IMG/VR virus record: IMGVR_UViG_3300025280_000062
Span: 1 to 39,989 of that record
DNA: 39,989 nt
Source of the DNA: a virus
Direction: 5' to 3' (one strand)
Position 1 is the first letter of the stretch; each line of letters starts with the position of its first letter. Position numbers and translations under genes: made by a program. Shown here one piece after another: positions 1 to 39,989 of the stretch. The notes beneath the pieces are model-generated. The model did not search any database and was not told the DNA's origin. It saw only the letters and a list, made by a program, of their open reading frames with translations.

Positions 1-43
1 GTCCCCGGAAGAGCTGGGCCGCTTGATGGGGGGCCGGGCATGA
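1..43 (+). CDS. 3' end of an upstream gene (partial)
   Basis: The last 13 codons of a gene that begins outside the window read ...SPEELGRLMGGRA and stop with TGA at 41-43. The stop overlaps the ATG of the next gene (ATGA at 40-43), the typical coupled junction used throughout this genome. Too little is present to assign a function. Confidence 0.55.
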   Translation, partial: SPEELGRLMGGRA

Positions 44-201
44 GCACGTGGAGCCAGTACGAGCAGGCCGCCGCAGCCTACGATGAACAGCTGACCGAGC
101 TCACGGAAACCTACATGGGCCGGGGGTACACCCTGCCGGACGCCCACCTGAAGGCGCTCAGCGACATGGGGCCTGAGCCGGAGTTCCCCCGTGGCCAGTG
201 A
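40..201 (+). CDS. Small hypothetical protein (53 aa)
   Basis: A short reading frame starts at ATG 40 in an ATGA overlap with the preceding stop and ends at TGA 199-201, overlapping the GTG start of the nuclease gene at 191. The product begins MSTWSQYEQAAAAYDEQLTE and is acidic and probably helical, with no recognisable domain. Support comes from its fit into an overlapping chain of genes, not from homology. Function unknown. Confidence 0.5.
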   Translation: MSTWSQYEQAAAAYDEQLTELTETYMGRGYTLPDAHLKALSDMGPEPEFPRGQ

Positions 202-616
202 AGGCGCCCTCCGGGGCATGGTGGCCACCCGGGTCAAGCAGTATGACCCGGACGCCCATGTCCGGCAGGTGGAAAACGCCGCCGGGGCGGGCGACCCGGA
301 CACCTACGTCTGCAGCAAGGGCCGTTCGGTGTGGCTGGAGCTCAAGTACATGCCCCGGCCCAAACGGGCCACCACGGCGCTCAGGGGCCGCCATATACGC
401 ACGAGTCAGCTTCTGTGGGCCGCGGACCACCTGAAGGCCGGGGGCAACGTCTGGTTCCTGGTGCAGGTGGGCCGGGATTATTACTTGCTGACCCCGGCGG
501 TGGCTGCAGCCCTCAAGCACGGGCTGGCGCCGGAGGAACTGGACCGGCGGGCGAGCGTGATTTACCGGGGGCACCTACCGCCGGACATGATGGAAGACGC
601 CCTTGCGGGCGCGTAA
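191..616 (+). CDS. VRR-NUC / PD-(D/E)XK family nuclease
   Basis: A 141-residue protein with the layout of a small phage VRR-NUC nuclease. It has an N-terminal helix, then GAGDPDTYV with candidate metal ligands D35 and D37, followed by the strand VWLELKYM carrying the E50-x-K52 part of the PD-(D/E)XK motif. A helix beginning RTSQLLWAADHL and a final hydrophobic strand (VWFLVQV) match the family's later elements. Such enzymes act as structure-specific endonucleases or Holliday-junction resolvases in phage recombination and packaging; which substrate is used here cannot be seen. The start is GTG 191, which overlaps the upstream stop. A promoter for the next gene lies across its 3' end. Confidence 0.72.
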   Translation: MASEGALRGMVATRVKQYDPDAHVRQVENAAGAGDPDTYVCSKGRSVWLELKYMPRPKRATTALRGRHIRTSQLLWAADHLKAGGNVWFLVQVGRDYYLLTPAVAAALKHGLAPEELDRRASVIYRGHLPPDMMEDALAGA

Positions 617-631
617 TAGTTCCCCTAATGT
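603..631 (+). promoter_or_regulatory. Sigma70-like promoter before the 665 gene
   Basis: TTGCGG (603-608), a 17-base spacer and TAATGT (626-631) form a sigma70-type promoter. The spacer holds GTAATAGTTCC (613-623), the same motif found in the promoter at 2941-2969 and in the two large regulatory cassettes. The leader downstream (GTAGAACGTAAGAACG) also resembles that of the 2941 promoter. It would drive the 665-2919 gene group. Confidence 0.6.
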
Positions 632-664
632 GGGGGCGTAGAACGTAAGAACGAGGAGAACACT

Positions 665-1105
665 ATGCGAAATTTGAACGGCTTATTACACCCGGGCGAG
701 CGGGTGGACTGGAGTCAGTACCCATGGCGCAAGCCGCAGGAAGGCGACATCGTCCGGGCGCGGCCCCTGTTTGATTTGGACCCGCAGGACACACAGCCGG
801 ACAGCCACGTGGTGTCCCTGCTGACGGACTGTGTGGTGCGGAACCCGGCGCCCTCGGTCAACCCGGGGCTGACCCTGTTCAGCTTCTGGGACATCCACGG
901 GCACCCGCTGCCGGGGCCGGAGCGTCGGTACTCCGAGTACGAGTTCCGGCCGAGCGCCGCTTGGAGCGGGTGCTCCTACTGGGGCGAGGAGCTCTGGTAT
1001 TCCGACTGGATACCCCTGTACGCCATTAAACCGCCCCTGATAGGGGCTTACGCGGCCCGGCTGGCCCGCCGGGCGGAAATGCAACGATTGGGAGTGTACG
1101 CATGA
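665..1105 (+). CDS. Hypothetical protein, 146 aa
   Basis: First gene after the 603-631 promoter, with a good ribosome site (GAGGAGAA) before ATG 665. The product is rich in Trp, Tyr and Pro (for example PAAWSGCSYWGEELWYSDW), soluble, without membrane segments or a motif I recognise. Its stop overlaps the ATG of the next gene by four bases (ATGA, 1102-1105), suggesting translational coupling with the SSB-tailed protein. Function unknown; its position in the promoter-proximal slot suggests early expression. Confidence 0.7.
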   Translation: MRNLNGLLHPGERVDWSQYPWRKPQEGDIVRARPLFDLDPQDTQPDSHVVSLLTDCVVRNPAPSVNPGLTLFSFWDIHGHPLPGPERRYSEYEFRPSAAWSGCSYWGEELWYSDWIPLYAIKPPLIGAYAARLARRAEMQRLGVYA

Positions 1106-1398
1106 GCTTTGACAACACCAACAAGGGCGCTCTGTTTAAAAACGACAACCAAACCAACGAGCGCCAACCTAACCTCCGGGGATTCGTGAACATCGAGGGC
1201 CGGGAGTACTGGGTCAGCGGCTGGACAAAAACCGTGCAGGGCGGCCCCCGGGCCGGGCAGAAGATGATTTCCATGGCGCTGGAACCCAAGGACGACCAGC
1301 CGCCAACGTCTGCACCGGAAGGCCAGCGTCCACCGGCCCCGTCACAGGGTGGCCAGCCGCCGGAGGACGATTTCGACGATGATATCCCTTTTAACTAA
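1102..1398 (+). CDS. Small protein with SSB-like acidic C-terminal tip
   Basis: A 98-residue protein. The N-terminal half (about residues 6-62) has beta-rich sequence with GALFKND and YWVSGWTK patterns seen in small phage or plasmid proteins of the DUF736 type. The centre is a low-complexity Pro/Gln/Gly linker, and the C-terminus is EDDFDDDIPFN. The latter matches the acidic Asp-Asp-x-Ile-Pro-Phe tip with which bacterial SSB recruits its partner proteins, here followed by one extra Asn. Domain-linker-tip order is that of SSB, so a single-strand-binding or SSB-mimic role is inferred; the length is too short for a classical full OB-fold SSB plus linker. Coupled to the preceding gene by ATGA. 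Confidence 0.65.
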   Translation: MSFDNTNKGALFKNDNQTNERQPNLRGFVNIEGREYWVSGWTKTVQGGPRAGQKMISMALEPKDDQPPTSAPEGQRPPAPSQGGQPPEDDFDDDIPFN

Positions 1399-1462
1399 GT
1401 CCTTTTTAATTACCGCTCGAAGTGGTAGCCTAGCCCGGGACGTTAATCAAAGGGCGGGTACG

Positions 1463-1882
1463 ATGAAAACGTGTTTTAAGTGCGGGCAGGGTAAACCCCT
1501 GTCCCAGTTCTACAAACATAAGGGGATGGCTGATGGTCACCTTAACAAGTGCAAAGACTGTGGAAAGGCGGATGTTCGCGCCAACCGCCGAAAGAACCTC
1601 GAGTATTATCGAGCGTACGACCGGGCGCGGGGCAGCGGCCAGACGGCGGAGTACCGTAAGCAGTACGCCCGCGCCTACCCAAACAAGGCCCGGGCGCATC
1701 GGAAGGTGGCTTACCACCTGCGGGCAGGGAACTTACACCCGGAACCCTGCGAGGTCTGCGGGGCCGTGGAACACGTTCACGCCCATCACGATGACTACCT
1801 GCAACCACTTAACGTCCGATGGCTGTGCGCCGCGCATCATCGGGAATGGCACGACAAACACGGGCCGGGGGCCAACCCCTGA
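1463..1882 (+). CDS. HNH endonuclease with N-terminal zinc finger
   Basis: A 139-residue protein from ATG 1463. The N-terminal part has two CxxC knuckles (C4/C7 and C30/C33) forming a zinc finger, the middle is a basic helical region, and the C-terminal part is an HNH domain: C96/C99, the H106-A-H108-H109-D segment, N117 and C122-x2-HH-x3-H. This is the usual plan of phage-borne free-standing HNH (homing-type) nucleases. An upstream in-frame ATG at 1349 lies inside the SSB-tip gene and is less likely. About 65 intergenic bases precede it, containing a short stem (ACCGC/GTGGT) and no clear promoter. It may be a recent selfish insertion. Confidence 0.85.
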   Translation: MKTCFKCGQGKPLSQFYKHKGMADGHLNKCKDCGKADVRANRRKNLEYYRAYDRARGSGQTAEYRKQYARAYPNKARAHRKVAYHLRAGNLHPEPCEVCGAVEHVHAHHDDYLQPLNVRWLCAAHHREWHDKHGPGANP

Positions 1883-1888
1883 AGCGTT

Positions 1889-2104
1889 ATGACAGTATCA
1901 GCCAAACAACGCCGGAAGGTGGTTCTGAAGGGCTTGCGGACCCCCATCGAGTGGCAGTGCGCCCATGAGATGGTGGGTCACGCGGAACCCGGGCAGCGCA
2001 TCACCATCGAGTTCGAAACCCCCGACGGGCCGCTGGCCTTGCAGGTGCAACCAGTGGGGCAGGAGAAGCTCGTTATCAGCAAAACCAAGAGGCAACCGAC
2101 ATGA
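1889..2104 (+). CDS. Hypothetical protein, 71 aa
   Basis: A small basic N-terminus (MTVSAKQRRKVVLKGLR) is followed by a beta-rich segment containing RITIEFETPDGPLALQV. No known domain is recognised. It starts seven bases after the HNH gene and ends in an ATGA overlap with the next gene, so it belongs to the same transcription unit. Function unknown. Confidence 0.6.
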   Translation: MTVSAKQRRKVVLKGLRTPIEWQCAHEMVGHAEPGQRITIEFETPDGPLALQVQPVGQEKLVISKTKRQPT

Positions 2105-2340
2105 GCAAAACCACACCCGTCCAAACCCTGCGAAACATGACGTGCGACGAGCTGGCGGATCACGTATCCATGGGCGGCAACTTGCCCGCCAGCGCTTACC
2201 GGCACCTCGCGACGCTGGTGGAGGACATCAACCATACGGCGGAAAACCGGGCGGCGGGCAACGACCGCACCTTGGACACTGTCGAAGATTTAACGGGCCG
2301 CCCGCTGGCGGGCTGGCTACCACCGGAGGAGGATGTATGA
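2101..2340 (+). CDS. Hypothetical protein, 79 aa
   Basis: A helical, acidic 79-residue protein whose start and stop both lie in ATGA overlaps with its neighbours (2101 and 2337-2340), which is strong support that it is translated. A GGAGGA ribosome site for the next gene lies at its 3' end. No motif is recognised. Confidence 0.65.
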   Translation: MSKTTPVQTLRNMTCDELADHVSMGGNLPASAYRHLATLVEDINHTAENRAAGNDRTLDTVEDLTGRPLAGWLPPEEDV

Positions 2341-2603
2341 CCGGCACCACACCGAAAACGCCCCCGGCCCGCTACCGGGGGCAAACCGGGCGGGACTTCA
2401 TCGATGATTTTGAGGACGCACACCCGCCGGAGGAGTTCCGGGGCGCGATGCGCTTTAACGTGGGCAAGTACACCCGCCGGGCGGGTAAGAAGGGGGACGT
2501 TATCGAGGACATCGATAAAATCATCGACTACTGCGAGCGGTGGAAAGCCTTTGAGCGGGGGCTGGTGGCGCCCCGCCCGGCAGGGGGTGATGATGGCGGG
2601 TAA
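2337..2603 (+). CDS. DUF3310 family protein
   Basis: An 88-residue protein matching the short DUF3310 domain (PF11753) common in phages. The diagnostic stretch is EEFRGAMRFNVGKYTRRAGKK followed by an acidic helix (EDIDKIIDYCERW). This family includes the nucleotide-kinase-like part of T7 gp1.7, and annotations as nucleotide kinase derive from that; a kinase function is not demonstrated by this sequence. The start at ATG 2337 was chosen because it overlaps the upstream stop (ATGA) and follows GGAGGAGG; the longer upstream frame overlaps three genes. Confidence 0.8.
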   Translation: MTGTTPKTPPARYRGQTGRDFIDDFEDAHPPEEFRGAMRFNVGKYTRRAGKKGDVIEDIDKIIDYCERWKAFERGLVAPRPAGGDDGG

Positions 2604-2919
2604 ACGCTGGACGCGCGAGGAGGACGCGGTGCTCCACCAGCTTGCCGGGGTTAAGACCTCGGAGGAAATCGGCTTAATACTGGGCCGCACCCGGGACGGG
2701 GTGCGGCACCGGATCAACAAGCTGGGGCTCGTTGGGTACTTATGCGGGGAGCACCACTGGGCCAGCAAGCTGGACAACACCCGGGCCGCCATGGTCCACG
2801 CCCTGTTCGATGCAGGGTTCACCACCATGGAGGTCCACCGGATGTTCAACGAGCCACTGGGGGTCACGTATGGCTACCTCGGTCAGATTAAGTGCGCCCG
2901 CTACCGGAAAGCGAAATAG
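2590..2919 (+). CDS. Myb/SANT-like DNA-binding protein
   Basis: A 109-residue protein beginning MMAGKRWTREEDAVLHQ. Residues 6-50 have the Myb/SANT pattern: a Trp-initiated first helix, EED, then a recognition helix ending in RTRDGVRHRINKLGL. The C-terminal half has a second helical region around DNTRAAMVHALFDAGFTTMEV that could be another helix-turn-helix. A candidate DNA-binding regulator. It overlaps the DUF3310 gene by 14 bases; ATG 2590 or 2593 are both possible. The next gene has its own promoter. Confidence 0.65.
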   Translation: MMAGKRWTREEDAVLHQLAGVKTSEEIGLILGRTRDGVRHRINKLGLVGYLCGEHHWASKLDNTRAAMVHALFDAGFTTMEVHRMFNEPLGVTYGYLGQIKCARYRKAK

Positions 2920-2940
2920 CGCGGATTTATGCTTCGGGGG

Positions 2941-2975
2941 TTGCGTTCGCGTAATTGTTCCACTATATTGGGAAC
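2941..2975 (+). promoter_or_regulatory. Sigma70-like promoter with overlapping inverted repeat
   Basis: TTGCGT (2941-2946), exactly 17 bases, then TATATT (2964-2969) make a convincing sigma70 promoter. GTTCC (2957-2961) and GGAAC (2971-2975) form an inverted repeat straddling the -10 box, a geometry expected of a repressor operator. GTAATTGTTCC (2951-2961) is shared with the 603-631 promoter. It drives the 3008-4776 gene group. Confidence 0.72.
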
Positions 2976-3007
2976 CGTAGAAAGCAAGAACGCAGAAGGA
3001 GCACAAC

Positions 3008-3448
3008 ATGATCGAGGATATTGGCAAGGCCCCCATCGCCCCGCAAGACGTACCACGGGGCCGCCCGAATTGCGGTGTCGTGGCGCTGGCCCACTTTACC
3101 GACCAGCCCTACGCCCGGGTTGAGCGCTTTATTGGTAAACGCCGGTCAAGCCGCTGGCGGGGCGTCAGCAACCGGCTGGACTACGCCGCATTCTTTGCCC
3201 GGATTGGCCTGCCGGTGGTGCGGGGCCGGGGCAAGGACCACGGCGAGGGCGAAACCCTGCTGCAGTGGGTCAACCACCACGCGCAGCCCGGGCGCCGGTA
3301 CATGGTGATCACCACGGGTCACGCTCAGGTGGTTTACGACGGCAAGGTCCTGGACCAGCACGACGGCGAGATGGTGCCGGTGGAGCGCTTCCACTGGAAG
3401 CGGAAGCGGGTGCGGTCTTGGTACATGGTCGACGGGGAGGAAGCGTAA
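3008..3448 (+). CDS. Papain-like cysteine protease-fold protein (C39-like)
   Basis: A 146-residue cytoplasmic protein directly behind the strong promoter at 2941. The N-terminal RPNCGVVALAHFT places C22 at the start of a helix, as in papain-like and C39 peptidases. GHAQVVYDG gives H105 on a strand, and VLDQ gives D117 at the expected spacing, completing a Cys-His-Asp set. No secretion signal or ABC-transporter fusion is present, so this is not a bacteriocin exporter. Similar small phage proteins exist and are of unknown substrate; cleavage or modification of a host protein is only an inference. Ribosome site AGAAGGAG before ATG 3008; stop overlaps the next start (TAATG). Confidence 0.6.
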   Translation: MIEDIGKAPIAPQDVPRGRPNCGVVALAHFTDQPYARVERFIGKRRSSRWRGVSNRLDYAAFFARIGLPVVRGRGKDHGEGETLLQWVNHHAQPGRRYMVITTGHAQVVYDGKVLDQHDGEMVPVERFHWKRKRVRSWYMVDGEEA

Positions 3449-3669
3449 TGAGCCAGCACACCACCTCCTGGACCGTGGCCATGGCGGTCATTCAGTGGCA
3501 GCTTGCCAAACCGGGGACGCACGTCCCCACCGTGGCCCGGGCAACCGGGCTGTCCGCCGCAACCGTGCGGCGCTGGCGGGACAACCCGCCCAAGACCCGC
3601 CCGGGCATACCGACGTTCGTGGCGCTGGCGGGCTACTACGACATGACAATCAGCTTTGAATGGGAGTGA
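3448..3669 (+). CDS. Small helix-turn-helix protein A (73 aa)
   Basis: A 73-residue protein starting at ATG 3448 in a TAATG overlap with the upstream stop. Residues about 28-45 (VPTVARATGLSAATVRRWRD) are a clear helix-turn-helix. The following GIPTFVALAGYYDM is echoed in the protein at 3996 (LAVAGYSALKV), so the two are probably paralogues. No effector domain is present, which suggests a small DNA-binding regulator. Confidence 0.65.
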   Translation: MSQHTTSWTVAMAVIQWQLAKPGTHVPTVARATGLSAATVRRWRDNPPKTRPGIPTFVALAGYYDMTISFEWE

Positions 3670-3673
3670 TACC

Positions 3674-3994
3674 ATGAGCGACAAAACAACAGCCTCTGAG
3701 GCCCGCATTATTCGAGACGAGTGGTGGGACGAGGTGCAGCTCGCCCTGACTACCTTGTACGCACTGGCACCGCTGGAGCACCCGAACAGCCCGTGCCTCA
3801 GTGTGGCGGTGGGCACCGGGCTGGACCCGGAGACTGGGGGCACCATCCCGGCCTGCCGGGGCAAGGTAGCCGGGCCGGACAACGAAGTGAAAGGTTTTAG
3901 CGCCAACCCAACGAAGGAAGGGCTGGCGGTGATGCAAGAGGTTCGGGGTGTGCTGGAGCAACGACTGGCCGCCGCAACCGGGGAGGTTCACTGA
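3674..3994 (+). CDS. Hypothetical protein, 106 aa
   Basis: An acidic, soluble 106-residue protein. The start at ATG 3674 follows GGGAGTGAT, the overlapping stop region of the previous gene; a TTG 18 bases upstream is less likely. It contains two predicted helical ends and a loop-rich centre (VGTGLDPETGGTIPACRGK). It is not recognisably a helix-turn-helix protein although it lies between two that are. Function unknown. Confidence 0.6.
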   Translation: MSDKTTASEARIIRDEWWDEVQLALTTLYALAPLEHPNSPCLSVAVGTGLDPETGGTIPACRGKVAGPDNEVKGFSANPTKEGLAVMQEVRGVLEQRLAAATGEVH

Positions 3995-3995
3995 C

Positions 3996-4394
3996 ATGGA
4001 TAACCTTGTTGACTACATCCGCAACCACACGGGGCTCACTGTGACGGCCTTTGCCGAGGCCATTGGCCGGGACCGGCAGACCGTGCGGAACTGGTGGGAC
4101 AATCAGGACCCCCTTCTACGGCTCGCTGTGGCGGGCTACAGTGCCCTGAAGGTGAAACCCGGCCAATGGTACTACCCGGGGGCGTTGGACGGGCCTGTGG
4201 TTGTCCACGGGCCGTATTTAGTGGACTTGCTGGAGGAGGCCGAACACGCGGGGCACACCCTGCAGTTCTTGGCCGGGCACCTTGAGGGCCGGATGGGCGA
4301 CGGGGCACTGGCGGAAATGGAGTGCAATGGCCGCGACACCGCGGAAGCCGTAAACCTTGTGACAGGTGGGAGGGAGATTGGTGATGAACAATAA
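3996..4394 (+). CDS. Helix-turn-helix protein B (132 aa)
   Basis: A 132-residue protein from ATG 3996, immediately after the previous stop. Residues about 13-35 (LTVTAFAEAIGRDRQTVRNW) form a Cro/XRE-like helix-turn-helix, followed by LAVAGYSALKV, the same trailer as in helix-turn-helix protein A. The C-terminal two thirds (from about residue 50) are acidic and helical, possibly a dimerisation or partner domain. Candidate regulator of the nearby control regions. It overlaps the next gene by 11 bases. Confidence 0.65.
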   Translation: MDNLVDYIRNHTGLTVTAFAEAIGRDRQTVRNWWDNQDPLLRLAVAGYSALKVKPGQWYYPGALDGPVVVHGPYLVDLLEEAEHAGHTLQFLAGHLEGRMGDGALAEMECNGRDTAEAVNLVTGGREIGDEQ

Positions 4395-4776
4395 ATTCGG
4401 TATTACCCGGTTCACGCTGGCGCTGATTGGCCGTCATGCCCCCTTGCTGGACCCGGCACAGGTGGCCGCCATCCGCGGGGTGGACGTGCCGACGCTGGAC
4501 CAGTGGTGCAACGGGCTGGACGACGGGGAGCAGCTTGCAGAGTTCGTGGTGTGGCTGCAGGACCGTCAGGCGGATATGCGGGCGCTGCTGTACCTTGAGC
4601 AAAAACCCGGGGAACTGGAAGCAGGGTACGAGCGGCTGAAGGTGGCTTACCGGGAAACCCCCGTGGGGGACCGGCTGGAAGTGCCCTTGCCGGGCGGGCA
4701 CCGGGTGCGGAACGCGCAGGATGCCGCCGCCCGTGTTATTGGGCTTGCAGTGGGGCGGGGTCGCGGTGTAAGTTAA
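4384..4776 (+). CDS. Helix-turn-helix-like protein C (130 aa)
   Basis: A 130-residue protein from ATG 4384 (ribosome site GGAGGGAG). Residues about 23-42 (LDPAQVAAIRGVDVPTLDQW) look like a degenerate helix-turn-helix, and the rest is helical with a basic C-terminus (AVGRGRGVS). It is the last gene before the large non-coding region at 4777-5194 and its transcript would end at the terminator at 4822-4860. Function as a regulator is inferred from fold and position only. Confidence 0.55.
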   Translation: MNNKFGITRFTLALIGRHAPLLDPAQVAAIRGVDVPTLDQWCNGLDDGEQLAEFVVWLQDRQADMRALLYLEQKPGELEAGYERLKVAYRETPVGDRLEVPLPGGHRVRNAQDAAARVIGLAVGRGRGVS

Positions 4777-4804
4777 GGGCCATTGGAGAAAACCCCTTAG
4801 AAAA

Positions 4805-5079
4805 CAGTGTACTAGCCATTAGGCCATTCGGAGTCTATTCGACTGCGAATGGCCTTTTTTGTGCGTAAAAACAACACGTTACGCGGGTTAATTTGCCTTA
4901 CACGTGCGCGGGGGTTATGAAAACAAAAAACAAAACACCCGAGGTCGTGCAATATCGCGAATATGCGAATATAGTTAAGCAAAAACAAGGACTTACGTGT
5001 ATTCGTGGTTGTATTAGCCATTAGCAGGAGTAATAGTTCCAGGAAAAACAGGAACTTATAAATGCCTTTCCAACGCGGG
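4805..5079 (+). repeat. Regulatory cassette, copy A (repeat of 24092-24368)
   Basis: This AT-rich non-coding segment is colinear with 24092-24368. Shared anchors at equal or nearly equal spacing are CAGTG, CCATTAG (4816), a terminator with GCGAATGG in the 3' arm, CCTTACACGTGCGCGGGGG (4896), the 20-base GCGAATATGCGAATATAGTT (4957-4976), CTTACGTGTATTCGTG (4992-5007), CCATTAG (5018), GTAAT(A)..TTCC (5030) and CCTTTCCAACGCGGG (5065-5079). Spacing from the 20-mer to the last block is 108 bases in both copies. The rest of the 4777-5194 gap is the promoter at 5090 and the leader of terS. No credible gene lies here. Confidence 0.85.
4822..4860 (+). terminator. Rho-independent terminator after the early accessory block
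   Basis: GGCCATTCG (4822-4830) pairs with CGAATGGCC (4846-4854). An inner AGTC/GACT stem extends the helix around a TATTC loop, and six T residues follow (4855-4860). It ends transcription of the 3008-4776 group and insulates the structural operon. Confidence 0.9.
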
Positions 5080-5089
5080 CTTTAAATGC

Positions 5090-5118
5090 TTGCACTGGTT
5101 ATTGTTTTTCAGTATACG
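5090..5118 (+). promoter_or_regulatory. Sigma70-like promoter of the structural operon
   Basis: TTGCAC (5090-5095), a 17-base spacer and TATACG (5113-5118) form a good sigma70-type promoter about 75 bases upstream of terS. It lies just downstream of cassette copy A. A second possibility inside the cassette is TTGCCT (4893) with TATGAA (4916) at 17-base spacing. Confidence 0.6.
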
Positions 5119-5194
5119 CGCGCACGCGCAAGGGGCCGGGCGCTACCCTGTACCCTGTCCAGCCTGTATACTGCAGGGCAAAGGAGGAAGCACT

Positions 5195-5728
5195 ATGGCA
5201 ACCAAGAAACAACCGGACCGGGTGGCCAAGAAGCGGGCGGAGCGGAGCACCCTGCCGGGGTCCCCTGTTCCCAAGAGCGAGCGCATACCGCTGAAGCGGG
5301 GCCGGCCGAGCACCTGTACGCCCGCCGTATGCGACGAGGCCCGCTGGTACATGCAGGGCGGCTGGAAGCTGGTGGGTGACGTCATTCCGTCCATTGTGGG
5401 TATGGCCTGCGAGGTGGGCATACCGGAGACGCAGGTGTACGAGTGGGCGCGTATAAACGACGATTTTTCCCAGATAATTAAGGGCATCAAGGCGGAGCAG
5501 CAACGGGTACTCCTGTCCGGCGGCGCCAGCGGCAAGTTGAACAGCACCATCACGAAGCTCCTGCTAGGCAAACACGGCTACCACGAGAAGGTGGATTCCA
5601 GCATCACCAACCCGGACGGCAGCATGACCCCGCAGCCCACCACCATCAACATCAAGGGCCGTGGCCCCGGTGGCAAAAACGACAACCCCCGGGCGGGCTG
5701 GCACGTGGACCGCGACGGCGATGACTGA
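5195..5728 (+). CDS. terS: Terminase small subunit
   Basis: A 177-residue protein just before terL. A basic N-terminus (KKRAERS, KRGRPST) is followed by a helix-turn-helix region (residues about 60-90: IVGMACEVGIPETQVYEWAR) and the family signature GKLNSTITKLLLGKHGYHEKV, known from terminase small subunits of the gp3 DNA-packaging type (PF16677-like). It would recognise the packaging site and assemble as a ring with TerL. ATG 5195 was chosen over the longer frame because AAAGGAGGAAG lies at ideal distance and the extra upstream residues come from the leader. It overlaps terL by eight bases. Confidence 0.88.
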   Translation: MATKKQPDRVAKKRAERSTLPGSPVPKSERIPLKRGRPSTCTPAVCDEARWYMQGGWKLVGDVIPSIVGMACEVGIPETQVYEWARINDDFSQIIKGIKAEQQRVLLSGGASGKLNSTITKLLLGKHGYHEKVDSSITNPDGSMTPQPTTINIKGRGPGGKNDNPRAGWHVDRDGDD

Positions 5729-6956
5729 GGTAGATGTCGAGTTCCCCGACCGGCTGGTGCCCACCATGAGCATTCCCCGGGGCGAGGTCCGCTACCGGGG
5801 CGCCTACGGTGGCCGGGGTAGCGGCAAGTCCGTGAGCTTCGCGGTGCTGGCCCTCCTGTTTGGTTACGCGGAACCCCTGCGAATCCTGTGTACGCGGGAG
5901 CTGCAGGTCAGCATCAAGGAGTCGTTCTACGCGGAGCTGGTGGCCGCCATCGCGCAATACCCCTTCCTGGAGCGGCATTACACCGTCATGGAGAAGGGCA
6001 TCTACGGGGCCAACGGCACCGAGTTCATATTCCGGGGGTTGCGCCACAACATGAGCGCAATCAAGTCCATGGCGCAGATCGACCTCTGCATCGTGGAGGA
6101 GGCCGAGGACGTTCCGGAGCATAGCTGGCGCGACCTCACGCCCACCATCCGGGCACCGGGGTCCGAGATTTGGGTTATCTGGAACCCCCGCACCAAGAAC
6201 AGCCCGGTGGATAAGCGGTTCCGCCAGCGGGTGCCCCGGCGCTCCAGCATCGTGGAGCTCAACTGGCAGGACAACCCGTTTTTCACGGACGCCCTGAACG
6301 AGGAGCGGCTGGACGCGAAAGAGCTGTACGACCCCGCCACCTACGCCCACATCTGGGAGGGCGCGTACCTCGAAAACAGCGAGCGGCAAATCCTGAACGG
6401 CAAGGTGGCCGTCCGGGAGTTTGAACCCGGGCCAAACTGGGAGGGGCCGTACTACGGCATGGACTTCGGCTTCGCCAATGACCCCACCACGGCGGTCAAG
6501 TGCTGGGTCAATGGCGGCGACCTGTTCGTGGAGCACGAGGCGTACAAGGTGGGGCTGGAAATCAGCGACACAGCTGACTTCGTGGTGGACCGGGTGCCCG
6601 GCATCGAGCAGCATGAGGTCAAGGCGGACAGCGCAAGGCCGGAAACCATTAGCTACCTGAAGCAGCGTGACCCGCACGGGGAGCGGGAGCACCTGCCCCG
6701 CATCCGCGGGGTCAAGAAGTGGCAGGGCAGCGTACACGATGGCATCCAGCACCTCCGGGGCTACCGGGAAATCGTGGTCCACCCCCGGTGCCAGCACACG
6801 CTGGAGGAGACCCGGCTCTATAGCTACAAGGTGGACAAGGTAACGGAAGAAATCCTGCCGGAGCCGGTAGACGACAATAACCACTGCATCGACGCGATCA
6901 GGTATGCTGTGGAGAAACGCATCCGCAGAAGCAAAAAACGGGCGAGGGTACTATGA
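5721..6956 (+). CDS. terL: Terminase large subunit (PBSX/Terminase_3 family)
   Basis: A 411-residue packaging motor. The ATPase half has Walker A GGRGSGKS at residues 30-37 and a Walker B strand ending in IVEE (E126/E127). The nuclease half has RNase H-like acidic residues: D248 in YYGMDFGFAND, D303 in KADSARPE and D391 in IDAIRYAVEK. This order and length fit Terminase_3 plus its C-terminal domain. The enzyme pumps DNA into the prohead and cuts the concatemer. The start is ATG 5721, overlapping terS by eight bases; upstream in-frame extension would run deeper into terS. The stop overlaps the portal start (ATGA). Confidence 0.95.
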   Translation: MTEVDVEFPDRLVPTMSIPRGEVRYRGAYGGRGSGKSVSFAVLALLFGYAEPLRILCTRELQVSIKESFYAELVAAIAQYPFLERHYTVMEKGIYGANGTEFIFRGLRHNMSAIKSMAQIDLCIVEEAEDVPEHSWRDLTPTIRAPGSEIWVIWNPRTKNSPVDKRFRQRVPRRSSIVELNWQDNPFFTDALNEERLDAKELYDPATYAHIWEGAYLENSERQILNGKVAVREFEPGPNWEGPYYGMDFGFANDPTTAVKCWVNGGDLFVEHEAYKVGLEISDTADFVVDRVPGIEQHEVKADSARPETISYLKQRDPHGEREHLPRIRGVKKWQGSVHDGIQHLRGYREIVVHPRCQHTLEETRLYSYKVDKVTEEILPEPVDDNNHCIDAIRYAVEKRIRRSKKRARVL

Positions 6957-8320
6957 GCAACACCTATTCCGAGGCGGGCATGTTCCGGGCATTATGGAAC
7001 CGCCTGCTGGGCAAAAGCCACGGGGGCAAGCGGGACCGCTACGAGGTTTTCGGCTGGCCGAAACAGTTAACCGTGGACCACTTCCTGGCGATGTACCACC
7101 GCAACGGCATCGCCAGCCGCATCGTCCGGGCGTTCCCGCAGGCCACGTGGAGCGAGGCCCCGGACGTGTACGACGAATCGCGCACCAGCGACGAGGAGCC
7201 CGGGGGCTTCGCCAAAGAGTGGGAGCGGCTGGAAAAGGACCTCAAGATCCGGCACTACCTTGAGCGGGCGGACCGGCTGGCAGGCGTCGGCCAGTTCGGC
7301 GTCCTGTTCCTTGGGTTCGCGGACAACGCGGAGCCGTACCAGCCCGTAGAGGGCCGGGCGGAGCTGCAGTACCTTTCCGCCTTCGGCGAGCAGTCCGTAC
7401 AGGTGACCCGGTGGGACATGGACCCTCGCAGCCCCCGGTTCGGCTTGCCGGAGCTGTATACCCTGCAGACCGGCGGCGCCCGGGCAGGCGGGCAGGCGTC
7501 CGCCAGCAAGTCCATCACGGTACACCACTCCCGGACCTTGCACCTTGCTGAGTTCCTGGACGATGACGAGGTGTACGGCTTGCCCCGCTTGCTGGCGGGG
7601 TACAACGACCTCATGGACTTGGAGAAGGTGGTGGGCAGTAGCGCCGAGACCTTCTGGCTTGCAGCCAACCGGGGCATCCTGTGGAGCGCCGACGCCGGGG
7701 CCGAGTTCGACGATGAGGACTTGGACCGCATGAAGGATCAGGCGGACGAGTACGAGCACCAGCTCCGCCGGAACATTACCGGCACGGGCCTCAAGGCAAC
7801 GGTGCTGGGCAGCGATACTCCCAACCCGGAGGCAAACGCCCGGACCCTGCTGCAGAAGCTGGCGGGCACCTACGGGATTCCGTTGCGTATCCTGACGGGC
7901 AGCGAGGCCGGGGAGCTGGCCAGCTCACAGGACGCCACCAACTGGGCGACGCAGGTGGACAACCGCCGGCAGAATTACGCGGCGCCGCAGGTGCTACGCC
8001 CGCTGATTGAAAAGCTGATCGAAACCGGCAACCTACCGCAGCCGCAGGGCTCTTTCACCGTGGGCTGGGACCCGGTGGCCAGCCTCAGCGAAAGGGAGCA
8101 AGCGGAAATCGCCAAAATCCGCACCGAGTCCCTGACCGCGTACAGCAATTCCACCGGCGCCGATATGCTAGTGCCGCCCCGGGAGTACCGGGCCGAGTTC
8201 CTGGGGCTGCCGGAGGAAACAGGGTATCAGGAGGACGAGCTGCCCGAGGACGAAGAGGACGAGGACGTGCAAGCCGGGTTCGGCAGCAACCAGCCCCCGC
8301 AGGGTGACGCGGATGTGTAA
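6953..8320 (+). CDS. Portal protein (DUF1073 type)
   Basis: A 455-residue portal of the DUF1073 family (PF06381). Recognisable elements are YHRNGIASRIVRAFPQATW near the N-terminus, the domain containing RLAGVGQFGVLFLGF, the HHSRTLHLAE segment and the core IPLRILTGSEAGELASSQD near residue 315. The C-terminus is highly acidic (DELPEDEEDEDV), often seen in portals. It forms the dodecameric vertex for DNA passage and binds TerL. It follows terL by ATGA overlap and overlaps the minor head gene by eight bases. Confidence 0.93.
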   Translation: MSNTYSEAGMFRALWNRLLGKSHGGKRDRYEVFGWPKQLTVDHFLAMYHRNGIASRIVRAFPQATWSEAPDVYDESRTSDEEPGGFAKEWERLEKDLKIRHYLERADRLAGVGQFGVLFLGFADNAEPYQPVEGRAELQYLSAFGEQSVQVTRWDMDPRSPRFGLPELYTLQTGGARAGGQASASKSITVHHSRTLHLAEFLDDDEVYGLPRLLAGYNDLMDLEKVVGSSAETFWLAANRGILWSADAGAEFDDEDLDRMKDQADEYEHQLRRNITGTGLKATVLGSDTPNPEANARTLLQKLAGTYGIPLRILTGSEAGELASSQDATNWATQVDNRRQNYAAPQVLRPLIEKLIETGNLPQPQGSFTVGWDPVASLSEREQAEIAKIRTESLTAYSNSTGADMLVPPREYRAEFLGLPEETGYQEDELPEDEEDEDVQAGFGSNQPPQGDADV

Positions 8321-9167
8321 CCGCCACACCCTGTCCGTGAACGCGGAGTTCCGGCGCGACCCCACCCGCAGCAAAACGCTCCGCCAACGGTTCGTGACGC
8401 AGTTCAACAAGCGCTGGCGGGCGGTGCTGAAGGAGCTGGACAGCTTCATGGTGCAGGCCCCGGCCCTTATGGCAAACCGGGATTACGACTTCCCGGTGGG
8501 GCCGCTGGACACCGCCACGGTGCTGGACTTCGTGAACGAGGCCGTTCGCGCCAACGTGATGGACCCGCAGGAGGCCATGAGGGTAGTCCGGGAACGCGGG
8601 GTGCAGCCGCAGCCGGGCAACTGGGTGGAGGAGTACCTGTACGCAGCGTATGAAAAGGGCGTCCGCCGGGCGCAAAACGAGGTCAACCGTAAGCTGCCGG
8701 AGGGCCGCAAGGTGGCGCTCATGGAAGGGGCCATCAAGCGCAAGAACCACCAGCAAAAGATGGAGCAAATCCTCGGTCGGGTTTACACGGACCTGCAGGG
8801 CATTAACGAGGCCATGGAAGCCGGCATCCGCCGGGAAATTGCACTGGGCTTGGAGCAGGGGCAGGGAACCGCCGCCATTGCCAAGCGTATCCGCGACCGG
8901 GTGGAAAAGATTGGCCGCACCCGCTCCCGGGTACTGGCCCGCACCGAGGTGATCCGCAGCCACCACACCGCCAACGTCGCCACCTACCGTGAAGCGGGCG
9001 TCCGTGGCGTCACGGTGCAAGCGGAGTTTGCCACCGCCGGGGACCAGCGGGTCTGCGAGGATTGTGCCGGGCTGGAGGGCGCGGAGTATACGCTGGCGGA
9101 GGTGGAAAACCTGATTCCTGTTCACCCGAATTGTAGATGCGTTGCCATTCCCGTCGTTGACGTGTAA
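8313..9167 (+). CDS. Minor head / head morphogenesis protein (SPP1 gp7-like)
   Basis: A 284-residue protein with the C-terminal phage Mu F / SPP1 gp7 domain (PF04233). The signature runs from ARTEVIRSHHTANVATYREAG to CEDCAGLEGAEYTLAEVENLI and ends HPNCRCVAIPV, with paired cysteines C-x2-C and a terminal C-R-C. The N-terminal half is helical and probably contacts the portal. It is incorporated in few copies and is needed for head assembly or DNA ejection in relatives. The start ATG 8313 overlaps the portal stop; a GTG nine bases earlier is possible. Confidence 0.9.
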   Translation: MCNRHTLSVNAEFRRDPTRSKTLRQRFVTQFNKRWRAVLKELDSFMVQAPALMANRDYDFPVGPLDTATVLDFVNEAVRANVMDPQEAMRVVRERGVQPQPGNWVEEYLYAAYEKGVRRAQNEVNRKLPEGRKVALMEGAIKRKNHQQKMEQILGRVYTDLQGINEAMEAGIRREIALGLEQGQGTAAIAKRIRDRVEKIGRTRSRVLARTEVIRSHHTANVATYREAGVRGVTVQAEFATAGDQRVCEDCAGLEGAEYTLAEVENLIPVHPNCRCVAIPVVDV

Positions 9168-9210
9168 CCTACTGGCAACCATAGTTAAGGAAAATTCCTG
9201 GAGATTGGCC

Positions 9211-10503
9211 GTGCCTTGTAGCCGCCAGCAAACCAACAACCACCAGCGCAGCACCATGACGCTGAACCAGCTTGCCGAGCCGTATCGCCGGAGCTGGCGG
9301 GGCGAGGAGTGGCTGGTGGTGCCCGTGGTAATGGCAAAGCTCGGCGTCACCATGAACGGGGCGCAAATCCCGGCCGAGGAATTCCACCCGCAGTCCTGGA
9401 ACGGTTCCCCCGTAACCTTCGGCCACCCGGAGGACGAAGCGGGTAACGAGCTGTCCGCCAACACCCCCGACGTCCTGGACCAGTGGGCCGTCGGCACCAT
9501 CTTCAACAGTGGTTACACCGGGGGCAAGCTCAAGGCCGAAGCGTGGATCAACGTGCAGCAAGCCGAGGCCAACCGCCCGGGCTCTGTGGAAGCGCTGGAG
9601 GCCGGGGAGCTGCAGGTGGACGTCAGCACCGGGTACTTCGCCGCACACGAGCAAGGGGACGGGGTTATTATCCACCGGGACATCAAGCCAGACCACCTCG
9701 CAATCCTGTTCGACGTGCCCGGGGCCTGTTCCTTTGCCGACGGGTGCGGGGTACGAGCCAACCAATCCAAGGGGGCAACCATGCCGCAAGCAGAAACCAA
9801 ACAGACCGCCCTTGCACGGGCCGTCGCCACCATCAACAAGGCGTTCGGCACCGGCGAGGGCTTGGACACCAACGGGCAGGACGACACCCTGCAGGCCATC
9901 ACGCTTGAGGCCAACCGCCGGGGCGCCAGCGACGACTTCCGCCAGATGGTGGCGGACCTTGTTAGCTTGGAAGCCAGCCCGTTCGTTCCGGACGATATGT
10001 TCGCCCTGTTCGAAATGTCCTACGATACCCTGAAGGCCATCCACAGCCAGTACGGCACCGAGGGGAACATGGATAACAACCGCCAAGAAGACAACCCAAC
10101 CGCTCCCGAGCCGGGGGCAACCAACGAGCAGGAGGGCGCCATGCCTGAAGAAAACACCCCGGCACAAGAGCCGGAAACCAACAAAGACGCGGCCCTGTCC
10201 GACGAGGATCGTCAGGCGCTGCAGTTTGCCCGCAACCAGTACGCCGAGCACCGTAAGGGGCTGGTGGACCAAATCACCGCGAACAGTAACATGACCGCCG
10301 AGCAACTGGAGGGCATGGACGTTCCGACGCTGGAAACCGTGGCCAATGGCCTTCGCCCGGTGGCCAACTACAGCGTCCGCGGTGGCGCGGGCAGCGAGCC
10401 GCTGCAGGTAAACGGCGCGGAGTCAGAAGCAGAGGCTGAGGCCGCTGCAGCCATGACCCCGCCGAGCCTGTTCGACAACACAAATAAAGGGGAGGGCAAG
10501 TAA
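9211..10503 (+). CDS. Prohead protease / scaffold fusion (DUF2213)
   Basis: A 430-residue protein. The N-terminal part (to about residue 190) is the DUF2213 domain (PF09979): WLVVPVVMAKLGVTMNG, TFGHPEDEAG with a candidate catalytic His, VDVSTGYF with a candidate Ser, and IKPDHLAILFDVPGACSFADGCG. The C-terminal half is acidic, Gln/Glu/Ala-rich and helical, as in scaffolds. I prefer GTG 9211 because GGAG lies seven bases before it; ATG 9256 has no ribosome site, and the frame stays open upstream to 9142. Two in-frame ATGs (9781 and 10141) have good ribosome sites and could make separate scaffold proteins. It precedes decoration and capsid genes, as expected. Confidence 0.85.
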   Translation: MPCSRQQTNNHQRSTMTLNQLAEPYRRSWRGEEWLVVPVVMAKLGVTMNGAQIPAEEFHPQSWNGSPVTFGHPEDEAGNELSANTPDVLDQWAVGTIFNSGYTGGKLKAEAWINVQQAEANRPGSVEALEAGELQVDVSTGYFAAHEQGDGVIIHRDIKPDHLAILFDVPGACSFADGCGVRANQSKGATMPQAETKQTALARAVATINKAFGTGEGLDTNGQDDTLQAITLEANRRGASDDFRQMVADLVSLEASPFVPDDMFALFEMSYDTLKAIHSQYGTEGNMDNNRQEDNPTAPEPGATNEQEGAMPEENTPAQEPETNKDAALSDEDRQALQFARNQYAEHRKGLVDQITANSNMTAEQLEGMDVPTLETVANGLRPVANYSVRGGAGSEPLQVNGAESEAEAEAAAAMTPPSLFDNTNKGEGK

Positions 10504-10937
10504 TGCCGAGCAACGACACTCCAAAGGTTATTTTCCTGAAGGGCTCCCCCATGGGGAAAGAGGCCGTCGCAGCGGAAGCCGGCATCCTGCCGGGTATGCT
10601 GGTAGACGCGGTTCCCGGTGGTGACGCAGTGGCACACGCCACGGCAGGCGGCGCAGCGGTGCCAGCCTTTGCCCGCGCGAACGAGCTGGTGGGCAACGGT
10701 ATTGACGTCGCTTACGCGGACGCGGATACCCTGCTGTACGGTGTAAGCACCAGCGGCGACGAAGTGTACGGCTGGATCGCTGACGCGGAAAACATTACCG
10801 CCGGCACCTTGCTGGAGTCCGCTGGTAACGGCACCTTCAAGGCGCTGGACACTGGTGTGGCTATCGCGAAGGCCCTGCAAACCGTGGACAACTCAACCGG
10901 CGGCGCTCCCGCCCGCATGAAACTGGAGGTGCTGTAA
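10503..10937 (+). CDS. Head decoration / cement protein
   Basis: A 144-residue Gly/Ala/Val-rich beta protein between the scaffold and the major capsid gene, the usual place of decoration (cement) proteins. The segment LPGMLVDAVPGGDAVAHATAGG and later VSTSGDEVYGWIADAENITAGTLLESAGNGTF resemble capsid-stabilising proteins of siphoviruses. It would bind the expanded capsid surface. Both ends overlap neighbours by one base (TAATG). Exact family not certain. Confidence 0.72.
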   Translation: MPSNDTPKVIFLKGSPMGKEAVAAEAGILPGMLVDAVPGGDAVAHATAGGAAVPAFARANELVGNGIDVAYADADTLLYGVSTSGDEVYGWIADAENITAGTLLESAGNGTFKALDTGVAIAKALQTVDNSTGGAPARMKLEVL

Positions 10938-11974
10938 TGCCCCAAGATATCGCAAACGTCGGCGGCGCTGGTGCTGTACTGGGCACAGGCCGTCTGAACG
11001 TCAATAGTCACCGCCCGTACCAGAACAAGGACGGGCAGGCCCGCATCGTTGGCAACGACGGCAAACCACTGGTCGCCAATGACGGCGCCCTGCTCCGCTA
11101 CGACGAGTGGAAGCAAATCGACACCGAAGTGATTCGCGTGGCCACCGACCGCCTCGTGGGCATCCGCGACCTGCAGTCCGCCGGCCTTACCCACAACCTC
11201 GGTTCCTTGGGTACTACCCTGAGCCAGTGGGAGGAGGAAAGCGACATGACTGGGGCGGATGTGTCCATGTCCGGTATCACGGAAGGTGAAGGCGACACCC
11301 CGGCTTGGAACTTGCGTGGTGTGCCGGTGCCCATTTTCCACAAGGACTTCAACGTCAACATCCGCCGGCTGGAAGCGAGCCGCCAGATGGGCGAGTCCAT
11401 CGACGTAACCGCGTCCAGCATCGCGTCCCGCCGTGTAAGCGAGCGCTCTGAGGATATGCTGTTCGGCGGCGCCCCGATTGTGGTGGAAGGTAATAAGCTG
11501 TACGGCTATACCACCATGCCGGGCCGGACTCAGGTGGACATGGGCACCAACTGGGACACTCTGACGCAGGCGCAGAACGCCACCATCCTGGATGACGTTC
11601 AAACCATGCTGCAGAGCGCCCGGGACGACAACAAGCACGGCCCGTTCGTGCTGTACGTGCCCGCCGCTTACGAGTACAAGCTGGACGAGGATTACAACGA
11701 GAATTACCCGCTCACCGTGCGCGAGCGGCTGGAAGCCCTGTCCGGTATCAGCCGGGTGCAGGTAGCCGACCGCCTGCCGGGTAACAACGTGGTTCTCGTG
11801 CAAATGACCCGCGACACCGTGGACCTTGCCATCGCGCAGCCCATCACCACTATCCAGTGGAGCTCCAAGGGCGGTATGGTCGAGAACTTCAAGGTCATGG
11901 CCTGCTGGGCCGCCCGCCTGAAGTCCGATTACGATGGCCGTTGCGGTATCGTACACCTCCGTCCCGCCACCTAA
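10937..11974 (+). CDS. Major capsid protein (HK97 fold)
   Basis: A 345-residue protein, the most likely major capsid subunit from its place, size and codon quality. Features consistent with an HK97-fold (encapsulin/DUF2184-like) shell protein are an N-arm, a long helical spine region with SGITEGEGDTPAWNLRGVPVPIFHKDF, residues IRRLEASRQMGESIDVTASSIASRRV, and a final beta-rich P-domain ending CWAARLKSDYDGRCGIVHLRPAT. No N-terminal delta domain is apparent, which fits the presence of a separate scaffold. A GC-rich hairpin without a T-run follows at 11990-12009, possibly modulating read-through to less abundant neck genes. Confidence 0.88.
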   Translation: MPQDIANVGGAGAVLGTGRLNVNSHRPYQNKDGQARIVGNDGKPLVANDGALLRYDEWKQIDTEVIRVATDRLVGIRDLQSAGLTHNLGSLGTTLSQWEEESDMTGADVSMSGITEGEGDTPAWNLRGVPVPIFHKDFNVNIRRLEASRQMGESIDVTASSIASRRVSERSEDMLFGGAPIVVEGNKLYGYTTMPGRTQVDMGTNWDTLTQAQNATILDDVQTMLQSARDDNKHGPFVLYVPAAYEYKLDEDYNENYPLTVRERLEALSGISRVQVADRLPGNNVVLVQMTRDTVDLAIAQPITTIQWSSKGGMVENFKVMACWAARLKSDYDGRCGIVHLRPAT

Positions 11975-11989
11975 GCGGTAAACCACAAC

Positions 11990-12009
11990 CCCCGGGCTCC
12001 GGCCCGGGG
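11990..12009 (+). other. GC hairpin after the capsid gene
   Basis: CCCCGGGC (11990-11997) pairs with GCCCGGGG (12002-12009) over a four-base loop. No T-run follows, so it is not a classical terminator; it may stabilise the capsid mRNA or attenuate downstream transcription. Confidence 0.55.
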
Positions 12010-12026
12010 TAGTTAAGGAGTAAATC

Positions 12027-12254
12027 ATGCCCGAGTACAAAATCACACGCGGCAAGCTGGTTACGGGCCGGGGCAAGGACAAGAAGTCCTATACCATTGG
12101 CGACAAGGTTAAGCTGACCCCGGAACAGGCGAAAGCCCATGGCATGGACAGCCTCGAGCGTATCGAGCAACCGACCCAACAGAAGCAGGGTGGCCAGCAA
12201 AAGGCGTCCGCCGACGTGACCACCAATCCGCAGAAGCAAGAGTCCAAGGGTTAA
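12027..12254 (+). CDS. Small hypothetical structural-region protein (75 aa)
   Basis: A 75-residue basic protein with a folded N-terminal half (YKITRGKLVTGRGKDKKSYTIGDKVKLTPEQAKAHG) and a Gln/Lys-rich disordered tail. The ribosome site TTAAGGAG precedes ATG 12027. Similar small proteins with a conserved strand-turn core and a low-complexity tail occur between capsid and neck genes of siphoviruses, with no proven role. Function unknown. Confidence 0.65.
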   Translation: MPEYKITRGKLVTGRGKDKKSYTIGDKVKLTPEQAKAHGMDSLERIEQPTQQKQGGQQKASADVTTNPQKQESKG

Positions 12255-12257
12255 ACC

Positions 12258-12608
12258 ATGGCCGCCAGCACCACCCCGGAAGCCGTCGAAGCCATAGTGG
12301 AAACGGAGCTTAACGTGGCCCCGTTCATCGCTACGGCTGAGGCCCTGTACGCGGCTCAGGTGGGTAACGCCCTGCCGGACGCGCTGGGGAGTCAGGTGCT
12401 GGCTTACCTTGCCGCCCACTTCGTGGCGGTAACGGACCCCCGGGAGCGTCAGGAGGCCGTTGCAACGGGTTCCTGGAGCTTCGAGGGCAAGCAAGGCACC
12501 GGCACGGGCCTCGCTTCCACGCAGTTCGGCCAGATGGCCATGTCACTGGACACCACCGGCAAGCTCCGGAAGGTGGACAAGGTTAAGGCGCGGCTGACGG
12601 TACTATGA
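12258..12608 (+). CDS. Head-tail connector (DUF4054, Mu gp36-like)
   Basis: A 116-residue helical protein with the DUF4054 pattern (PF13262): A-helices around AEALYAAQVGNALPDALGSQVLAYLAAH, followed by the conserved SWSFEGKQGTGTGLASTQFGQMA and a basic end. This family forms the first ring (adaptor) below the portal in head-tail joining. The gene ends in ATGA overlap with the next neck gene. Confidence 0.85.
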   Translation: MAASTTPEAVEAIVETELNVAPFIATAEALYAAQVGNALPDALGSQVLAYLAAHFVAVTDPRERQEAVATGSWSFEGKQGTGTGLASTQFGQMAMSLDTTGKLRKVDKVKARLTVL

Positions 12609-13231
12609 GGCTCACGCACCCCTTCACCTACTGGCCACCGGGCAGCGACACCCCGGAGCACCACCACGGCTACCTCGTTCTCGCGGCTGTGGCGCCCGCT
12701 GGCACCCCGAGCAAAGGGGCCAGTAGGGTAGCACTCCGACAGGACGTTCTGGCCGCTGGCGGTGTCGTGGCGCCGGGCCATCACGACAGTTCCATGCCAC
12801 TCCAAGCCCGGGAGGTTATGTCCGTGACCACGGGCACCAGCCGCCGGGCTTCCCGCACCCTGTACGAAGGCACCTTGTCCGATTTCGACGGGACCGCCCT
12901 GTTCGACCGCTGCAAGGTCTGGCGCACAGAAGCCCGGGACGACGGAATGGGCGGGGTTATCAAGGAGCCGGTGCTGGTGGGCACGTTCCCTTGTAACGCC
13001 ACGGCGACCCCGGCGGAGGAAGTGGTAGCGGAAAACAAGCGCCCCGCCGGCACCTACACTGTCACCGCCCTACGGGACGCAGACATCCAGGACGGCGACA
13101 CCCTGTACCTTCTGGAGCGGGGCGTGTACCTCGGCATCACCGGGGCCGTGGACCGGCGCCCGGTGGGCCTGTTCCTGACGCTGCAAGCGGGGGTGAGCGA
13201 TGAACAAAGTCCGGATGACCTCCAACCGTAA
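12605..13231 (+). CDS. Head closure / neck protein with N-terminal extension
   Basis: A 208-residue protein. Residues about 85-195 match a head-tail joining (head closure) beta-barrel: FDRCKVWRTEARDDGMGGV, the strand TFPCNATATPAEEVV, and RDADIQDGDTLYLLERGVYLGITGAVDRRP. The first 70 residues (MRLTHPFTYWPPGSD...) are unusual for the family. ATG 12605 is supported by an ATGA overlap with the DUF4054 gene, but GTG 12824 with GGAGG eight bases upstream would give the family's usual size, so two products are possible. The gene overlaps the next by 32 bases. Confidence 0.75.
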   Translation: MRLTHPFTYWPPGSDTPEHHHGYLVLAAVAPAGTPSKGASRVALRQDVLAAGGVVAPGHHDSSMPLQAREVMSVTTGTSRRASRTLYEGTLSDFDGTALFDRCKVWRTEARDDGMGGVIKEPVLVGTFPCNATATPAEEVVAENKRPAGTYTVTALRDADIQDGDTLYLLERGVYLGITGAVDRRPVGLFLTLQAGVSDEQSPDDLQP

Positions 13232-13607
13232 GCAGGTTATCAGCGACGTCGAAGCCCGCACCGCCAAGAACGCACAGCAAGCCGCTCTCGTAGCCGAGGC
13301 AGCCATCAAACGCACCCTCACCGGGCAGCGGTCCGGGCAGGAGTACAAGGTCAGCAAAACCGGGCGGACCCACATAGCCTCCGCCCCGGGGGAAGCCCCC
13401 GCTGTACTGTCCGGCGACCTCCGTGCCAGTATCACCACCGCAGCCAGCCCCACCAAGAAGGCCCTGTACTACGTCGGCAGCGATAAGGAGTACGCGGTAC
13501 ACTTGGAGATGGGGACGAAGTACATTGCGCCCCGCCCGTTCTTTGTGGACACCATCAAGCAGGTATTGGCCGCCATACGCGGGGAGCTGACCAAGAGGAT
13601 TGACTGA
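13200..13607 (+). CDS. HK97 gp10-like neck/tail component
   Basis: A 135-residue protein with the HK97-gp10-like pattern: a long N-terminal helix (ARTAKNAQQAALVAEAAIKRTLT), a loop with HIASAPGEAPAVLSGDLRASI, then YYVGSDKEYAVHLEMGTKYIAPRPFFVDTI. The E-x-G-T-x-x-x-x-PRPF ending is diagnostic. These proteins act at the head-tail interface. Start ATG 13200 lies within the end of the previous frame; stop and next start share a base. Confidence 0.88.
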   Translation: MNKVRMTSNRKQVISDVEARTAKNAQQAALVAEAAIKRTLTGQRSGQEYKVSKTGRTHIASAPGEAPAVLSGDLRASITTAASPTKKALYYVGSDKEYAVHLEMGTKYIAPRPFFVDTIKQVLAAIRGELTKRID

Positions 13608-14233
13608 TGCTTCAAGAAATCGTGGAAACCTTGCGGGCCGACCCGGTGCTGGCGGGTATGCTGCCCACCGACCCCACCACGGGCCAGCCGGCGGTGTATA
13701 CGCAGTGGAGCCCCACCGACCGGCAACCGTATATCGTGGTCCAGCACACGCTGAACCCGGTCATGAACACCTCCGGCACCGTGGCCGCCGGCACCCTGGA
13801 GCTCCACTGCTGGGACAGCGGCGCCAGCCTTGCCCGGCTGCAGGGCATCGCCTACCGCCTGATCGACCTGCTGGATTACAGCGAGCTGGACACGGCCCGG
13901 GGGCACGTCCGGCTGAAGCTGCAGCAATCCGGGGCGGTGCCAGAACCGGAACCCAACGTCAGCCGCTGGCGGGCCACCTTCGGAACCCGTATGCTCCGGG
14001 GCGCTGCCGTGGAGGCCCGGGTGGACCGGCCAACCGGGCTGTCCAAAACCAACATTAACACCGCAGACGCCAGCCAATTACAGGAATTGCCCCGGATTGG
14101 TAGCAGTACAGCGGATGCAATAGTACAATTCAGGGTACAGAATGGCCCATTCGACACAACCGGGGATATCCTGCAGGTGCCGGAAGTGGGGCCGCGGACC
14201 TACGACGCAGTCAAAGGGCTTATCACCGTCTAA
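13607..14233 (+). CDS. Tail completion protein fused to a ComEA-type HhH domain
   Basis: A 208-residue protein. Residues 1-135 match a tail completion (tail terminator, DUF3168-like) protein: N-terminal helix, then VYTQWSPTDRQPYIVVQHT, ELHCWDSGASLARLQGIAYRLIDLL. Residues 149-206 are a clear helix-hairpin-helix pair of the ComEA type: NINTADASQLQELPRIG, TADAIVQFR, GDILQVPEVGPRTYDAV. The two hairpins (LPRIGSSTA and VPEVGPRTY) bind DNA non-specifically in ComEA and related proteins. A terminator ring sits at the tail's top, where it could touch DNA; the fusion is not a standard part of this family. The linker is about 13 residues. The HhH coding part is visibly less GC-rich. Confidence 0.82.
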   Translation: MLQEIVETLRADPVLAGMLPTDPTTGQPAVYTQWSPTDRQPYIVVQHTLNPVMNTSGTVAAGTLELHCWDSGASLARLQGIAYRLIDLLDYSELDTARGHVRLKLQQSGAVPEPEPNVSRWRATFGTRMLRGAAVEARVDRPTGLSKTNINTADASQLQELPRIGSSTADAIVQFRVQNGPFDTTGDILQVPEVGPRTYDAVKGLITV

Positions 14234-14245
14234 CGGGGGCACAAT

Positions 14246-14806
14246 ATGTCAGGCGTAACCACCGAAACAGTTAAAAGCATGATCATCGATGCCGGGGCCG
14301 TGTTTGCGGACTACGGCGAAACCAACGAGCGCATCCTCGGCGCTACCCGCGAGGGCGCCAGCTTCCTGATTGAGCAGGAAGTGCGCGAAATTCCAATCGA
14401 CGGGGTCCGTGGCCCGCTGAAGGGTGGCCGCCGGGTTATTTCCGAACACGCCCGCATCACCGCCAACCTGCTGGAAATGACCCCGGATAACCTGTCCCTT
14501 GCCCTGCTGGGCAGCTCCGTGGACAGCACCACGGAACCGGACACCAGCATCATCACGCGGGAAAACGTGTTCCCGAAGGCTTCCGAATATCTTAAGAACG
14601 TGGCCCTTGTAGGCCGCCGGCAGGACACCGGGCAGGACGTAATCTTCATCATCAAAAACCCGCTGGCGGACGGCAACTTCGAGCTGGAAACCACGGACGA
14701 CGACGAAGCCAGCTTGGAGGTGCAGTTCACCGCCCACTTCGACCCGGCGGACGTTACCATTAGCCCGTGGGAAATCCGCGTACCAACACCGGCGACAGGA
14801 GGTTAA
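14246..14806 (+). CDS. Major tail tube protein
   Basis: A 186-residue beta-rich protein placed before the tail chaperones. Conserved points for siphovirus tail tube proteins are ADYGETNERILGATREGASFLIEQEVREIPIDGVRGPLKGGRR near the N-terminus and a C-terminal set of strands (ASLEVQFTAHFDPADV). It would polymerise as hexameric rings to form the tail tube. A ribosome site GGGGGCAC precedes ATG 14246. Confidence 0.85.
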   Translation: MSGVTTETVKSMIIDAGAVFADYGETNERILGATREGASFLIEQEVREIPIDGVRGPLKGGRRVISEHARITANLLEMTPDNLSLALLGSSVDSTTEPDTSIITRENVFPKASEYLKNVALVGRRQDTGQDVIFIIKNPLADGNFELETTDDDEASLEVQFTAHFDPADVTISPWEIRVPTPATGG

Positions 14807-14809
14807 ACC

Positions 14810-15157
14810 ATGACACAGAACGTACAAGTTAAGCTGACCGCCGGGGCCGCGCTGGATTTCGCGGAGGTGCTGGGCGAAGCCATGGAGCACATCGACCCAC
14901 AAATCATCCAGAAGGCCCAAAACGCCGCCAAGGGTGGCGGCAAGGCCGACCCGGTGGAAGTGGGTATGCAAATCGTGAAGGCCCTGCTCCGGCACAGCCG
15001 GGAAAGCGCCACGCGCTTTCTGGCCACCTGTGCCGGCATGACCCCGGAGGAATTGCGGGCCGCACCCCTGTCCACCATGACCGAAATCATTCGGCAGATT
15101 AAGGAGGACCCCGAGCTCGAGGCTTTTATCGAGCAGGTTCGAGGGATGCTCGTCTAA
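14810..15157 (+). CDS. Tail assembly chaperone, upstream frame (gpG-like)
   Basis: A 115-residue helical protein directly after the tail tube gene and two frames before the tape measure, the position of gpG-type tail assembly chaperones. It consists of helices such as ALDFAEVLGEAMEHI and ATRFLATCAGMTPEELRA, with no membrane segment. In relatives a minority of ribosomes shift by -1 near the stop to add a downstream (T) domain. The -1 frame here is open from 15103 across the stop at 15155-15157 to 15495, so such a fusion is possible. Confidence 0.75.
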   Translation: MTQNVQVKLTAGAALDFAEVLGEAMEHIDPQIIQKAQNAAKGGGKADPVEVGMQIVKALLRHSRESATRFLATCAGMTPEELRAAPLSTMTEIIRQIKEDPELEAFIEQVRGMLV

Positions 15158-15168
15158 AGCCGTGGTTC

Positions 15169-15495
15169 GTGGTAGACCGGCTTCTGGCCCGTTACGGCTG
15201 GACGCTGGAATACCTGTACGGCTTACGCCCGGAGGTGTATTACCGGCTGTCCCAAGCGGCCCTCAAGGCGGAAACGGAGGTCGCCCGGGAGCAACTTACA
15301 GTCGAAGCCTTCGGGGCATGGTTGGCCGGGTACGCCGGGCGCAAAACCTTCGGCCAATTCCTGCAGCACCTCGGACTTGAGGATACCCAAACGAAGCCCC
15401 GCACCAGCAAAGAGGAAGCGCTGGCGCTGGCGAAAAGCATAGTGGAGCGCGACCGTGTTAGAGCTGTTCAAAATAGTCGGCCGAATAGCCCTTGA
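15169..15495 (+). CDS. Tail assembly chaperone, downstream frame (gpT-like)
   Basis: A 108-residue helical protein (RLLARYGWTLEYLYGLRPEVYYRL..., then LTVEAFGAWLAGYAG) in the -1 frame relative to the preceding gene and overlapping the tape measure start by 41 bases. GTG 15169 has no convincing ribosome site, and the frame is open upstream to 15103 within the previous gene, so it is probably made as a -1 frameshift extension rather than independently. Candidate slip runs in the overlap are CCCC (about 15107-15110) and TTTT (about 15124-15127); neither is a textbook heptamer. Confidence 0.65.
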   Translation: MVDRLLARYGWTLEYLYGLRPEVYYRLSQAALKAETEVAREQLTVEAFGAWLAGYAGRKTFGQFLQHLGLEDTQTKPRTSKEEALALAKSIVERDRVRAVQNSRPNSP

Positions 15496-17374
15496 GGGTC
15501 ACGACGCTGTTACAGCGGGTCTGGACAAGGTAGACCGCAAGGCGTCTGACTCGGCCGCGCAGCTCCGCAAGACCGGCGAAGCCATGGAACGCTTCGGACG
15601 CCGCACCACCAGCGCCGGCAAGTCCCTTTCCAAGTTCGTAACCGGCCCCATTGCAGCCGTTGGGGCCGCCACCTTCGCCTTCACCAACAAAGTCGCCGAC
15701 ATGGGCGACCGTGTAGCCAAAACCGCCCGGCAGACGGGGCTGTCTGTGGAAGCGTTTCAAGAGATGGAGTTCGCCCTTGGGCAGCTGACTCAAATGGCCG
15801 ACGGGGACATCGAGCGGGCACTGGGCAGGCTTAACACGCGGATCGGGCAAGCGGCCGAAGGGCGCACAAAATACGTTGACGCCCTGCAGGCCATCGGCTT
15901 CAGCTTGGAGGACATCGAGTCCGGTGCAATCACGTCAGAACAGGCGTTCAACCAGTTCCTGACAGCGGTGCAAAACACCAGCTCCGACACCGAGGCGGCT
16001 GCCATGGCCGCGGAGCTGTTTGGCGAACGTGTAGGGCGCCAAATGGGGCCGGCGCTCCGCAGCGGCGGGGCCGATGTAGACGCCCTCCGCCAGAAGTTCC
16101 GGGACTTGGGGCTGGGTATCAGCGGTGAGGCTGCAGCCGCCTCCGAGAAGTTCAACGACAAGATGGACATCCTGAAGCGCCAATTCCAAGCCGTTGCGGT
16201 GGAAGTGGGCTCCAAGCTGATGCCGATCATGATGCAGTTCATGGACTGGCTCCAAGCGAACGCGGTGCCCGTGGTGGAAGCCGTGGTCGGGGTGGTTGGT
16301 ACGCTGGCTGAGATGTTCGGCGCCCTGCCCGGCCCCGTGCAGCAAACCATCGGCGTCGTCGTCGGGCTGGCGGCGGCACTTGGGCCGTTGCTGATTATTG
16401 TGGGCAAGGTTATCACCATCGCCGGCAGCGCCGTAAAAGCATTCGCGGCGCTGAAGGTAGCCGTCATCGCCCTGCAGGTGGCAGCGGCCCCGGCCCTTGC
16501 GGCCCTTGCCCCGTTCATTGCCATCGGCGCCGCTGTGGCCGCCGCCGTGTACCTTGTTGTGACCCGCGTCAATGAGTTCGTGCAGGCGTTCGGCGGCTGG
16601 AAAGCCGTGCTGACCAGCCTCCTGGAGCTGATCGAATCCCTGTGGACCACCATCAAGGAAACCATGGCGCAAATCCTGGAAAAGGTGGCGCAGGTGGTGG
16701 CGCAGGCCGTGGAGTACTGGGCCAACCTCGGCAAGCAACTGCTAGAGGCGACAGTGCAGTGGGTGACCGGGCTGGTGGAAAGCATTAGCCAGTTCGCCAC
16801 GAAGGTATCAAAAGCCTTCATGCAACTGGTTACGCAGGTTATTGAGTACTGGACCAACCTCGCAAACCGGCTCCTGGAGGCCACCCGTCAGATGGTGGTG
16901 GCGCTGGTGGAGGCGATTGCCACCATGGCGCAACAGGTGGTGCAGTATTTCGTCAACATGGGCAAAAACGTCCTGAAGGCGATTGCCAACATGGTCAAGA
17001 ACGCGGTGCGTTACGTGTCCAACATGGTGTCCAACATTCTCGGCAAGCTGAAAAACCTGTATACGCAGGCGGTCGGCAACTCCATTATCCCGGACATGGC
17101 CAACGGTATCCTCGGGGAGTTCGCTGGTATGCGCGACGGCACCATCAAGGATACCGACGACATGGTGAAGGGGGTTAACGGGCGGCTTGAAGGCTTGCAC
17201 GATAAGGTCGCACCCTCCATAGAGGCGGAAGGTTCCGCAGGTGGTGGCCGGGGCGGCTTCGGTAGCGCCGGGGGTTCCACCGTGGTGGATATGCGTCACG
17301 CGGTAATCCGCGACGACAGGGATATGCTGGACCGTATGCGGCGCCGGGGCCTGGAAATGTCGGGGGCGTTTTAA
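15455..17374 (+). CDS. Tape measure protein
   Basis: A 639-residue protein starting at GTG 15455 (MLELFKIVGRIALEGHD). The N-terminus is a helical region (ALDKVDRKASDSAAQLRKTG), followed by the TMP domain typical of phage tape measures. Residues about 260-365 are strongly hydrophobic with several possible membrane-crossing segments (VVEAVVGVVGTLAEMF, AAPALAALAPFIAIGAAVAAAVYLVV). Residues about 385-520 are about 40-residue degenerate tandem repeats built on EYWANLGKQLLEAT / EYWTNLANRLLEAT / QYFVNMGKNVLKAI. Length implies a tail near 100 nm by the usual 0.15 nm per residue rule (estimate). The protein fills the tail and enters the host envelope on ejection. Confidence 0.92.
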   Translation: MLELFKIVGRIALEGHDAVTAGLDKVDRKASDSAAQLRKTGEAMERFGRRTTSAGKSLSKFVTGPIAAVGAATFAFTNKVADMGDRVAKTARQTGLSVEAFQEMEFALGQLTQMADGDIERALGRLNTRIGQAAEGRTKYVDALQAIGFSLEDIESGAITSEQAFNQFLTAVQNTSSDTEAAAMAAELFGERVGRQMGPALRSGGADVDALRQKFRDLGLGISGEAAAASEKFNDKMDILKRQFQAVAVEVGSKLMPIMMQFMDWLQANAVPVVEAVVGVVGTLAEMFGALPGPVQQTIGVVVGLAAALGPLLIIVGKVITIAGSAVKAFAALKVAVIALQVAAAPALAALAPFIAIGAAVAAAVYLVVTRVNEFVQAFGGWKAVLTSLLELIESLWTTIKETMAQILEKVAQVVAQAVEYWANLGKQLLEATVQWVTGLVESISQFATKVSKAFMQLVTQVIEYWTNLANRLLEATRQMVVALVEAIATMAQQVVQYFVNMGKNVLKAIANMVKNAVRYVSNMVSNILGKLKNLYTQAVGNSIIPDMANGILGEFAGMRDGTIKDTDDMVKGVNGRLEGLHDKVAPSIEAEGSAGGGRGGFGSAGGSTVVDMRHAVIRDDRDMLDRMRRRGLEMSGAF

Positions 17375-19308
17375 TGCCGGTATTCGGGGAGTTCAGCCAG
17401 TCCGTTACCGTTGGGGGCCGCCCGGCTTACGTGCGCGACCTTGCCATCAAGGAAAGCAGTTCGGAGCGGGTGGCCGCCATCGACTTCGTCCTGGAACCCC
17501 TGCAGGTGCCCGGGCAAGAAGCCGCCATGGCTGCAGCCTACATCGGGGAACCCGTTACTGTTACCCAAACCGTGGACGGGGCCTCGCAAACGTGGCAGGT
17601 GATTATCACCAACGTGGACGAGCGCCGGAACGGGGCCGCCACCTTCAAGCGGGTGCAGTGCCGGTCACTGGAGTACGTCGCCAGCCACACCCGGTTCCTG
17701 GACGTGTGGCGCCGCACAGGCGCCAGCACGGTCGTCCTGCAAGCATGGCAGCGCCACACTCAGGGCACCCCGGCGCTTCGCGACGTGTCGCTTGCTGGGG
17801 TGGCTACAAACAACGCCCTGATCGAGGAGTACGCCAGCAAGTACGACAGCCTGTACGACCTCATGGAAGAAGTGTGCCTGCTGACCGGGTGGGCGTGGAA
17901 GGTGCGCGACGGGGTGCTGTACTTTTTCGACCCGCTCTCCAACCCCGGCCCGGACTTGACCCAAGGTAGCGGCGCCACCGTGCGCGACACCCTGCAGCTG
18001 AAGCAGAGCCTTGAGGGCGTCTACAACGTGTACCGGGGGCAGGGCTGGTCCTACCGGACTTTCACCATTGGCCGGAACTTCGAGTCCTTTGACTGCATAG
18101 GCGGTTTCACCTTCAGCCCGTCCCTGCTGGACGGGGTCGAGGTGGTGGGGGAACCCCGCATCGTGCAGCAAAAATGGCGCGACATGGGCCTCAAGGTGCA
18201 GAACGTGGACCCGGACGGCATAGTGGAGCTGAACAAGTCCATCCTTGCCAGCAACGTGGTCAACGGGTACTTGAGCGTCGCGATACGGGTGCGGGGCATC
18301 CACTGGGTCGAGCGCTTCGACCGCCAGTCTATCGAGCTGTACGGGCGCCGGGACGCCCCGCCCCTGTCCGACAACGGGGGCGACAACATCCGGGCGGTGA
18401 CCCGCAAGCTGGACGAACTGCTTAAATACCGGGCGTATCCCGCATACGATGTGACCTTGGACGTGGTGGGGGTAGGCTGGGAACCGGATCAGGTGGTTCA
18501 GACAACCCTGTACGACCCCGCCTTCAGCGCCCCGTTGTACGTGACCGAGGTGCAGCGCACCACCGACGGCACGGACTTGAATGTGTCCGTAACGCTTACC
18601 AGCCCGAGCGAGGTGGTGGAAGGGCAGCAAGTGCCACCGACGCAAGCCCGGCGCAGCCGGAGCGGGGTGGACCCGGCCTACGAGATAGGCCGTCGGCTTG
18701 AGCGGCTGGAGCGCCGGAACGCGCACCCGGCTTCCCCGCTGGGGGTTAACACGGACGTGGACGGGGTGCTGGGCGGCACCTACGAGGAGGCAGAAAACAC
18801 AGGCTGGAGCCAGAGCGTATCCGCCCGGGATATCGGGGAAACCACCGGGGACAGCGCCGGGTGGGGCGCAGCCACCGGGGTCAAGCAGTTTACGCACGTT
18901 CCGGTTCAAAGCGGCTGGGCTGGCCGCACAGTGCCGGTCCTGCAGCCGCCCGTAATTGAAGCCGCATCCGGCTGGACCGCCAGTGCCGAGGCCATGCTGG
19001 CTGAGATGCGGGCGTTGTCTACGGACACCGGCTGGTCCGAGGCGGTAACTTTCCGGGACATAACCACCACCAGCCCCGGGGAGACCCAAGGGTGGGGGCA
19101 GCAAACCAGCTTCCGGGACATCACCGATACGGCGGGCTCCCGGGGTAGCTGGACCGGGCGCGTCTCCGTGCGGGAAATTACCTTGGACGGCGGCCTGAGC
19201 GTGGATGCGGACGTGCCAGTGGCCGGGGCAGCGCTGAGTGTAGACGCGGACGTGCCCCTCGGGGATACACCTTTGCACACGGACGAGGACCTACCGTTCG
19301 GCGGGTAG
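17374..19308 (+). CDS. Large minor tail protein with C-terminal repeats
   Basis: A 644-residue protein following the tape measure, the position of distal tail or baseplate hub proteins. Residues 1-450 are beta-rich with hub-like features (VQCRSLEYVASHTRFLDVW, YDLMEEVCLLTGWAWKVRDGVLYFFDP, then TRKLDELLKYRAYPAYDVTLDVVGVGWEPDQVVQ). From about residue 475 the sequence changes to six or seven degenerate repeats of about 20-30 residues built around G-W-x(4)-V-S-F-R-D-I-T, and the last 40 residues carry three copies of a D-x-D-V/L-P motif (DADVPVAG, DADVPLGD, DEDLPFGG). The repeats may be a host-range or assembly surface. Stop of the tape measure and this start overlap by one base. Confidence 0.78.
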   Translation: MPVFGEFSQSVTVGGRPAYVRDLAIKESSSERVAAIDFVLEPLQVPGQEAAMAAAYIGEPVTVTQTVDGASQTWQVIITNVDERRNGAATFKRVQCRSLEYVASHTRFLDVWRRTGASTVVLQAWQRHTQGTPALRDVSLAGVATNNALIEEYASKYDSLYDLMEEVCLLTGWAWKVRDGVLYFFDPLSNPGPDLTQGSGATVRDTLQLKQSLEGVYNVYRGQGWSYRTFTIGRNFESFDCIGGFTFSPSLLDGVEVVGEPRIVQQKWRDMGLKVQNVDPDGIVELNKSILASNVVNGYLSVAIRVRGIHWVERFDRQSIELYGRRDAPPLSDNGGDNIRAVTRKLDELLKYRAYPAYDVTLDVVGVGWEPDQVVQTTLYDPAFSAPLYVTEVQRTTDGTDLNVSVTLTSPSEVVEGQQVPPTQARRSRSGVDPAYEIGRRLERLERRNAHPASPLGVNTDVDGVLGGTYEEAENTGWSQSVSARDIGETTGDSAGWGAATGVKQFTHVPVQSGWAGRTVPVLQPPVIEAASGWTASAEAMLAEMRALSTDTGWSEAVTFRDITTTSPGETQGWGQQTSFRDITDTAGSRGSWTGRVSVREITLDGGLSVDADVPVAGAALSVDADVPLGDTPLHTDEDLPFGG

Positions 19309-19334
19309 CACTTATGCCTTCGCCCCGCGTGTGC

Positions 19335-19340
19335 TAAAAT
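19335..19340 (+). promoter_or_regulatory. Possible extended -10 promoter before the tail-tip genes
   Basis: TGCTAAAAT (19332-19340) gives an extended -10 element with TAAAAT at 19335-19340 in a 56-base intergenic gap. The -35 region (TTATGC, 19312-19317, 17-base spacing) is weak. It would start transcription for 19365 onward, which has its own ribosome site (GACAGGAGACAG). Confidence 0.4.
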
Positions 19341-19364
19341 CCAGGAAACAGACAGGAGACAGAG

Positions 19365-19760
19365 ATGAAACCGGCAAGCTGGAAAGGTTACATTACAACA
19401 AGGTATCTGGACACGGGCAAGGTCGAGCGGGTCCAGAACGCCATCCTTGACGGCGGGCTGGAAATGACCGGCTTGCTGTGGTTGGGCCAATCCACGGAAT
19501 CCTTTGCCCAACTGCAAATCGAGGACAGTGGCGGGGCCACCGTGGCCGCAAAAGACATCACCGGCAGCTACAACATCGCATCCGGGGTACTTACTGTGAC
19601 CAGCGTGGCACTGTTTTCCAGTTCCGAGGTTTCCACCGACGTTGCCACGGTGGCGTTGATTGGTAGCGCCGGCAGTCGCATCGCGGAGGCCGCCGTATCC
19701 ATCCCCGCTGGCAACGCCGTGGAAATCACCCGGGAAGACGAGCTGTCCGAGGTGGTGTAA
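19365..19760 (+). CDS. Hypothetical virion-associated protein (131 aa)
   Basis: A 131-residue protein of mixed alpha/beta character, rich in Ala, Val, Ser and Thr (SGVLTVTSVALFSSSEV), typical in composition of tail-fibre or baseplate accessory proteins. It lies between the large minor tail protein and the fibre-like genes. Ribosome site AGGAGACAGAG precedes ATG 19365; the stop overlaps the next ATG (TAATG). No family recognised. Confidence 0.65.
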   Translation: MKPASWKGYITTRYLDTGKVERVQNAILDGGLEMTGLLWLGQSTESFAQLQIEDSGGATVAAKDITGSYNIASGVLTVTSVALFSSSEVSTDVATVALIGSAGSRIAEAAVSIPAGNAVEITREDELSEVV

Positions 19761-20167
19761 TGCCTTGTAGCTTCCGCCTACGCACCAAAGACCCGGACGG
19801 TAACTGGCAGGACCTCGAGTTTGAAGAACTGCTCAAGGAGGACGGCCCCAAAAACACCATCCAGGATTTTAGTTTTGGGGACATGGACCAGCTCTTGGGC
19901 CTACAACCGGACGGGGAAGGGGGCTTCAGCCTCACAGCCCGGTCCCGTGACGGTGCTTTATACAACCCGGATTTTTCCGACCTTTTCGATGAGGAGGGAG
20001 ACCAACTTCTGGACGGTACGGTGTATACCGAAGTCGAACGGCAGGTGGAAGAGGTTACAGTGGGGGAGGAACCAAACACCGTCACCATCGAGCGCATGAC
20101 CTCGGTTACGTTTGAAGGCCCGGGCGGCGGTAAGCTAACACTCCAGTTCAACAACCCACCAGTATAG
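19760..20167 (+). CDS. Hypothetical tail-region protein (135 aa)
   Basis: A 135-residue acidic protein (for example FEELLKEDGPKNTIQDFSFGDMDQLL and DFSDLFDEEGDQLLDG) with a beta-rich C-terminal part. The order (acidic helical, then beta) and position suggest a tail-tip or fibre connector. It is joined to both neighbours by close or overlapping boundaries. Function not recognised. Confidence 0.6.
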   Translation: MPCSFRLRTKDPDGNWQDLEFEELLKEDGPKNTIQDFSFGDMDQLLGLQPDGEGGFSLTARSRDGALYNPDFSDLFDEEGDQLLDGTVYTEVERQVEEVTVGEEPNTVTIERMTSVTFEGPGGGKLTLQFNNPPV

Positions 20168-20177
20168 GACAAGGGTT

Positions 20178-20747
20178 ATGACGCTTAACGCAACACCACT
20201 CAACAGCGCCCCGCTAAACGCCCCCGGAACCACGGAGGCCGGTGGCGCGTTCTACGATTCTTGGTACAGGACCGTCCGCTCCCATCAGGGCATCGTGGCC
20301 CCGGGCGTGGCCGTCCATGTTTACAACGCAGTGGACCGCAACAACCCGGAAAGCGAGGACAACACCCCGGCCACCCTGTACGCGGACGCCGCAGGGGAGC
20401 AAAGTTTGGACAACCCGTTCACCACGGGCTCCGACGGTGTGGCCCTGTTTCACGCTGCAGCCGGTTTTTACCACGTCAAGTTCGTGCAGGGCGCCGACGT
20501 CCTGTGGCTGAAAAACCAGCCCCTCGGTGACATGAAGGCGCAGAGCGCGGATGCGGTTGACCTGCTATCCGGGGCTCTAGCTGGTGTGGACTTCACGAGC
20601 GCGGCGGCTCTGGTTCACGGGCTTCTTGCGAGTTACGACTTCCGTGCCCTGCCGGATTGCGCGGATGACACTGAAGCTGCTGCCGCCGGGGTTTCCGCCG
20701 GGGCCTTATACCGGACGGGAAACAACATTAAAACGCGCTTGACTTAA
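20178..20747 (+). CDS. Tail fibre-like protein (189 aa)
   Basis: A 189-residue protein beginning with the repeated T/S-x-PLN motif (TLNATPLNSAPLNAPGTTE) seen in several phage structural proteins. Residues about 40-115 form a beta-sandwich-like domain with VHVYNAVDRNN, ATLYADAAGEQ and GVALFHAAAGFYHVKF, a pattern common at the N-terminus of tail fibre proteins. The C-terminal part is helical. It is directly upstream of a YadA-repeat adhesin, so both probably belong to the receptor-binding apparatus. Confidence 0.65.
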   Translation: MTLNATPLNSAPLNAPGTTEAGGAFYDSWYRTVRSHQGIVAPGVAVHVYNAVDRNNPESEDNTPATLYADAAGEQSLDNPFTTGSDGVALFHAAAGFYHVKFVQGADVLWLKNQPLGDMKAQSADAVDLLSGALAGVDFTSAAALVHGLLASYDFRALPDCADDTEAAAAGVSAGALYRTGNNIKTRLT

Positions 20748-20757
20748 TAGGTGACTT

Positions 20758-21759
20758 ATGAGCTTTATCTATGTTAACAACCTGAAAACCACGCTGCTGG
20801 AAGCTGTCGACGATATCGCGGAAGAACTAACGCTGGTACGTGCGGGGACCGAGCTGGACTCCGTGCTCCAATCCGGCAACCTAAGCTGGAACGCTGGCGA
20901 CGGTACAGCGGACGAGGTGGTGCCCCTTACACTCGTTCCTGCCGGCGTTGCGAACCCGGCCCTGTCCGATGTGGAGGTGGTGTACGTGGTGGGTGGTAGC
21001 GCCCCGACTGTCCAAGTGAAACGCGGGCAGGCCGGGACCACGGCTAAAAACTGGGAAGCCGGGGACACCGTGGGGTGTTTCTTGCTGAATGATGCGATTT
21101 ACCAGCCTTCCGGGAGCGTAAAGCTCGGAGGAAACGCTGCCGCCCTGTATGATGGCGCGGTTAGTATTGGTTTCGATAGTCACGCATATAACGAAGGGGC
21201 GGTTGCCATCGGGAATAACGGCGGGTCCTCGGCCACCAATGCCGTCTCCGTCGGTACGGGAAGCGACACCACCGGGGCCTCATCGTTGGCCCTTGGGCAC
21301 AACGCATCGGCCAAGGCGGATTACGGTGTGGCTATTGGTTCCGGCTCATTGGGCGTGGCTTCCCGGATCATTGCCCTTGGTGTGGATACCGAAGTCAGCG
21401 GTGACTCGGGGGTAGCTATTGGGGATGGCGCTGCTTGTAGAACGCCGAACAGCATCAGCATCGGAACCGACTCGGAGTCGGTGTCGCCACATGGCATATC
21501 CATCGGCACCGGGGCGTTCAATGCCGGGGGCGTTGCACTTGGGCGAAACGCTAATACAACAACGCAGAATGGCGTTGCGCTGGGGGAGGACACAACCACC
21601 ACGGCAGGCAATCAAGTGCACGTCGGCGACCGGGATCTGGAGCTTGGCACCGACACCAGCCCTCGCGGCATCCACCTCTACAGCCCGGACGGCACCCGCT
21701 ATAAGATTACAGTGGACGATACTGGTGCACTGTCCGCTACTGCTGACCCGCTGGCATAA
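20758..21759 (+). CDS. Tail adhesin with YadA-head-like repeats
   Basis: A 333-residue protein. Residues about 1-115 are a globular N-terminal domain that includes VPLTLVPAGVANPALSDVEVVYVVGGSAPTVQVKRGQAG. Residues about 130-290 contain around ten 14-16-residue repeats of the type A-x-A-x-G-x(6-8)-G-A/S (AVAIGNNG, SLALGHNASA, GVAIGSGSL, GVALGRNANT, GVALGEDTTT), the left-handed beta-roll of trimeric autotransporter (YadA-like) heads. The end is a short unique domain. This fold usually forms a trimeric fibre for binding cells. The stretch is lower in GC than the capsid genes. Confidence 0.8.
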   Translation: MSFIYVNNLKTTLLEAVDDIAEELTLVRAGTELDSVLQSGNLSWNAGDGTADEVVPLTLVPAGVANPALSDVEVVYVVGGSAPTVQVKRGQAGTTAKNWEAGDTVGCFLLNDAIYQPSGSVKLGGNAAALYDGAVSIGFDSHAYNEGAVAIGNNGGSSATNAVSVGTGSDTTGASSLALGHNASAKADYGVAIGSGSLGVASRIIALGVDTEVSGDSGVAIGDGAACRTPNSISIGTDSESVSPHGISIGTGAFNAGGVALGRNANTTTQNGVALGEDTTTTAGNQVHVGDRDLELGTDTSPRGIHLYSPDGTRYKITVDDTGALSATADPLA

Positions 21760-21769
21760 GGAGACCGTA

Positions 21770-22192
21770 GTGACTGAGCGCCACTACGACCCAAGCAACC
21801 GACCCCCGGAGGCTTGCGAGCGCCGGGGCGGCCCTACGGCCCCCATCTGGTCCAAGCTCAACGAGCATGAAACGGACATCCGGGAGCTGTATAAAACCAC
21901 CGCCCGGGCGCACGAGAGGGTCAACAGCACGAACGAAACGGTGCTGTACCTCCGCGAGGACATCCGGGAGTGGAAGGAGCAAACGCACCGGGACAGCACC
22001 AACATCCTGAAGGAGCTACGGGCCTCCAATGAGCGGATGGCGGTGGCGGACCAACGGCTGGCGGAGCAGGCCGGGGTCGCTCAGGGCCGGTGGGAGGCTG
22101 TGAAAGTGGGGCTGCCCATCGGCTTGACCGTGGCCGGGTTAACCATTACCGGGTTAGTGGCTCTCAACAAGCTGGGAATCCTTGGGGGCTGA
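21770..22192 (+). CDS. XhlA-like membrane protein
   Basis: A 140-residue protein starting at GTG 21770, with AAGGAG six bases upstream. Residues about 20-105 are a long, charged coiled coil (NETVLYLREDIREWKEQTHRDSTNILKEL...). Residues about 115-135 are a single C-terminal membrane helix (VGLPIGLTVAGLTITGLVALNKL). This is the plan of haemolysin XhlA proteins (PF10779), which work with holin in lysis. A longer frame from 21419 overlaps the adhesin and is not used. A separate two-helix holin lies downstream. Confidence 0.65.
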   Translation: MTERHYDPSNRPPEACERRGGPTAPIWSKLNEHETDIRELYKTTARAHERVNSTNETVLYLREDIREWKEQTHRDSTNILKELRASNERMAVADQRLAEQAGVAQGRWEAVKVGLPIGLTVAGLTITGLVALNKLGILGG

Positions 22193-22193
22193 T

Positions 22194-22892
22194 ATGGTGT
22201 TTGAGGGGGCGTTTCAGAACATTGTGGATTACACAGCCGGGGGCGGTGGCCCTTTCCGAACGTTTATCTGCCAACGCGGAGATCGCGACGGTGCATACTC
22301 GGACCAACCATATCAGTCTTTTGGTGATTGTGGGGCTAGTTTGGACCCCTGCTCTGGGATGAGCAGCAAGTTACTGTTCGGGTATGAAACTGGACGCCAG
22401 TTACGTATCAAGCTGCAGGGTGTTAGGGATTATTATCTGGACGAAAACAGTAACCTCCAAAGCACAACCGCTGAATTTGACTCCCCATTACTCATCTACA
22501 CCGGGCCGTTCGTTCCAAACGGCGCAATCAACAAGGAATTCGCCTCCCCGTTGTCGCTATTCGATGACCGCAGCACATACACCCCGACGGACGTGTATGT
22601 GACGGGGTTCCCTGAGATTGACGAACAGCAACCGTTCTACCGGGATAACGCGACGGGCCTTGGCACGTACACTAGGCCGCTTGAGGGGGGCTACTGCTGT
22701 GCCTACGGCATGAGAGCACGCCCGGCTGGCCCGGCGTCTTTTTCTCTCGAACCAGACTTCTGGTTCCGTGATTTGCCGACTTTTGCGTACAACGGAGTGG
22801 AATACCGGATTGTGGCGGTCCGCAATATCACGTATGACTGGCCGGAAACTTTCACGGATCAGTCATATGAAATGGTTGCGGAGCCTGTATAA
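22194..22892 (+). CDS. Hypothetical protein of atypical composition (232 aa)
   Basis: A 232-residue protein beginning MVFEGAFQNIVDYTAGGGGPF. It is rich in aromatic residues, has about six cysteines (RTFICQRGD, FGDCGASLDPCSG, GGYCCAYGMR) and a beta-rich, extracellular-looking sequence without signal peptide or membrane segment. The coding sequence is clearly less GC-rich than neighbouring genes and uses more A/T-ending codons, which suggests recent acquisition. It is inserted between the XhlA-like gene and the endolysin. It could be an accessory tail-tip/receptor protein or a lysis-linked moron; no family is recognised. Confidence 0.65.
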   Translation: MVFEGAFQNIVDYTAGGGGPFRTFICQRGDRDGAYSDQPYQSFGDCGASLDPCSGMSSKLLFGYETGRQLRIKLQGVRDYYLDENSNLQSTTAEFDSPLLIYTGPFVPNGAINKEFASPLSLFDDRSTYTPTDVYVTGFPEIDEQQPFYRDNATGLGTYTRPLEGGYCCAYGMRARPAGPASFSLEPDFWFRDLPTFAYNGVEYRIVAVRNITYDWPETFTDQSYEMVAEPV

Positions 22893-22904
22893 GAAGGAGG
22901 CATG

Positions 22905-23354
22905 ATGCAGTATTTTAAACCGGAAGAGTTCCAAGGGTGGTTTGACCAGTTAAGCCCCGCCCTCAAAAGCAACTTGGACGCCCTGCGGGGCAAGTGGGGG
23001 CGGCCCATTGTGGTGAGCCCGGCACCCGGGGCGGTAGGCCGCCGCCTTGGGGGCACAGCCACCAGCCAGCACAACGTGGACCGCTGGGGCGAGGTGCGGG
23101 CGGTGGACGTCATGCCCTACGGCATAAGCACCGCCAGCGACGCGCGACTGTTCCGCTGTCTGGCGGAGGATTGCGGCTTTACCGGCATCGGGTTCTACCC
23201 GGACTGGAACCCCCGGCCCGGTTTCCACTTGGATATCCGGATAACCGAGCGCGAGGGTTACGTGGCTCAGTGGGGTGGCGTCAAGCAAAACGAGGAGCAG
23301 GTATATGTCGGCATGGCGGAAGCGCTTAACACGTTTGAGCGGGCTGGCGGATAA
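22905..23354 (+). CDS. Endolysin, M15 family peptidase
   Basis: A 149-residue enzyme of the M15 D-Ala-D-Ala carboxypeptidase fold (PF08291-like). Zinc ligands fit the family: H56 in TSQHNVDRWGEVRAVDVMP, D68 in the same segment, and H108 in GFHLDIR. This enzyme would cleave peptidoglycan cross-links. No signal peptide is present, so it relies on the downstream holin. I prefer ATG 22905 because AAGGAGG (22894-22900) is only one base from ATG 22902. The last 50 bases overlap the holin gene. Confidence 0.88.
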   Translation: MQYFKPEEFQGWFDQLSPALKSNLDALRGKWGRPIVVSPAPGAVGRRLGGTATSQHNVDRWGEVRAVDVMPYGISTASDARLFRCLAEDCGFTGIGFYPDWNPRPGFHLDIRITEREGYVAQWGGVKQNEEQVYVGMAEALNTFERAGG

Positions 23355-23553
23355 GCACCGGCTCCACAGCAAGCTGGCCCTGTGGTGGGCCGTGGCCCTG
23401 ACGACCTTCGTGGTTGAGCGGGTTACGCGCCCGGAGGTGCTGGACGGTGCCACGGGCGCCGGGGGCACGATAGCGGTCGCCGCCATTGGCATCCTGGCCA
23501 CGGTGGTCGGCCTGTATAAGGACGTCCGGGCGGGGGTGCAGGATGCTGAGTAA
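23305..23553 (+). CDS. Holin (two membrane segments)
   Basis: An 82-residue protein from ATG 23305 with GAGGAG seven bases upstream. After a basic N-terminus (SAWRKRLTRLSGLADKHRLHSKL) come two hydrophobic helices (LALWWAVALTTFVVERV and GGTIAVAAIGILATVVGLYKDV), the topology of class II holins. It lies between endolysin and i-spanin and overlaps both. It would open the inner membrane to release or activate the endolysin. The longer in-frame ORF starts inside the endolysin and is less likely. Confidence 0.78.
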   Translation: MSAWRKRLTRLSGLADKHRLHSKLALWWAVALTTFVVERVTRPEVLDGATGAGGTIAVAAIGILATVVGLYKDVRAGVQDAE

Positions 23554-23926
23554 ATTTCTGGCCAGCAAGTGGGTGACGGTCCTGCTGATACTGGCGTTAG
23601 CCGGGGCCGGGTGGTACGTGTACCAGCAAGGCCGCCAGCTCGGTGAATTACAGGGGGCGAAGGATGAACTGGAACAGGTACAGGCCGACCGCGACCGTAA
23701 GGCCGCACAGCTCGCCACACAGGCCGAACTCCTGGAGGCAGTACGGGTGCAGGGGGCGAGGCAAGAACGTCGCATACTGGAAGCGCTGGACAGCGCCAGC
23801 GAAGAGTTCCGCCGTTGCTTTGACATGCCTGTTCCTGACGGCTTGCGCCTCGAGCAGGACGCAGAGCTGCGAACCCCCGGACAGCACGTGGATGATGGAA
23901 GTAGCGGAGCCAACCCGCCGGGGTGA
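23543..23926 (+). CDS. i-spanin (Rz-like)
   Basis: A 127-residue protein from ATG 23543. An N-terminal membrane anchor (WVTVLLILALAGAGWYVY) is followed by a long coiled-coil periplasmic domain (QLGELQGAKDELEQVQADRDRKAAQL..., ARQERRILEALDSASEEFRR). This matches inner-membrane spanins of the lambda Rz type, which fuse inner and outer membranes in the last step of lysis, confirming a Gram-negative host. The partner o-spanin is nested in another frame of the same DNA. Confidence 0.85.
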   Translation: MLSKFLASKWVTVLLILALAGAGWYVYQQGRQLGELQGAKDELEQVQADRDRKAAQLATQAELLEAVRVQGARQERRILEALDSASEEFRRCFDMPVPDGLRLEQDAELRTPGQHVDDGSSGANPPG

Positions 23927-24029
23927 AACCTTGGGGGCCTATTACTGGTGGAGCAAGGACCTCCAGCAAGCGCTGGAGCGGTGCAACCTGTACCAGCAAC
24001 AGGAGCGGGCGCACTACCTCGGTGAGTAG
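23664..24029 (+). CDS. o-spanin (Rz1-like lipoprotein), embedded in another frame
   Basis: In a frame different from Rz, a lipobox LTACASS places the lipidated cysteine at codon 23844-23846 after a hydrophobic stretch (AVALTCLFLTAC). The mature part is 61 residues, as in Rz1-type o-spanins. It ends at 24029, past the Rz stop. The start is uncertain: ATG 23664 gives an unusually long 60-residue leader, while TTG 23820 gives a very short one; neither has a clear ribosome site. The mature lipoprotein and its overlap with Rz are convincing. Confidence 0.72.
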   Translation: MNWNRYRPTATVRPHSSPHRPNSWRQYGCRGRGKNVAYWKRWTAPAKSSAVALTCLFLTACASSRTQSCEPPDSTWMMEVAEPTRRGETLGAYYWWSKDLQQALERCNLYQQQERAHYLGE

Positions 24030-24091
24030 GGGTTGCCCGGGCCGCCCGGGTGCGGTAGGGTAGTTCCGTCGCCATGACAACCTCCTCTCAT

Positions 24092-24368
24092 CAGTGCTGT
24101 ACCCATTAGCCCTATTCGCAGGTTATTAGCCCGCGAATGGGGCTTTTTGCGTTTATGGTCAACCACTTACGCACACGCCAGCCCCTTACACGTGCGCGGG
24201 GGGGTTCTAAAATAAATTTTGTTTTTACCGTGGTCGGCCATTTTTGCGAATATGCGAATATAGTTCAATAAAAACAGGGGCTTACGTGTATTCGTGCCCG
24301 TATTGGCCATTAGAACAGGTAATAACTTCCGTTAAAACAGGGACTTACAAGTACCTTTCCAACGCGGG
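24092..24368 (+). repeat. Regulatory cassette, copy B (repeat of 4805-5079)
   Basis: The second copy of the cassette, upstream of the replication operon. Anchors are CAGTG (24092), CCATTAG (24103), a terminator with GCGAATGG, CCTTACACGTGCGCGGGGG (24184), GCGAATATGCGAATATAGTT (24246-24265, identical over 20 bases), CTTACGTGTATTCGTG (24281-24296), GGCCATTAG (about 24306), GTAATAACTTCC (24319-24330) and CCTTTCCAACGCGGG (24354-24368). Block spacing equals copy A within two bases. The remaining part of the 24030-24460 gap contains a GC hairpin (24036-24050) and a weak promoter near 24389. No credible gene lies here. Confidence 0.85.
24108..24148 (+). terminator. Rho-independent terminator after the lysis genes
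   Basis: AGCCCTATTCGC (24108-24119) pairs over 12 bases (one G-T) with GCGAATGGGGCT (24133-24144), followed by a T-run to 24148. It ends the structural/lysis transcript and sits at the same place in cassette B as the 4822-4860 terminator in cassette A. Confidence 0.88.
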
Positions 24369-24388
24369 AACAACCGTATTCTTTTATG

Positions 24389-24418
24389 TTTACAAAACCC
24401 CTGCCCCGCGCGTAACGT
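24389..24418 (+). promoter_or_regulatory. Possible promoter of the replication operon
   Basis: TTTACA (24389-24394) and TAACGT (24413-24418) with an 18-base spacer form a moderate sigma70-like pair upstream of the SF2 helicase gene. Its leader contains CAAGAACGCACAGAACG, like the leaders of the promoters at 603 and 2941 (AAGAACG). Confidence 0.4.
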
Positions 24419-24460
24419 AAGGGGCCTTACTGCAAGAACGCACAGAACGAGGAACACGGT

Positions 24461-26038
24461 ATGGACTACAAGTTCAAGACCGAGCCCCTGCCACACCAGC
24501 GCGAGGTGTTCGACCTGTCCAAGGACATGGCGAACTTCGGGCTGGTAATGCCGCAGGGGACCGGCAAGACGAAAGTGACCATGGACACCATGGGCTACAA
24601 CTACGCCCGGGGCCGCATAGAGGCGGCGGTGGTTATTGTGCCTTCCGGGCTTCAGCGCAACTGGCTGGAAAAGGAACTGGGCAAGCACTGGCCCGACCAC
24701 CTGCCCGTCCAGACGTTTGGGTGGGAGTCCACCCCCACCACCAAAAAAGCGAAGGCGGAAATGGAGGCCCTGTTCGACCCGGCCCCGGGCGAGCGCTTCC
24801 GGCTGGTGGCCATCCACTACGAGGGCACGTTAACGGAGCCGGGGAAGAAGTTCCTGTGGCGCCTGTTCCGCAACTTTGCCACCATGGTCGCGGTGGACGA
24901 AAGCCAGTACATCAAAACCCCCGGCGCCAAACGGACCCGGCTGGTGCGTAACGCGGGCAAGGCGAAGGGGGTGGTCATGAAGCGGTTCCTGACCGGCACC
25001 CCCATCACCCAAGGCCCGTTCGACATCTACGCCCCGTTTGCCTTCCTGGACCCGAACATCATCGGGCACAGCACCTTCACCGCCTTCAAGGCCCATTACG
25101 GGGAGTTCGAGACGAAGGTGTTCGCCGGGTGCGGGCGCTACGACCCCCGCACGGGCATCCGGCACGACGCCGTGGTCAACGAGGTGGTGGGCTACAAGAA
25201 CATGGACGAGCTGGAGTCGGCGGTGGGGCCGTACAGCTACAGCGTCGACAAGGCCGTGCTCAACCTACCGGAGAAGGTGTATAAAACCCGGTATGTCAAA
25301 ATGACGCCGAAGCAGCGCCGGGTCTACAACGACCTGCTGAACGAGGGGGTGGCCAACCTCGGCGACCTGCCCCCGGGCACCACCCCGGAGGACGCACTGT
25401 GGGAAGCCATTACGCAGGAGGGTGACAAGGTGCTGGCGGAAAACGCCCTTGTCCTGCAGATGCGGCTCCAGCAAATCGTGGGCGGCTGGTACGTCAACGA
25501 GCAGGGGGAAGCCGTGCCGGTGGACACCAAAAACCCCCGGCTGGAGGCCCTGCTCACGGACCTGGAGCACCAGCACGAGAAGGCCGTTATCTGGTGCCGG
25601 TTTAAGCACGAGGCGGACGCCATACTGGCGGCCCTTAACGAGCGGGCCAAGACCACGGGCCGGGGCGCCGTGGGGTACTACGGCAACATACCGGAGGAGG
25701 AGCGCTGGCCGAACGCCGTGGCCTTCCAGGAGTGCGACCCCCGGGCCTTCTACATGGTGGCCACCCCGGACACCGCCGGGCGGGGCTTGGACTTCTACAA
25801 GGCCGGCTCCAGCCGGTATTACAGCCGCTCGTTCAACTACGAGCACCGCAGCCAGTCCGAGGACCGGATGCACCGCCACGGCTTCGAGGGTGACTCGGCC
25901 CTGTACGTGGATTACTGTGTGCCGGGCACCATCGACGAGAAAATTACAGACGCCCTGCAGATTAAGGACAACCTTGCAAAGAGCTTCCAATGGGGCGTAG
26001 GCTTAAACCCTAGAACGCAAGAAGGGGACAACAAATGA
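24461..26038 (+). CDS. SNF2/DEAD-like SF2 helicase
   Basis: A 525-residue ATP-dependent helicase/translocase. Motif I is PQGTGKTK (residues 31-38), motif II is DESQ (146-149) in VAVDESQYIKTPGAK, motif III is FLTGTPI, and the C-terminal RecA domain has motif VI QSEDRMHRHG. The arrangement and the LTGTPI and DR-x-HR-x-G signatures fit the SNF2-like branch of SF2 rather than a replicative ring helicase. It opens the replication operon directly behind cassette B, so it may help initiate replication or remodel protein on DNA. It overlaps the next gene by four bases. Confidence 0.9.
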   Translation: MDYKFKTEPLPHQREVFDLSKDMANFGLVMPQGTGKTKVTMDTMGYNYARGRIEAAVVIVPSGLQRNWLEKELGKHWPDHLPVQTFGWESTPTTKKAKAEMEALFDPAPGERFRLVAIHYEGTLTEPGKKFLWRLFRNFATMVAVDESQYIKTPGAKRTRLVRNAGKAKGVVMKRFLTGTPITQGPFDIYAPFAFLDPNIIGHSTFTAFKAHYGEFETKVFAGCGRYDPRTGIRHDAVVNEVVGYKNMDELESAVGPYSYSVDKAVLNLPEKVYKTRYVKMTPKQRRVYNDLLNEGVANLGDLPPGTTPEDALWEAITQEGDKVLAENALVLQMRLQQIVGGWYVNEQGEAVPVDTKNPRLEALLTDLEHQHEKAVIWCRFKHEADAILAALNERAKTTGRGAVGYYGNIPEEERWPNAVAFQECDPRAFYMVATPDTAGRGLDFYKAGSSRYYSRSFNYEHRSQSEDRMHRHGFEGDSALYVDYCVPGTIDEKITDALQIKDNLAKSFQWGVGLNPRTQEGDNK

Positions 26039-26376
26039 CCGTATACGTGGTGCAAGAACCCGTGAAGAAAGTGGCTGGCGAAGTGGTGCCGGCGCTGGAC
26101 CTGAGTCCGGCGGTAGCTTACGGGGAGCTGGACTTTCTGCTGCCCTCCGGCAACGTATCGCTCGCACCGGCCCCCATGGTCCGGGCGCTGCGAAAAAAGC
26201 TGGTCAGCTTTACGGACGACGATTACCTGCTGGCGGTGGGTAGCCCCTCCGCCATCGCAACCGCCGCCGCCGTGGCGGCGGACTTAAACCGGGGCCGGTT
26301 CAACCTGCTGCAGTGGGACCGCAGGGAGGGCCGGTACTACAACATTCCAGTCAACATCCATGGGGGTGCAGCATGA
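26035..26376 (+). CDS. Conserved phage hypothetical protein (113 aa)
   Basis: A 113-residue protein. The block YGELDFLLPSGNVSLAPAPMVRALRKKL and the later DYLLAVGSPSAIATAAAVAADLNRGRFNLLQWDR look like a conserved early phage protein family found near replication genes, with no assigned function. It starts in an ATGA overlap behind the helicase (ribosome site GAAGGGG) and ends the same way before the next gene, so these three are co-translated. Confidence 0.75.
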   Translation: MTVYVVQEPVKKVAGEVVPALDLSPAVAYGELDFLLPSGNVSLAPAPMVRALRKKLVSFTDDDYLLAVGSPSAIATAAAVAADLNRGRFNLLQWDRREGRYYNIPVNIHGGAA

Positions 26377-26933
26377 TTGATTTCGAGCAGGACACAGAGC
26401 AGGAACAGGCCGCCGGGCCAACCGATAGCGATCTGCGGAAGGTGGCCACACTGGCGGAGCGTCAGGTGGAGCTGGAAGCTGAGGTGGAGCACCTTGCGGA
26501 CGAGCTTAAACAGGCCAAAGAGCGGCTCCGCAAGGTGGCCGAGGTGGAGCTGCCGGAGCTACTGCTCAACGAGCTGAATATGTCCATGTTTGCACTGGCG
26601 GACGGCACCACCGTCGAGGTGAAGGATTCGCTCAAGTGCAGCGTTCCCAAGAAGAACTTGAAGCAGGTGGCGCAATGGCTGGTGGACCACGGGCACGGGG
26701 CGCTGGTTAAGCGTGACGTCACCCTGCCGTTCGACAAGGGCCAGGAGCAGCAAGTGGAGGACCTCACCAACATGCTCCTGGACAACGGCTTCAGCCAATT
26801 TGCTGTCAACGAGGCGGTTCACACGGGCCAGCTGAAAAAGCTGATCCAGGAGCTTGAGGAAGAGGGGGAGGACGTGCCCCTGTCCATGTTCGGGGCCTAC
26901 CACCACAAGGCCAGCACCGTCAAAAAGAAGTAG
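26373..26933 (+). CDS. Conserved phage coiled-coil early protein (186 aa)
   Basis: A 186-residue protein from ATG 26373 (ATGA overlap). Residues about 20-70 are coiled coil (LAERQVELEAEVEHLADELKQAKERLRKVAEVELPELLL). Residues about 75-180 hold a folded part with FALADGTTVEVKDSLKCSVPKKN, DHGHGALVKRDVTLPF and EEGEDVPLSMFGAYHHKAST. Such proteins are common beside phage polymerase and primase genes and are of unknown function. Followed by an 80-base gap with a GC hairpin (26956-26982). Confidence 0.75.
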   Translation: MIDFEQDTEQEQAAGPTDSDLRKVATLAERQVELEAEVEHLADELKQAKERLRKVAEVELPELLLNELNMSMFALADGTTVEVKDSLKCSVPKKNLKQVAQWLVDHGHGALVKRDVTLPFDKGQEQQVEDLTNMLLDNGFSQFAVNEAVHTGQLKKLIQELEEEGEDVPLSMFGAYHHKASTVKKK

Positions 26934-26955
26934 GGGCACCGCCCCGCCGGCTTGA

Positions 26956-26982
26956 GCCCGGGGGCCGTAAAACAGCCCGGGC
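26956..26982 (+). other. GC hairpin between early genes
   Basis: GCCCGGG (26956-26962) pairs with CCCGGGC (26976-26982) over a 13-base loop. No T-run follows. Probable mRNA processing or stability element, since 27012 onward continues in the same direction without a clear promoter. Confidence 0.4.
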
Positions 26983-27011
26983 AAACCCAAACTGAAAGAA
27001 GGTGAATAACC

Positions 27012-27836
27012 ATGGCGAACACCAAGAAGCAACAGCAAGAAGTCGCAACCAAAGACGAAACCCTGCCGGTCACTGCTGGCATGTTTGAGGAGGATGCTGG
27101 CGACGGTTTTGAGGACACCAACAAGGACGACTTCGCGATCCCGTTCCTGCAAGTGCTGCAGAAGATGAGCCCGCAGGTGGACCCGGAAGAGGACGGCTTT
27201 ATCGAAGGCGCCAAACCGGGGCAGCTTGTTAACACCGTGAGCGAGGAGCTGTGGGACGGTAAAACGGGCGTCACCGTTATCCCGTGCCACTACGAGCGCA
27301 AGATCCTGGAGTGGGTTCCGCGCAACAAGGGCGGCGGCCTCGTGGCTGAGCACGACTTGGACAAGGGCCTGCTCCTGCTGGACGAGTGTATCCAGGACGA
27401 GCAGAAGCGCGACATCCACCCGGGCAACGGCAATGAGTTCCAGGACACCCGGACCCACTACGTGCTGATTGTGGGCGAGGACGGCAGCTACGAGCCGGCG
27501 GTTATCAGCATGACCCGCACCAAAATCCGGGCCTCCAAGAAGTGGATGTCCCTGATGAACGGCATCAAGAAACGCCGCAGCACTGGCGGCCTGTTCACGC
27601 CGCCCATGTTCAGCCACGTATACCGCGTGTTCTCCGAGGCCCGCAGCAACGATCAGGGCACCTTCTACGTCTTCAACATCAAGAAGGAGCGCGAGCTGGG
27701 CACCCAAGAAGGCGACGAGGAGCTGTACCACGCCGCCAAGGGCTTCCGGGAAACCGTGCGGGCTGGCGCCGCCAAGGCCAACCACGCCGCAGCCAACGGC
27801 GAGGCGACGGAGGAAACCAACGAGTTCGCGGACTAA
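27012..27836 (+). CDS. Conserved phage protein, candidate ssDNA-binding protein
   Basis: A 274-residue acidic protein with Lys/Gln-rich N-terminus. The core FAIPFLQVLQKMSPQVDPEEDGFIEGAKPGQLVNTV, GVTVIPCHYERKILEWVPRNKGGG and AVISMTRTKIRASKKWMSLM is a conserved phage pattern often annotated as single-stranded DNA-binding protein. I cannot confirm an OB fold from the sequence. The gene has a good ribosome site (AAGGTGA), optimised codons, and is followed by a strong terminator (27854-27879), which fits an abundant protein made apart from the primase. Confidence 0.65.
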   Translation: MANTKKQQQEVATKDETLPVTAGMFEEDAGDGFEDTNKDDFAIPFLQVLQKMSPQVDPEEDGFIEGAKPGQLVNTVSEELWDGKTGVTVIPCHYERKILEWVPRNKGGGLVAEHDLDKGLLLLDECIQDEQKRDIHPGNGNEFQDTRTHYVLIVGEDGSYEPAVISMTRTKIRASKKWMSLMNGIKKRRSTGGLFTPPMFSHVYRVFSEARSNDQGTFYVFNIKKERELGTQEGDEELYHAAKGFRETVRAGAAKANHAAANGEATEETNEFAD

Positions 27837-27853
27837 CCTGCCGTAGCACCATA

Positions 27854-27879
27854 CCCCGGGCGCCCTGCCCGGGGTTTTT
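27854..27879 (+). terminator. Rho-independent terminator
   Basis: CCCCGGGC (27854-27861) pairs with GCCCGGGG (27867-27874) over a five-base loop, followed by five T residues (27875-27879). The primase gene begins 15 bases later (ATG 27894, ribosome site TGGAGG), so partial termination would set primase below the upstream protein. Confidence 0.88.
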
Positions 27880-27893
27880 CTCTGGAGGTAGCA

Positions 27894-29432
27894 ATGACAC
27901 CGGCTGAAATAGCGGAGGCCCTGCTGCAGCGGTTCCGGGGGCTGGATACCGCCTACGGCTTTTTCGAGCTGCAGGACCGCAAGAAGGGCACCAAGAAAGA
28001 CGGCAAGGGGCACACCCGCCGGGGCGACGTGACCGCCAGCCTGTGGGAGCAGCACCTGACCGGGCGGGCCATGCTGGGTATCGTGCCAATCACGGCGGAT
28101 GCGACCTGCCACTGGGGCGCCATTGATATTGACGACTACACCGTGGACCTTGACCTGCTGGAAAGGAAGATCCATGAGTACGTGCTACCGCTCACGGTGG
28201 TACGTAGCAAGAGCGGCGGGGCACACCTGCAGCTCTACCTCACCGACGAGGCCCCGGCCCGGAAGGTGCGGCAGACGTTGGGTGACTGGGCCGTAGCACT
28301 GGGCCACCCGGGGGTGGAAATATTCCCGAAACAGGACGAGCTGGCGGGGCCGGAGGACGTTGGTAACTGGCTCAACATGCCATACTTCGGCGCCTGTAAG
28401 GACGGGCACGAGGTGCAGAGCTTCGCCCTGTATAAAGGTGAGGCCCTGTCCGTGGACGAGTTCCTGGAGCTGGCAAAGGCCCGGGCGGTGCCGGCGGCGG
28501 CGCTGGACGATATCAAGCCCGTGGGCGGCCCGGTAGGGGACGGCCCGCCGTGCCTGCAGACTATGGCCTTGCACGGCATACCAGAGGGCGGGCGGAACGA
28601 ATCCCTGTTTGCCCTTGGGGTATACGCCAAGCTCAAGCACGGGGACCACTGGGAACAGCACCTTAACGACCTAAACCAAGACCATCTGGACCCGCCCCTA
28701 CCGTTCCAGGAGGTGGCGGACATAGCCAAATCCCTGAAGCGTAAGGACTACAATTTCCCCTGCAAGAAGCAACCGCTGGCGGGGTTCTGCAACCGGGAAA
28801 TCTGCCGGGCGCGGCCCTACGGCATAGGCGCCAGCACCGGGCCGGAAGACCCGGGGGTTATGATTGACGGGCTGACCCAACTGCAGGGGGAGACGCCCAT
28901 CTGGTTCGTGACCGTGAACGGGGTGCGGATGCAAATAACCACCGACGAGCTCCTGAATCAGGGCCGGTTCGCTCGCAAGTGCGTGGAGAAATTGCGGTTC
29001 TTCCCCAACCAGATGAAGCCTGTACGCTGGCAAAAGCTGATCAACGGGTTGCTGAAGAACGCCGAGGTGGTGGATATGCCGGCGGACAGCGGCGCCGGGG
29101 GCCAATTCTGGCTTCTGCTGGAGCAGTTCTGCACCGGCTTCCAAGTGGGGCGCCAGTGGGAGGACCTGTTACGGGGCCTGCCGTACACCGACACTGAGGC
29201 GGCGGAGCCGGTCACCTATTTCCGCAGCACCGACCTGATGAAGTTCCTGCAGCAACAACAATTCCGCGACCTGAAGCAGAACGAGATATGGGCGTTGCTC
29301 CGCGAGGCCGGGGCCAAGCACAAGCAAAAGCAAATCAAAGGGCGTTGTGTGCAGATGTGGGGCGTACCCGCGTTCGACGTGCAGACCGAGGAGTTCACCG
29401 TGCCCAAACCGGACACCGGGGAGTTCTCATGA
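27894..29432 (+). CDS. Archaeo-eukaryotic-type primase (TOTE/AEP superfamily)
   Basis: A 512-residue primase. The catalytic core has D78-x-D80 in HWGAIDIDDYTVD, and S-G-G-A-H111 in VVRSKSGGAHLQLYL, the two metal/nucleotide motifs of the AEP fold, plus EIFPKQ. A PriCT-like helical domain follows (GRNESLFALGVYAKLKHG... DIAKSLKRKDYNFPC), then a cysteine cluster around CNREICRARPYGIG. The C-terminal 150 residues are helical (winged-helix-like). It would make primers for the family A polymerase. No DnaG-type TOPRIM motif is present. Coupled to the next helicase by ATGA. Confidence 0.85.
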   Translation: MTPAEIAEALLQRFRGLDTAYGFFELQDRKKGTKKDGKGHTRRGDVTASLWEQHLTGRAMLGIVPITADATCHWGAIDIDDYTVDLDLLERKIHEYVLPLTVVRSKSGGAHLQLYLTDEAPARKVRQTLGDWAVALGHPGVEIFPKQDELAGPEDVGNWLNMPYFGACKDGHEVQSFALYKGEALSVDEFLELAKARAVPAAALDDIKPVGGPVGDGPPCLQTMALHGIPEGGRNESLFALGVYAKLKHGDHWEQHLNDLNQDHLDPPLPFQEVADIAKSLKRKDYNFPCKKQPLAGFCNREICRARPYGIGASTGPEDPGVMIDGLTQLQGETPIWFVTVNGVRMQITTDELLNQGRFARKCVEKLRFFPNQMKPVRWQKLINGLLKNAEVVDMPADSGAGGQFWLLLEQFCTGFQVGRQWEDLLRGLPYTDTEAAEPVTYFRSTDLMKFLQQQQFRDLKQNEIWALLREAGAKHKQKQIKGRCVQMWGVPAFDVQTEEFTVPKPDTGEFS

Positions 29433-30910
29433 GGGTGGTGTTCGGTGGCCCGGGCACGGGCAAGACGACCCACCTGCTGGGGGTGGTGCGGGAAGCGCTG
29501 GAGGCTGGTGTACCGGCTGGCCAGATTGCGTACATGGCCTTCACCCGTAAGGCCGCCAACGAGGCCAAAGAACGGGCGGCGAAGCAGTTCGGCCTCAAGC
29601 CCCGCGACCTGCCCTACTTCAGCACCTTGCACAGCATGGCGTACAGGCAGCTCGGTATCAGCGGGGCGAACCTTATGGGCGCGGAGGATTTCAACGAGCT
29701 GGGTGACCTGCTGCAGCTCCAATTCGTGGCCAGCTACAACCACCTCGACGGCCCGCCCACCAGTGGCCCAAAAGGCTCCCGCTTGCTGCAGGTTATAGGG
29801 TACGCCCGGAGCCGGAATATACCGCTGGCGGACGCTTGGCGCCGGGCTGGCGAGGCGGTTAACTGGTGGGAGCTGGTGCAGCTCCAGGAGGCGCTGGAAA
29901 CCTTCAAGGAGGCCACGGGCAAGCTGGATTTCCATGACCTGATTGATGAGTATGCCAAGGCCGGGCAACCCCTGCCGGTTAAGCTGGGCATCATCGATGA
30001 GGCGCAAGACCTCACCGTGCGCCAGTGGCAGGCGGTACACCGGGCGTTCCATAGCTGCCCGGATGTGGTGGTCGGGGGCGACGACGATCAGGCCATATAC
30101 CGCTGGAGCGGTGCCAGCGTGGAAACCTTCCTGGACCTTGCCCACCGCCCGGGGGTGGAGCGGACGGTGCTGTCCAAGTCCCACCGCTTGCCCCGGCGGG
30201 TGTTTGCACTGGCCAACGAAATCAGCGCCCGCATCGGCAACCGGGAGCCCAAGGACTGGCAACCGGCGGACCGCGAAGGCCGGGTGGAGTGGATCGCGCA
30301 CCCGGGGGACGTGGACCTGACCGCCGGGACGTGGTTGTTGCTGGCCCGCAACGGGCACCACCTGAAAGAGTTTGTGCAGACCTGCCGGGTGCAGGGGGTT
30401 AAGTACAACACCGCCAGCGGGCCGAGCATACCGGCCAACCACCTGAAGGCGATACGCGGCTGGGAGCAGCTCCGCAAGGGCAAGGCCGTCGCCAAGGGCA
30501 CCGCGAAGGCCGTGGCCACCTTCAACCCGGACTTGGACCCGGCGGATATAGTGGAGGACGGGAACTACCCACCGGAGGCCCTGCTGCCCGGGCCACCCGC
30601 GGAAGCCCCGTTCTGGCATGACGCCCTGTCCTTGATACCAATCGAGGACCGGGAGTATTACCTGACCATTATGCGCCGGGGCGAGCGGCTGCAAGACCCG
30701 GCCCGGGTAACAGTGGGCACCATACACAGCGCCAAGGGCGGGGAGGCGGACAACGTGGTGCTCCGGGTGGACATGACCCAACGGTCGTTCACCGGGTACA
30801 TGCTGAACCCGGATGATGAGGCCCGGGTGTTTTACACTGGCCTCACCCGGGCGCAGGAAAATCTATTTTTGGTGGCGCCTCAAGGAGTTAGGGATTATCC
30901 CTTCCAGTAG
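29429..30910 (+). CDS. UvrD/Rep-like SF1 helicase
   Basis: A 493-residue SF1A helicase. Motif I GGPGTGKTT at residues 6-14, Ia YMAFTRKAANEA, II IIDEAQDL, III GDDDQAIYRW, IV region LSKSHRLP, V VGTIHSAKGGEADNVVL, VI FYTGLTRAQENL. All are in order and intact. It would unwind DNA 3'-5' in replication or recombination. It begins in an ATGA overlap with the primase, so the two are probably coupled and may act together. A second SF1 helicase lies at 31686. Confidence 0.93.
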   Translation: MRVVFGGPGTGKTTHLLGVVREALEAGVPAGQIAYMAFTRKAANEAKERAAKQFGLKPRDLPYFSTLHSMAYRQLGISGANLMGAEDFNELGDLLQLQFVASYNHLDGPPTSGPKGSRLLQVIGYARSRNIPLADAWRRAGEAVNWWELVQLQEALETFKEATGKLDFHDLIDEYAKAGQPLPVKLGIIDEAQDLTVRQWQAVHRAFHSCPDVVVGGDDDQAIYRWSGASVETFLDLAHRPGVERTVLSKSHRLPRRVFALANEISARIGNREPKDWQPADREGRVEWIAHPGDVDLTAGTWLLLARNGHHLKEFVQTCRVQGVKYNTASGPSIPANHLKAIRGWEQLRKGKAVAKGTAKAVATFNPDLDPADIVEDGNYPPEALLPGPPAEAPFWHDALSLIPIEDREYYLTIMRRGERLQDPARVTVGTIHSAKGGEADNVVLRVDMTQRSFTGYMLNPDDEARVFYTGLTRAQENLFLVAPQGVRDYPFQ

Positions 30911-30933
30911 GTGAAATTTTTTGCGAAAAAGGG

Positions 30934-30962
30934 TTGCAAAGGCCGAAAATCGTGCGTATATT
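30934..30962 (+). promoter_or_regulatory. Sigma70 promoter of the zinc-finger/winged-helix gene
   Basis: TTGCAA (30934-30939), a 17-base spacer and TATATT (30957-30962) form a very good sigma70 promoter in the 113-base gap after the helicase. The surrounding bases are AT-rich. No GTTCC motif occurs here, so control differs from the 603 and 2941 promoters. Confidence 0.75.
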
Positions 30963-31023
30963 TAAACCATAGACGGGGCGCACAGCGGCCCACCAAACAG
31001 AAAGAGAGAAAGAGGTGACTACC

Positions 31024-31629
31024 ATGGCAACTACTTACAGCAACCGCAGCAACACCATCCGCGCAGCCAAGAAAGCCGGTTACACCAAAGACGACATCGT
31101 AATCAGCACCACCGCGGAAGGCCGCTTCTACTACGAGCCGAAGCAAACTGAAGCGCAGAAGGAAGAGGACGCACGGCTGGCGGCCCTGTACGGCCACACC
31201 AACTGCCCGGAATGCGACATCCACCTGAGCAACGGTGTTTGCGACTTCGAAGGGCTGGTTGACGCGCAGGACGGCGACATGAACCGGGCATACCAGCTCC
31301 AGAAAAAAGAGTTCGCCTGCATGGCGTGTGACGCAGAGTGGGGCGCTGACGCACTGGCCCCGGCGGACACCAAAGAGGACGAGCCGAAGAAGCCGGGCAA
31401 GCGTAAGTACAAAAAGAGCGGCGAAAATAGCTATGACCCGAGCACCGTGGACGGCCCGGTGGCGCTGGCTTGGGGTATCTACGACGAGCTGGTCGCCGCA
31501 AAAGGTCGCGACAACATCGTTCGGAAGGAATTTATCGCCGACGCCATCGGTAGCGGCATCAACCCGAACACCGCCAGCACACAGTTCAACGCATGGCGCA
31601 AGGCCCGGGGCTACGAACTGGCTAAATAA
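31024..31629 (+). CDS. Zinc-finger plus winged-helix protein (201 aa)
   Basis: A 201-residue protein. Residues 8-40 are a small basic/beta N-terminal part. Residues 61-102 hold two CxxC pairs (C61/C64 and C99/C102), a zinc ribbon. A Lys-rich linker (KKPGKRKYKKSG) follows, and residues about 145-198 form a winged-helix-like domain (IVRKEFIADAIGSGINPNTASTQFNAWRK) that resembles the 63-residue protein at 33105. ATG 31024 has GAGGTGA at good distance; GTG 31015 is an alternative. Its own strong promoter and optimal codons suggest abundant expression. DNA binding is likely; target unknown. Confidence 0.75.
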   Translation: MATTYSNRSNTIRAAKKAGYTKDDIVISTTAEGRFYYEPKQTEAQKEEDARLAALYGHTNCPECDIHLSNGVCDFEGLVDAQDGDMNRAYQLQKKEFACMACDAEWGADALAPADTKEDEPKKPGKRKYKKSGENSYDPSTVDGPVALAWGIYDELVAAKGRDNIVRKEFIADAIGSGINPNTASTQFNAWRKARGYELAK

Positions 31630-31636
31630 ACAAAAC

Positions 31637-31656
31637 GGCCCCGGGCAACCGGGGTC
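31637..31656 (+). other. GC hairpin with GCAA tetraloop
   Basis: GGCCCCGG (31637-31644) pairs with CCGGGGTC (31649-31656) over a GCAA (GNRA-type) loop immediately after the 31024 gene. No T-run follows. Likely protects the mRNA 3' end or attenuates transcription into the helicase gene. Confidence 0.45.
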
Positions 31657-31685
31657 ACTACCAGACCGACAGAAAGGGGAACATC

Positions 31686-33101
31686 ATGCAGTGGAGCAAC
31701 CACCAGCGAGCCATCTTTGATTTCGTGGCGGACACCATGGCGGGCAGCGGGGTTGTCGAGGCCGTGGCCGGTAGCGGTAAAACCACCACCATCGTCGAGG
31801 CGATGAAGTACCTGCCCAAGAACCAGTCGGTGGCCTTCATGGCGTTTAACGCCAGCATCGCCAAAGAGCTGAAGGCCCGGGTGCCGGCAGGGGTGGAAAC
31901 CATGACCATGAACAGCCTCGGCCACCGGGCGGTCATGCGGGCCGTTGGCAAGGTGGAGCTGGACAGCAACAAGGTCCGCGGGATCGTGCGGGCCATGGTG
32001 CCGGAGCACTGGCGGACCGTGGACCCGGACGCCGTTACCGCCGTCGTTCAGCTGGTGGGGCTGGCGAAGGCCCATGGGCTGGTGCCGGACGCCCCGGGCT
32101 TTGAGGACCTTGCGGTCCACCACGGGGTGGACTACACCCCTGAAATCGACCTGTACGCCCGCAAGGCCCTCCGGGCCAACAACACGGACACCCGGGTCAT
32201 CGACTTCAACGACCAGCTCTACTTCCCGGTGATCAACCACTGGTATCCGCGCCAGCAATTCGACGTTATCTTCCTGGACGAAGCGCAGGACGTGTCCACA
32301 GTACAGCGCCAGCTCGTCGCCATGGCGCTGAAGCCCGGGGGCCGGGTGGTTGCGGTGGGCGACCGCCGTCAGGCCATTTATGGCTTCCGTGGGGCGGACA
32401 GTGCGAGCTTGGACAACATAGCCACGGAGTTCGGGGCCACCCGCCTACCCCTGTCCGTCACCTACCGCTGCCCGGCGGCGGTGGTACGGCAGGCCCAAAC
32501 CGTGGCGCCGGAAATACAGGCCGCCGCCGGGGCGCCGGAGGGCTTCGTAGGCCCTGCCGGGGACCAGTTCCCCGGGCCGGCGGACATGGTGGTGTGCCGC
32601 AACAACGCCCCGCTCCTGTCGCTGGCCTTCCAGATGCTGTCCAACGGGCAAGCCTGTAACGTCATGGGCCGGGACATCTCCGCTTCGCTGGTCACCTTCA
32701 TCCAGCGCTTCAAGGCCGGCACCGTTGGCGACTTGCTGGCGGCTGTGGACCGCTGGTACGTCGCGGAGCTGGACAAGGCCCTACGGGCGGAAAACGAGTC
32801 CAAGGCCGCCAGCGTGGAGGACCGGGTGGCCTGTGTGTACGCACTGGCGGACGGCCTACCGTCCACCGGCTCGGTGGGGCTGGTGGTAGCCCGCGTCAAG
32901 GAAATCTTTGCAGCGGGCGGGGGCGCCACCTTGTCCAGCGTACACCGTGCCAAGGGGCTGGAGGCGGACAACGTGTTCGTCCTGGAACCCGGGCTTATGC
33001 CGAGCCGCTTTGCCCGCAAACCGTGGCAGCAAGTCCAGGAGCAGAACCTGATGTATGTCGCTTGGACCCGGGCTGGTAAAAACCTGTATTTTATGGAGTA
33101 G
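31686..33101 (+). CDS. Second UvrD-like SF1 helicase
   Basis: A 471-residue SF1 helicase distinct from the 29429 gene. Motif I is AVAGSGKTT (residues 26-34), Ia is FMAFNASIAKEL, II is FLDEAQDVS, III GDRRQAIYGFRGAD, IV YRCP, V SVHRAKGLEADNVFVL and VI YVAWTRAGKNLYF. The GDRRQAIYGFRG signature is the F-box helicase/UvrD-like class. The ribosome site AAGGGGAACATC precedes ATG 31686. Two SF1 helicases suggests separate replication and repair or recombination roles. Confidence 0.92.
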   Translation: MQWSNHQRAIFDFVADTMAGSGVVEAVAGSGKTTTIVEAMKYLPKNQSVAFMAFNASIAKELKARVPAGVETMTMNSLGHRAVMRAVGKVELDSNKVRGIVRAMVPEHWRTVDPDAVTAVVQLVGLAKAHGLVPDAPGFEDLAVHHGVDYTPEIDLYARKALRANNTDTRVIDFNDQLYFPVINHWYPRQQFDVIFLDEAQDVSTVQRQLVAMALKPGGRVVAVGDRRQAIYGFRGADSASLDNIATEFGATRLPLSVTYRCPAAVVRQAQTVAPEIQAAAGAPEGFVGPAGDQFPGPADMVVCRNNAPLLSLAFQMLSNGQACNVMGRDISASLVTFIQRFKAGTVGDLLAAVDRWYVAELDKALRAENESKAASVEDRVACVYALADGLPSTGSVGLVVARVKEIFAAGGGATLSSVHRAKGLEADNVFVLEPGLMPSRFARKPWQQVQEQNLMYVAWTRAGKNLYFME

Positions 33102-33104
33102 GGT

Positions 33105-33296
33105 ATGCGTAACGGCAACACCAAGAAAGTGAGAAACATCTGCAACACCCTCCACCGCCTGTACGGCGGGGAGGTCAGCAGAAAGCAAGTCATTGAGGCC
33201 GCCGTGAGGCAAGGTGTTCCGGAAAACACCGCGTCGGACGTCTGGCAGCAATGGCGCCAACAAAACGGAAACGAGAGGAAACCTCATGTTCGGTAA
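33105..33296 (+). CDS. Small winged-helix protein (63 aa)
   Basis: A 63-residue basic protein. VSRKQVIEAAVRQGVPENTASDVWQQWRQQ resembles the C-terminal domain of the 31024 protein (NPNTASTQFNAWRK), so it is a free-standing paralogue of that winged-helix-like domain. It starts right after the helicase stop (GAGTAGGGT) and overlaps queE by 11 bases, tying helicase and modification genes in one transcript. A regulatory or DNA-binding role is inferred. Confidence 0.7.
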   Translation: MRNGNTKKVRNICNTLHRLYGGEVSRKQVIEAAVRQGVPENTASDVWQQWRQQNGNERKPHVR

Positions 33297-34038
33297 AAAC
33301 CCGAAGCCGTCCTTCGGCTTTGAGCAAACCGGGGAGCGTGTGCTGGTTCGCGCCCTGTTCCCCACCATCCAAGGGGAAGGCCCCTTCACGGGCCACCCGG
33401 CCATCTTTGTCCGGCTCGGCGGCTGCCCCTTGCACTGCTGGTTCTGCGACACGGATTTCACTGAGGCCCGGTCGGAGTGGTACACGGCGGAGGAGCTGGT
33501 GTGGATGTGTGCCACAAACTGGGATAACGCCCGGTGGCAGGCGGAGCCGCTGGTGGTAATCACCGGGGGCGAGCCCCTGTACCAGAACGTCGGCCCGCTG
33601 ATCCGTGGCCTGCTGGACAGCGGCTTCCAGGTGCAGATCGAAACCAGTGGGGCGGTCAAGAACGTGCCGTCGGCCCTGCTGTGGCAGCCCGGGGTTCATA
33701 CGGTGGTGAGCCCCAAGACCGCCAGCGTACACCCGGATATCCTTCGCTACGCCACCGACTGGAAATACGTGATTGGCCACGACGCCACGGTCACGGAGGA
33801 TGGTGTGCCGGTGGTGGATACACAGGACACCGGCAAGCCCCGGCAACTGGCCAGCCCCTTCGGGCGCGTAAGCCCTGACCCGTTCCGGGTGTGGCTGCAG
33901 CCGAGGGAAGATTATGACCCGGTCGGCAAGCCGAACAAGCTGGCCAACGACGCCAACCTGCAGCGGACGAAGCAGGTGGCGCTCCTGTTCGGCTACTGCG
34001 TTTCCCTGCAAACCCACAAAATCCTTGGAGTGGAATAA
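33286..34038 (+). CDS. queE: 7-carboxy-7-deazaguanine synthase
   Basis: A 250-residue radical SAM enzyme. It carries the QueE-type cluster motif C47-x3-C51-x2-C54 (GCPLHCWFCDT) and GGEP at residues 94-97. QueE turns 6-carboxytetrahydropterin into CDG, the third step of preQ0 synthesis. ATG 33286 has AGAGGAA upstream; the longer frame from 33214 overlaps the previous gene. FALFPTIQGEGP-like text near residue 25 and GRVSPDPFRVWLQPREDYD-like text near the end fit the family. Stop and next ATG overlap (TAATG). Confidence 0.93.
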   Translation: MFGKNPKPSFGFEQTGERVLVRALFPTIQGEGPFTGHPAIFVRLGGCPLHCWFCDTDFTEARSEWYTAEELVWMCATNWDNARWQAEPLVVITGGEPLYQNVGPLIRGLLDSGFQVQIETSGAVKNVPSALLWQPGVHTVVSPKTASVHPDILRYATDWKYVIGHDATVTEDGVPVVDTQDTGKPRQLASPFGRVSPDPFRVWLQPREDYDPVGKPNKLANDANLQRTKQVALLFGYCVSLQTHKILGVE

Positions 34039-34487
34039 TGCCATACCAATCAACCAAACGATACGGCCACGAAGTGGGGCTGTCCTGCGCCTTCCGCCAG
34101 TGGCGGGCGGACAGCCATTGCCAGCTCTTGCACGGCTACGCCCTGTCCTTTGAGTTCACGTTTGAGGCCAGCGAGCTGGACGCCCGGAACTGGGTGGTGG
34201 ACTTCGGCGGGCTGAAGGGCCTGAAGGGTATGCTGGAGGACACCTTCGACCACAAAACCATCGTCGCGGCGGACGACCCGGAGCTGGACTGGTTCCACGA
34301 GGCGGAAGCCCGGGGCCTGCTGGAACTGGTGGTGGCCGAGCGGGCCGGGTGCGAAGCCTTTGCCCGGCTGGCCTTCGAGGCGGCGGAATTGTACCTGCAG
34401 GACTACGGCTACGCCGGTCGGGTGCGGGTTGTGAAGGTGGAAGTTAAAGAACACGGCGCAAACGGAGCAAGCTACTATGAGTCTTGA
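34038..34487 (+). CDS. queD: 6-carboxytetrahydropterin synthase (QueD variant)
   Basis: A 149-residue PTPS-fold protein. C28 in SHCQLLHGYALSF aligns with the catalytic Cys of QueD, and WVVDFGGLK, FDHKTIV and VKVEVKEH match the family. The zinc site is unusual: H32 is kept, but the second His of HGH is Tyr34, and the first His of the AAHRL motif appears replaced (LSCAFRQ). Phage and some bacterial QueD-like variants share this form. It would act second in preQ0 synthesis. Overlaps folE by 11 bases. Confidence 0.88.
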   Translation: MPYQSTKRYGHEVGLSCAFRQWRADSHCQLLHGYALSFEFTFEASELDARNWVVDFGGLKGLKGMLEDTFDHKTIVAADDPELDWFHEAEARGLLELVVAERAGCEAFARLAFEAAELYLQDYGYAGRVRVVKVEVKEHGANGASYYES

Positions 34488-35097
34488 TAACGCCAGCCCG
34501 GCGGACTGGAGCCGGGCACAGTATTACCAAACCACGAAGGACAGCGTTCGCAACCTGCTCCGCTTTGCCGGGGAAGACCCGGGCCGGGGCGGCCTGCAAG
34601 ACACCCCTGACCGTGTGCTGAAGGCATGGCGGGACCACTGGTGCGCCGGGTATGACGTGGACGTTGGTGCCTTGCTGAAAACCTTTGAAGACGGGGCCGA
34701 GGGAATTGACGAGATGGTGGTGGTTAAGGACATCCCGGTCTATAGCCACTGCGAACACCACCTCGCCGCCATCTTTGGTCGCGCTCATGTAGCCTACATC
34801 CCGGACGGGCGGATTGTGGGCCTGTCCAAGATCAACCGGGTGGTGGACGCCTTTGCCCGGCGCCTGCAGGTACAGGAGCGGCTGACCCGGCAGGTGGCCG
34901 ACGCCCTGACGGAGCACCTGCAGCCGTTGGGGGTGGCGGTCATGCTGGAGTGCCGGCACCTCTGCATGGAATCCCGGGGCGTGTGCCAGCAAGGGCACAG
35001 CACCATCACCAGCGCCATGAGGGGCGCGTTCCGCAAAGAACAGGACACCCGAAACGAATTTCTAGCCATTGTGAACGGAGGAAGCCGCCATGTCTAA
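34477..35097 (+). CDS. folE: GTP cyclohydrolase I
   Basis: A 206-residue FolE. The zinc/active-site segment HCEHHLAAIFGRAHVAYIPDGRIVGLSKINR is intact (C92, H94/H95), and the second zinc cysteine lies in CRHLCM (C159/C163). RLTRQVADAL and GVAVMLECRHLCMESRGV are conserved. It opens the pathway by turning GTP into dihydroneopterin triphosphate. Supplying this step from the phage raises precursor for base modification. The stop overlaps queC (ATG 35090). Confidence 0.95.
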   Translation: MSLDNASPADWSRAQYYQTTKDSVRNLLRFAGEDPGRGGLQDTPDRVLKAWRDHWCAGYDVDVGALLKTFEDGAEGIDEMVVVKDIPVYSHCEHHLAAIFGRAHVAYIPDGRIVGLSKINRVVDAFARRLQVQERLTRQVADALTEHLQPLGVAVMLECRHLCMESRGVCQQGHSTITSAMRGAFRKEQDTRNEFLAIVNGGSRHV

Positions 35098-35905
35098 GGC
35101 ACTGGTAGTTCTCAGCGGCGGGCAGGACAGCACGTTCTGTCTCGGCCTAGCCGTACAGGAGCACGGGGCGAGCAACGTGGTTGCCCTGACGTTTAATTAC
35201 GGGCAAACCCACTCCCGGGAGCTGGAGGCCGCCGCCACGGTGGCCACCATGTTCGGGGTCGGGCATGAAGTGGTGGACGTGCCGGACGTGCTGGTGTCCA
35301 CCAGTCCGCTGACGGACCGCAGCCAGGAGCTTGAGCAGTACGAAACGGCGGAGGAGATGGAAGCCATTATTGGTGACCGGGTGGAGAAAACCTTCGTGCC
35401 GATGCGAAACGCCTTTTTCCTGACGCTGGCGGCGAACCGGGCGGTGGCGCGGGACTGCTGGTTTATTTACACAGGGGTCTGCGAGGACGACAATGCCAAT
35501 TACCCGGACTGCCGTGGGGCTTTTATTGCAGCGCAGGAACAGGCCATCATAGAGGCCCTCGGGCTGGAACCCGGCGCGATTGCTATTGTGGCGCCGCTCT
35601 TGCACGTAAGCAAACCGGAGCAGATTAAACGCGCCCGGGCGGTGCCGGGGGTCTACGAGGCATGGGCCTATAGTCACACCGCCTACGACGGCCAGTACCC
35701 GCCCGTCGGCCGGGACCATGCCACGGTTCTCCGCGAGGCCGCCTTCGCCGAGGCGGGTGTGCCGGACCCGTTGGTGGCCCGGGCGGTGTTCGAAGGGCTT
35801 ATGGATGTCCCGGACACGGACAACTACGACATCATTCGGGGCGACGTTCCGTTGGTGCAGAGCCTGCCGGTGCTGGTGGCCTACGTTACCGAGGGGCAGG
35901 GGTGA
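35090..35905 (+). CDS. queC: 7-cyano-7-deazaguanine synthase without zinc cysteines
   Basis: A 271-residue QueC. The ATP P-loop SGGQDST (residues 9-15) is intact, and FNYGQTHSRELEAA, VPMRNAFFLTLAANRA and YTGVCEDDNANYPDCR match the family. QueC makes preQ0 from CDG, ammonia and ATP. The C-terminal cysteine cluster, which normally binds zinc, is replaced: the SCY motif reads SHTAYDG (residues 195-201), and PCGKCDACLLR reads PPVGRDHATVLR (204-215). No Gat (amidotransferase) fusion is present. Ribosome site GGAGGA before ATG 35090. Confidence 0.9.
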   Translation: MSKALVVLSGGQDSTFCLGLAVQEHGASNVVALTFNYGQTHSRELEAAATVATMFGVGHEVVDVPDVLVSTSPLTDRSQELEQYETAEEMEAIIGDRVEKTFVPMRNAFFLTLAANRAVARDCWFIYTGVCEDDNANYPDCRGAFIAAQEQAIIEALGLEPGAIAIVAPLLHVSKPEQIKRARAVPGVYEAWAYSHTAYDGQYPPVGRDHATVLREAAFAEAGVPDPLVARAVFEGLMDVPDTDNYDIIRGDVPLVQSLPVLVAYVTEGQG

Positions 35906-36336
35906 TGCGCGTCATCGCTTGCGGGGGCCGAAAGCTCCCGCACCCCGCACCGGCCCGGGAGCTTTACACAGGGCCGTTATTCAGGGCGGCCCGGGCATGG
36001 GCAGAGCAAAGTCCGGGCGGGCGCTGGTTTATCCTGTCCGCGCACCACGGGCTGGTACATCCGGACACGGTGGTGGAACCGTACGACGTTTACGTCACGA
36101 AGGACAAAAGGCACTTAGAGTGGGCCGTGGGTAAGATTGGGGCGGCCCTGCAAGGCACCGTCCCGGCGCACCTCGATCGCCCGGAAACTGCTGTCACCGT
36201 GGCGGCCCCGTTGCGGTACTACCTTGCCCTGAGCCGTTACAGCGACATGAGCGTGAGCTGGGCTTTCGAGGACTTGACTCAAACCCGAATGGGCTTTCAG
36301 CTGCAGTGGCTTCGCAACAACACAGAAAGGGGGTGA
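35905..36336 (+). CDS. DUF6884-like protein of the deazaguanine cluster
   Basis: A 143-residue protein with an N-terminal VIACGGRKLPHPAPARELYTGPLFRAARAW and then WFILSAHHGLVHPDTVVEPYD, the signature of DUF6884 (a YaaA/ArcS-lyase-like family by pattern). These occur next to 7-deazaguanine genes but their reaction is not established. It is between queC and dpdA with tight spacing (TGATG overlap upstream, two bases downstream), so a role in base modification, preQ0 processing or delivery to DpdA is inferred. GTG 35902 is an alternative start. Confidence 0.75.
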   Translation: MRVIACGGRKLPHPAPARELYTGPLFRAARAWAEQSPGGRWFILSAHHGLVHPDTVVEPYDVYVTKDKRHLEWAVGKIGAALQGTVPAHLDRPETAVTVAAPLRYYLALSRYSDMSVSWAFEDLTQTRMGFQLQWLRNNTERG

Positions 36337-36337
36337 T

Positions 36338-37243
36338 ATGAAAGTCTACCTTGCCGGGGAACGGGAGGCTTACGACTTGCACACGGGCGAGGCGGCCGAG
36401 TGGTTCCAAGTCGTGAAGCGGCGCCTGTTCAGCTATTACTACCACGGATTCCAGGACAAGAACCTACCGACCCACCACGTCACGCACGCCCGCGAAGCCG
36501 GGCTGGACCTGTTCCTGGACAGCGGGGCGTTCACCGCGTTTTCGCAGGGTGCGGAAATCCGGATCGACGATTATGCCGCGTACATTCACCAGACCGCCGA
36601 CTGGTGGTCGGTGATGTCCTGCCTTGACGCCATTGGCGACGCGGAGGGGTCGTACAACAACCTGAAGGCACTGGAGTCCAACGGGTGCAAGGTGGCCCCG
36701 GTGTTCCACTGCCGGGAGGACGCCCGGTGGCTGGTGAAATACTTGGACGAGGGCTACGACTACATCCTGCTCGGGGGCATGGTGCCGGAGTCCACCCGGT
36801 GGCTTCACGAGTGGCTGGACTGGCTGTGGGGCGACTACCTGACGCACCCGGACGGCACACCCCGGGTGAAGGTACACGGGTTCGGCCTGACCGACCAGTT
36901 CCTGATGTTCCGATACCCGTGGTACAGCGTGGACTCCTCAAGCTGGCTGATGACGGGCATCTTCGGGTCATGCGTATTCAACCGGCCCGAGGGGCTGCGA
37001 AAAATCGTGTTCTCCGAAAACAGCCCGGACGCCAAGAAGTGGACGAGCTGGCACTACGACCGCCTGCCACCCCTGCAGCAAGCCGAGGTCGACCGCTGGC
37101 TGGAGCCCTATGGGGTAACAGCGGGCCAGCTTCGGGAGTCCTACGTGTTCCGGGATGTGGTAAATGCAGCCACCTTCACGGAGATGGAGGCCCGGGGCGC
37201 CAAAACATTCAAGAACGAGATTAAGGGGTTGTTTGATGCTTGA
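36338..37243 (+). CDS. dpdA: DNA-guanine transglycosylase DpdA (7-deazaguanine in DNA)
   Basis: A 301-residue TGT-superfamily protein of the phage DpdA type. The N-terminal LFLDSGAFTAF contains D61-S-G-A, the family's active-site block, followed by SCLDAIGD and PVFHCREDARWLVKYLDEGYDYILLGG. Near residues 180-203, HGFGLTDQFL and the YSVDSSSW motif agree with other DpdA proteins. It would swap guanine for preQ0 (or a derivative) in phage DNA after replication, guarding against restriction. All four preQ0 synthesis genes are directly upstream. The clamp-like gene starts within its last codons. No tRNA-Tgt-type zinc site (CxCxxC) is present. Confidence 0.9.
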   Translation: MKVYLAGEREAYDLHTGEAAEWFQVVKRRLFSYYYHGFQDKNLPTHHVTHAREAGLDLFLDSGAFTAFSQGAEIRIDDYAAYIHQTADWWSVMSCLDAIGDAEGSYNNLKALESNGCKVAPVFHCREDARWLVKYLDEGYDYILLGGMVPESTRWLHEWLDWLWGDYLTHPDGTPRVKVHGFGLTDQFLMFRYPWYSVDSSSWLMTGIFGSCVFNRPEGLRKIVFSENSPDAKKWTSWHYDRLPPLQQAEVDRWLEPYGVTAGQLRESYVFRDVVNAATFTEMEARGAKTFKNEIKGLFDA

Positions 37244-38228
37244 CCGAATCAACACGGTACTCGGGGCGGTGGCCAAGAAGGACATCGTGCCCGTGCTCAC
37301 GCACGTTTACGTGACGCCCGACGCGGTGCAGGGCAGCAACGGGCGGCTGTCCATCCACTACCCGGGGCAGACCCCGGTGGACCGGGAAGTGTGCCTGCCC
37401 GGCACCAAACTCCAGCAAGCCCTCAAGCGGGGCAAAGAGCCCCGGTGGAGCACCACCGAGCAGAGCCTCACGCTGACCGCCGGGCGGCTCCGGGTTCGCT
37501 TGCCCATCAACCCGGCCCCCTACCCGGTTACAACGCCGAGCGAGGGCGACCCCTACCCCATAGCCGACCCGGAAGCGTTCACCGCTGCTGTGGCCACCGT
37601 GCGCCCGTTTGTGGCGCAAGACGGCTCCAAGCCGTGGGCGTGTGGTGTGCTGGTGAAGGGGGAGCACCTGTACGCAACCAACAACGTGATCCTCTGCCGT
37701 CTGCAGTGCCCGGCGCTTGCCGGGGACGGGTTGCCTGCCACCAACATCCCCATGGATGCGCTGGACGAGGTGCTACGGCTGGCAAAGGCCGGGCACCAGC
37801 CGGCGACCTTGCGGGCGGACGGCCAGTCCCTGACGGTGGATTTCGACACCGGGGTCTGGTTGCGGACAACCCTGCTGCCCAACGACTGGCCGGAGGCGGA
37901 TACCATGCTGGACCGGGAACCCAACGGCCCGGGGTATGCGGACGTCCTGCCGGACCTTGCCGACGGGGTGGACGCGGTGGTGCCCTTCAGCGCCGACGAA
38001 CGCGCCCCGGTGGTGGAGTTCGGGGAAACGGGTATGCGGACCCGGGAGGGCGACGTACAGGCGGAGCTTGAGATCCCGGACTTGCCGGCAGGGGCTTACC
38101 GGGCGGAGGTGCTGAAGCTGGTGCTGTCCGCAGCCACGGCGGTCCACTGGGAGGACTTCCCAAGCCCCATCCATTGGGAGGGCGCGGACGGGCGCCTCAA
38201 GGGTATTTTCGCGGGGGTGCGTCTATGA
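37236..38228 (+). CDS. Sliding-clamp-like protein (beta clamp homologue)
   Basis: A 330-residue protein from ATG 37236 (AAGGGG eight bases upstream). The pattern of repeated domains, with MLDRINTVLGAVAKKDIVPVLTHVYVTPDAV at the start, GEHLYATNNVILCRLQCP in the middle and a C-terminal domain ending IFAGVRL, resembles divergent phage DnaN-like clamps. It directly precedes and is coupled (ATGA) to the family A polymerase, which supports a processivity role. Family assignment is by pattern and context; a search would be needed for proof. Confidence 0.65.
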   Translation: MLDRINTVLGAVAKKDIVPVLTHVYVTPDAVQGSNGRLSIHYPGQTPVDREVCLPGTKLQQALKRGKEPRWSTTEQSLTLTAGRLRVRLPINPAPYPVTTPSEGDPYPIADPEAFTAAVATVRPFVAQDGSKPWACGVLVKGEHLYATNNVILCRLQCPALAGDGLPATNIPMDALDEVLRLAKAGHQPATLRADGQSLTVDFDTGVWLRTTLLPNDWPEADTMLDREPNGPGYADVLPDLADGVDAVVPFSADERAPVVEFGETGMRTREGDVQAELEIPDLPAGAYRAEVLKLVLSAATAVHWEDFPSPIHWEGADGRLKGIFAGVRL

Positions 38229-39989
38229 GCCGTTTTGACGCCGTGGGCCTGTTCTGGCAGGAATACGCCAAGGAACCCACAAAGGGCACCAACCGGGGGC
38301 CGGTCAACCGGCCACTGGCCCCGGTGCCGGAGCCGAACTGGTTTTGCCCGGAGGGCTTCCCGGAGCTGGGCGCCGCCGGGGCGCTGGTTATCGACCTGGA
38401 AACCGAGGACCCCGGCATTGGCCGGGGTGACGGCCCGGGGGACATCCGGGGCGACGGTAAGATTGTGGGGATTGGTGTGGGCACGGACACCGGCGAGCGC
38501 TGGTATTACCCCCTCTTCCATACTGTGTGCCCGGAGCAAAACCACCCCAACCCGGACGCGGTGCTGCAGTGGGCCGCACAGGAGCTGACGCGCCCGGGCC
38601 AGCTCAAGGTCGGGGCCAACCTGCTCTACGACCTGTTCTGGCTGCAAGCCTACGGCATCCACGTCCCGGGGCCGTACATTGACGTCCAGTGGGTGGAGGC
38701 CATTATCAACGAAACCGCCCGAAGCAAGAGCCTCGACGCACTGGGGGAGCGGTACTGCAATGAGGGCAAGGAATCGAACGCCCTCTACGAGTGGTGTGCC
38801 CGCAGTTACGGCGGCAACCCCAACGGGCGCCAGCGGGCCAACATCTACCGGGCGCCGCCCTCGCTGGTGGGGCCGTATGCGGAGTCCGACGTGGACCTAC
38901 CGTGGCGGGTGTGGCAAGCGCAGAAGCCGGTCATGGAGGCCCTCGGGGTCACGGAGCTGGTGGACATGGAACACCGGCTCATCCCGATGCTGCTGGCTAT
39001 GCGGAAGCGGGGCGTCAAGGTAAACGCGGACAAGGCCAACCGCCTCCAGGACCGGCTGGCGGGTGAGGAGCAAAAGCTGCAGCGGGACCTCAACCACGCC
39101 GCCGGGGGCGGGGAGGTTAACGTCAACAGCGGGGCCGACCTTGCCCGGGTGTTTGACCGGCAGGGGGTGGAGTACCCTACCACCAGCACCGGGCGCCCGA
39201 GCTTCACGAAGGAGTTCCTGGAGGGCTGCGACCACCCCATGGCGGACGCGGTGCTGGCGGTCCGCCGTATGGCAAAGGCCCGGGGCACCTTCGTTCAAGG
39301 CTACCTGCTGGACAGCGCCCATGAGGGTCGCATCCACGCCCTGTTCCACCCGCTTCGCACGGACGAGCACGGGGCCATCTCCGGGCGCTTTTCCAGCTCG
39401 AATCCCAACCTGCAGAACCTACCGTCCCGGGACCCCTACCTTGCCCCGCTGATCCGCGGGTGTTTTGAGCCCGATACGGTGCAGTGGCGCCGGGGCGATT
39501 ACGATCAGGGTGAATACCGTATGCTGGCCCACTACGCCCGGGGACCGAAAAGCGACTGGGTGCGGGAGCGATACAACCTGTACCCGGACAGCACCGACTT
39601 CCACGACACCGCTCAGGAGCTGGTGCAGGACGTGACCGGCATCCAGCTCGGCCGCAAGCCCACCAAGAACATCAACTTCGGCCTGACCTTCGGCATGGGC
39701 AAAAACAAGCTGATTCGCAGCCTCGGTGTGGACCAGACCCGGGGCGAGGAGCTTTACGGGGCGTATCACCGGGGCCTGCCGTTTGTTAAGCGGACGTTCG
39801 ACATGGCCATGAACACCGCCAGCACTCGGGGTTATGTGAAAACCCTGCTGGGCCGGGTGGCGGTGTTTGACCTATGGGAACCGGCGGACTTCGAGCTCCG
39901 GCAGGTGGTGCAGGCGCACCCGGACCGGGACTATGTGGTGGACATGGTGCAGAAGTCCATCGAGGCCGCCCGGGCGGCCTCGATGGACT
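38225..39989 (+). CDS. Family A DNA polymerase (partial, 3' end beyond window)
   Basis: 588 codons of a DNA polymerase I-type enzyme, cut by the window end. Residues 1-190 include a 3'-5' exonuclease with Exo I D57-x-E59 (VIDLETEDPG). The polymerase domain shows SGRFSSSNPNLQNLPSRD, motif A DYDQGEYRMLAHYA (D425) and motif B KPTKNINFGLTFGMGKN. There is no 5' nuclease domain at the N-terminus, as usual for phage enzymes. Motif A is non-standard (canonical DYSQIELR). It would replicate the phage genome with the clamp-like protein. Start ATG 38225 overlaps the previous stop (ATGA). Confidence 0.95.
   Translation, partial: MSRFDAVGLFWQEYAKEPTKGTNRGPVNRPLAPVPEPNWFCPEGFPELGAAGALVIDLETEDPGIGRGDGPGDIRGDGKIVGIGVGTDTGERWYYPLFHTVCPEQNHPNPDAVLQWAAQELTRPGQLKVGANLLYDLFWLQAYGIHVPGPYIDVQWVEAIINETARSKSLDALGERYCNEGKESNALYEWCARSYGGNPNGRQRANIYRAPPSLVGPYAESDVDLPWRVWQAQKPVMEALGVTELVDMEHRLIPMLLAMRKRGVKVNADKANRLQDRLAGEEQKLQRDLNHAAGGGEVNVNSGADLARVFDRQGVEYPTTSTGRPSFTKEFLEGCDHPMADAVLAVRRMAKARGTFVQGYLLDSAHEGRIHALFHPLRTDEHGAISGRFSSSNPNLQNLPSRDPYLAPLIRGCFEPDTVQWRRGDYDQGEYRMLAHYARGPKSDWVRERYNLYPDSTDFHDTAQELVQDVTGIQLGRKPTKNINFGLTFGMGKNKLIRSLGVDQTRGEELYGAYHRGLPFVKRTFDMAMNTASTRGYVKTLLGRVAVFDLWEPADFELRQVVQAHPDRDYVVDMVQKSIEAARAASMD

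Follow-up and report, generated by a model that had tools for sequence, protein, structure and literature searches.

Why does the genome of one bacterial virus carry the same non-coding cassette twice, once ahead of its structural genes and once ahead of its replication genes? The window analysed here, the whole 39,989-bp IMG/VR record, has all its genes on the plus strand in our own gene reading, and an initial annotation had described the cassettes at 4805–5079 (A) and 24092–24368 (B) as colinear, with identical blocks of up to 20 bases and equal block spacing. Pairwise alignment bears out this description: a blastn comparison of 24030–24460 with the rest of the window returned exactly these coordinates, in a 278-column alignment that is 70.9% identical and scores 159 bits (E=1.4e-41), far above the best matches of 40 segments of 430 bp drawn at random from this genome (median 28 bits, maximum 41). 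No identical block is longer than the 20-mer GCGAATATGCGAATATAGTT, found genome-wide at these two places only, and block spacing is preserved save for single-base indels. Homology reaches beyond the annotated ends, to an inverted CCTTACACGTGCGCGGGG box just 5′ of each start codon. The exact 20-mer is absent from IMG/VR, a search of a phage collection with 24080–26080 in distant mode gave no DNA-level match, no Rfam family in the window reached its gathering score, and no cyanobacterial HIP1 repeats that might hint at a host were found.

Only two intergenic regions of the genome are long (418 and 431 bp, lengths that rest on our own gene choice), and the cassettes fill both. A follows the last of the early genes and precedes the terminase genes; B lies between the lysis genes and an SNF2-type helicase gene. 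Together they split the genome into a late block (about 5.2–24.0 kb) and an early/replication block that runs from 24.4 kb via the record ends to 4.8 kb. A close relative, G001 (helicase 88% identical), spans the cut: its sequence runs on from window position 39,972 and, after about 1.9 kb more, reaches position 190; most of the DNA polymerase gene sits in this added sequence, the window record being cut inside the gene (39452–39989 and 1–190). The window genome is thus circular or circularly permuted. Besides the genes listed here, the early block encodes further helicases, a sliding clamp and a row of QueE, QueD, FolE, QueC, DUF6884 and Tgt/DpdA-like genes at 33214–37243, likely a 7-deazaguanine DNA modification cluster.

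5195–5728, plus strand: small terminase, first gene after A, followed by large terminase, portal and capsid genes
24461–26038, plus strand: SNF2-type helicase, first gene after B, replication block
27894–29432, plus strand: AEP-type primase, replication block
1102–1398, plus strand: single-strand DNA-binding protein (SSB), of a family that divides twin-bearing from other phages

Two other helicase genes, at 29288–30910 and 31686–33101, both match phrog_1967, share a 50-bp stretch that is 78% identical and are probably a diverged duplication.

The anatomy of the cassettes was read from a four-copy alignment of A, B and both cassettes of G001. Each element begins with a terminator, followed by a TTAC box, the near-invariant CCTTACACGTGCGCGGGGG, an AT-rich tract, GCGAATATGCGAATA, the repeat R1 (AAAACAGGGRCTTACGTGTATTCG in the window), GTATTAGCCATTAG and the repeat R2 (AAAACAGGGACTTACAAGTACCTTTCCAACGCGGG in B), and then, near the start codon, by an inverted version of a CCTTAC...GGGG box.

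4821–4860, plus strand: intrinsic terminator at the start of A, ending the early (left) operon; 35-nt inverted repeat, −24.8 kcal/mol, z −6.2, then TTTTTT
24108–24149, plus strand: intrinsic terminator at the start of B, ending the late operon; −25.4 kcal/mol, z −4.9, then TTTTT
4891–5079, no strand assigned: core of element A, with the least stable 200-bp segment at 4916–5115
24184–24368, no strand assigned: core of element B, with the second least stable 200-bp segment at 24203–24402
4896–4914, plus strand: box b of A, CCTTACACGTGCGCGGGGG, with a CACGTG centre, near-invariant in the four-copy alignment
24182–24203, plus strand: box b of B, CCCCTTACACGTGCGCGGGGGG, from sequence and four-copy alignment
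4957–4976, plus strand: iteron pair GCGAATAT-GCGAATATAGTT in A, with the word TATTCG twice on the minus strand
24246–24265, plus strand: iteron pair GCGAATAT-GCGAATATAGTT in B; like that in A, identified by word enrichment, the pair occurring at these two places in the genome only
4981–5005, plus strand: repeat R1 of A, AAAAACAAGGACTTACGTGTATTCG, from the four-copy alignment
24270–24294, plus strand: repeat R1 of B, counterpart of R1 of A, same source
5044–5079, plus strand: repeat R2 of A, AAAAACAGGAACTTATAAATGCCTTTCCAACGCGGG, same source; its motif start is shared with R1
24334–24368, plus strand: repeat R2 of B, same source
5117–5136, minus strand: box b′ of A, an inverted, weaker copy of box b by the start codon, from sequence and four-copy alignment
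24404–24425, minus strand: box b′ of B, CCCCGCGCGTAACGTAAGGGGC, same sources

The terminators annotated initially at the start of each copy are well founded. Hairpins with a U tract that are more stable than shuffled sequences (z −4.6 to −6.2) occur in A, B and the late copy of G001, and the stem sequence of B differs from that of A with pairing retained. The exact 18-mer of box b of A is found outside A in G001 only, twice. The cassettes also take the lowest two ranks in helix stability among 200-bp segments of the window genome (G000), as do the two cassettes of G001 in theirs: mean stacking is −1.287 at 4916–5115 and −1.301 at 24203–24402 against a genome mean of −1.568 (s.d. 0.053), placing the minima about 5 standard deviations away. 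Besides the CCTTACACGTGCGCGGGG box, the cassettes hold the word TATT[CA]G (TATTCG or TATTAG). Its count is 10 in the two regions, 849 bp together, against 6 in the remaining 39,140 bp; none of 1000 composition shuffles reached a count of 10. General dyad symmetry was considered and set aside, a full-length palindrome being significant in the helicase-side copy of G001 only (z 5.4), with the remaining copies at shuffle level or explained by the terminator stem. No DnaA sites, IHF sites or initiator homologue were found in the cassettes.

G001 carries both cassettes and retains the shared blocks in each, which shows selection on several short sites, as had been proposed, and provides the conservation in relatives that had been suggested as a check. 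R1 and R2 shift jointly in G001, from CTTAC to GTTAC in most copies. In the four-copy alignment the two copies within a genome are 73% and 75% identical, compared with 65% and 70% between positional orthologues, and informative sites group by genome in 12 cases and by position in 4, a moderately strong signal from small numbers. That likeness within a genome equals or exceeds likeness between orthologues suggests either concerted evolution or one reader shared by both copies.

The initial annotation also placed a candidate promoter just downstream, for which no support was found. CTTACA-17-TAAAAT, the sole sigma-70-like site in copy B, is absent from A and from the G001 copies; no sigma-70 −35/−10 pair is conserved across both copies and the relative, and other scores were at shuffle level. 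Strong promoters, where they can be predicted in phages with twin elements, usually lie outside the twin, 20–90 nt 5′ of a gene, and in JeffCo, SH-Ab 15497, LKO4, PMBT28, Kokobel2 and G004 the top-scoring site falls between element and gene at one or both junctions. A promoter role for the shared part itself appears disfavoured, because the predicted internal sigma-70 sites are at shuffle level or not conserved and because copies that are mutually inverted, as in some phages described below, cannot both act as promoters of the operon that comes next.

Twin elements are not peculiar to the window. All 14 examined siphophages of the same layout, comprising YuA-like, Loki-like and Z-genome phages and two window-like lineages, have one: a second intergenic region matches the one 5′ of the helicase/primase block at 52–299 bits, compared with a median best match of 24–31 bits for random segments. 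A copy stands ahead of the helicase/primase genes in every case, and the pair is directly oriented in 6 phages and inverted in the other 8. Each lineage has its own repeated words (CTATCACA, GAGCAACCG, GAAACCG, TGGAACG, AAGTCGC and others), and in 13/14 phages words repeated in one copy recur far above expectation in the other, a count to be read with the overall similarity of the copies in mind. Named phages with twins and related replication genes are JeffCo, SH-Ab 15497, Acinetobacter phage 53, PMBT28, PSA28, Kokobel2, the Yuavirus LKO4, whose repeat TAAGTAAGT occurs 2+2 times, and the Bradleyvirinae AIIMS-Plu-RaNi, Ab19 and Epa5. In Kokobel2 and PMBT28 small genes split the second copy. 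Two relatives of the window's structural module, G002 and G004, have intergenic sequences quite unlike those of the window yet also carry twins, mutually inverted, ahead of the terminase genes and the primase, with words CTATCACA/TGTGATAG flanked by TTATTAG...CTAATAA. The core proteins of SH-Ab 15497, phage 53 and JeffCo are mostly 60–87% alike and their words differ (GAGCAACCG, GAAACCG and GGGGTAAC), so the words change fast. A cross-lineage 'end box' was rejected after inconsistent results of a regular-expression scan; the CACGTG beside TAA in JeffCo and SH-Ab 15497 is a visual resemblance only.

The distribution has a clear limit. None of 14 phages with the same helicase and other layouts has a twin element; 12 of these are viral records chosen for an AEP primase on a long contig, which have the helicase too and other gene orders, and the remaining pair are the podovirus-like ct3Et533 and G008. 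In one of the 12, G022, the start of the helicase has a single inverted match, a weak one (E about 1e-4), which does not make a clear twin. PB15, which shares the terminase only, has no twin element either. The twin tracks a unidirectional two-block layout and not the replication enzymes themselves. Among protein families, only that of the SSB separates twin from non-twin phages, present in 10/10 AEP-type twin phages and 0/14 others; an SSB is not expected to be sequence-specific, and we rejected it as the shared protein that binds the words. YuA-like phages have their own HTH protein instead of this family, and no HTH protein common to all twin phages was found. PDB searches with the gp33- and gp34-like conserved helicase neighbours gave nothing useful. 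In two relatives, G008 (14260–14540) and L134 (3633–3823), a very AT-rich segment, the least stable of the genome in G008, lies 5′ of the small terminase gene between facing, near-identical GC-rich hairpins.

What, then, might the paired elements do? We put the probability at about 0.5 that one phage factor binds the pair as iteron-type elements, which would most likely be two replication origins, a reading drawn from sequence comparison. The cassettes mark the two, and only two, junctions between the early/replication and late/structural blocks of a circular or permuted one-strand genome, each junction being organized as terminator, element, (promoter) and next operon. One phage-encoded DNA-binding factor may recognize the repeated words in both copies, which would explain why the words change together within a genome. 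Binding of the factor to the iterons would open the unusually unstable DNA, giving the early block's helicases, AEP primase and SSB a place to load and initiate replication, with the terminators shutting out transcription from upstream genes. Position by the replication genes, low helix stability, terminator insulation, free orientation and lineage-specific iterons all speak for origins. Weighing against them are the non-twin AEP/SNF2 phages, which show that the replication module does not need a twin; the unidirectional layout in two blocks, which would suit transcription control as well; low helix stability, which is expected of promoters too; and the lack of any DnaA box or initiator homologue in the cassettes. 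The structure model of the AEP primase (mean pLDDT 84) matches Prim-Pol structures in a PDB comparison, including RepB′ of RSF1010 at rank 7, with a weak winged-helix match, making the primase a candidate at most for the reader of the words.

The nearest precedent is Bacillus phage SPP1, whose two distant origins are alike in organization, with direct repeats and an AT-rich unwinding region (PMC6316719). SPP1 oriL and oriR resemble the window's cassettes as two distant, non-identical copies of an element in a siphophage genome of about 44 kb, with one copy in or beside replication genes (PMC6316719); the window likewise has two distant copies of one repeat-bearing element, each with an AT-rich, easily unwound segment. 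In SPP1, however, oriL lies inside gene 38 and the origins are about 13 kb apart, whereas both window elements are intergenic, at operon junctions; the twin elements, unlike those of SPP1, take either orientation between lineages; the SPP1 initiator is gp38 (G38P); and the window primase is of AEP type. Iteron arrays combined with a plasmid or phage primase, as proposed here, are found in RSF1010 oriV (RepC iterons, with RepB′ priming on hairpins) and in the origin of satellite phage P4, where alpha binds repeats; the role of the RepC repeats and ssi hairpins has been described, and P4 differs in the bacterial-type primase domain of its alpha protein (PMC4234260). RSF1010 differs in that no RepC-like protein was found in the window and that it has no pairing at two operon junctions. 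The pRN1-type plasmid origin is similarly a non-coding element beside an AEP primase, conserved between relatives in architecture and not in sequence (PMC4234260), but it is one long stem-loop and has no iterons. Rather tentatively, YuA-like, Loki-like, Z-genome and window-like siphophages may share a replicator plan of two orientation-independent iteron arrays at the early/late junctions, whose words diverge fast between lineages and are kept matched within a genome by a co-evolving phage initiator, gene conversion or both.

The most serious competitor, plausible although we would not bet on it, is that the elements are twin operator or enhancer regions, at which a phage repressor or activator reads the words and controls the promoter before each operon, co-regulating or separating the early and late blocks. 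Temperate phages have paired operators and stoperators, in which one word recurs at several control regions and words are lineage-specific. Each element has a terminator on one side and the opening gene of a block on the other, promoters are predicted 20–90 nt 5′ of genes in several phages, the G002/G004 words form palindromes such as GTGATAGGGTATCAC that are typical of HTH operators, YuA-like phages encode a tandem-HTH 'repressor' (LKO4 20903–21229), the window encodes weak HTH proteins at 3265–3669 and 3948–4394, and the replication module alone does not require the elements. Yet the copies are inverted in 8/14 phages, similarity runs over the whole length of a 200–400 bp array, canonical promoters elsewhere (early repeats of JeffCo and PMBT28; window 30934–30962) lack such words, the twin phages have no HTH protein in common that we could find, and the gene-interrupted second copy of Kokobel2 and PMBT28 is not directly 5′ of terminase. 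Operator/stoperator systems also scatter their words, whereas those of the window are confined to two arrays and no integrase was found. Of the two marks of a temperate-phage immunity region, an integrase gave no PF00589 match in G000, G001, G002 and G004, records that may be incomplete, and for a repressor there were weak HTH proteins only. The master switch suggested initially, which would co-regulate or separate the two halves of the genome, stands as regards position, the elements separating the operon halves; a switch is possible in the form of an operator array, and a paired origin-like element fits slightly better.

Packaging, recombination or partition sites, with repeats recognized by terminase or by a recombination/segregation system, seem unlikely. 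One copy usually precedes the small terminase gene, and the repeats of inverted phages could recombine and so flip half the genome, but the other copy is always at replication genes, the second copy of Kokobel2 and PMBT28 is kilobases from the terminase genes, and no tyrosine integrase was found in the four genomes just named. Least probable is a plain recent duplication of a terminator–promoter region whose repeats have no special function. The two copies are about 29% diverged, and terminators with nearby promoters are ordinary in themselves; however, blocks are conserved in two genomes while the filler diverges, and other genomes have independent twin elements with different words, comparative data by which this explanation is already largely refuted.

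Whichever function applies, the twin element itself is real and well supported, and the wider pattern in several siphophage groups is apparently undescribed: in open-access papers we found neither a description of it nor any replication origin that had been mapped in these phage groups, which are large and well sampled and some of which have DNA with known or predicted modifications (7-deazaguanine, Z base or hypermodified bases). A self-comparison of a genome suffices to find twin elements, which narrows the search for origins or master control sites to a few testable candidates, and the matched word set offers a handle for finding the protein that reads it.

Among sigma-70-like sites in the window genome the strongest is TTGCAA-17-TATATT at 30934–30962; it lies in a 104-bp gap, is free of cassette words and has a repeated counterpart in G001 at 8427–8528 and 17377–17471 (gene orientation). 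A strong conserved promoter, TTGAC[CA]-17-TATAGT, is present in the late intergenic region of G002 (about 35285–35313) and in G004 (1215–1243), where it points leftward into the twin element, against all neighbouring genes. Repeated early modules of promoter and ribosome site, distinct from the twin element, occur in JeffCo (35973–36041, 39248–39365 and 42112–42232), in PMBT28 (35248–35336 and others) and in G008 (19824–31473).

Follow-up and report, generated by a model that had tools for sequence, protein, structure and literature searches.

The terminator proteins of siphophage tails end in a short C-terminus, and those of myophages carry C-terminal extensions which reach the outer sheath (PMC11915804). 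In the neck of phage 80alpha, whose nomenclature is followed here for protein names (TrP for the tail terminator; TCP for gpZ, gp16.1 and HK97 gp10), the end of the DNA is contacted by TCP, a protein different from the terminator (PMC11661146). The helix-hairpin-helix (HhH) domain is known from the competence protein ComEA: in Bacillus subtilis its lysine K164 is required for transformation and is conserved as strongly as the HhH signature, Geobacillus ComEA with the equivalent change K166A no longer bound DNA in EMSA, and the effect of the K193 position is smaller (PMC9747964). HhH proteins of phages have been mentioned (PMC9206674; PMC10343443), none of them with the domain in a terminator; a terminator with an HhH domain was found neither in the phage records nor in the literature searched, and the fusion of the two was undescribed in these sources.

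In the present analysis such a fusion was investigated in a virus record of 39,989 bases, the whole of which is referred to as the window. A sequence-only reading had taken one of its genes for a tail completion protein joined to a complete ComEA-like tandem HhH domain, acquired as its low GC seemed to imply, which might grip the genome end, gate ejection or assist DNA on its way across the periplasm.

A tail terminator with a C-terminal ComEA-type domain

The gene at 13607-14233 (+ strand, like the neck and tail tube genes named below) is a single ORF of 208 codons which runs unbroken from its ATG to a TAA stop. Pfam profile searches placed Tail_completion_gp17 (PF11367) at residues 4-128 (E 5.9e-6) and HHH_3 (PF12836) at residues 148-207 (E 9.2e-18) of the 208 aa product; the PF11367 match reached 26.9 bits against a gathering cut-off of 24.5, which was exceeded in all five lineages possessing the fusion. 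A PHROGs search assigned the protein to a tail-terminator family, and with phmmer the C-terminal part matched ComEA of B. subtilis (5e-9) and Geobacillus (1e-7), while a match of the N-terminal part to SPP1 gp17 was by itself too weak to count. Three parts can be distinguished: a terminator domain (residues 1-129, 13607-13993), a linker (residues 130-146, 13994-14044), which in the alignment differs in length by 1-2 residues among lineages and mostly has low model confidence, and the (HhH)2 domain (residues 147-208, 14045-14230), whose NINTADA motif starts at base 14051, just where it had been placed before. In the AlphaFold2 model pLDDT values were 77-95 over most of the HhH part and 30-79 in the terminator part. 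Residues 139-208 of this model superposed on ComEA with Z 12.9 at 0.9 Å, and the HhH model lay within 0.7-0.9 Å rmsd of ComEA 8dss. Residues 1-129, where model confidence is low to moderate, aligned (VIA-align) with Z of about 6-9 to many terminators, among them lambda gpU (Z 9.1) and those of GTA, Mu, T5 and SPP1. Since the match stops at residue 129, exactly where lambda gpU ends (131/131), the HhH domain is appended to a full terminator. The gene product is thus a tail terminator with a C-terminal ComEA-type (HhH)2 domain, and the fusion as such is borne out by the open frame, the Pfam matches and its recurrence, with the same architecture, in four further lineages.

The name chosen earlier for its first half does not hold. 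The gene encodes the terminator (TrP, gpU/gp17 type), and the member of the gpZ/gp16.1-type TCP family is its upstream neighbour at 13200-13607 (TCP or Neck1, HK97 gp10 type; phrog_5, E 3e-9), a family usually tied to the DNA end (PMC11661146). The tail tube gene follows at 14246-14806 (phrog_885, E 3e-49), and the order TCP, terminator, tail tube is present in the window and its relatives. Further upstream, 12605-13231 encodes a probable head-closure (stopper) protein, recognised by a weak Phage_HCP match at residues 99-194 and by the lengths of its counterparts in relatives. Taking the likeliest starts, it measures 208-211 aa in the HhH lineages as against 103-128 aa in sister lineages, the difference being an N-terminal extension of about 95 aa, which was recognised by none of the libraries searched. 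The extension and the HhH domain may be linked additions; the association is weak, as each could have been added in a single event in one clade.

The window contains several other genes worth recording. Between the tail tube and tape measure genes, 14810-15495 holds two short ORFs at the usual site of tail assembly chaperones, and the window genes scanned, which were part of the gene set, included no recognisable tail sheath. The capsid protein (10937-11974) matches DUF6260 and the encapsulin family Linocin_M18 and is distantly related (24-33%) to proteins of Halorubrum, Brevundimonas and Mannheimia phages; at 20758-21759 lies the gene of a probable tail fibre containing a YadA head repeat. 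Within 27012-33101 an AEP-TOTE-type primase adjoins two UvrD-like helicases; upstream, a protein resembling Pam3 gp34 is encoded. A queuosine/7-deazaguanine-type cluster at 33214-35905, which suggests modified phage DNA, comprises GTP cyclohydrolase I (34477-35097) and QueC (35090-35905), and their neighbours at 33214-34038 and 34038-34487 may be QueE and QueD. No tRNA genes were found.

Inheritance of the fusion and exchange of the domain

Scans anchored on the tail-tube protein, the fusion and the HhH part detected the fusion in five lineages, namely the window, L002, L003/L004, L005/L006 and L020-L023, the four others being 54-67% identical to the window over the full protein length. In each of them the fused gene lies immediately upstream of the tail-tube gene, and their tail tubes share about 62% identity or more with that of the window. 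Relatives with tail tubes of at most 59% identity possess a terminator of 126-167 aa without HhH, or, in the four most distant ones, an ORF of that size range in its place. The recurrence in L002, L003/L004, L005/L006 and L020-L023 rules out an assembly or reading-frame error. A broken frame, or a separate HhH gene with its own start in close relatives, had been named as what would speak against a fusion; the frame is open, no separate or second HhH gene occurred in the related contigs examined, and the fusion lineages have no internal start codon with a ribosome-binding site in common. The further fusions, for which a search had been proposed, all belong to one clade of uncultured phages, and the fusion is an inherited trait of that clade. 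The HhH tree does not reject a single origin (AU p 0.55) and does not establish it either, as it comprises 63 columns only.

Beyond these lineages no full-length fusion was detected by tblastn among 50,697 phage records or in genome contigs scanned with a single-protein query. The 369 genomes searched from the class to which G001 belongs were also negative, a result of little information as a tail-tube query was equally empty there, and scans with single sister-group terminators returned near-copies only. The four matches to the HhH part that were inspected in the phage collection proved to be bacterial genes of ComEA-like type on unannotated contigs, each preceded by an N-terminal part of its own, and not phage fusions.

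That the domain is merely a passenger, joined by chance and tolerated at an exposed end, appears decidedly improbable. The HhH part does diverge at least as much as the terminator part in most lineage pairs. Siphophage tails, moreover, tolerate added outer domains such as Ig domains. However, in five lineages which are 54-67% identical to the window, or are the window itself, the domain is open, folded and complete in length, its core positions and the C-terminal I-T are kept, and no losses were seen in the related contigs examined.

The lower GC of the domain compared with its surroundings was confirmed: 0.543 in the HhH part versus 0.694 in the terminator part, with third-position values of 0.613 and 0.877, which places the HhH part in the lowest 0.3% of the window's coding stretches of 186 bases. 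All five lineages have a lower GC in the HhH part. A first acquisition is too old to explain this dip, as the fusion is common to diverged lineages; what points to a foreign origin of the segment is its similarity to one of these lineages. Sites at which the window agrees with L002 outnumber those at which it agrees with L006 in the terminator part (83:64) and in the tail tube gene (101:54), and the ratio reverses sharply within the HhH part (14:56). The segment which scored highest (14049-14236; permutation p 4e-4) coincides nearly exactly with the domain plus stop codon and is closer to L005/L006 than its flanks are, from which a recombination in the form of a domain swap is inferred. Where window and L005 encode the same amino acid, they use an identical codon at 30/46 positions in the HhH part and at 30/86 in the terminator part (p 0.001), a comparison made post hoc on a segment already picked for its low GC, whereas the boundary scan took in the whole region; the other nine lineage pairs displayed no difference in same-codon use between the two parts at 0.05. 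A constraint on composition alone was considered as the cause of the low GC and rejected, because all five lineages are lower in GC in the HhH part and only the pair of window and L005 has significantly raised synonymous-codon identity. Most probably, the HhH segment now found in the window's phage was donated by a phage like L005, whose own DNA is low in GC (contig 0.527). The earlier inference of acquisition from low GC is therefore retained as to the foreign origin of the segment and replaced, as to its timing, by a later exchange within the clade. Judged from site patterns and codon use, one or more exchanges have moved the DNA of the domain as a whole, and an exchange of exactly the domain fits an independent module.

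Another proposal restricts the domain to morphogenesis, where it would, for instance, keep the terminator monomeric or guide the joining of head and tail; it would have no role in the finished particle. C-terminal tags on the T5 terminator do alter its polymerisation (PMC11784142), but sister phages assemble without an HhH domain and an aid to assembly does not predict exchange of the module, so that we regard it as rather improbable.

Hairpins, position in the neck and function

Contrary to what had been supposed, the tandem HhH is not complete. Hairpin 1 (RIGSSTADAI, 14093-14122) is degenerate in all five lineages: the position of B. subtilis K164 is occupied in the alignment by T168 (14108-14110) in the window and by T, N, V, T and L across the five, K or R being found in 0/5 of them and in 29/39 of the other homologues collected, and none of the five has an unbroken GxG in hairpin 1. 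As the lineages are related, this count of 0/5 does not represent five independent events. Hairpin 2 (EVGPRTYDAVK, 14183-14215) is better preserved, its GxG being intact in 3/5 lineages and the second G in all; G195 and R197 of the window are kept as G and K/R throughout, so that the position of K193 is basic in every lineage. Going by these residues, hairpin 1 has lost the DNA-contact features of ComEA in the whole clade. The loss of lysine and GxG makes DNA binding by the HhH domain doubtful; yet the ComEA-like domains of Tex and EEPD1 likewise lack the hairpin-1 lysine, and hairpin 2 has kept its basic residue.

The position of the domains can be approached by their volume. The lumen of the terminator measures 30.5 Å in phage Douge (PMC13033339), and six domains of about 6.8 kDa each amount, by our own arithmetic, to about 49,000 cubic Å, which beside a DNA rod of 20 Å would fill more than 100 Å of a channel of 30.5 Å, that is, more than the height of one ring. 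Together with the C-terminal extensions of myophage terminators and the C-terminal Ig domain of the Douge tail tube, which points outward (PMC13033339), this volume suggests that the six C-terminal domains lie outside the ring. A C-terminal tag on the T5 terminator, on the other hand, has been speculated to fold into the lumen (PMC11784142).

Both lines of evidence bear on the proposal that an HhH ring grips the packaged genome end in the neck channel, holds the DNA and gates ejection. In its favour, ComEA HhH domains of this type bind dsDNA (PMC9747964), the DNA end of a GTA reaches the terminator ring (PMC7296036), and the G and K/R of hairpin 2 are kept in all lineages. On the other hand, the key lysine and GxG of hairpin 1 are lost in 5/5, the lumen of about 30 Å is too small for six 62-residue domains beside DNA, terminators of close fold and sister phages manage without HhH, and in 80alpha it is TCP which meets the DNA end (PMC11661146). 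With hairpin decay and geometry both against it, a grip on the genome end in the channel is unsupported, and we consider it quite unlikely. A passage of DNA through the periplasm finds no support in the data either. A bolder version, in which six borrowed DNA-uptake domains hold the genome end via hairpin 2 alone and release it on infection, a competence module turned ejection gate, seems very improbable.

We favour, with a probability of roughly one half, an accessory neck module on the exterior which is exchangeable and binds a protein, or DNA weakly, and is no high-affinity clamp of the genome end in the channel. Six terminator copies would form the usual hexameric ring between the stopper and the first tail-tube ring, and the HhH domains would hang by short linkers outside it, on the same side as the C-terminal extension of myophage terminators. 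There the module might hold a neighbouring protein, for which the extended head-closure protein (12605-13231) is the candidate; alternatively, it might bind DNA or another ligand weakly via hairpin 2. According to structure comparison the HhH domain of the window shares its fold with PsbU of photosystem II, which is a precedent for a role of this fold within a protein complex. Against an exterior module it can be held that, with a linker of about 17 residues, one or two of the domains might extend to the axis, and that the basic residue which DNA binding would require in hairpin 2 is present throughout the lineages; a tight co-adaptation with the head-closure protein is made less likely by how freely the domain is exchanged.

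Domains outside the ring could also bind DNA outside the particle, from the host or the environment, for instance in biofilms, and aid the phage in attaching or staying near cells. The exchange of the domain as an independent module would agree with this, as would the facts that ComEA itself works on extracellular DNA (PMC9747964) and that fusion to a ComEA-type domain increases the DNA affinity of other proteins, at high salt too (PMC4777378); but hairpin 1 is degenerate and the neck is an unusual site of adhesion, and this role is held to be unlikely.

Comparison with known systems

With the terminators of siphophages (lambda gpU, SPP1 gp17, RcGTA Rcc01690; PF11367) the protein of the window shares the fold over residues 1-129, the gene position between TCP and tail tube and a PF11367 score above the gathering threshold; to their short C-terminus (PMC11915804) it adds a (HhH)2 domain of 62 aa. 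The myophage and R-pyocin terminators (Mu gp37, pyocin R2 collar) likewise extend the terminator fold at its C-terminus, in Mu by a beta-hairpin joining the sheath, whereas the extension in the window is a folded HhH domain.

The DNA-binding domain of ComEA (TIGR00426, PF12836) is similar in its NINTA start, its two HhH motifs, the distance of 0.7-0.9 Å to 8dss and the PF12836 match (E 9e-18), but the window lacks the N-terminal parts of ComEA, the K164-equivalent lysine and the hairpin-1 GxG. Its score of 49.7 bits remains below the TIGR00426 cut-off of 53.1, and that of 45.0 bits below the cut-off of 152.35 of TIGR01259 (comEA), a strict one which the stand-alone clostridial homologue L014 also fails with 77 bits. 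Among multi-domain proteins, Tex, EEPD1 and PsbU possess the same HhH fold, in Tex and EEPD1 with a hairpin 1 devoid of the lysine, and none of them is a virion protein. A DNase of Thioalkalivibrio resembles the window in carrying a ComEA-type domain at the C-terminus of an otherwise unrelated protein; there the domain confers salt tolerance on the enzyme, probably by DNA affinity (PMC4777378).

Siphophage terminators being usually minimal, with a short C-terminus, one that bears an HhH domain stands out among them, and an inherited fusion whose domain was swapped along its borders and whose main DNA-gripping hairpin has decayed warns against equating "ComEA-like" with "DNA-binding" and offers a clean test of the purpose of a domain mounted on the neck.
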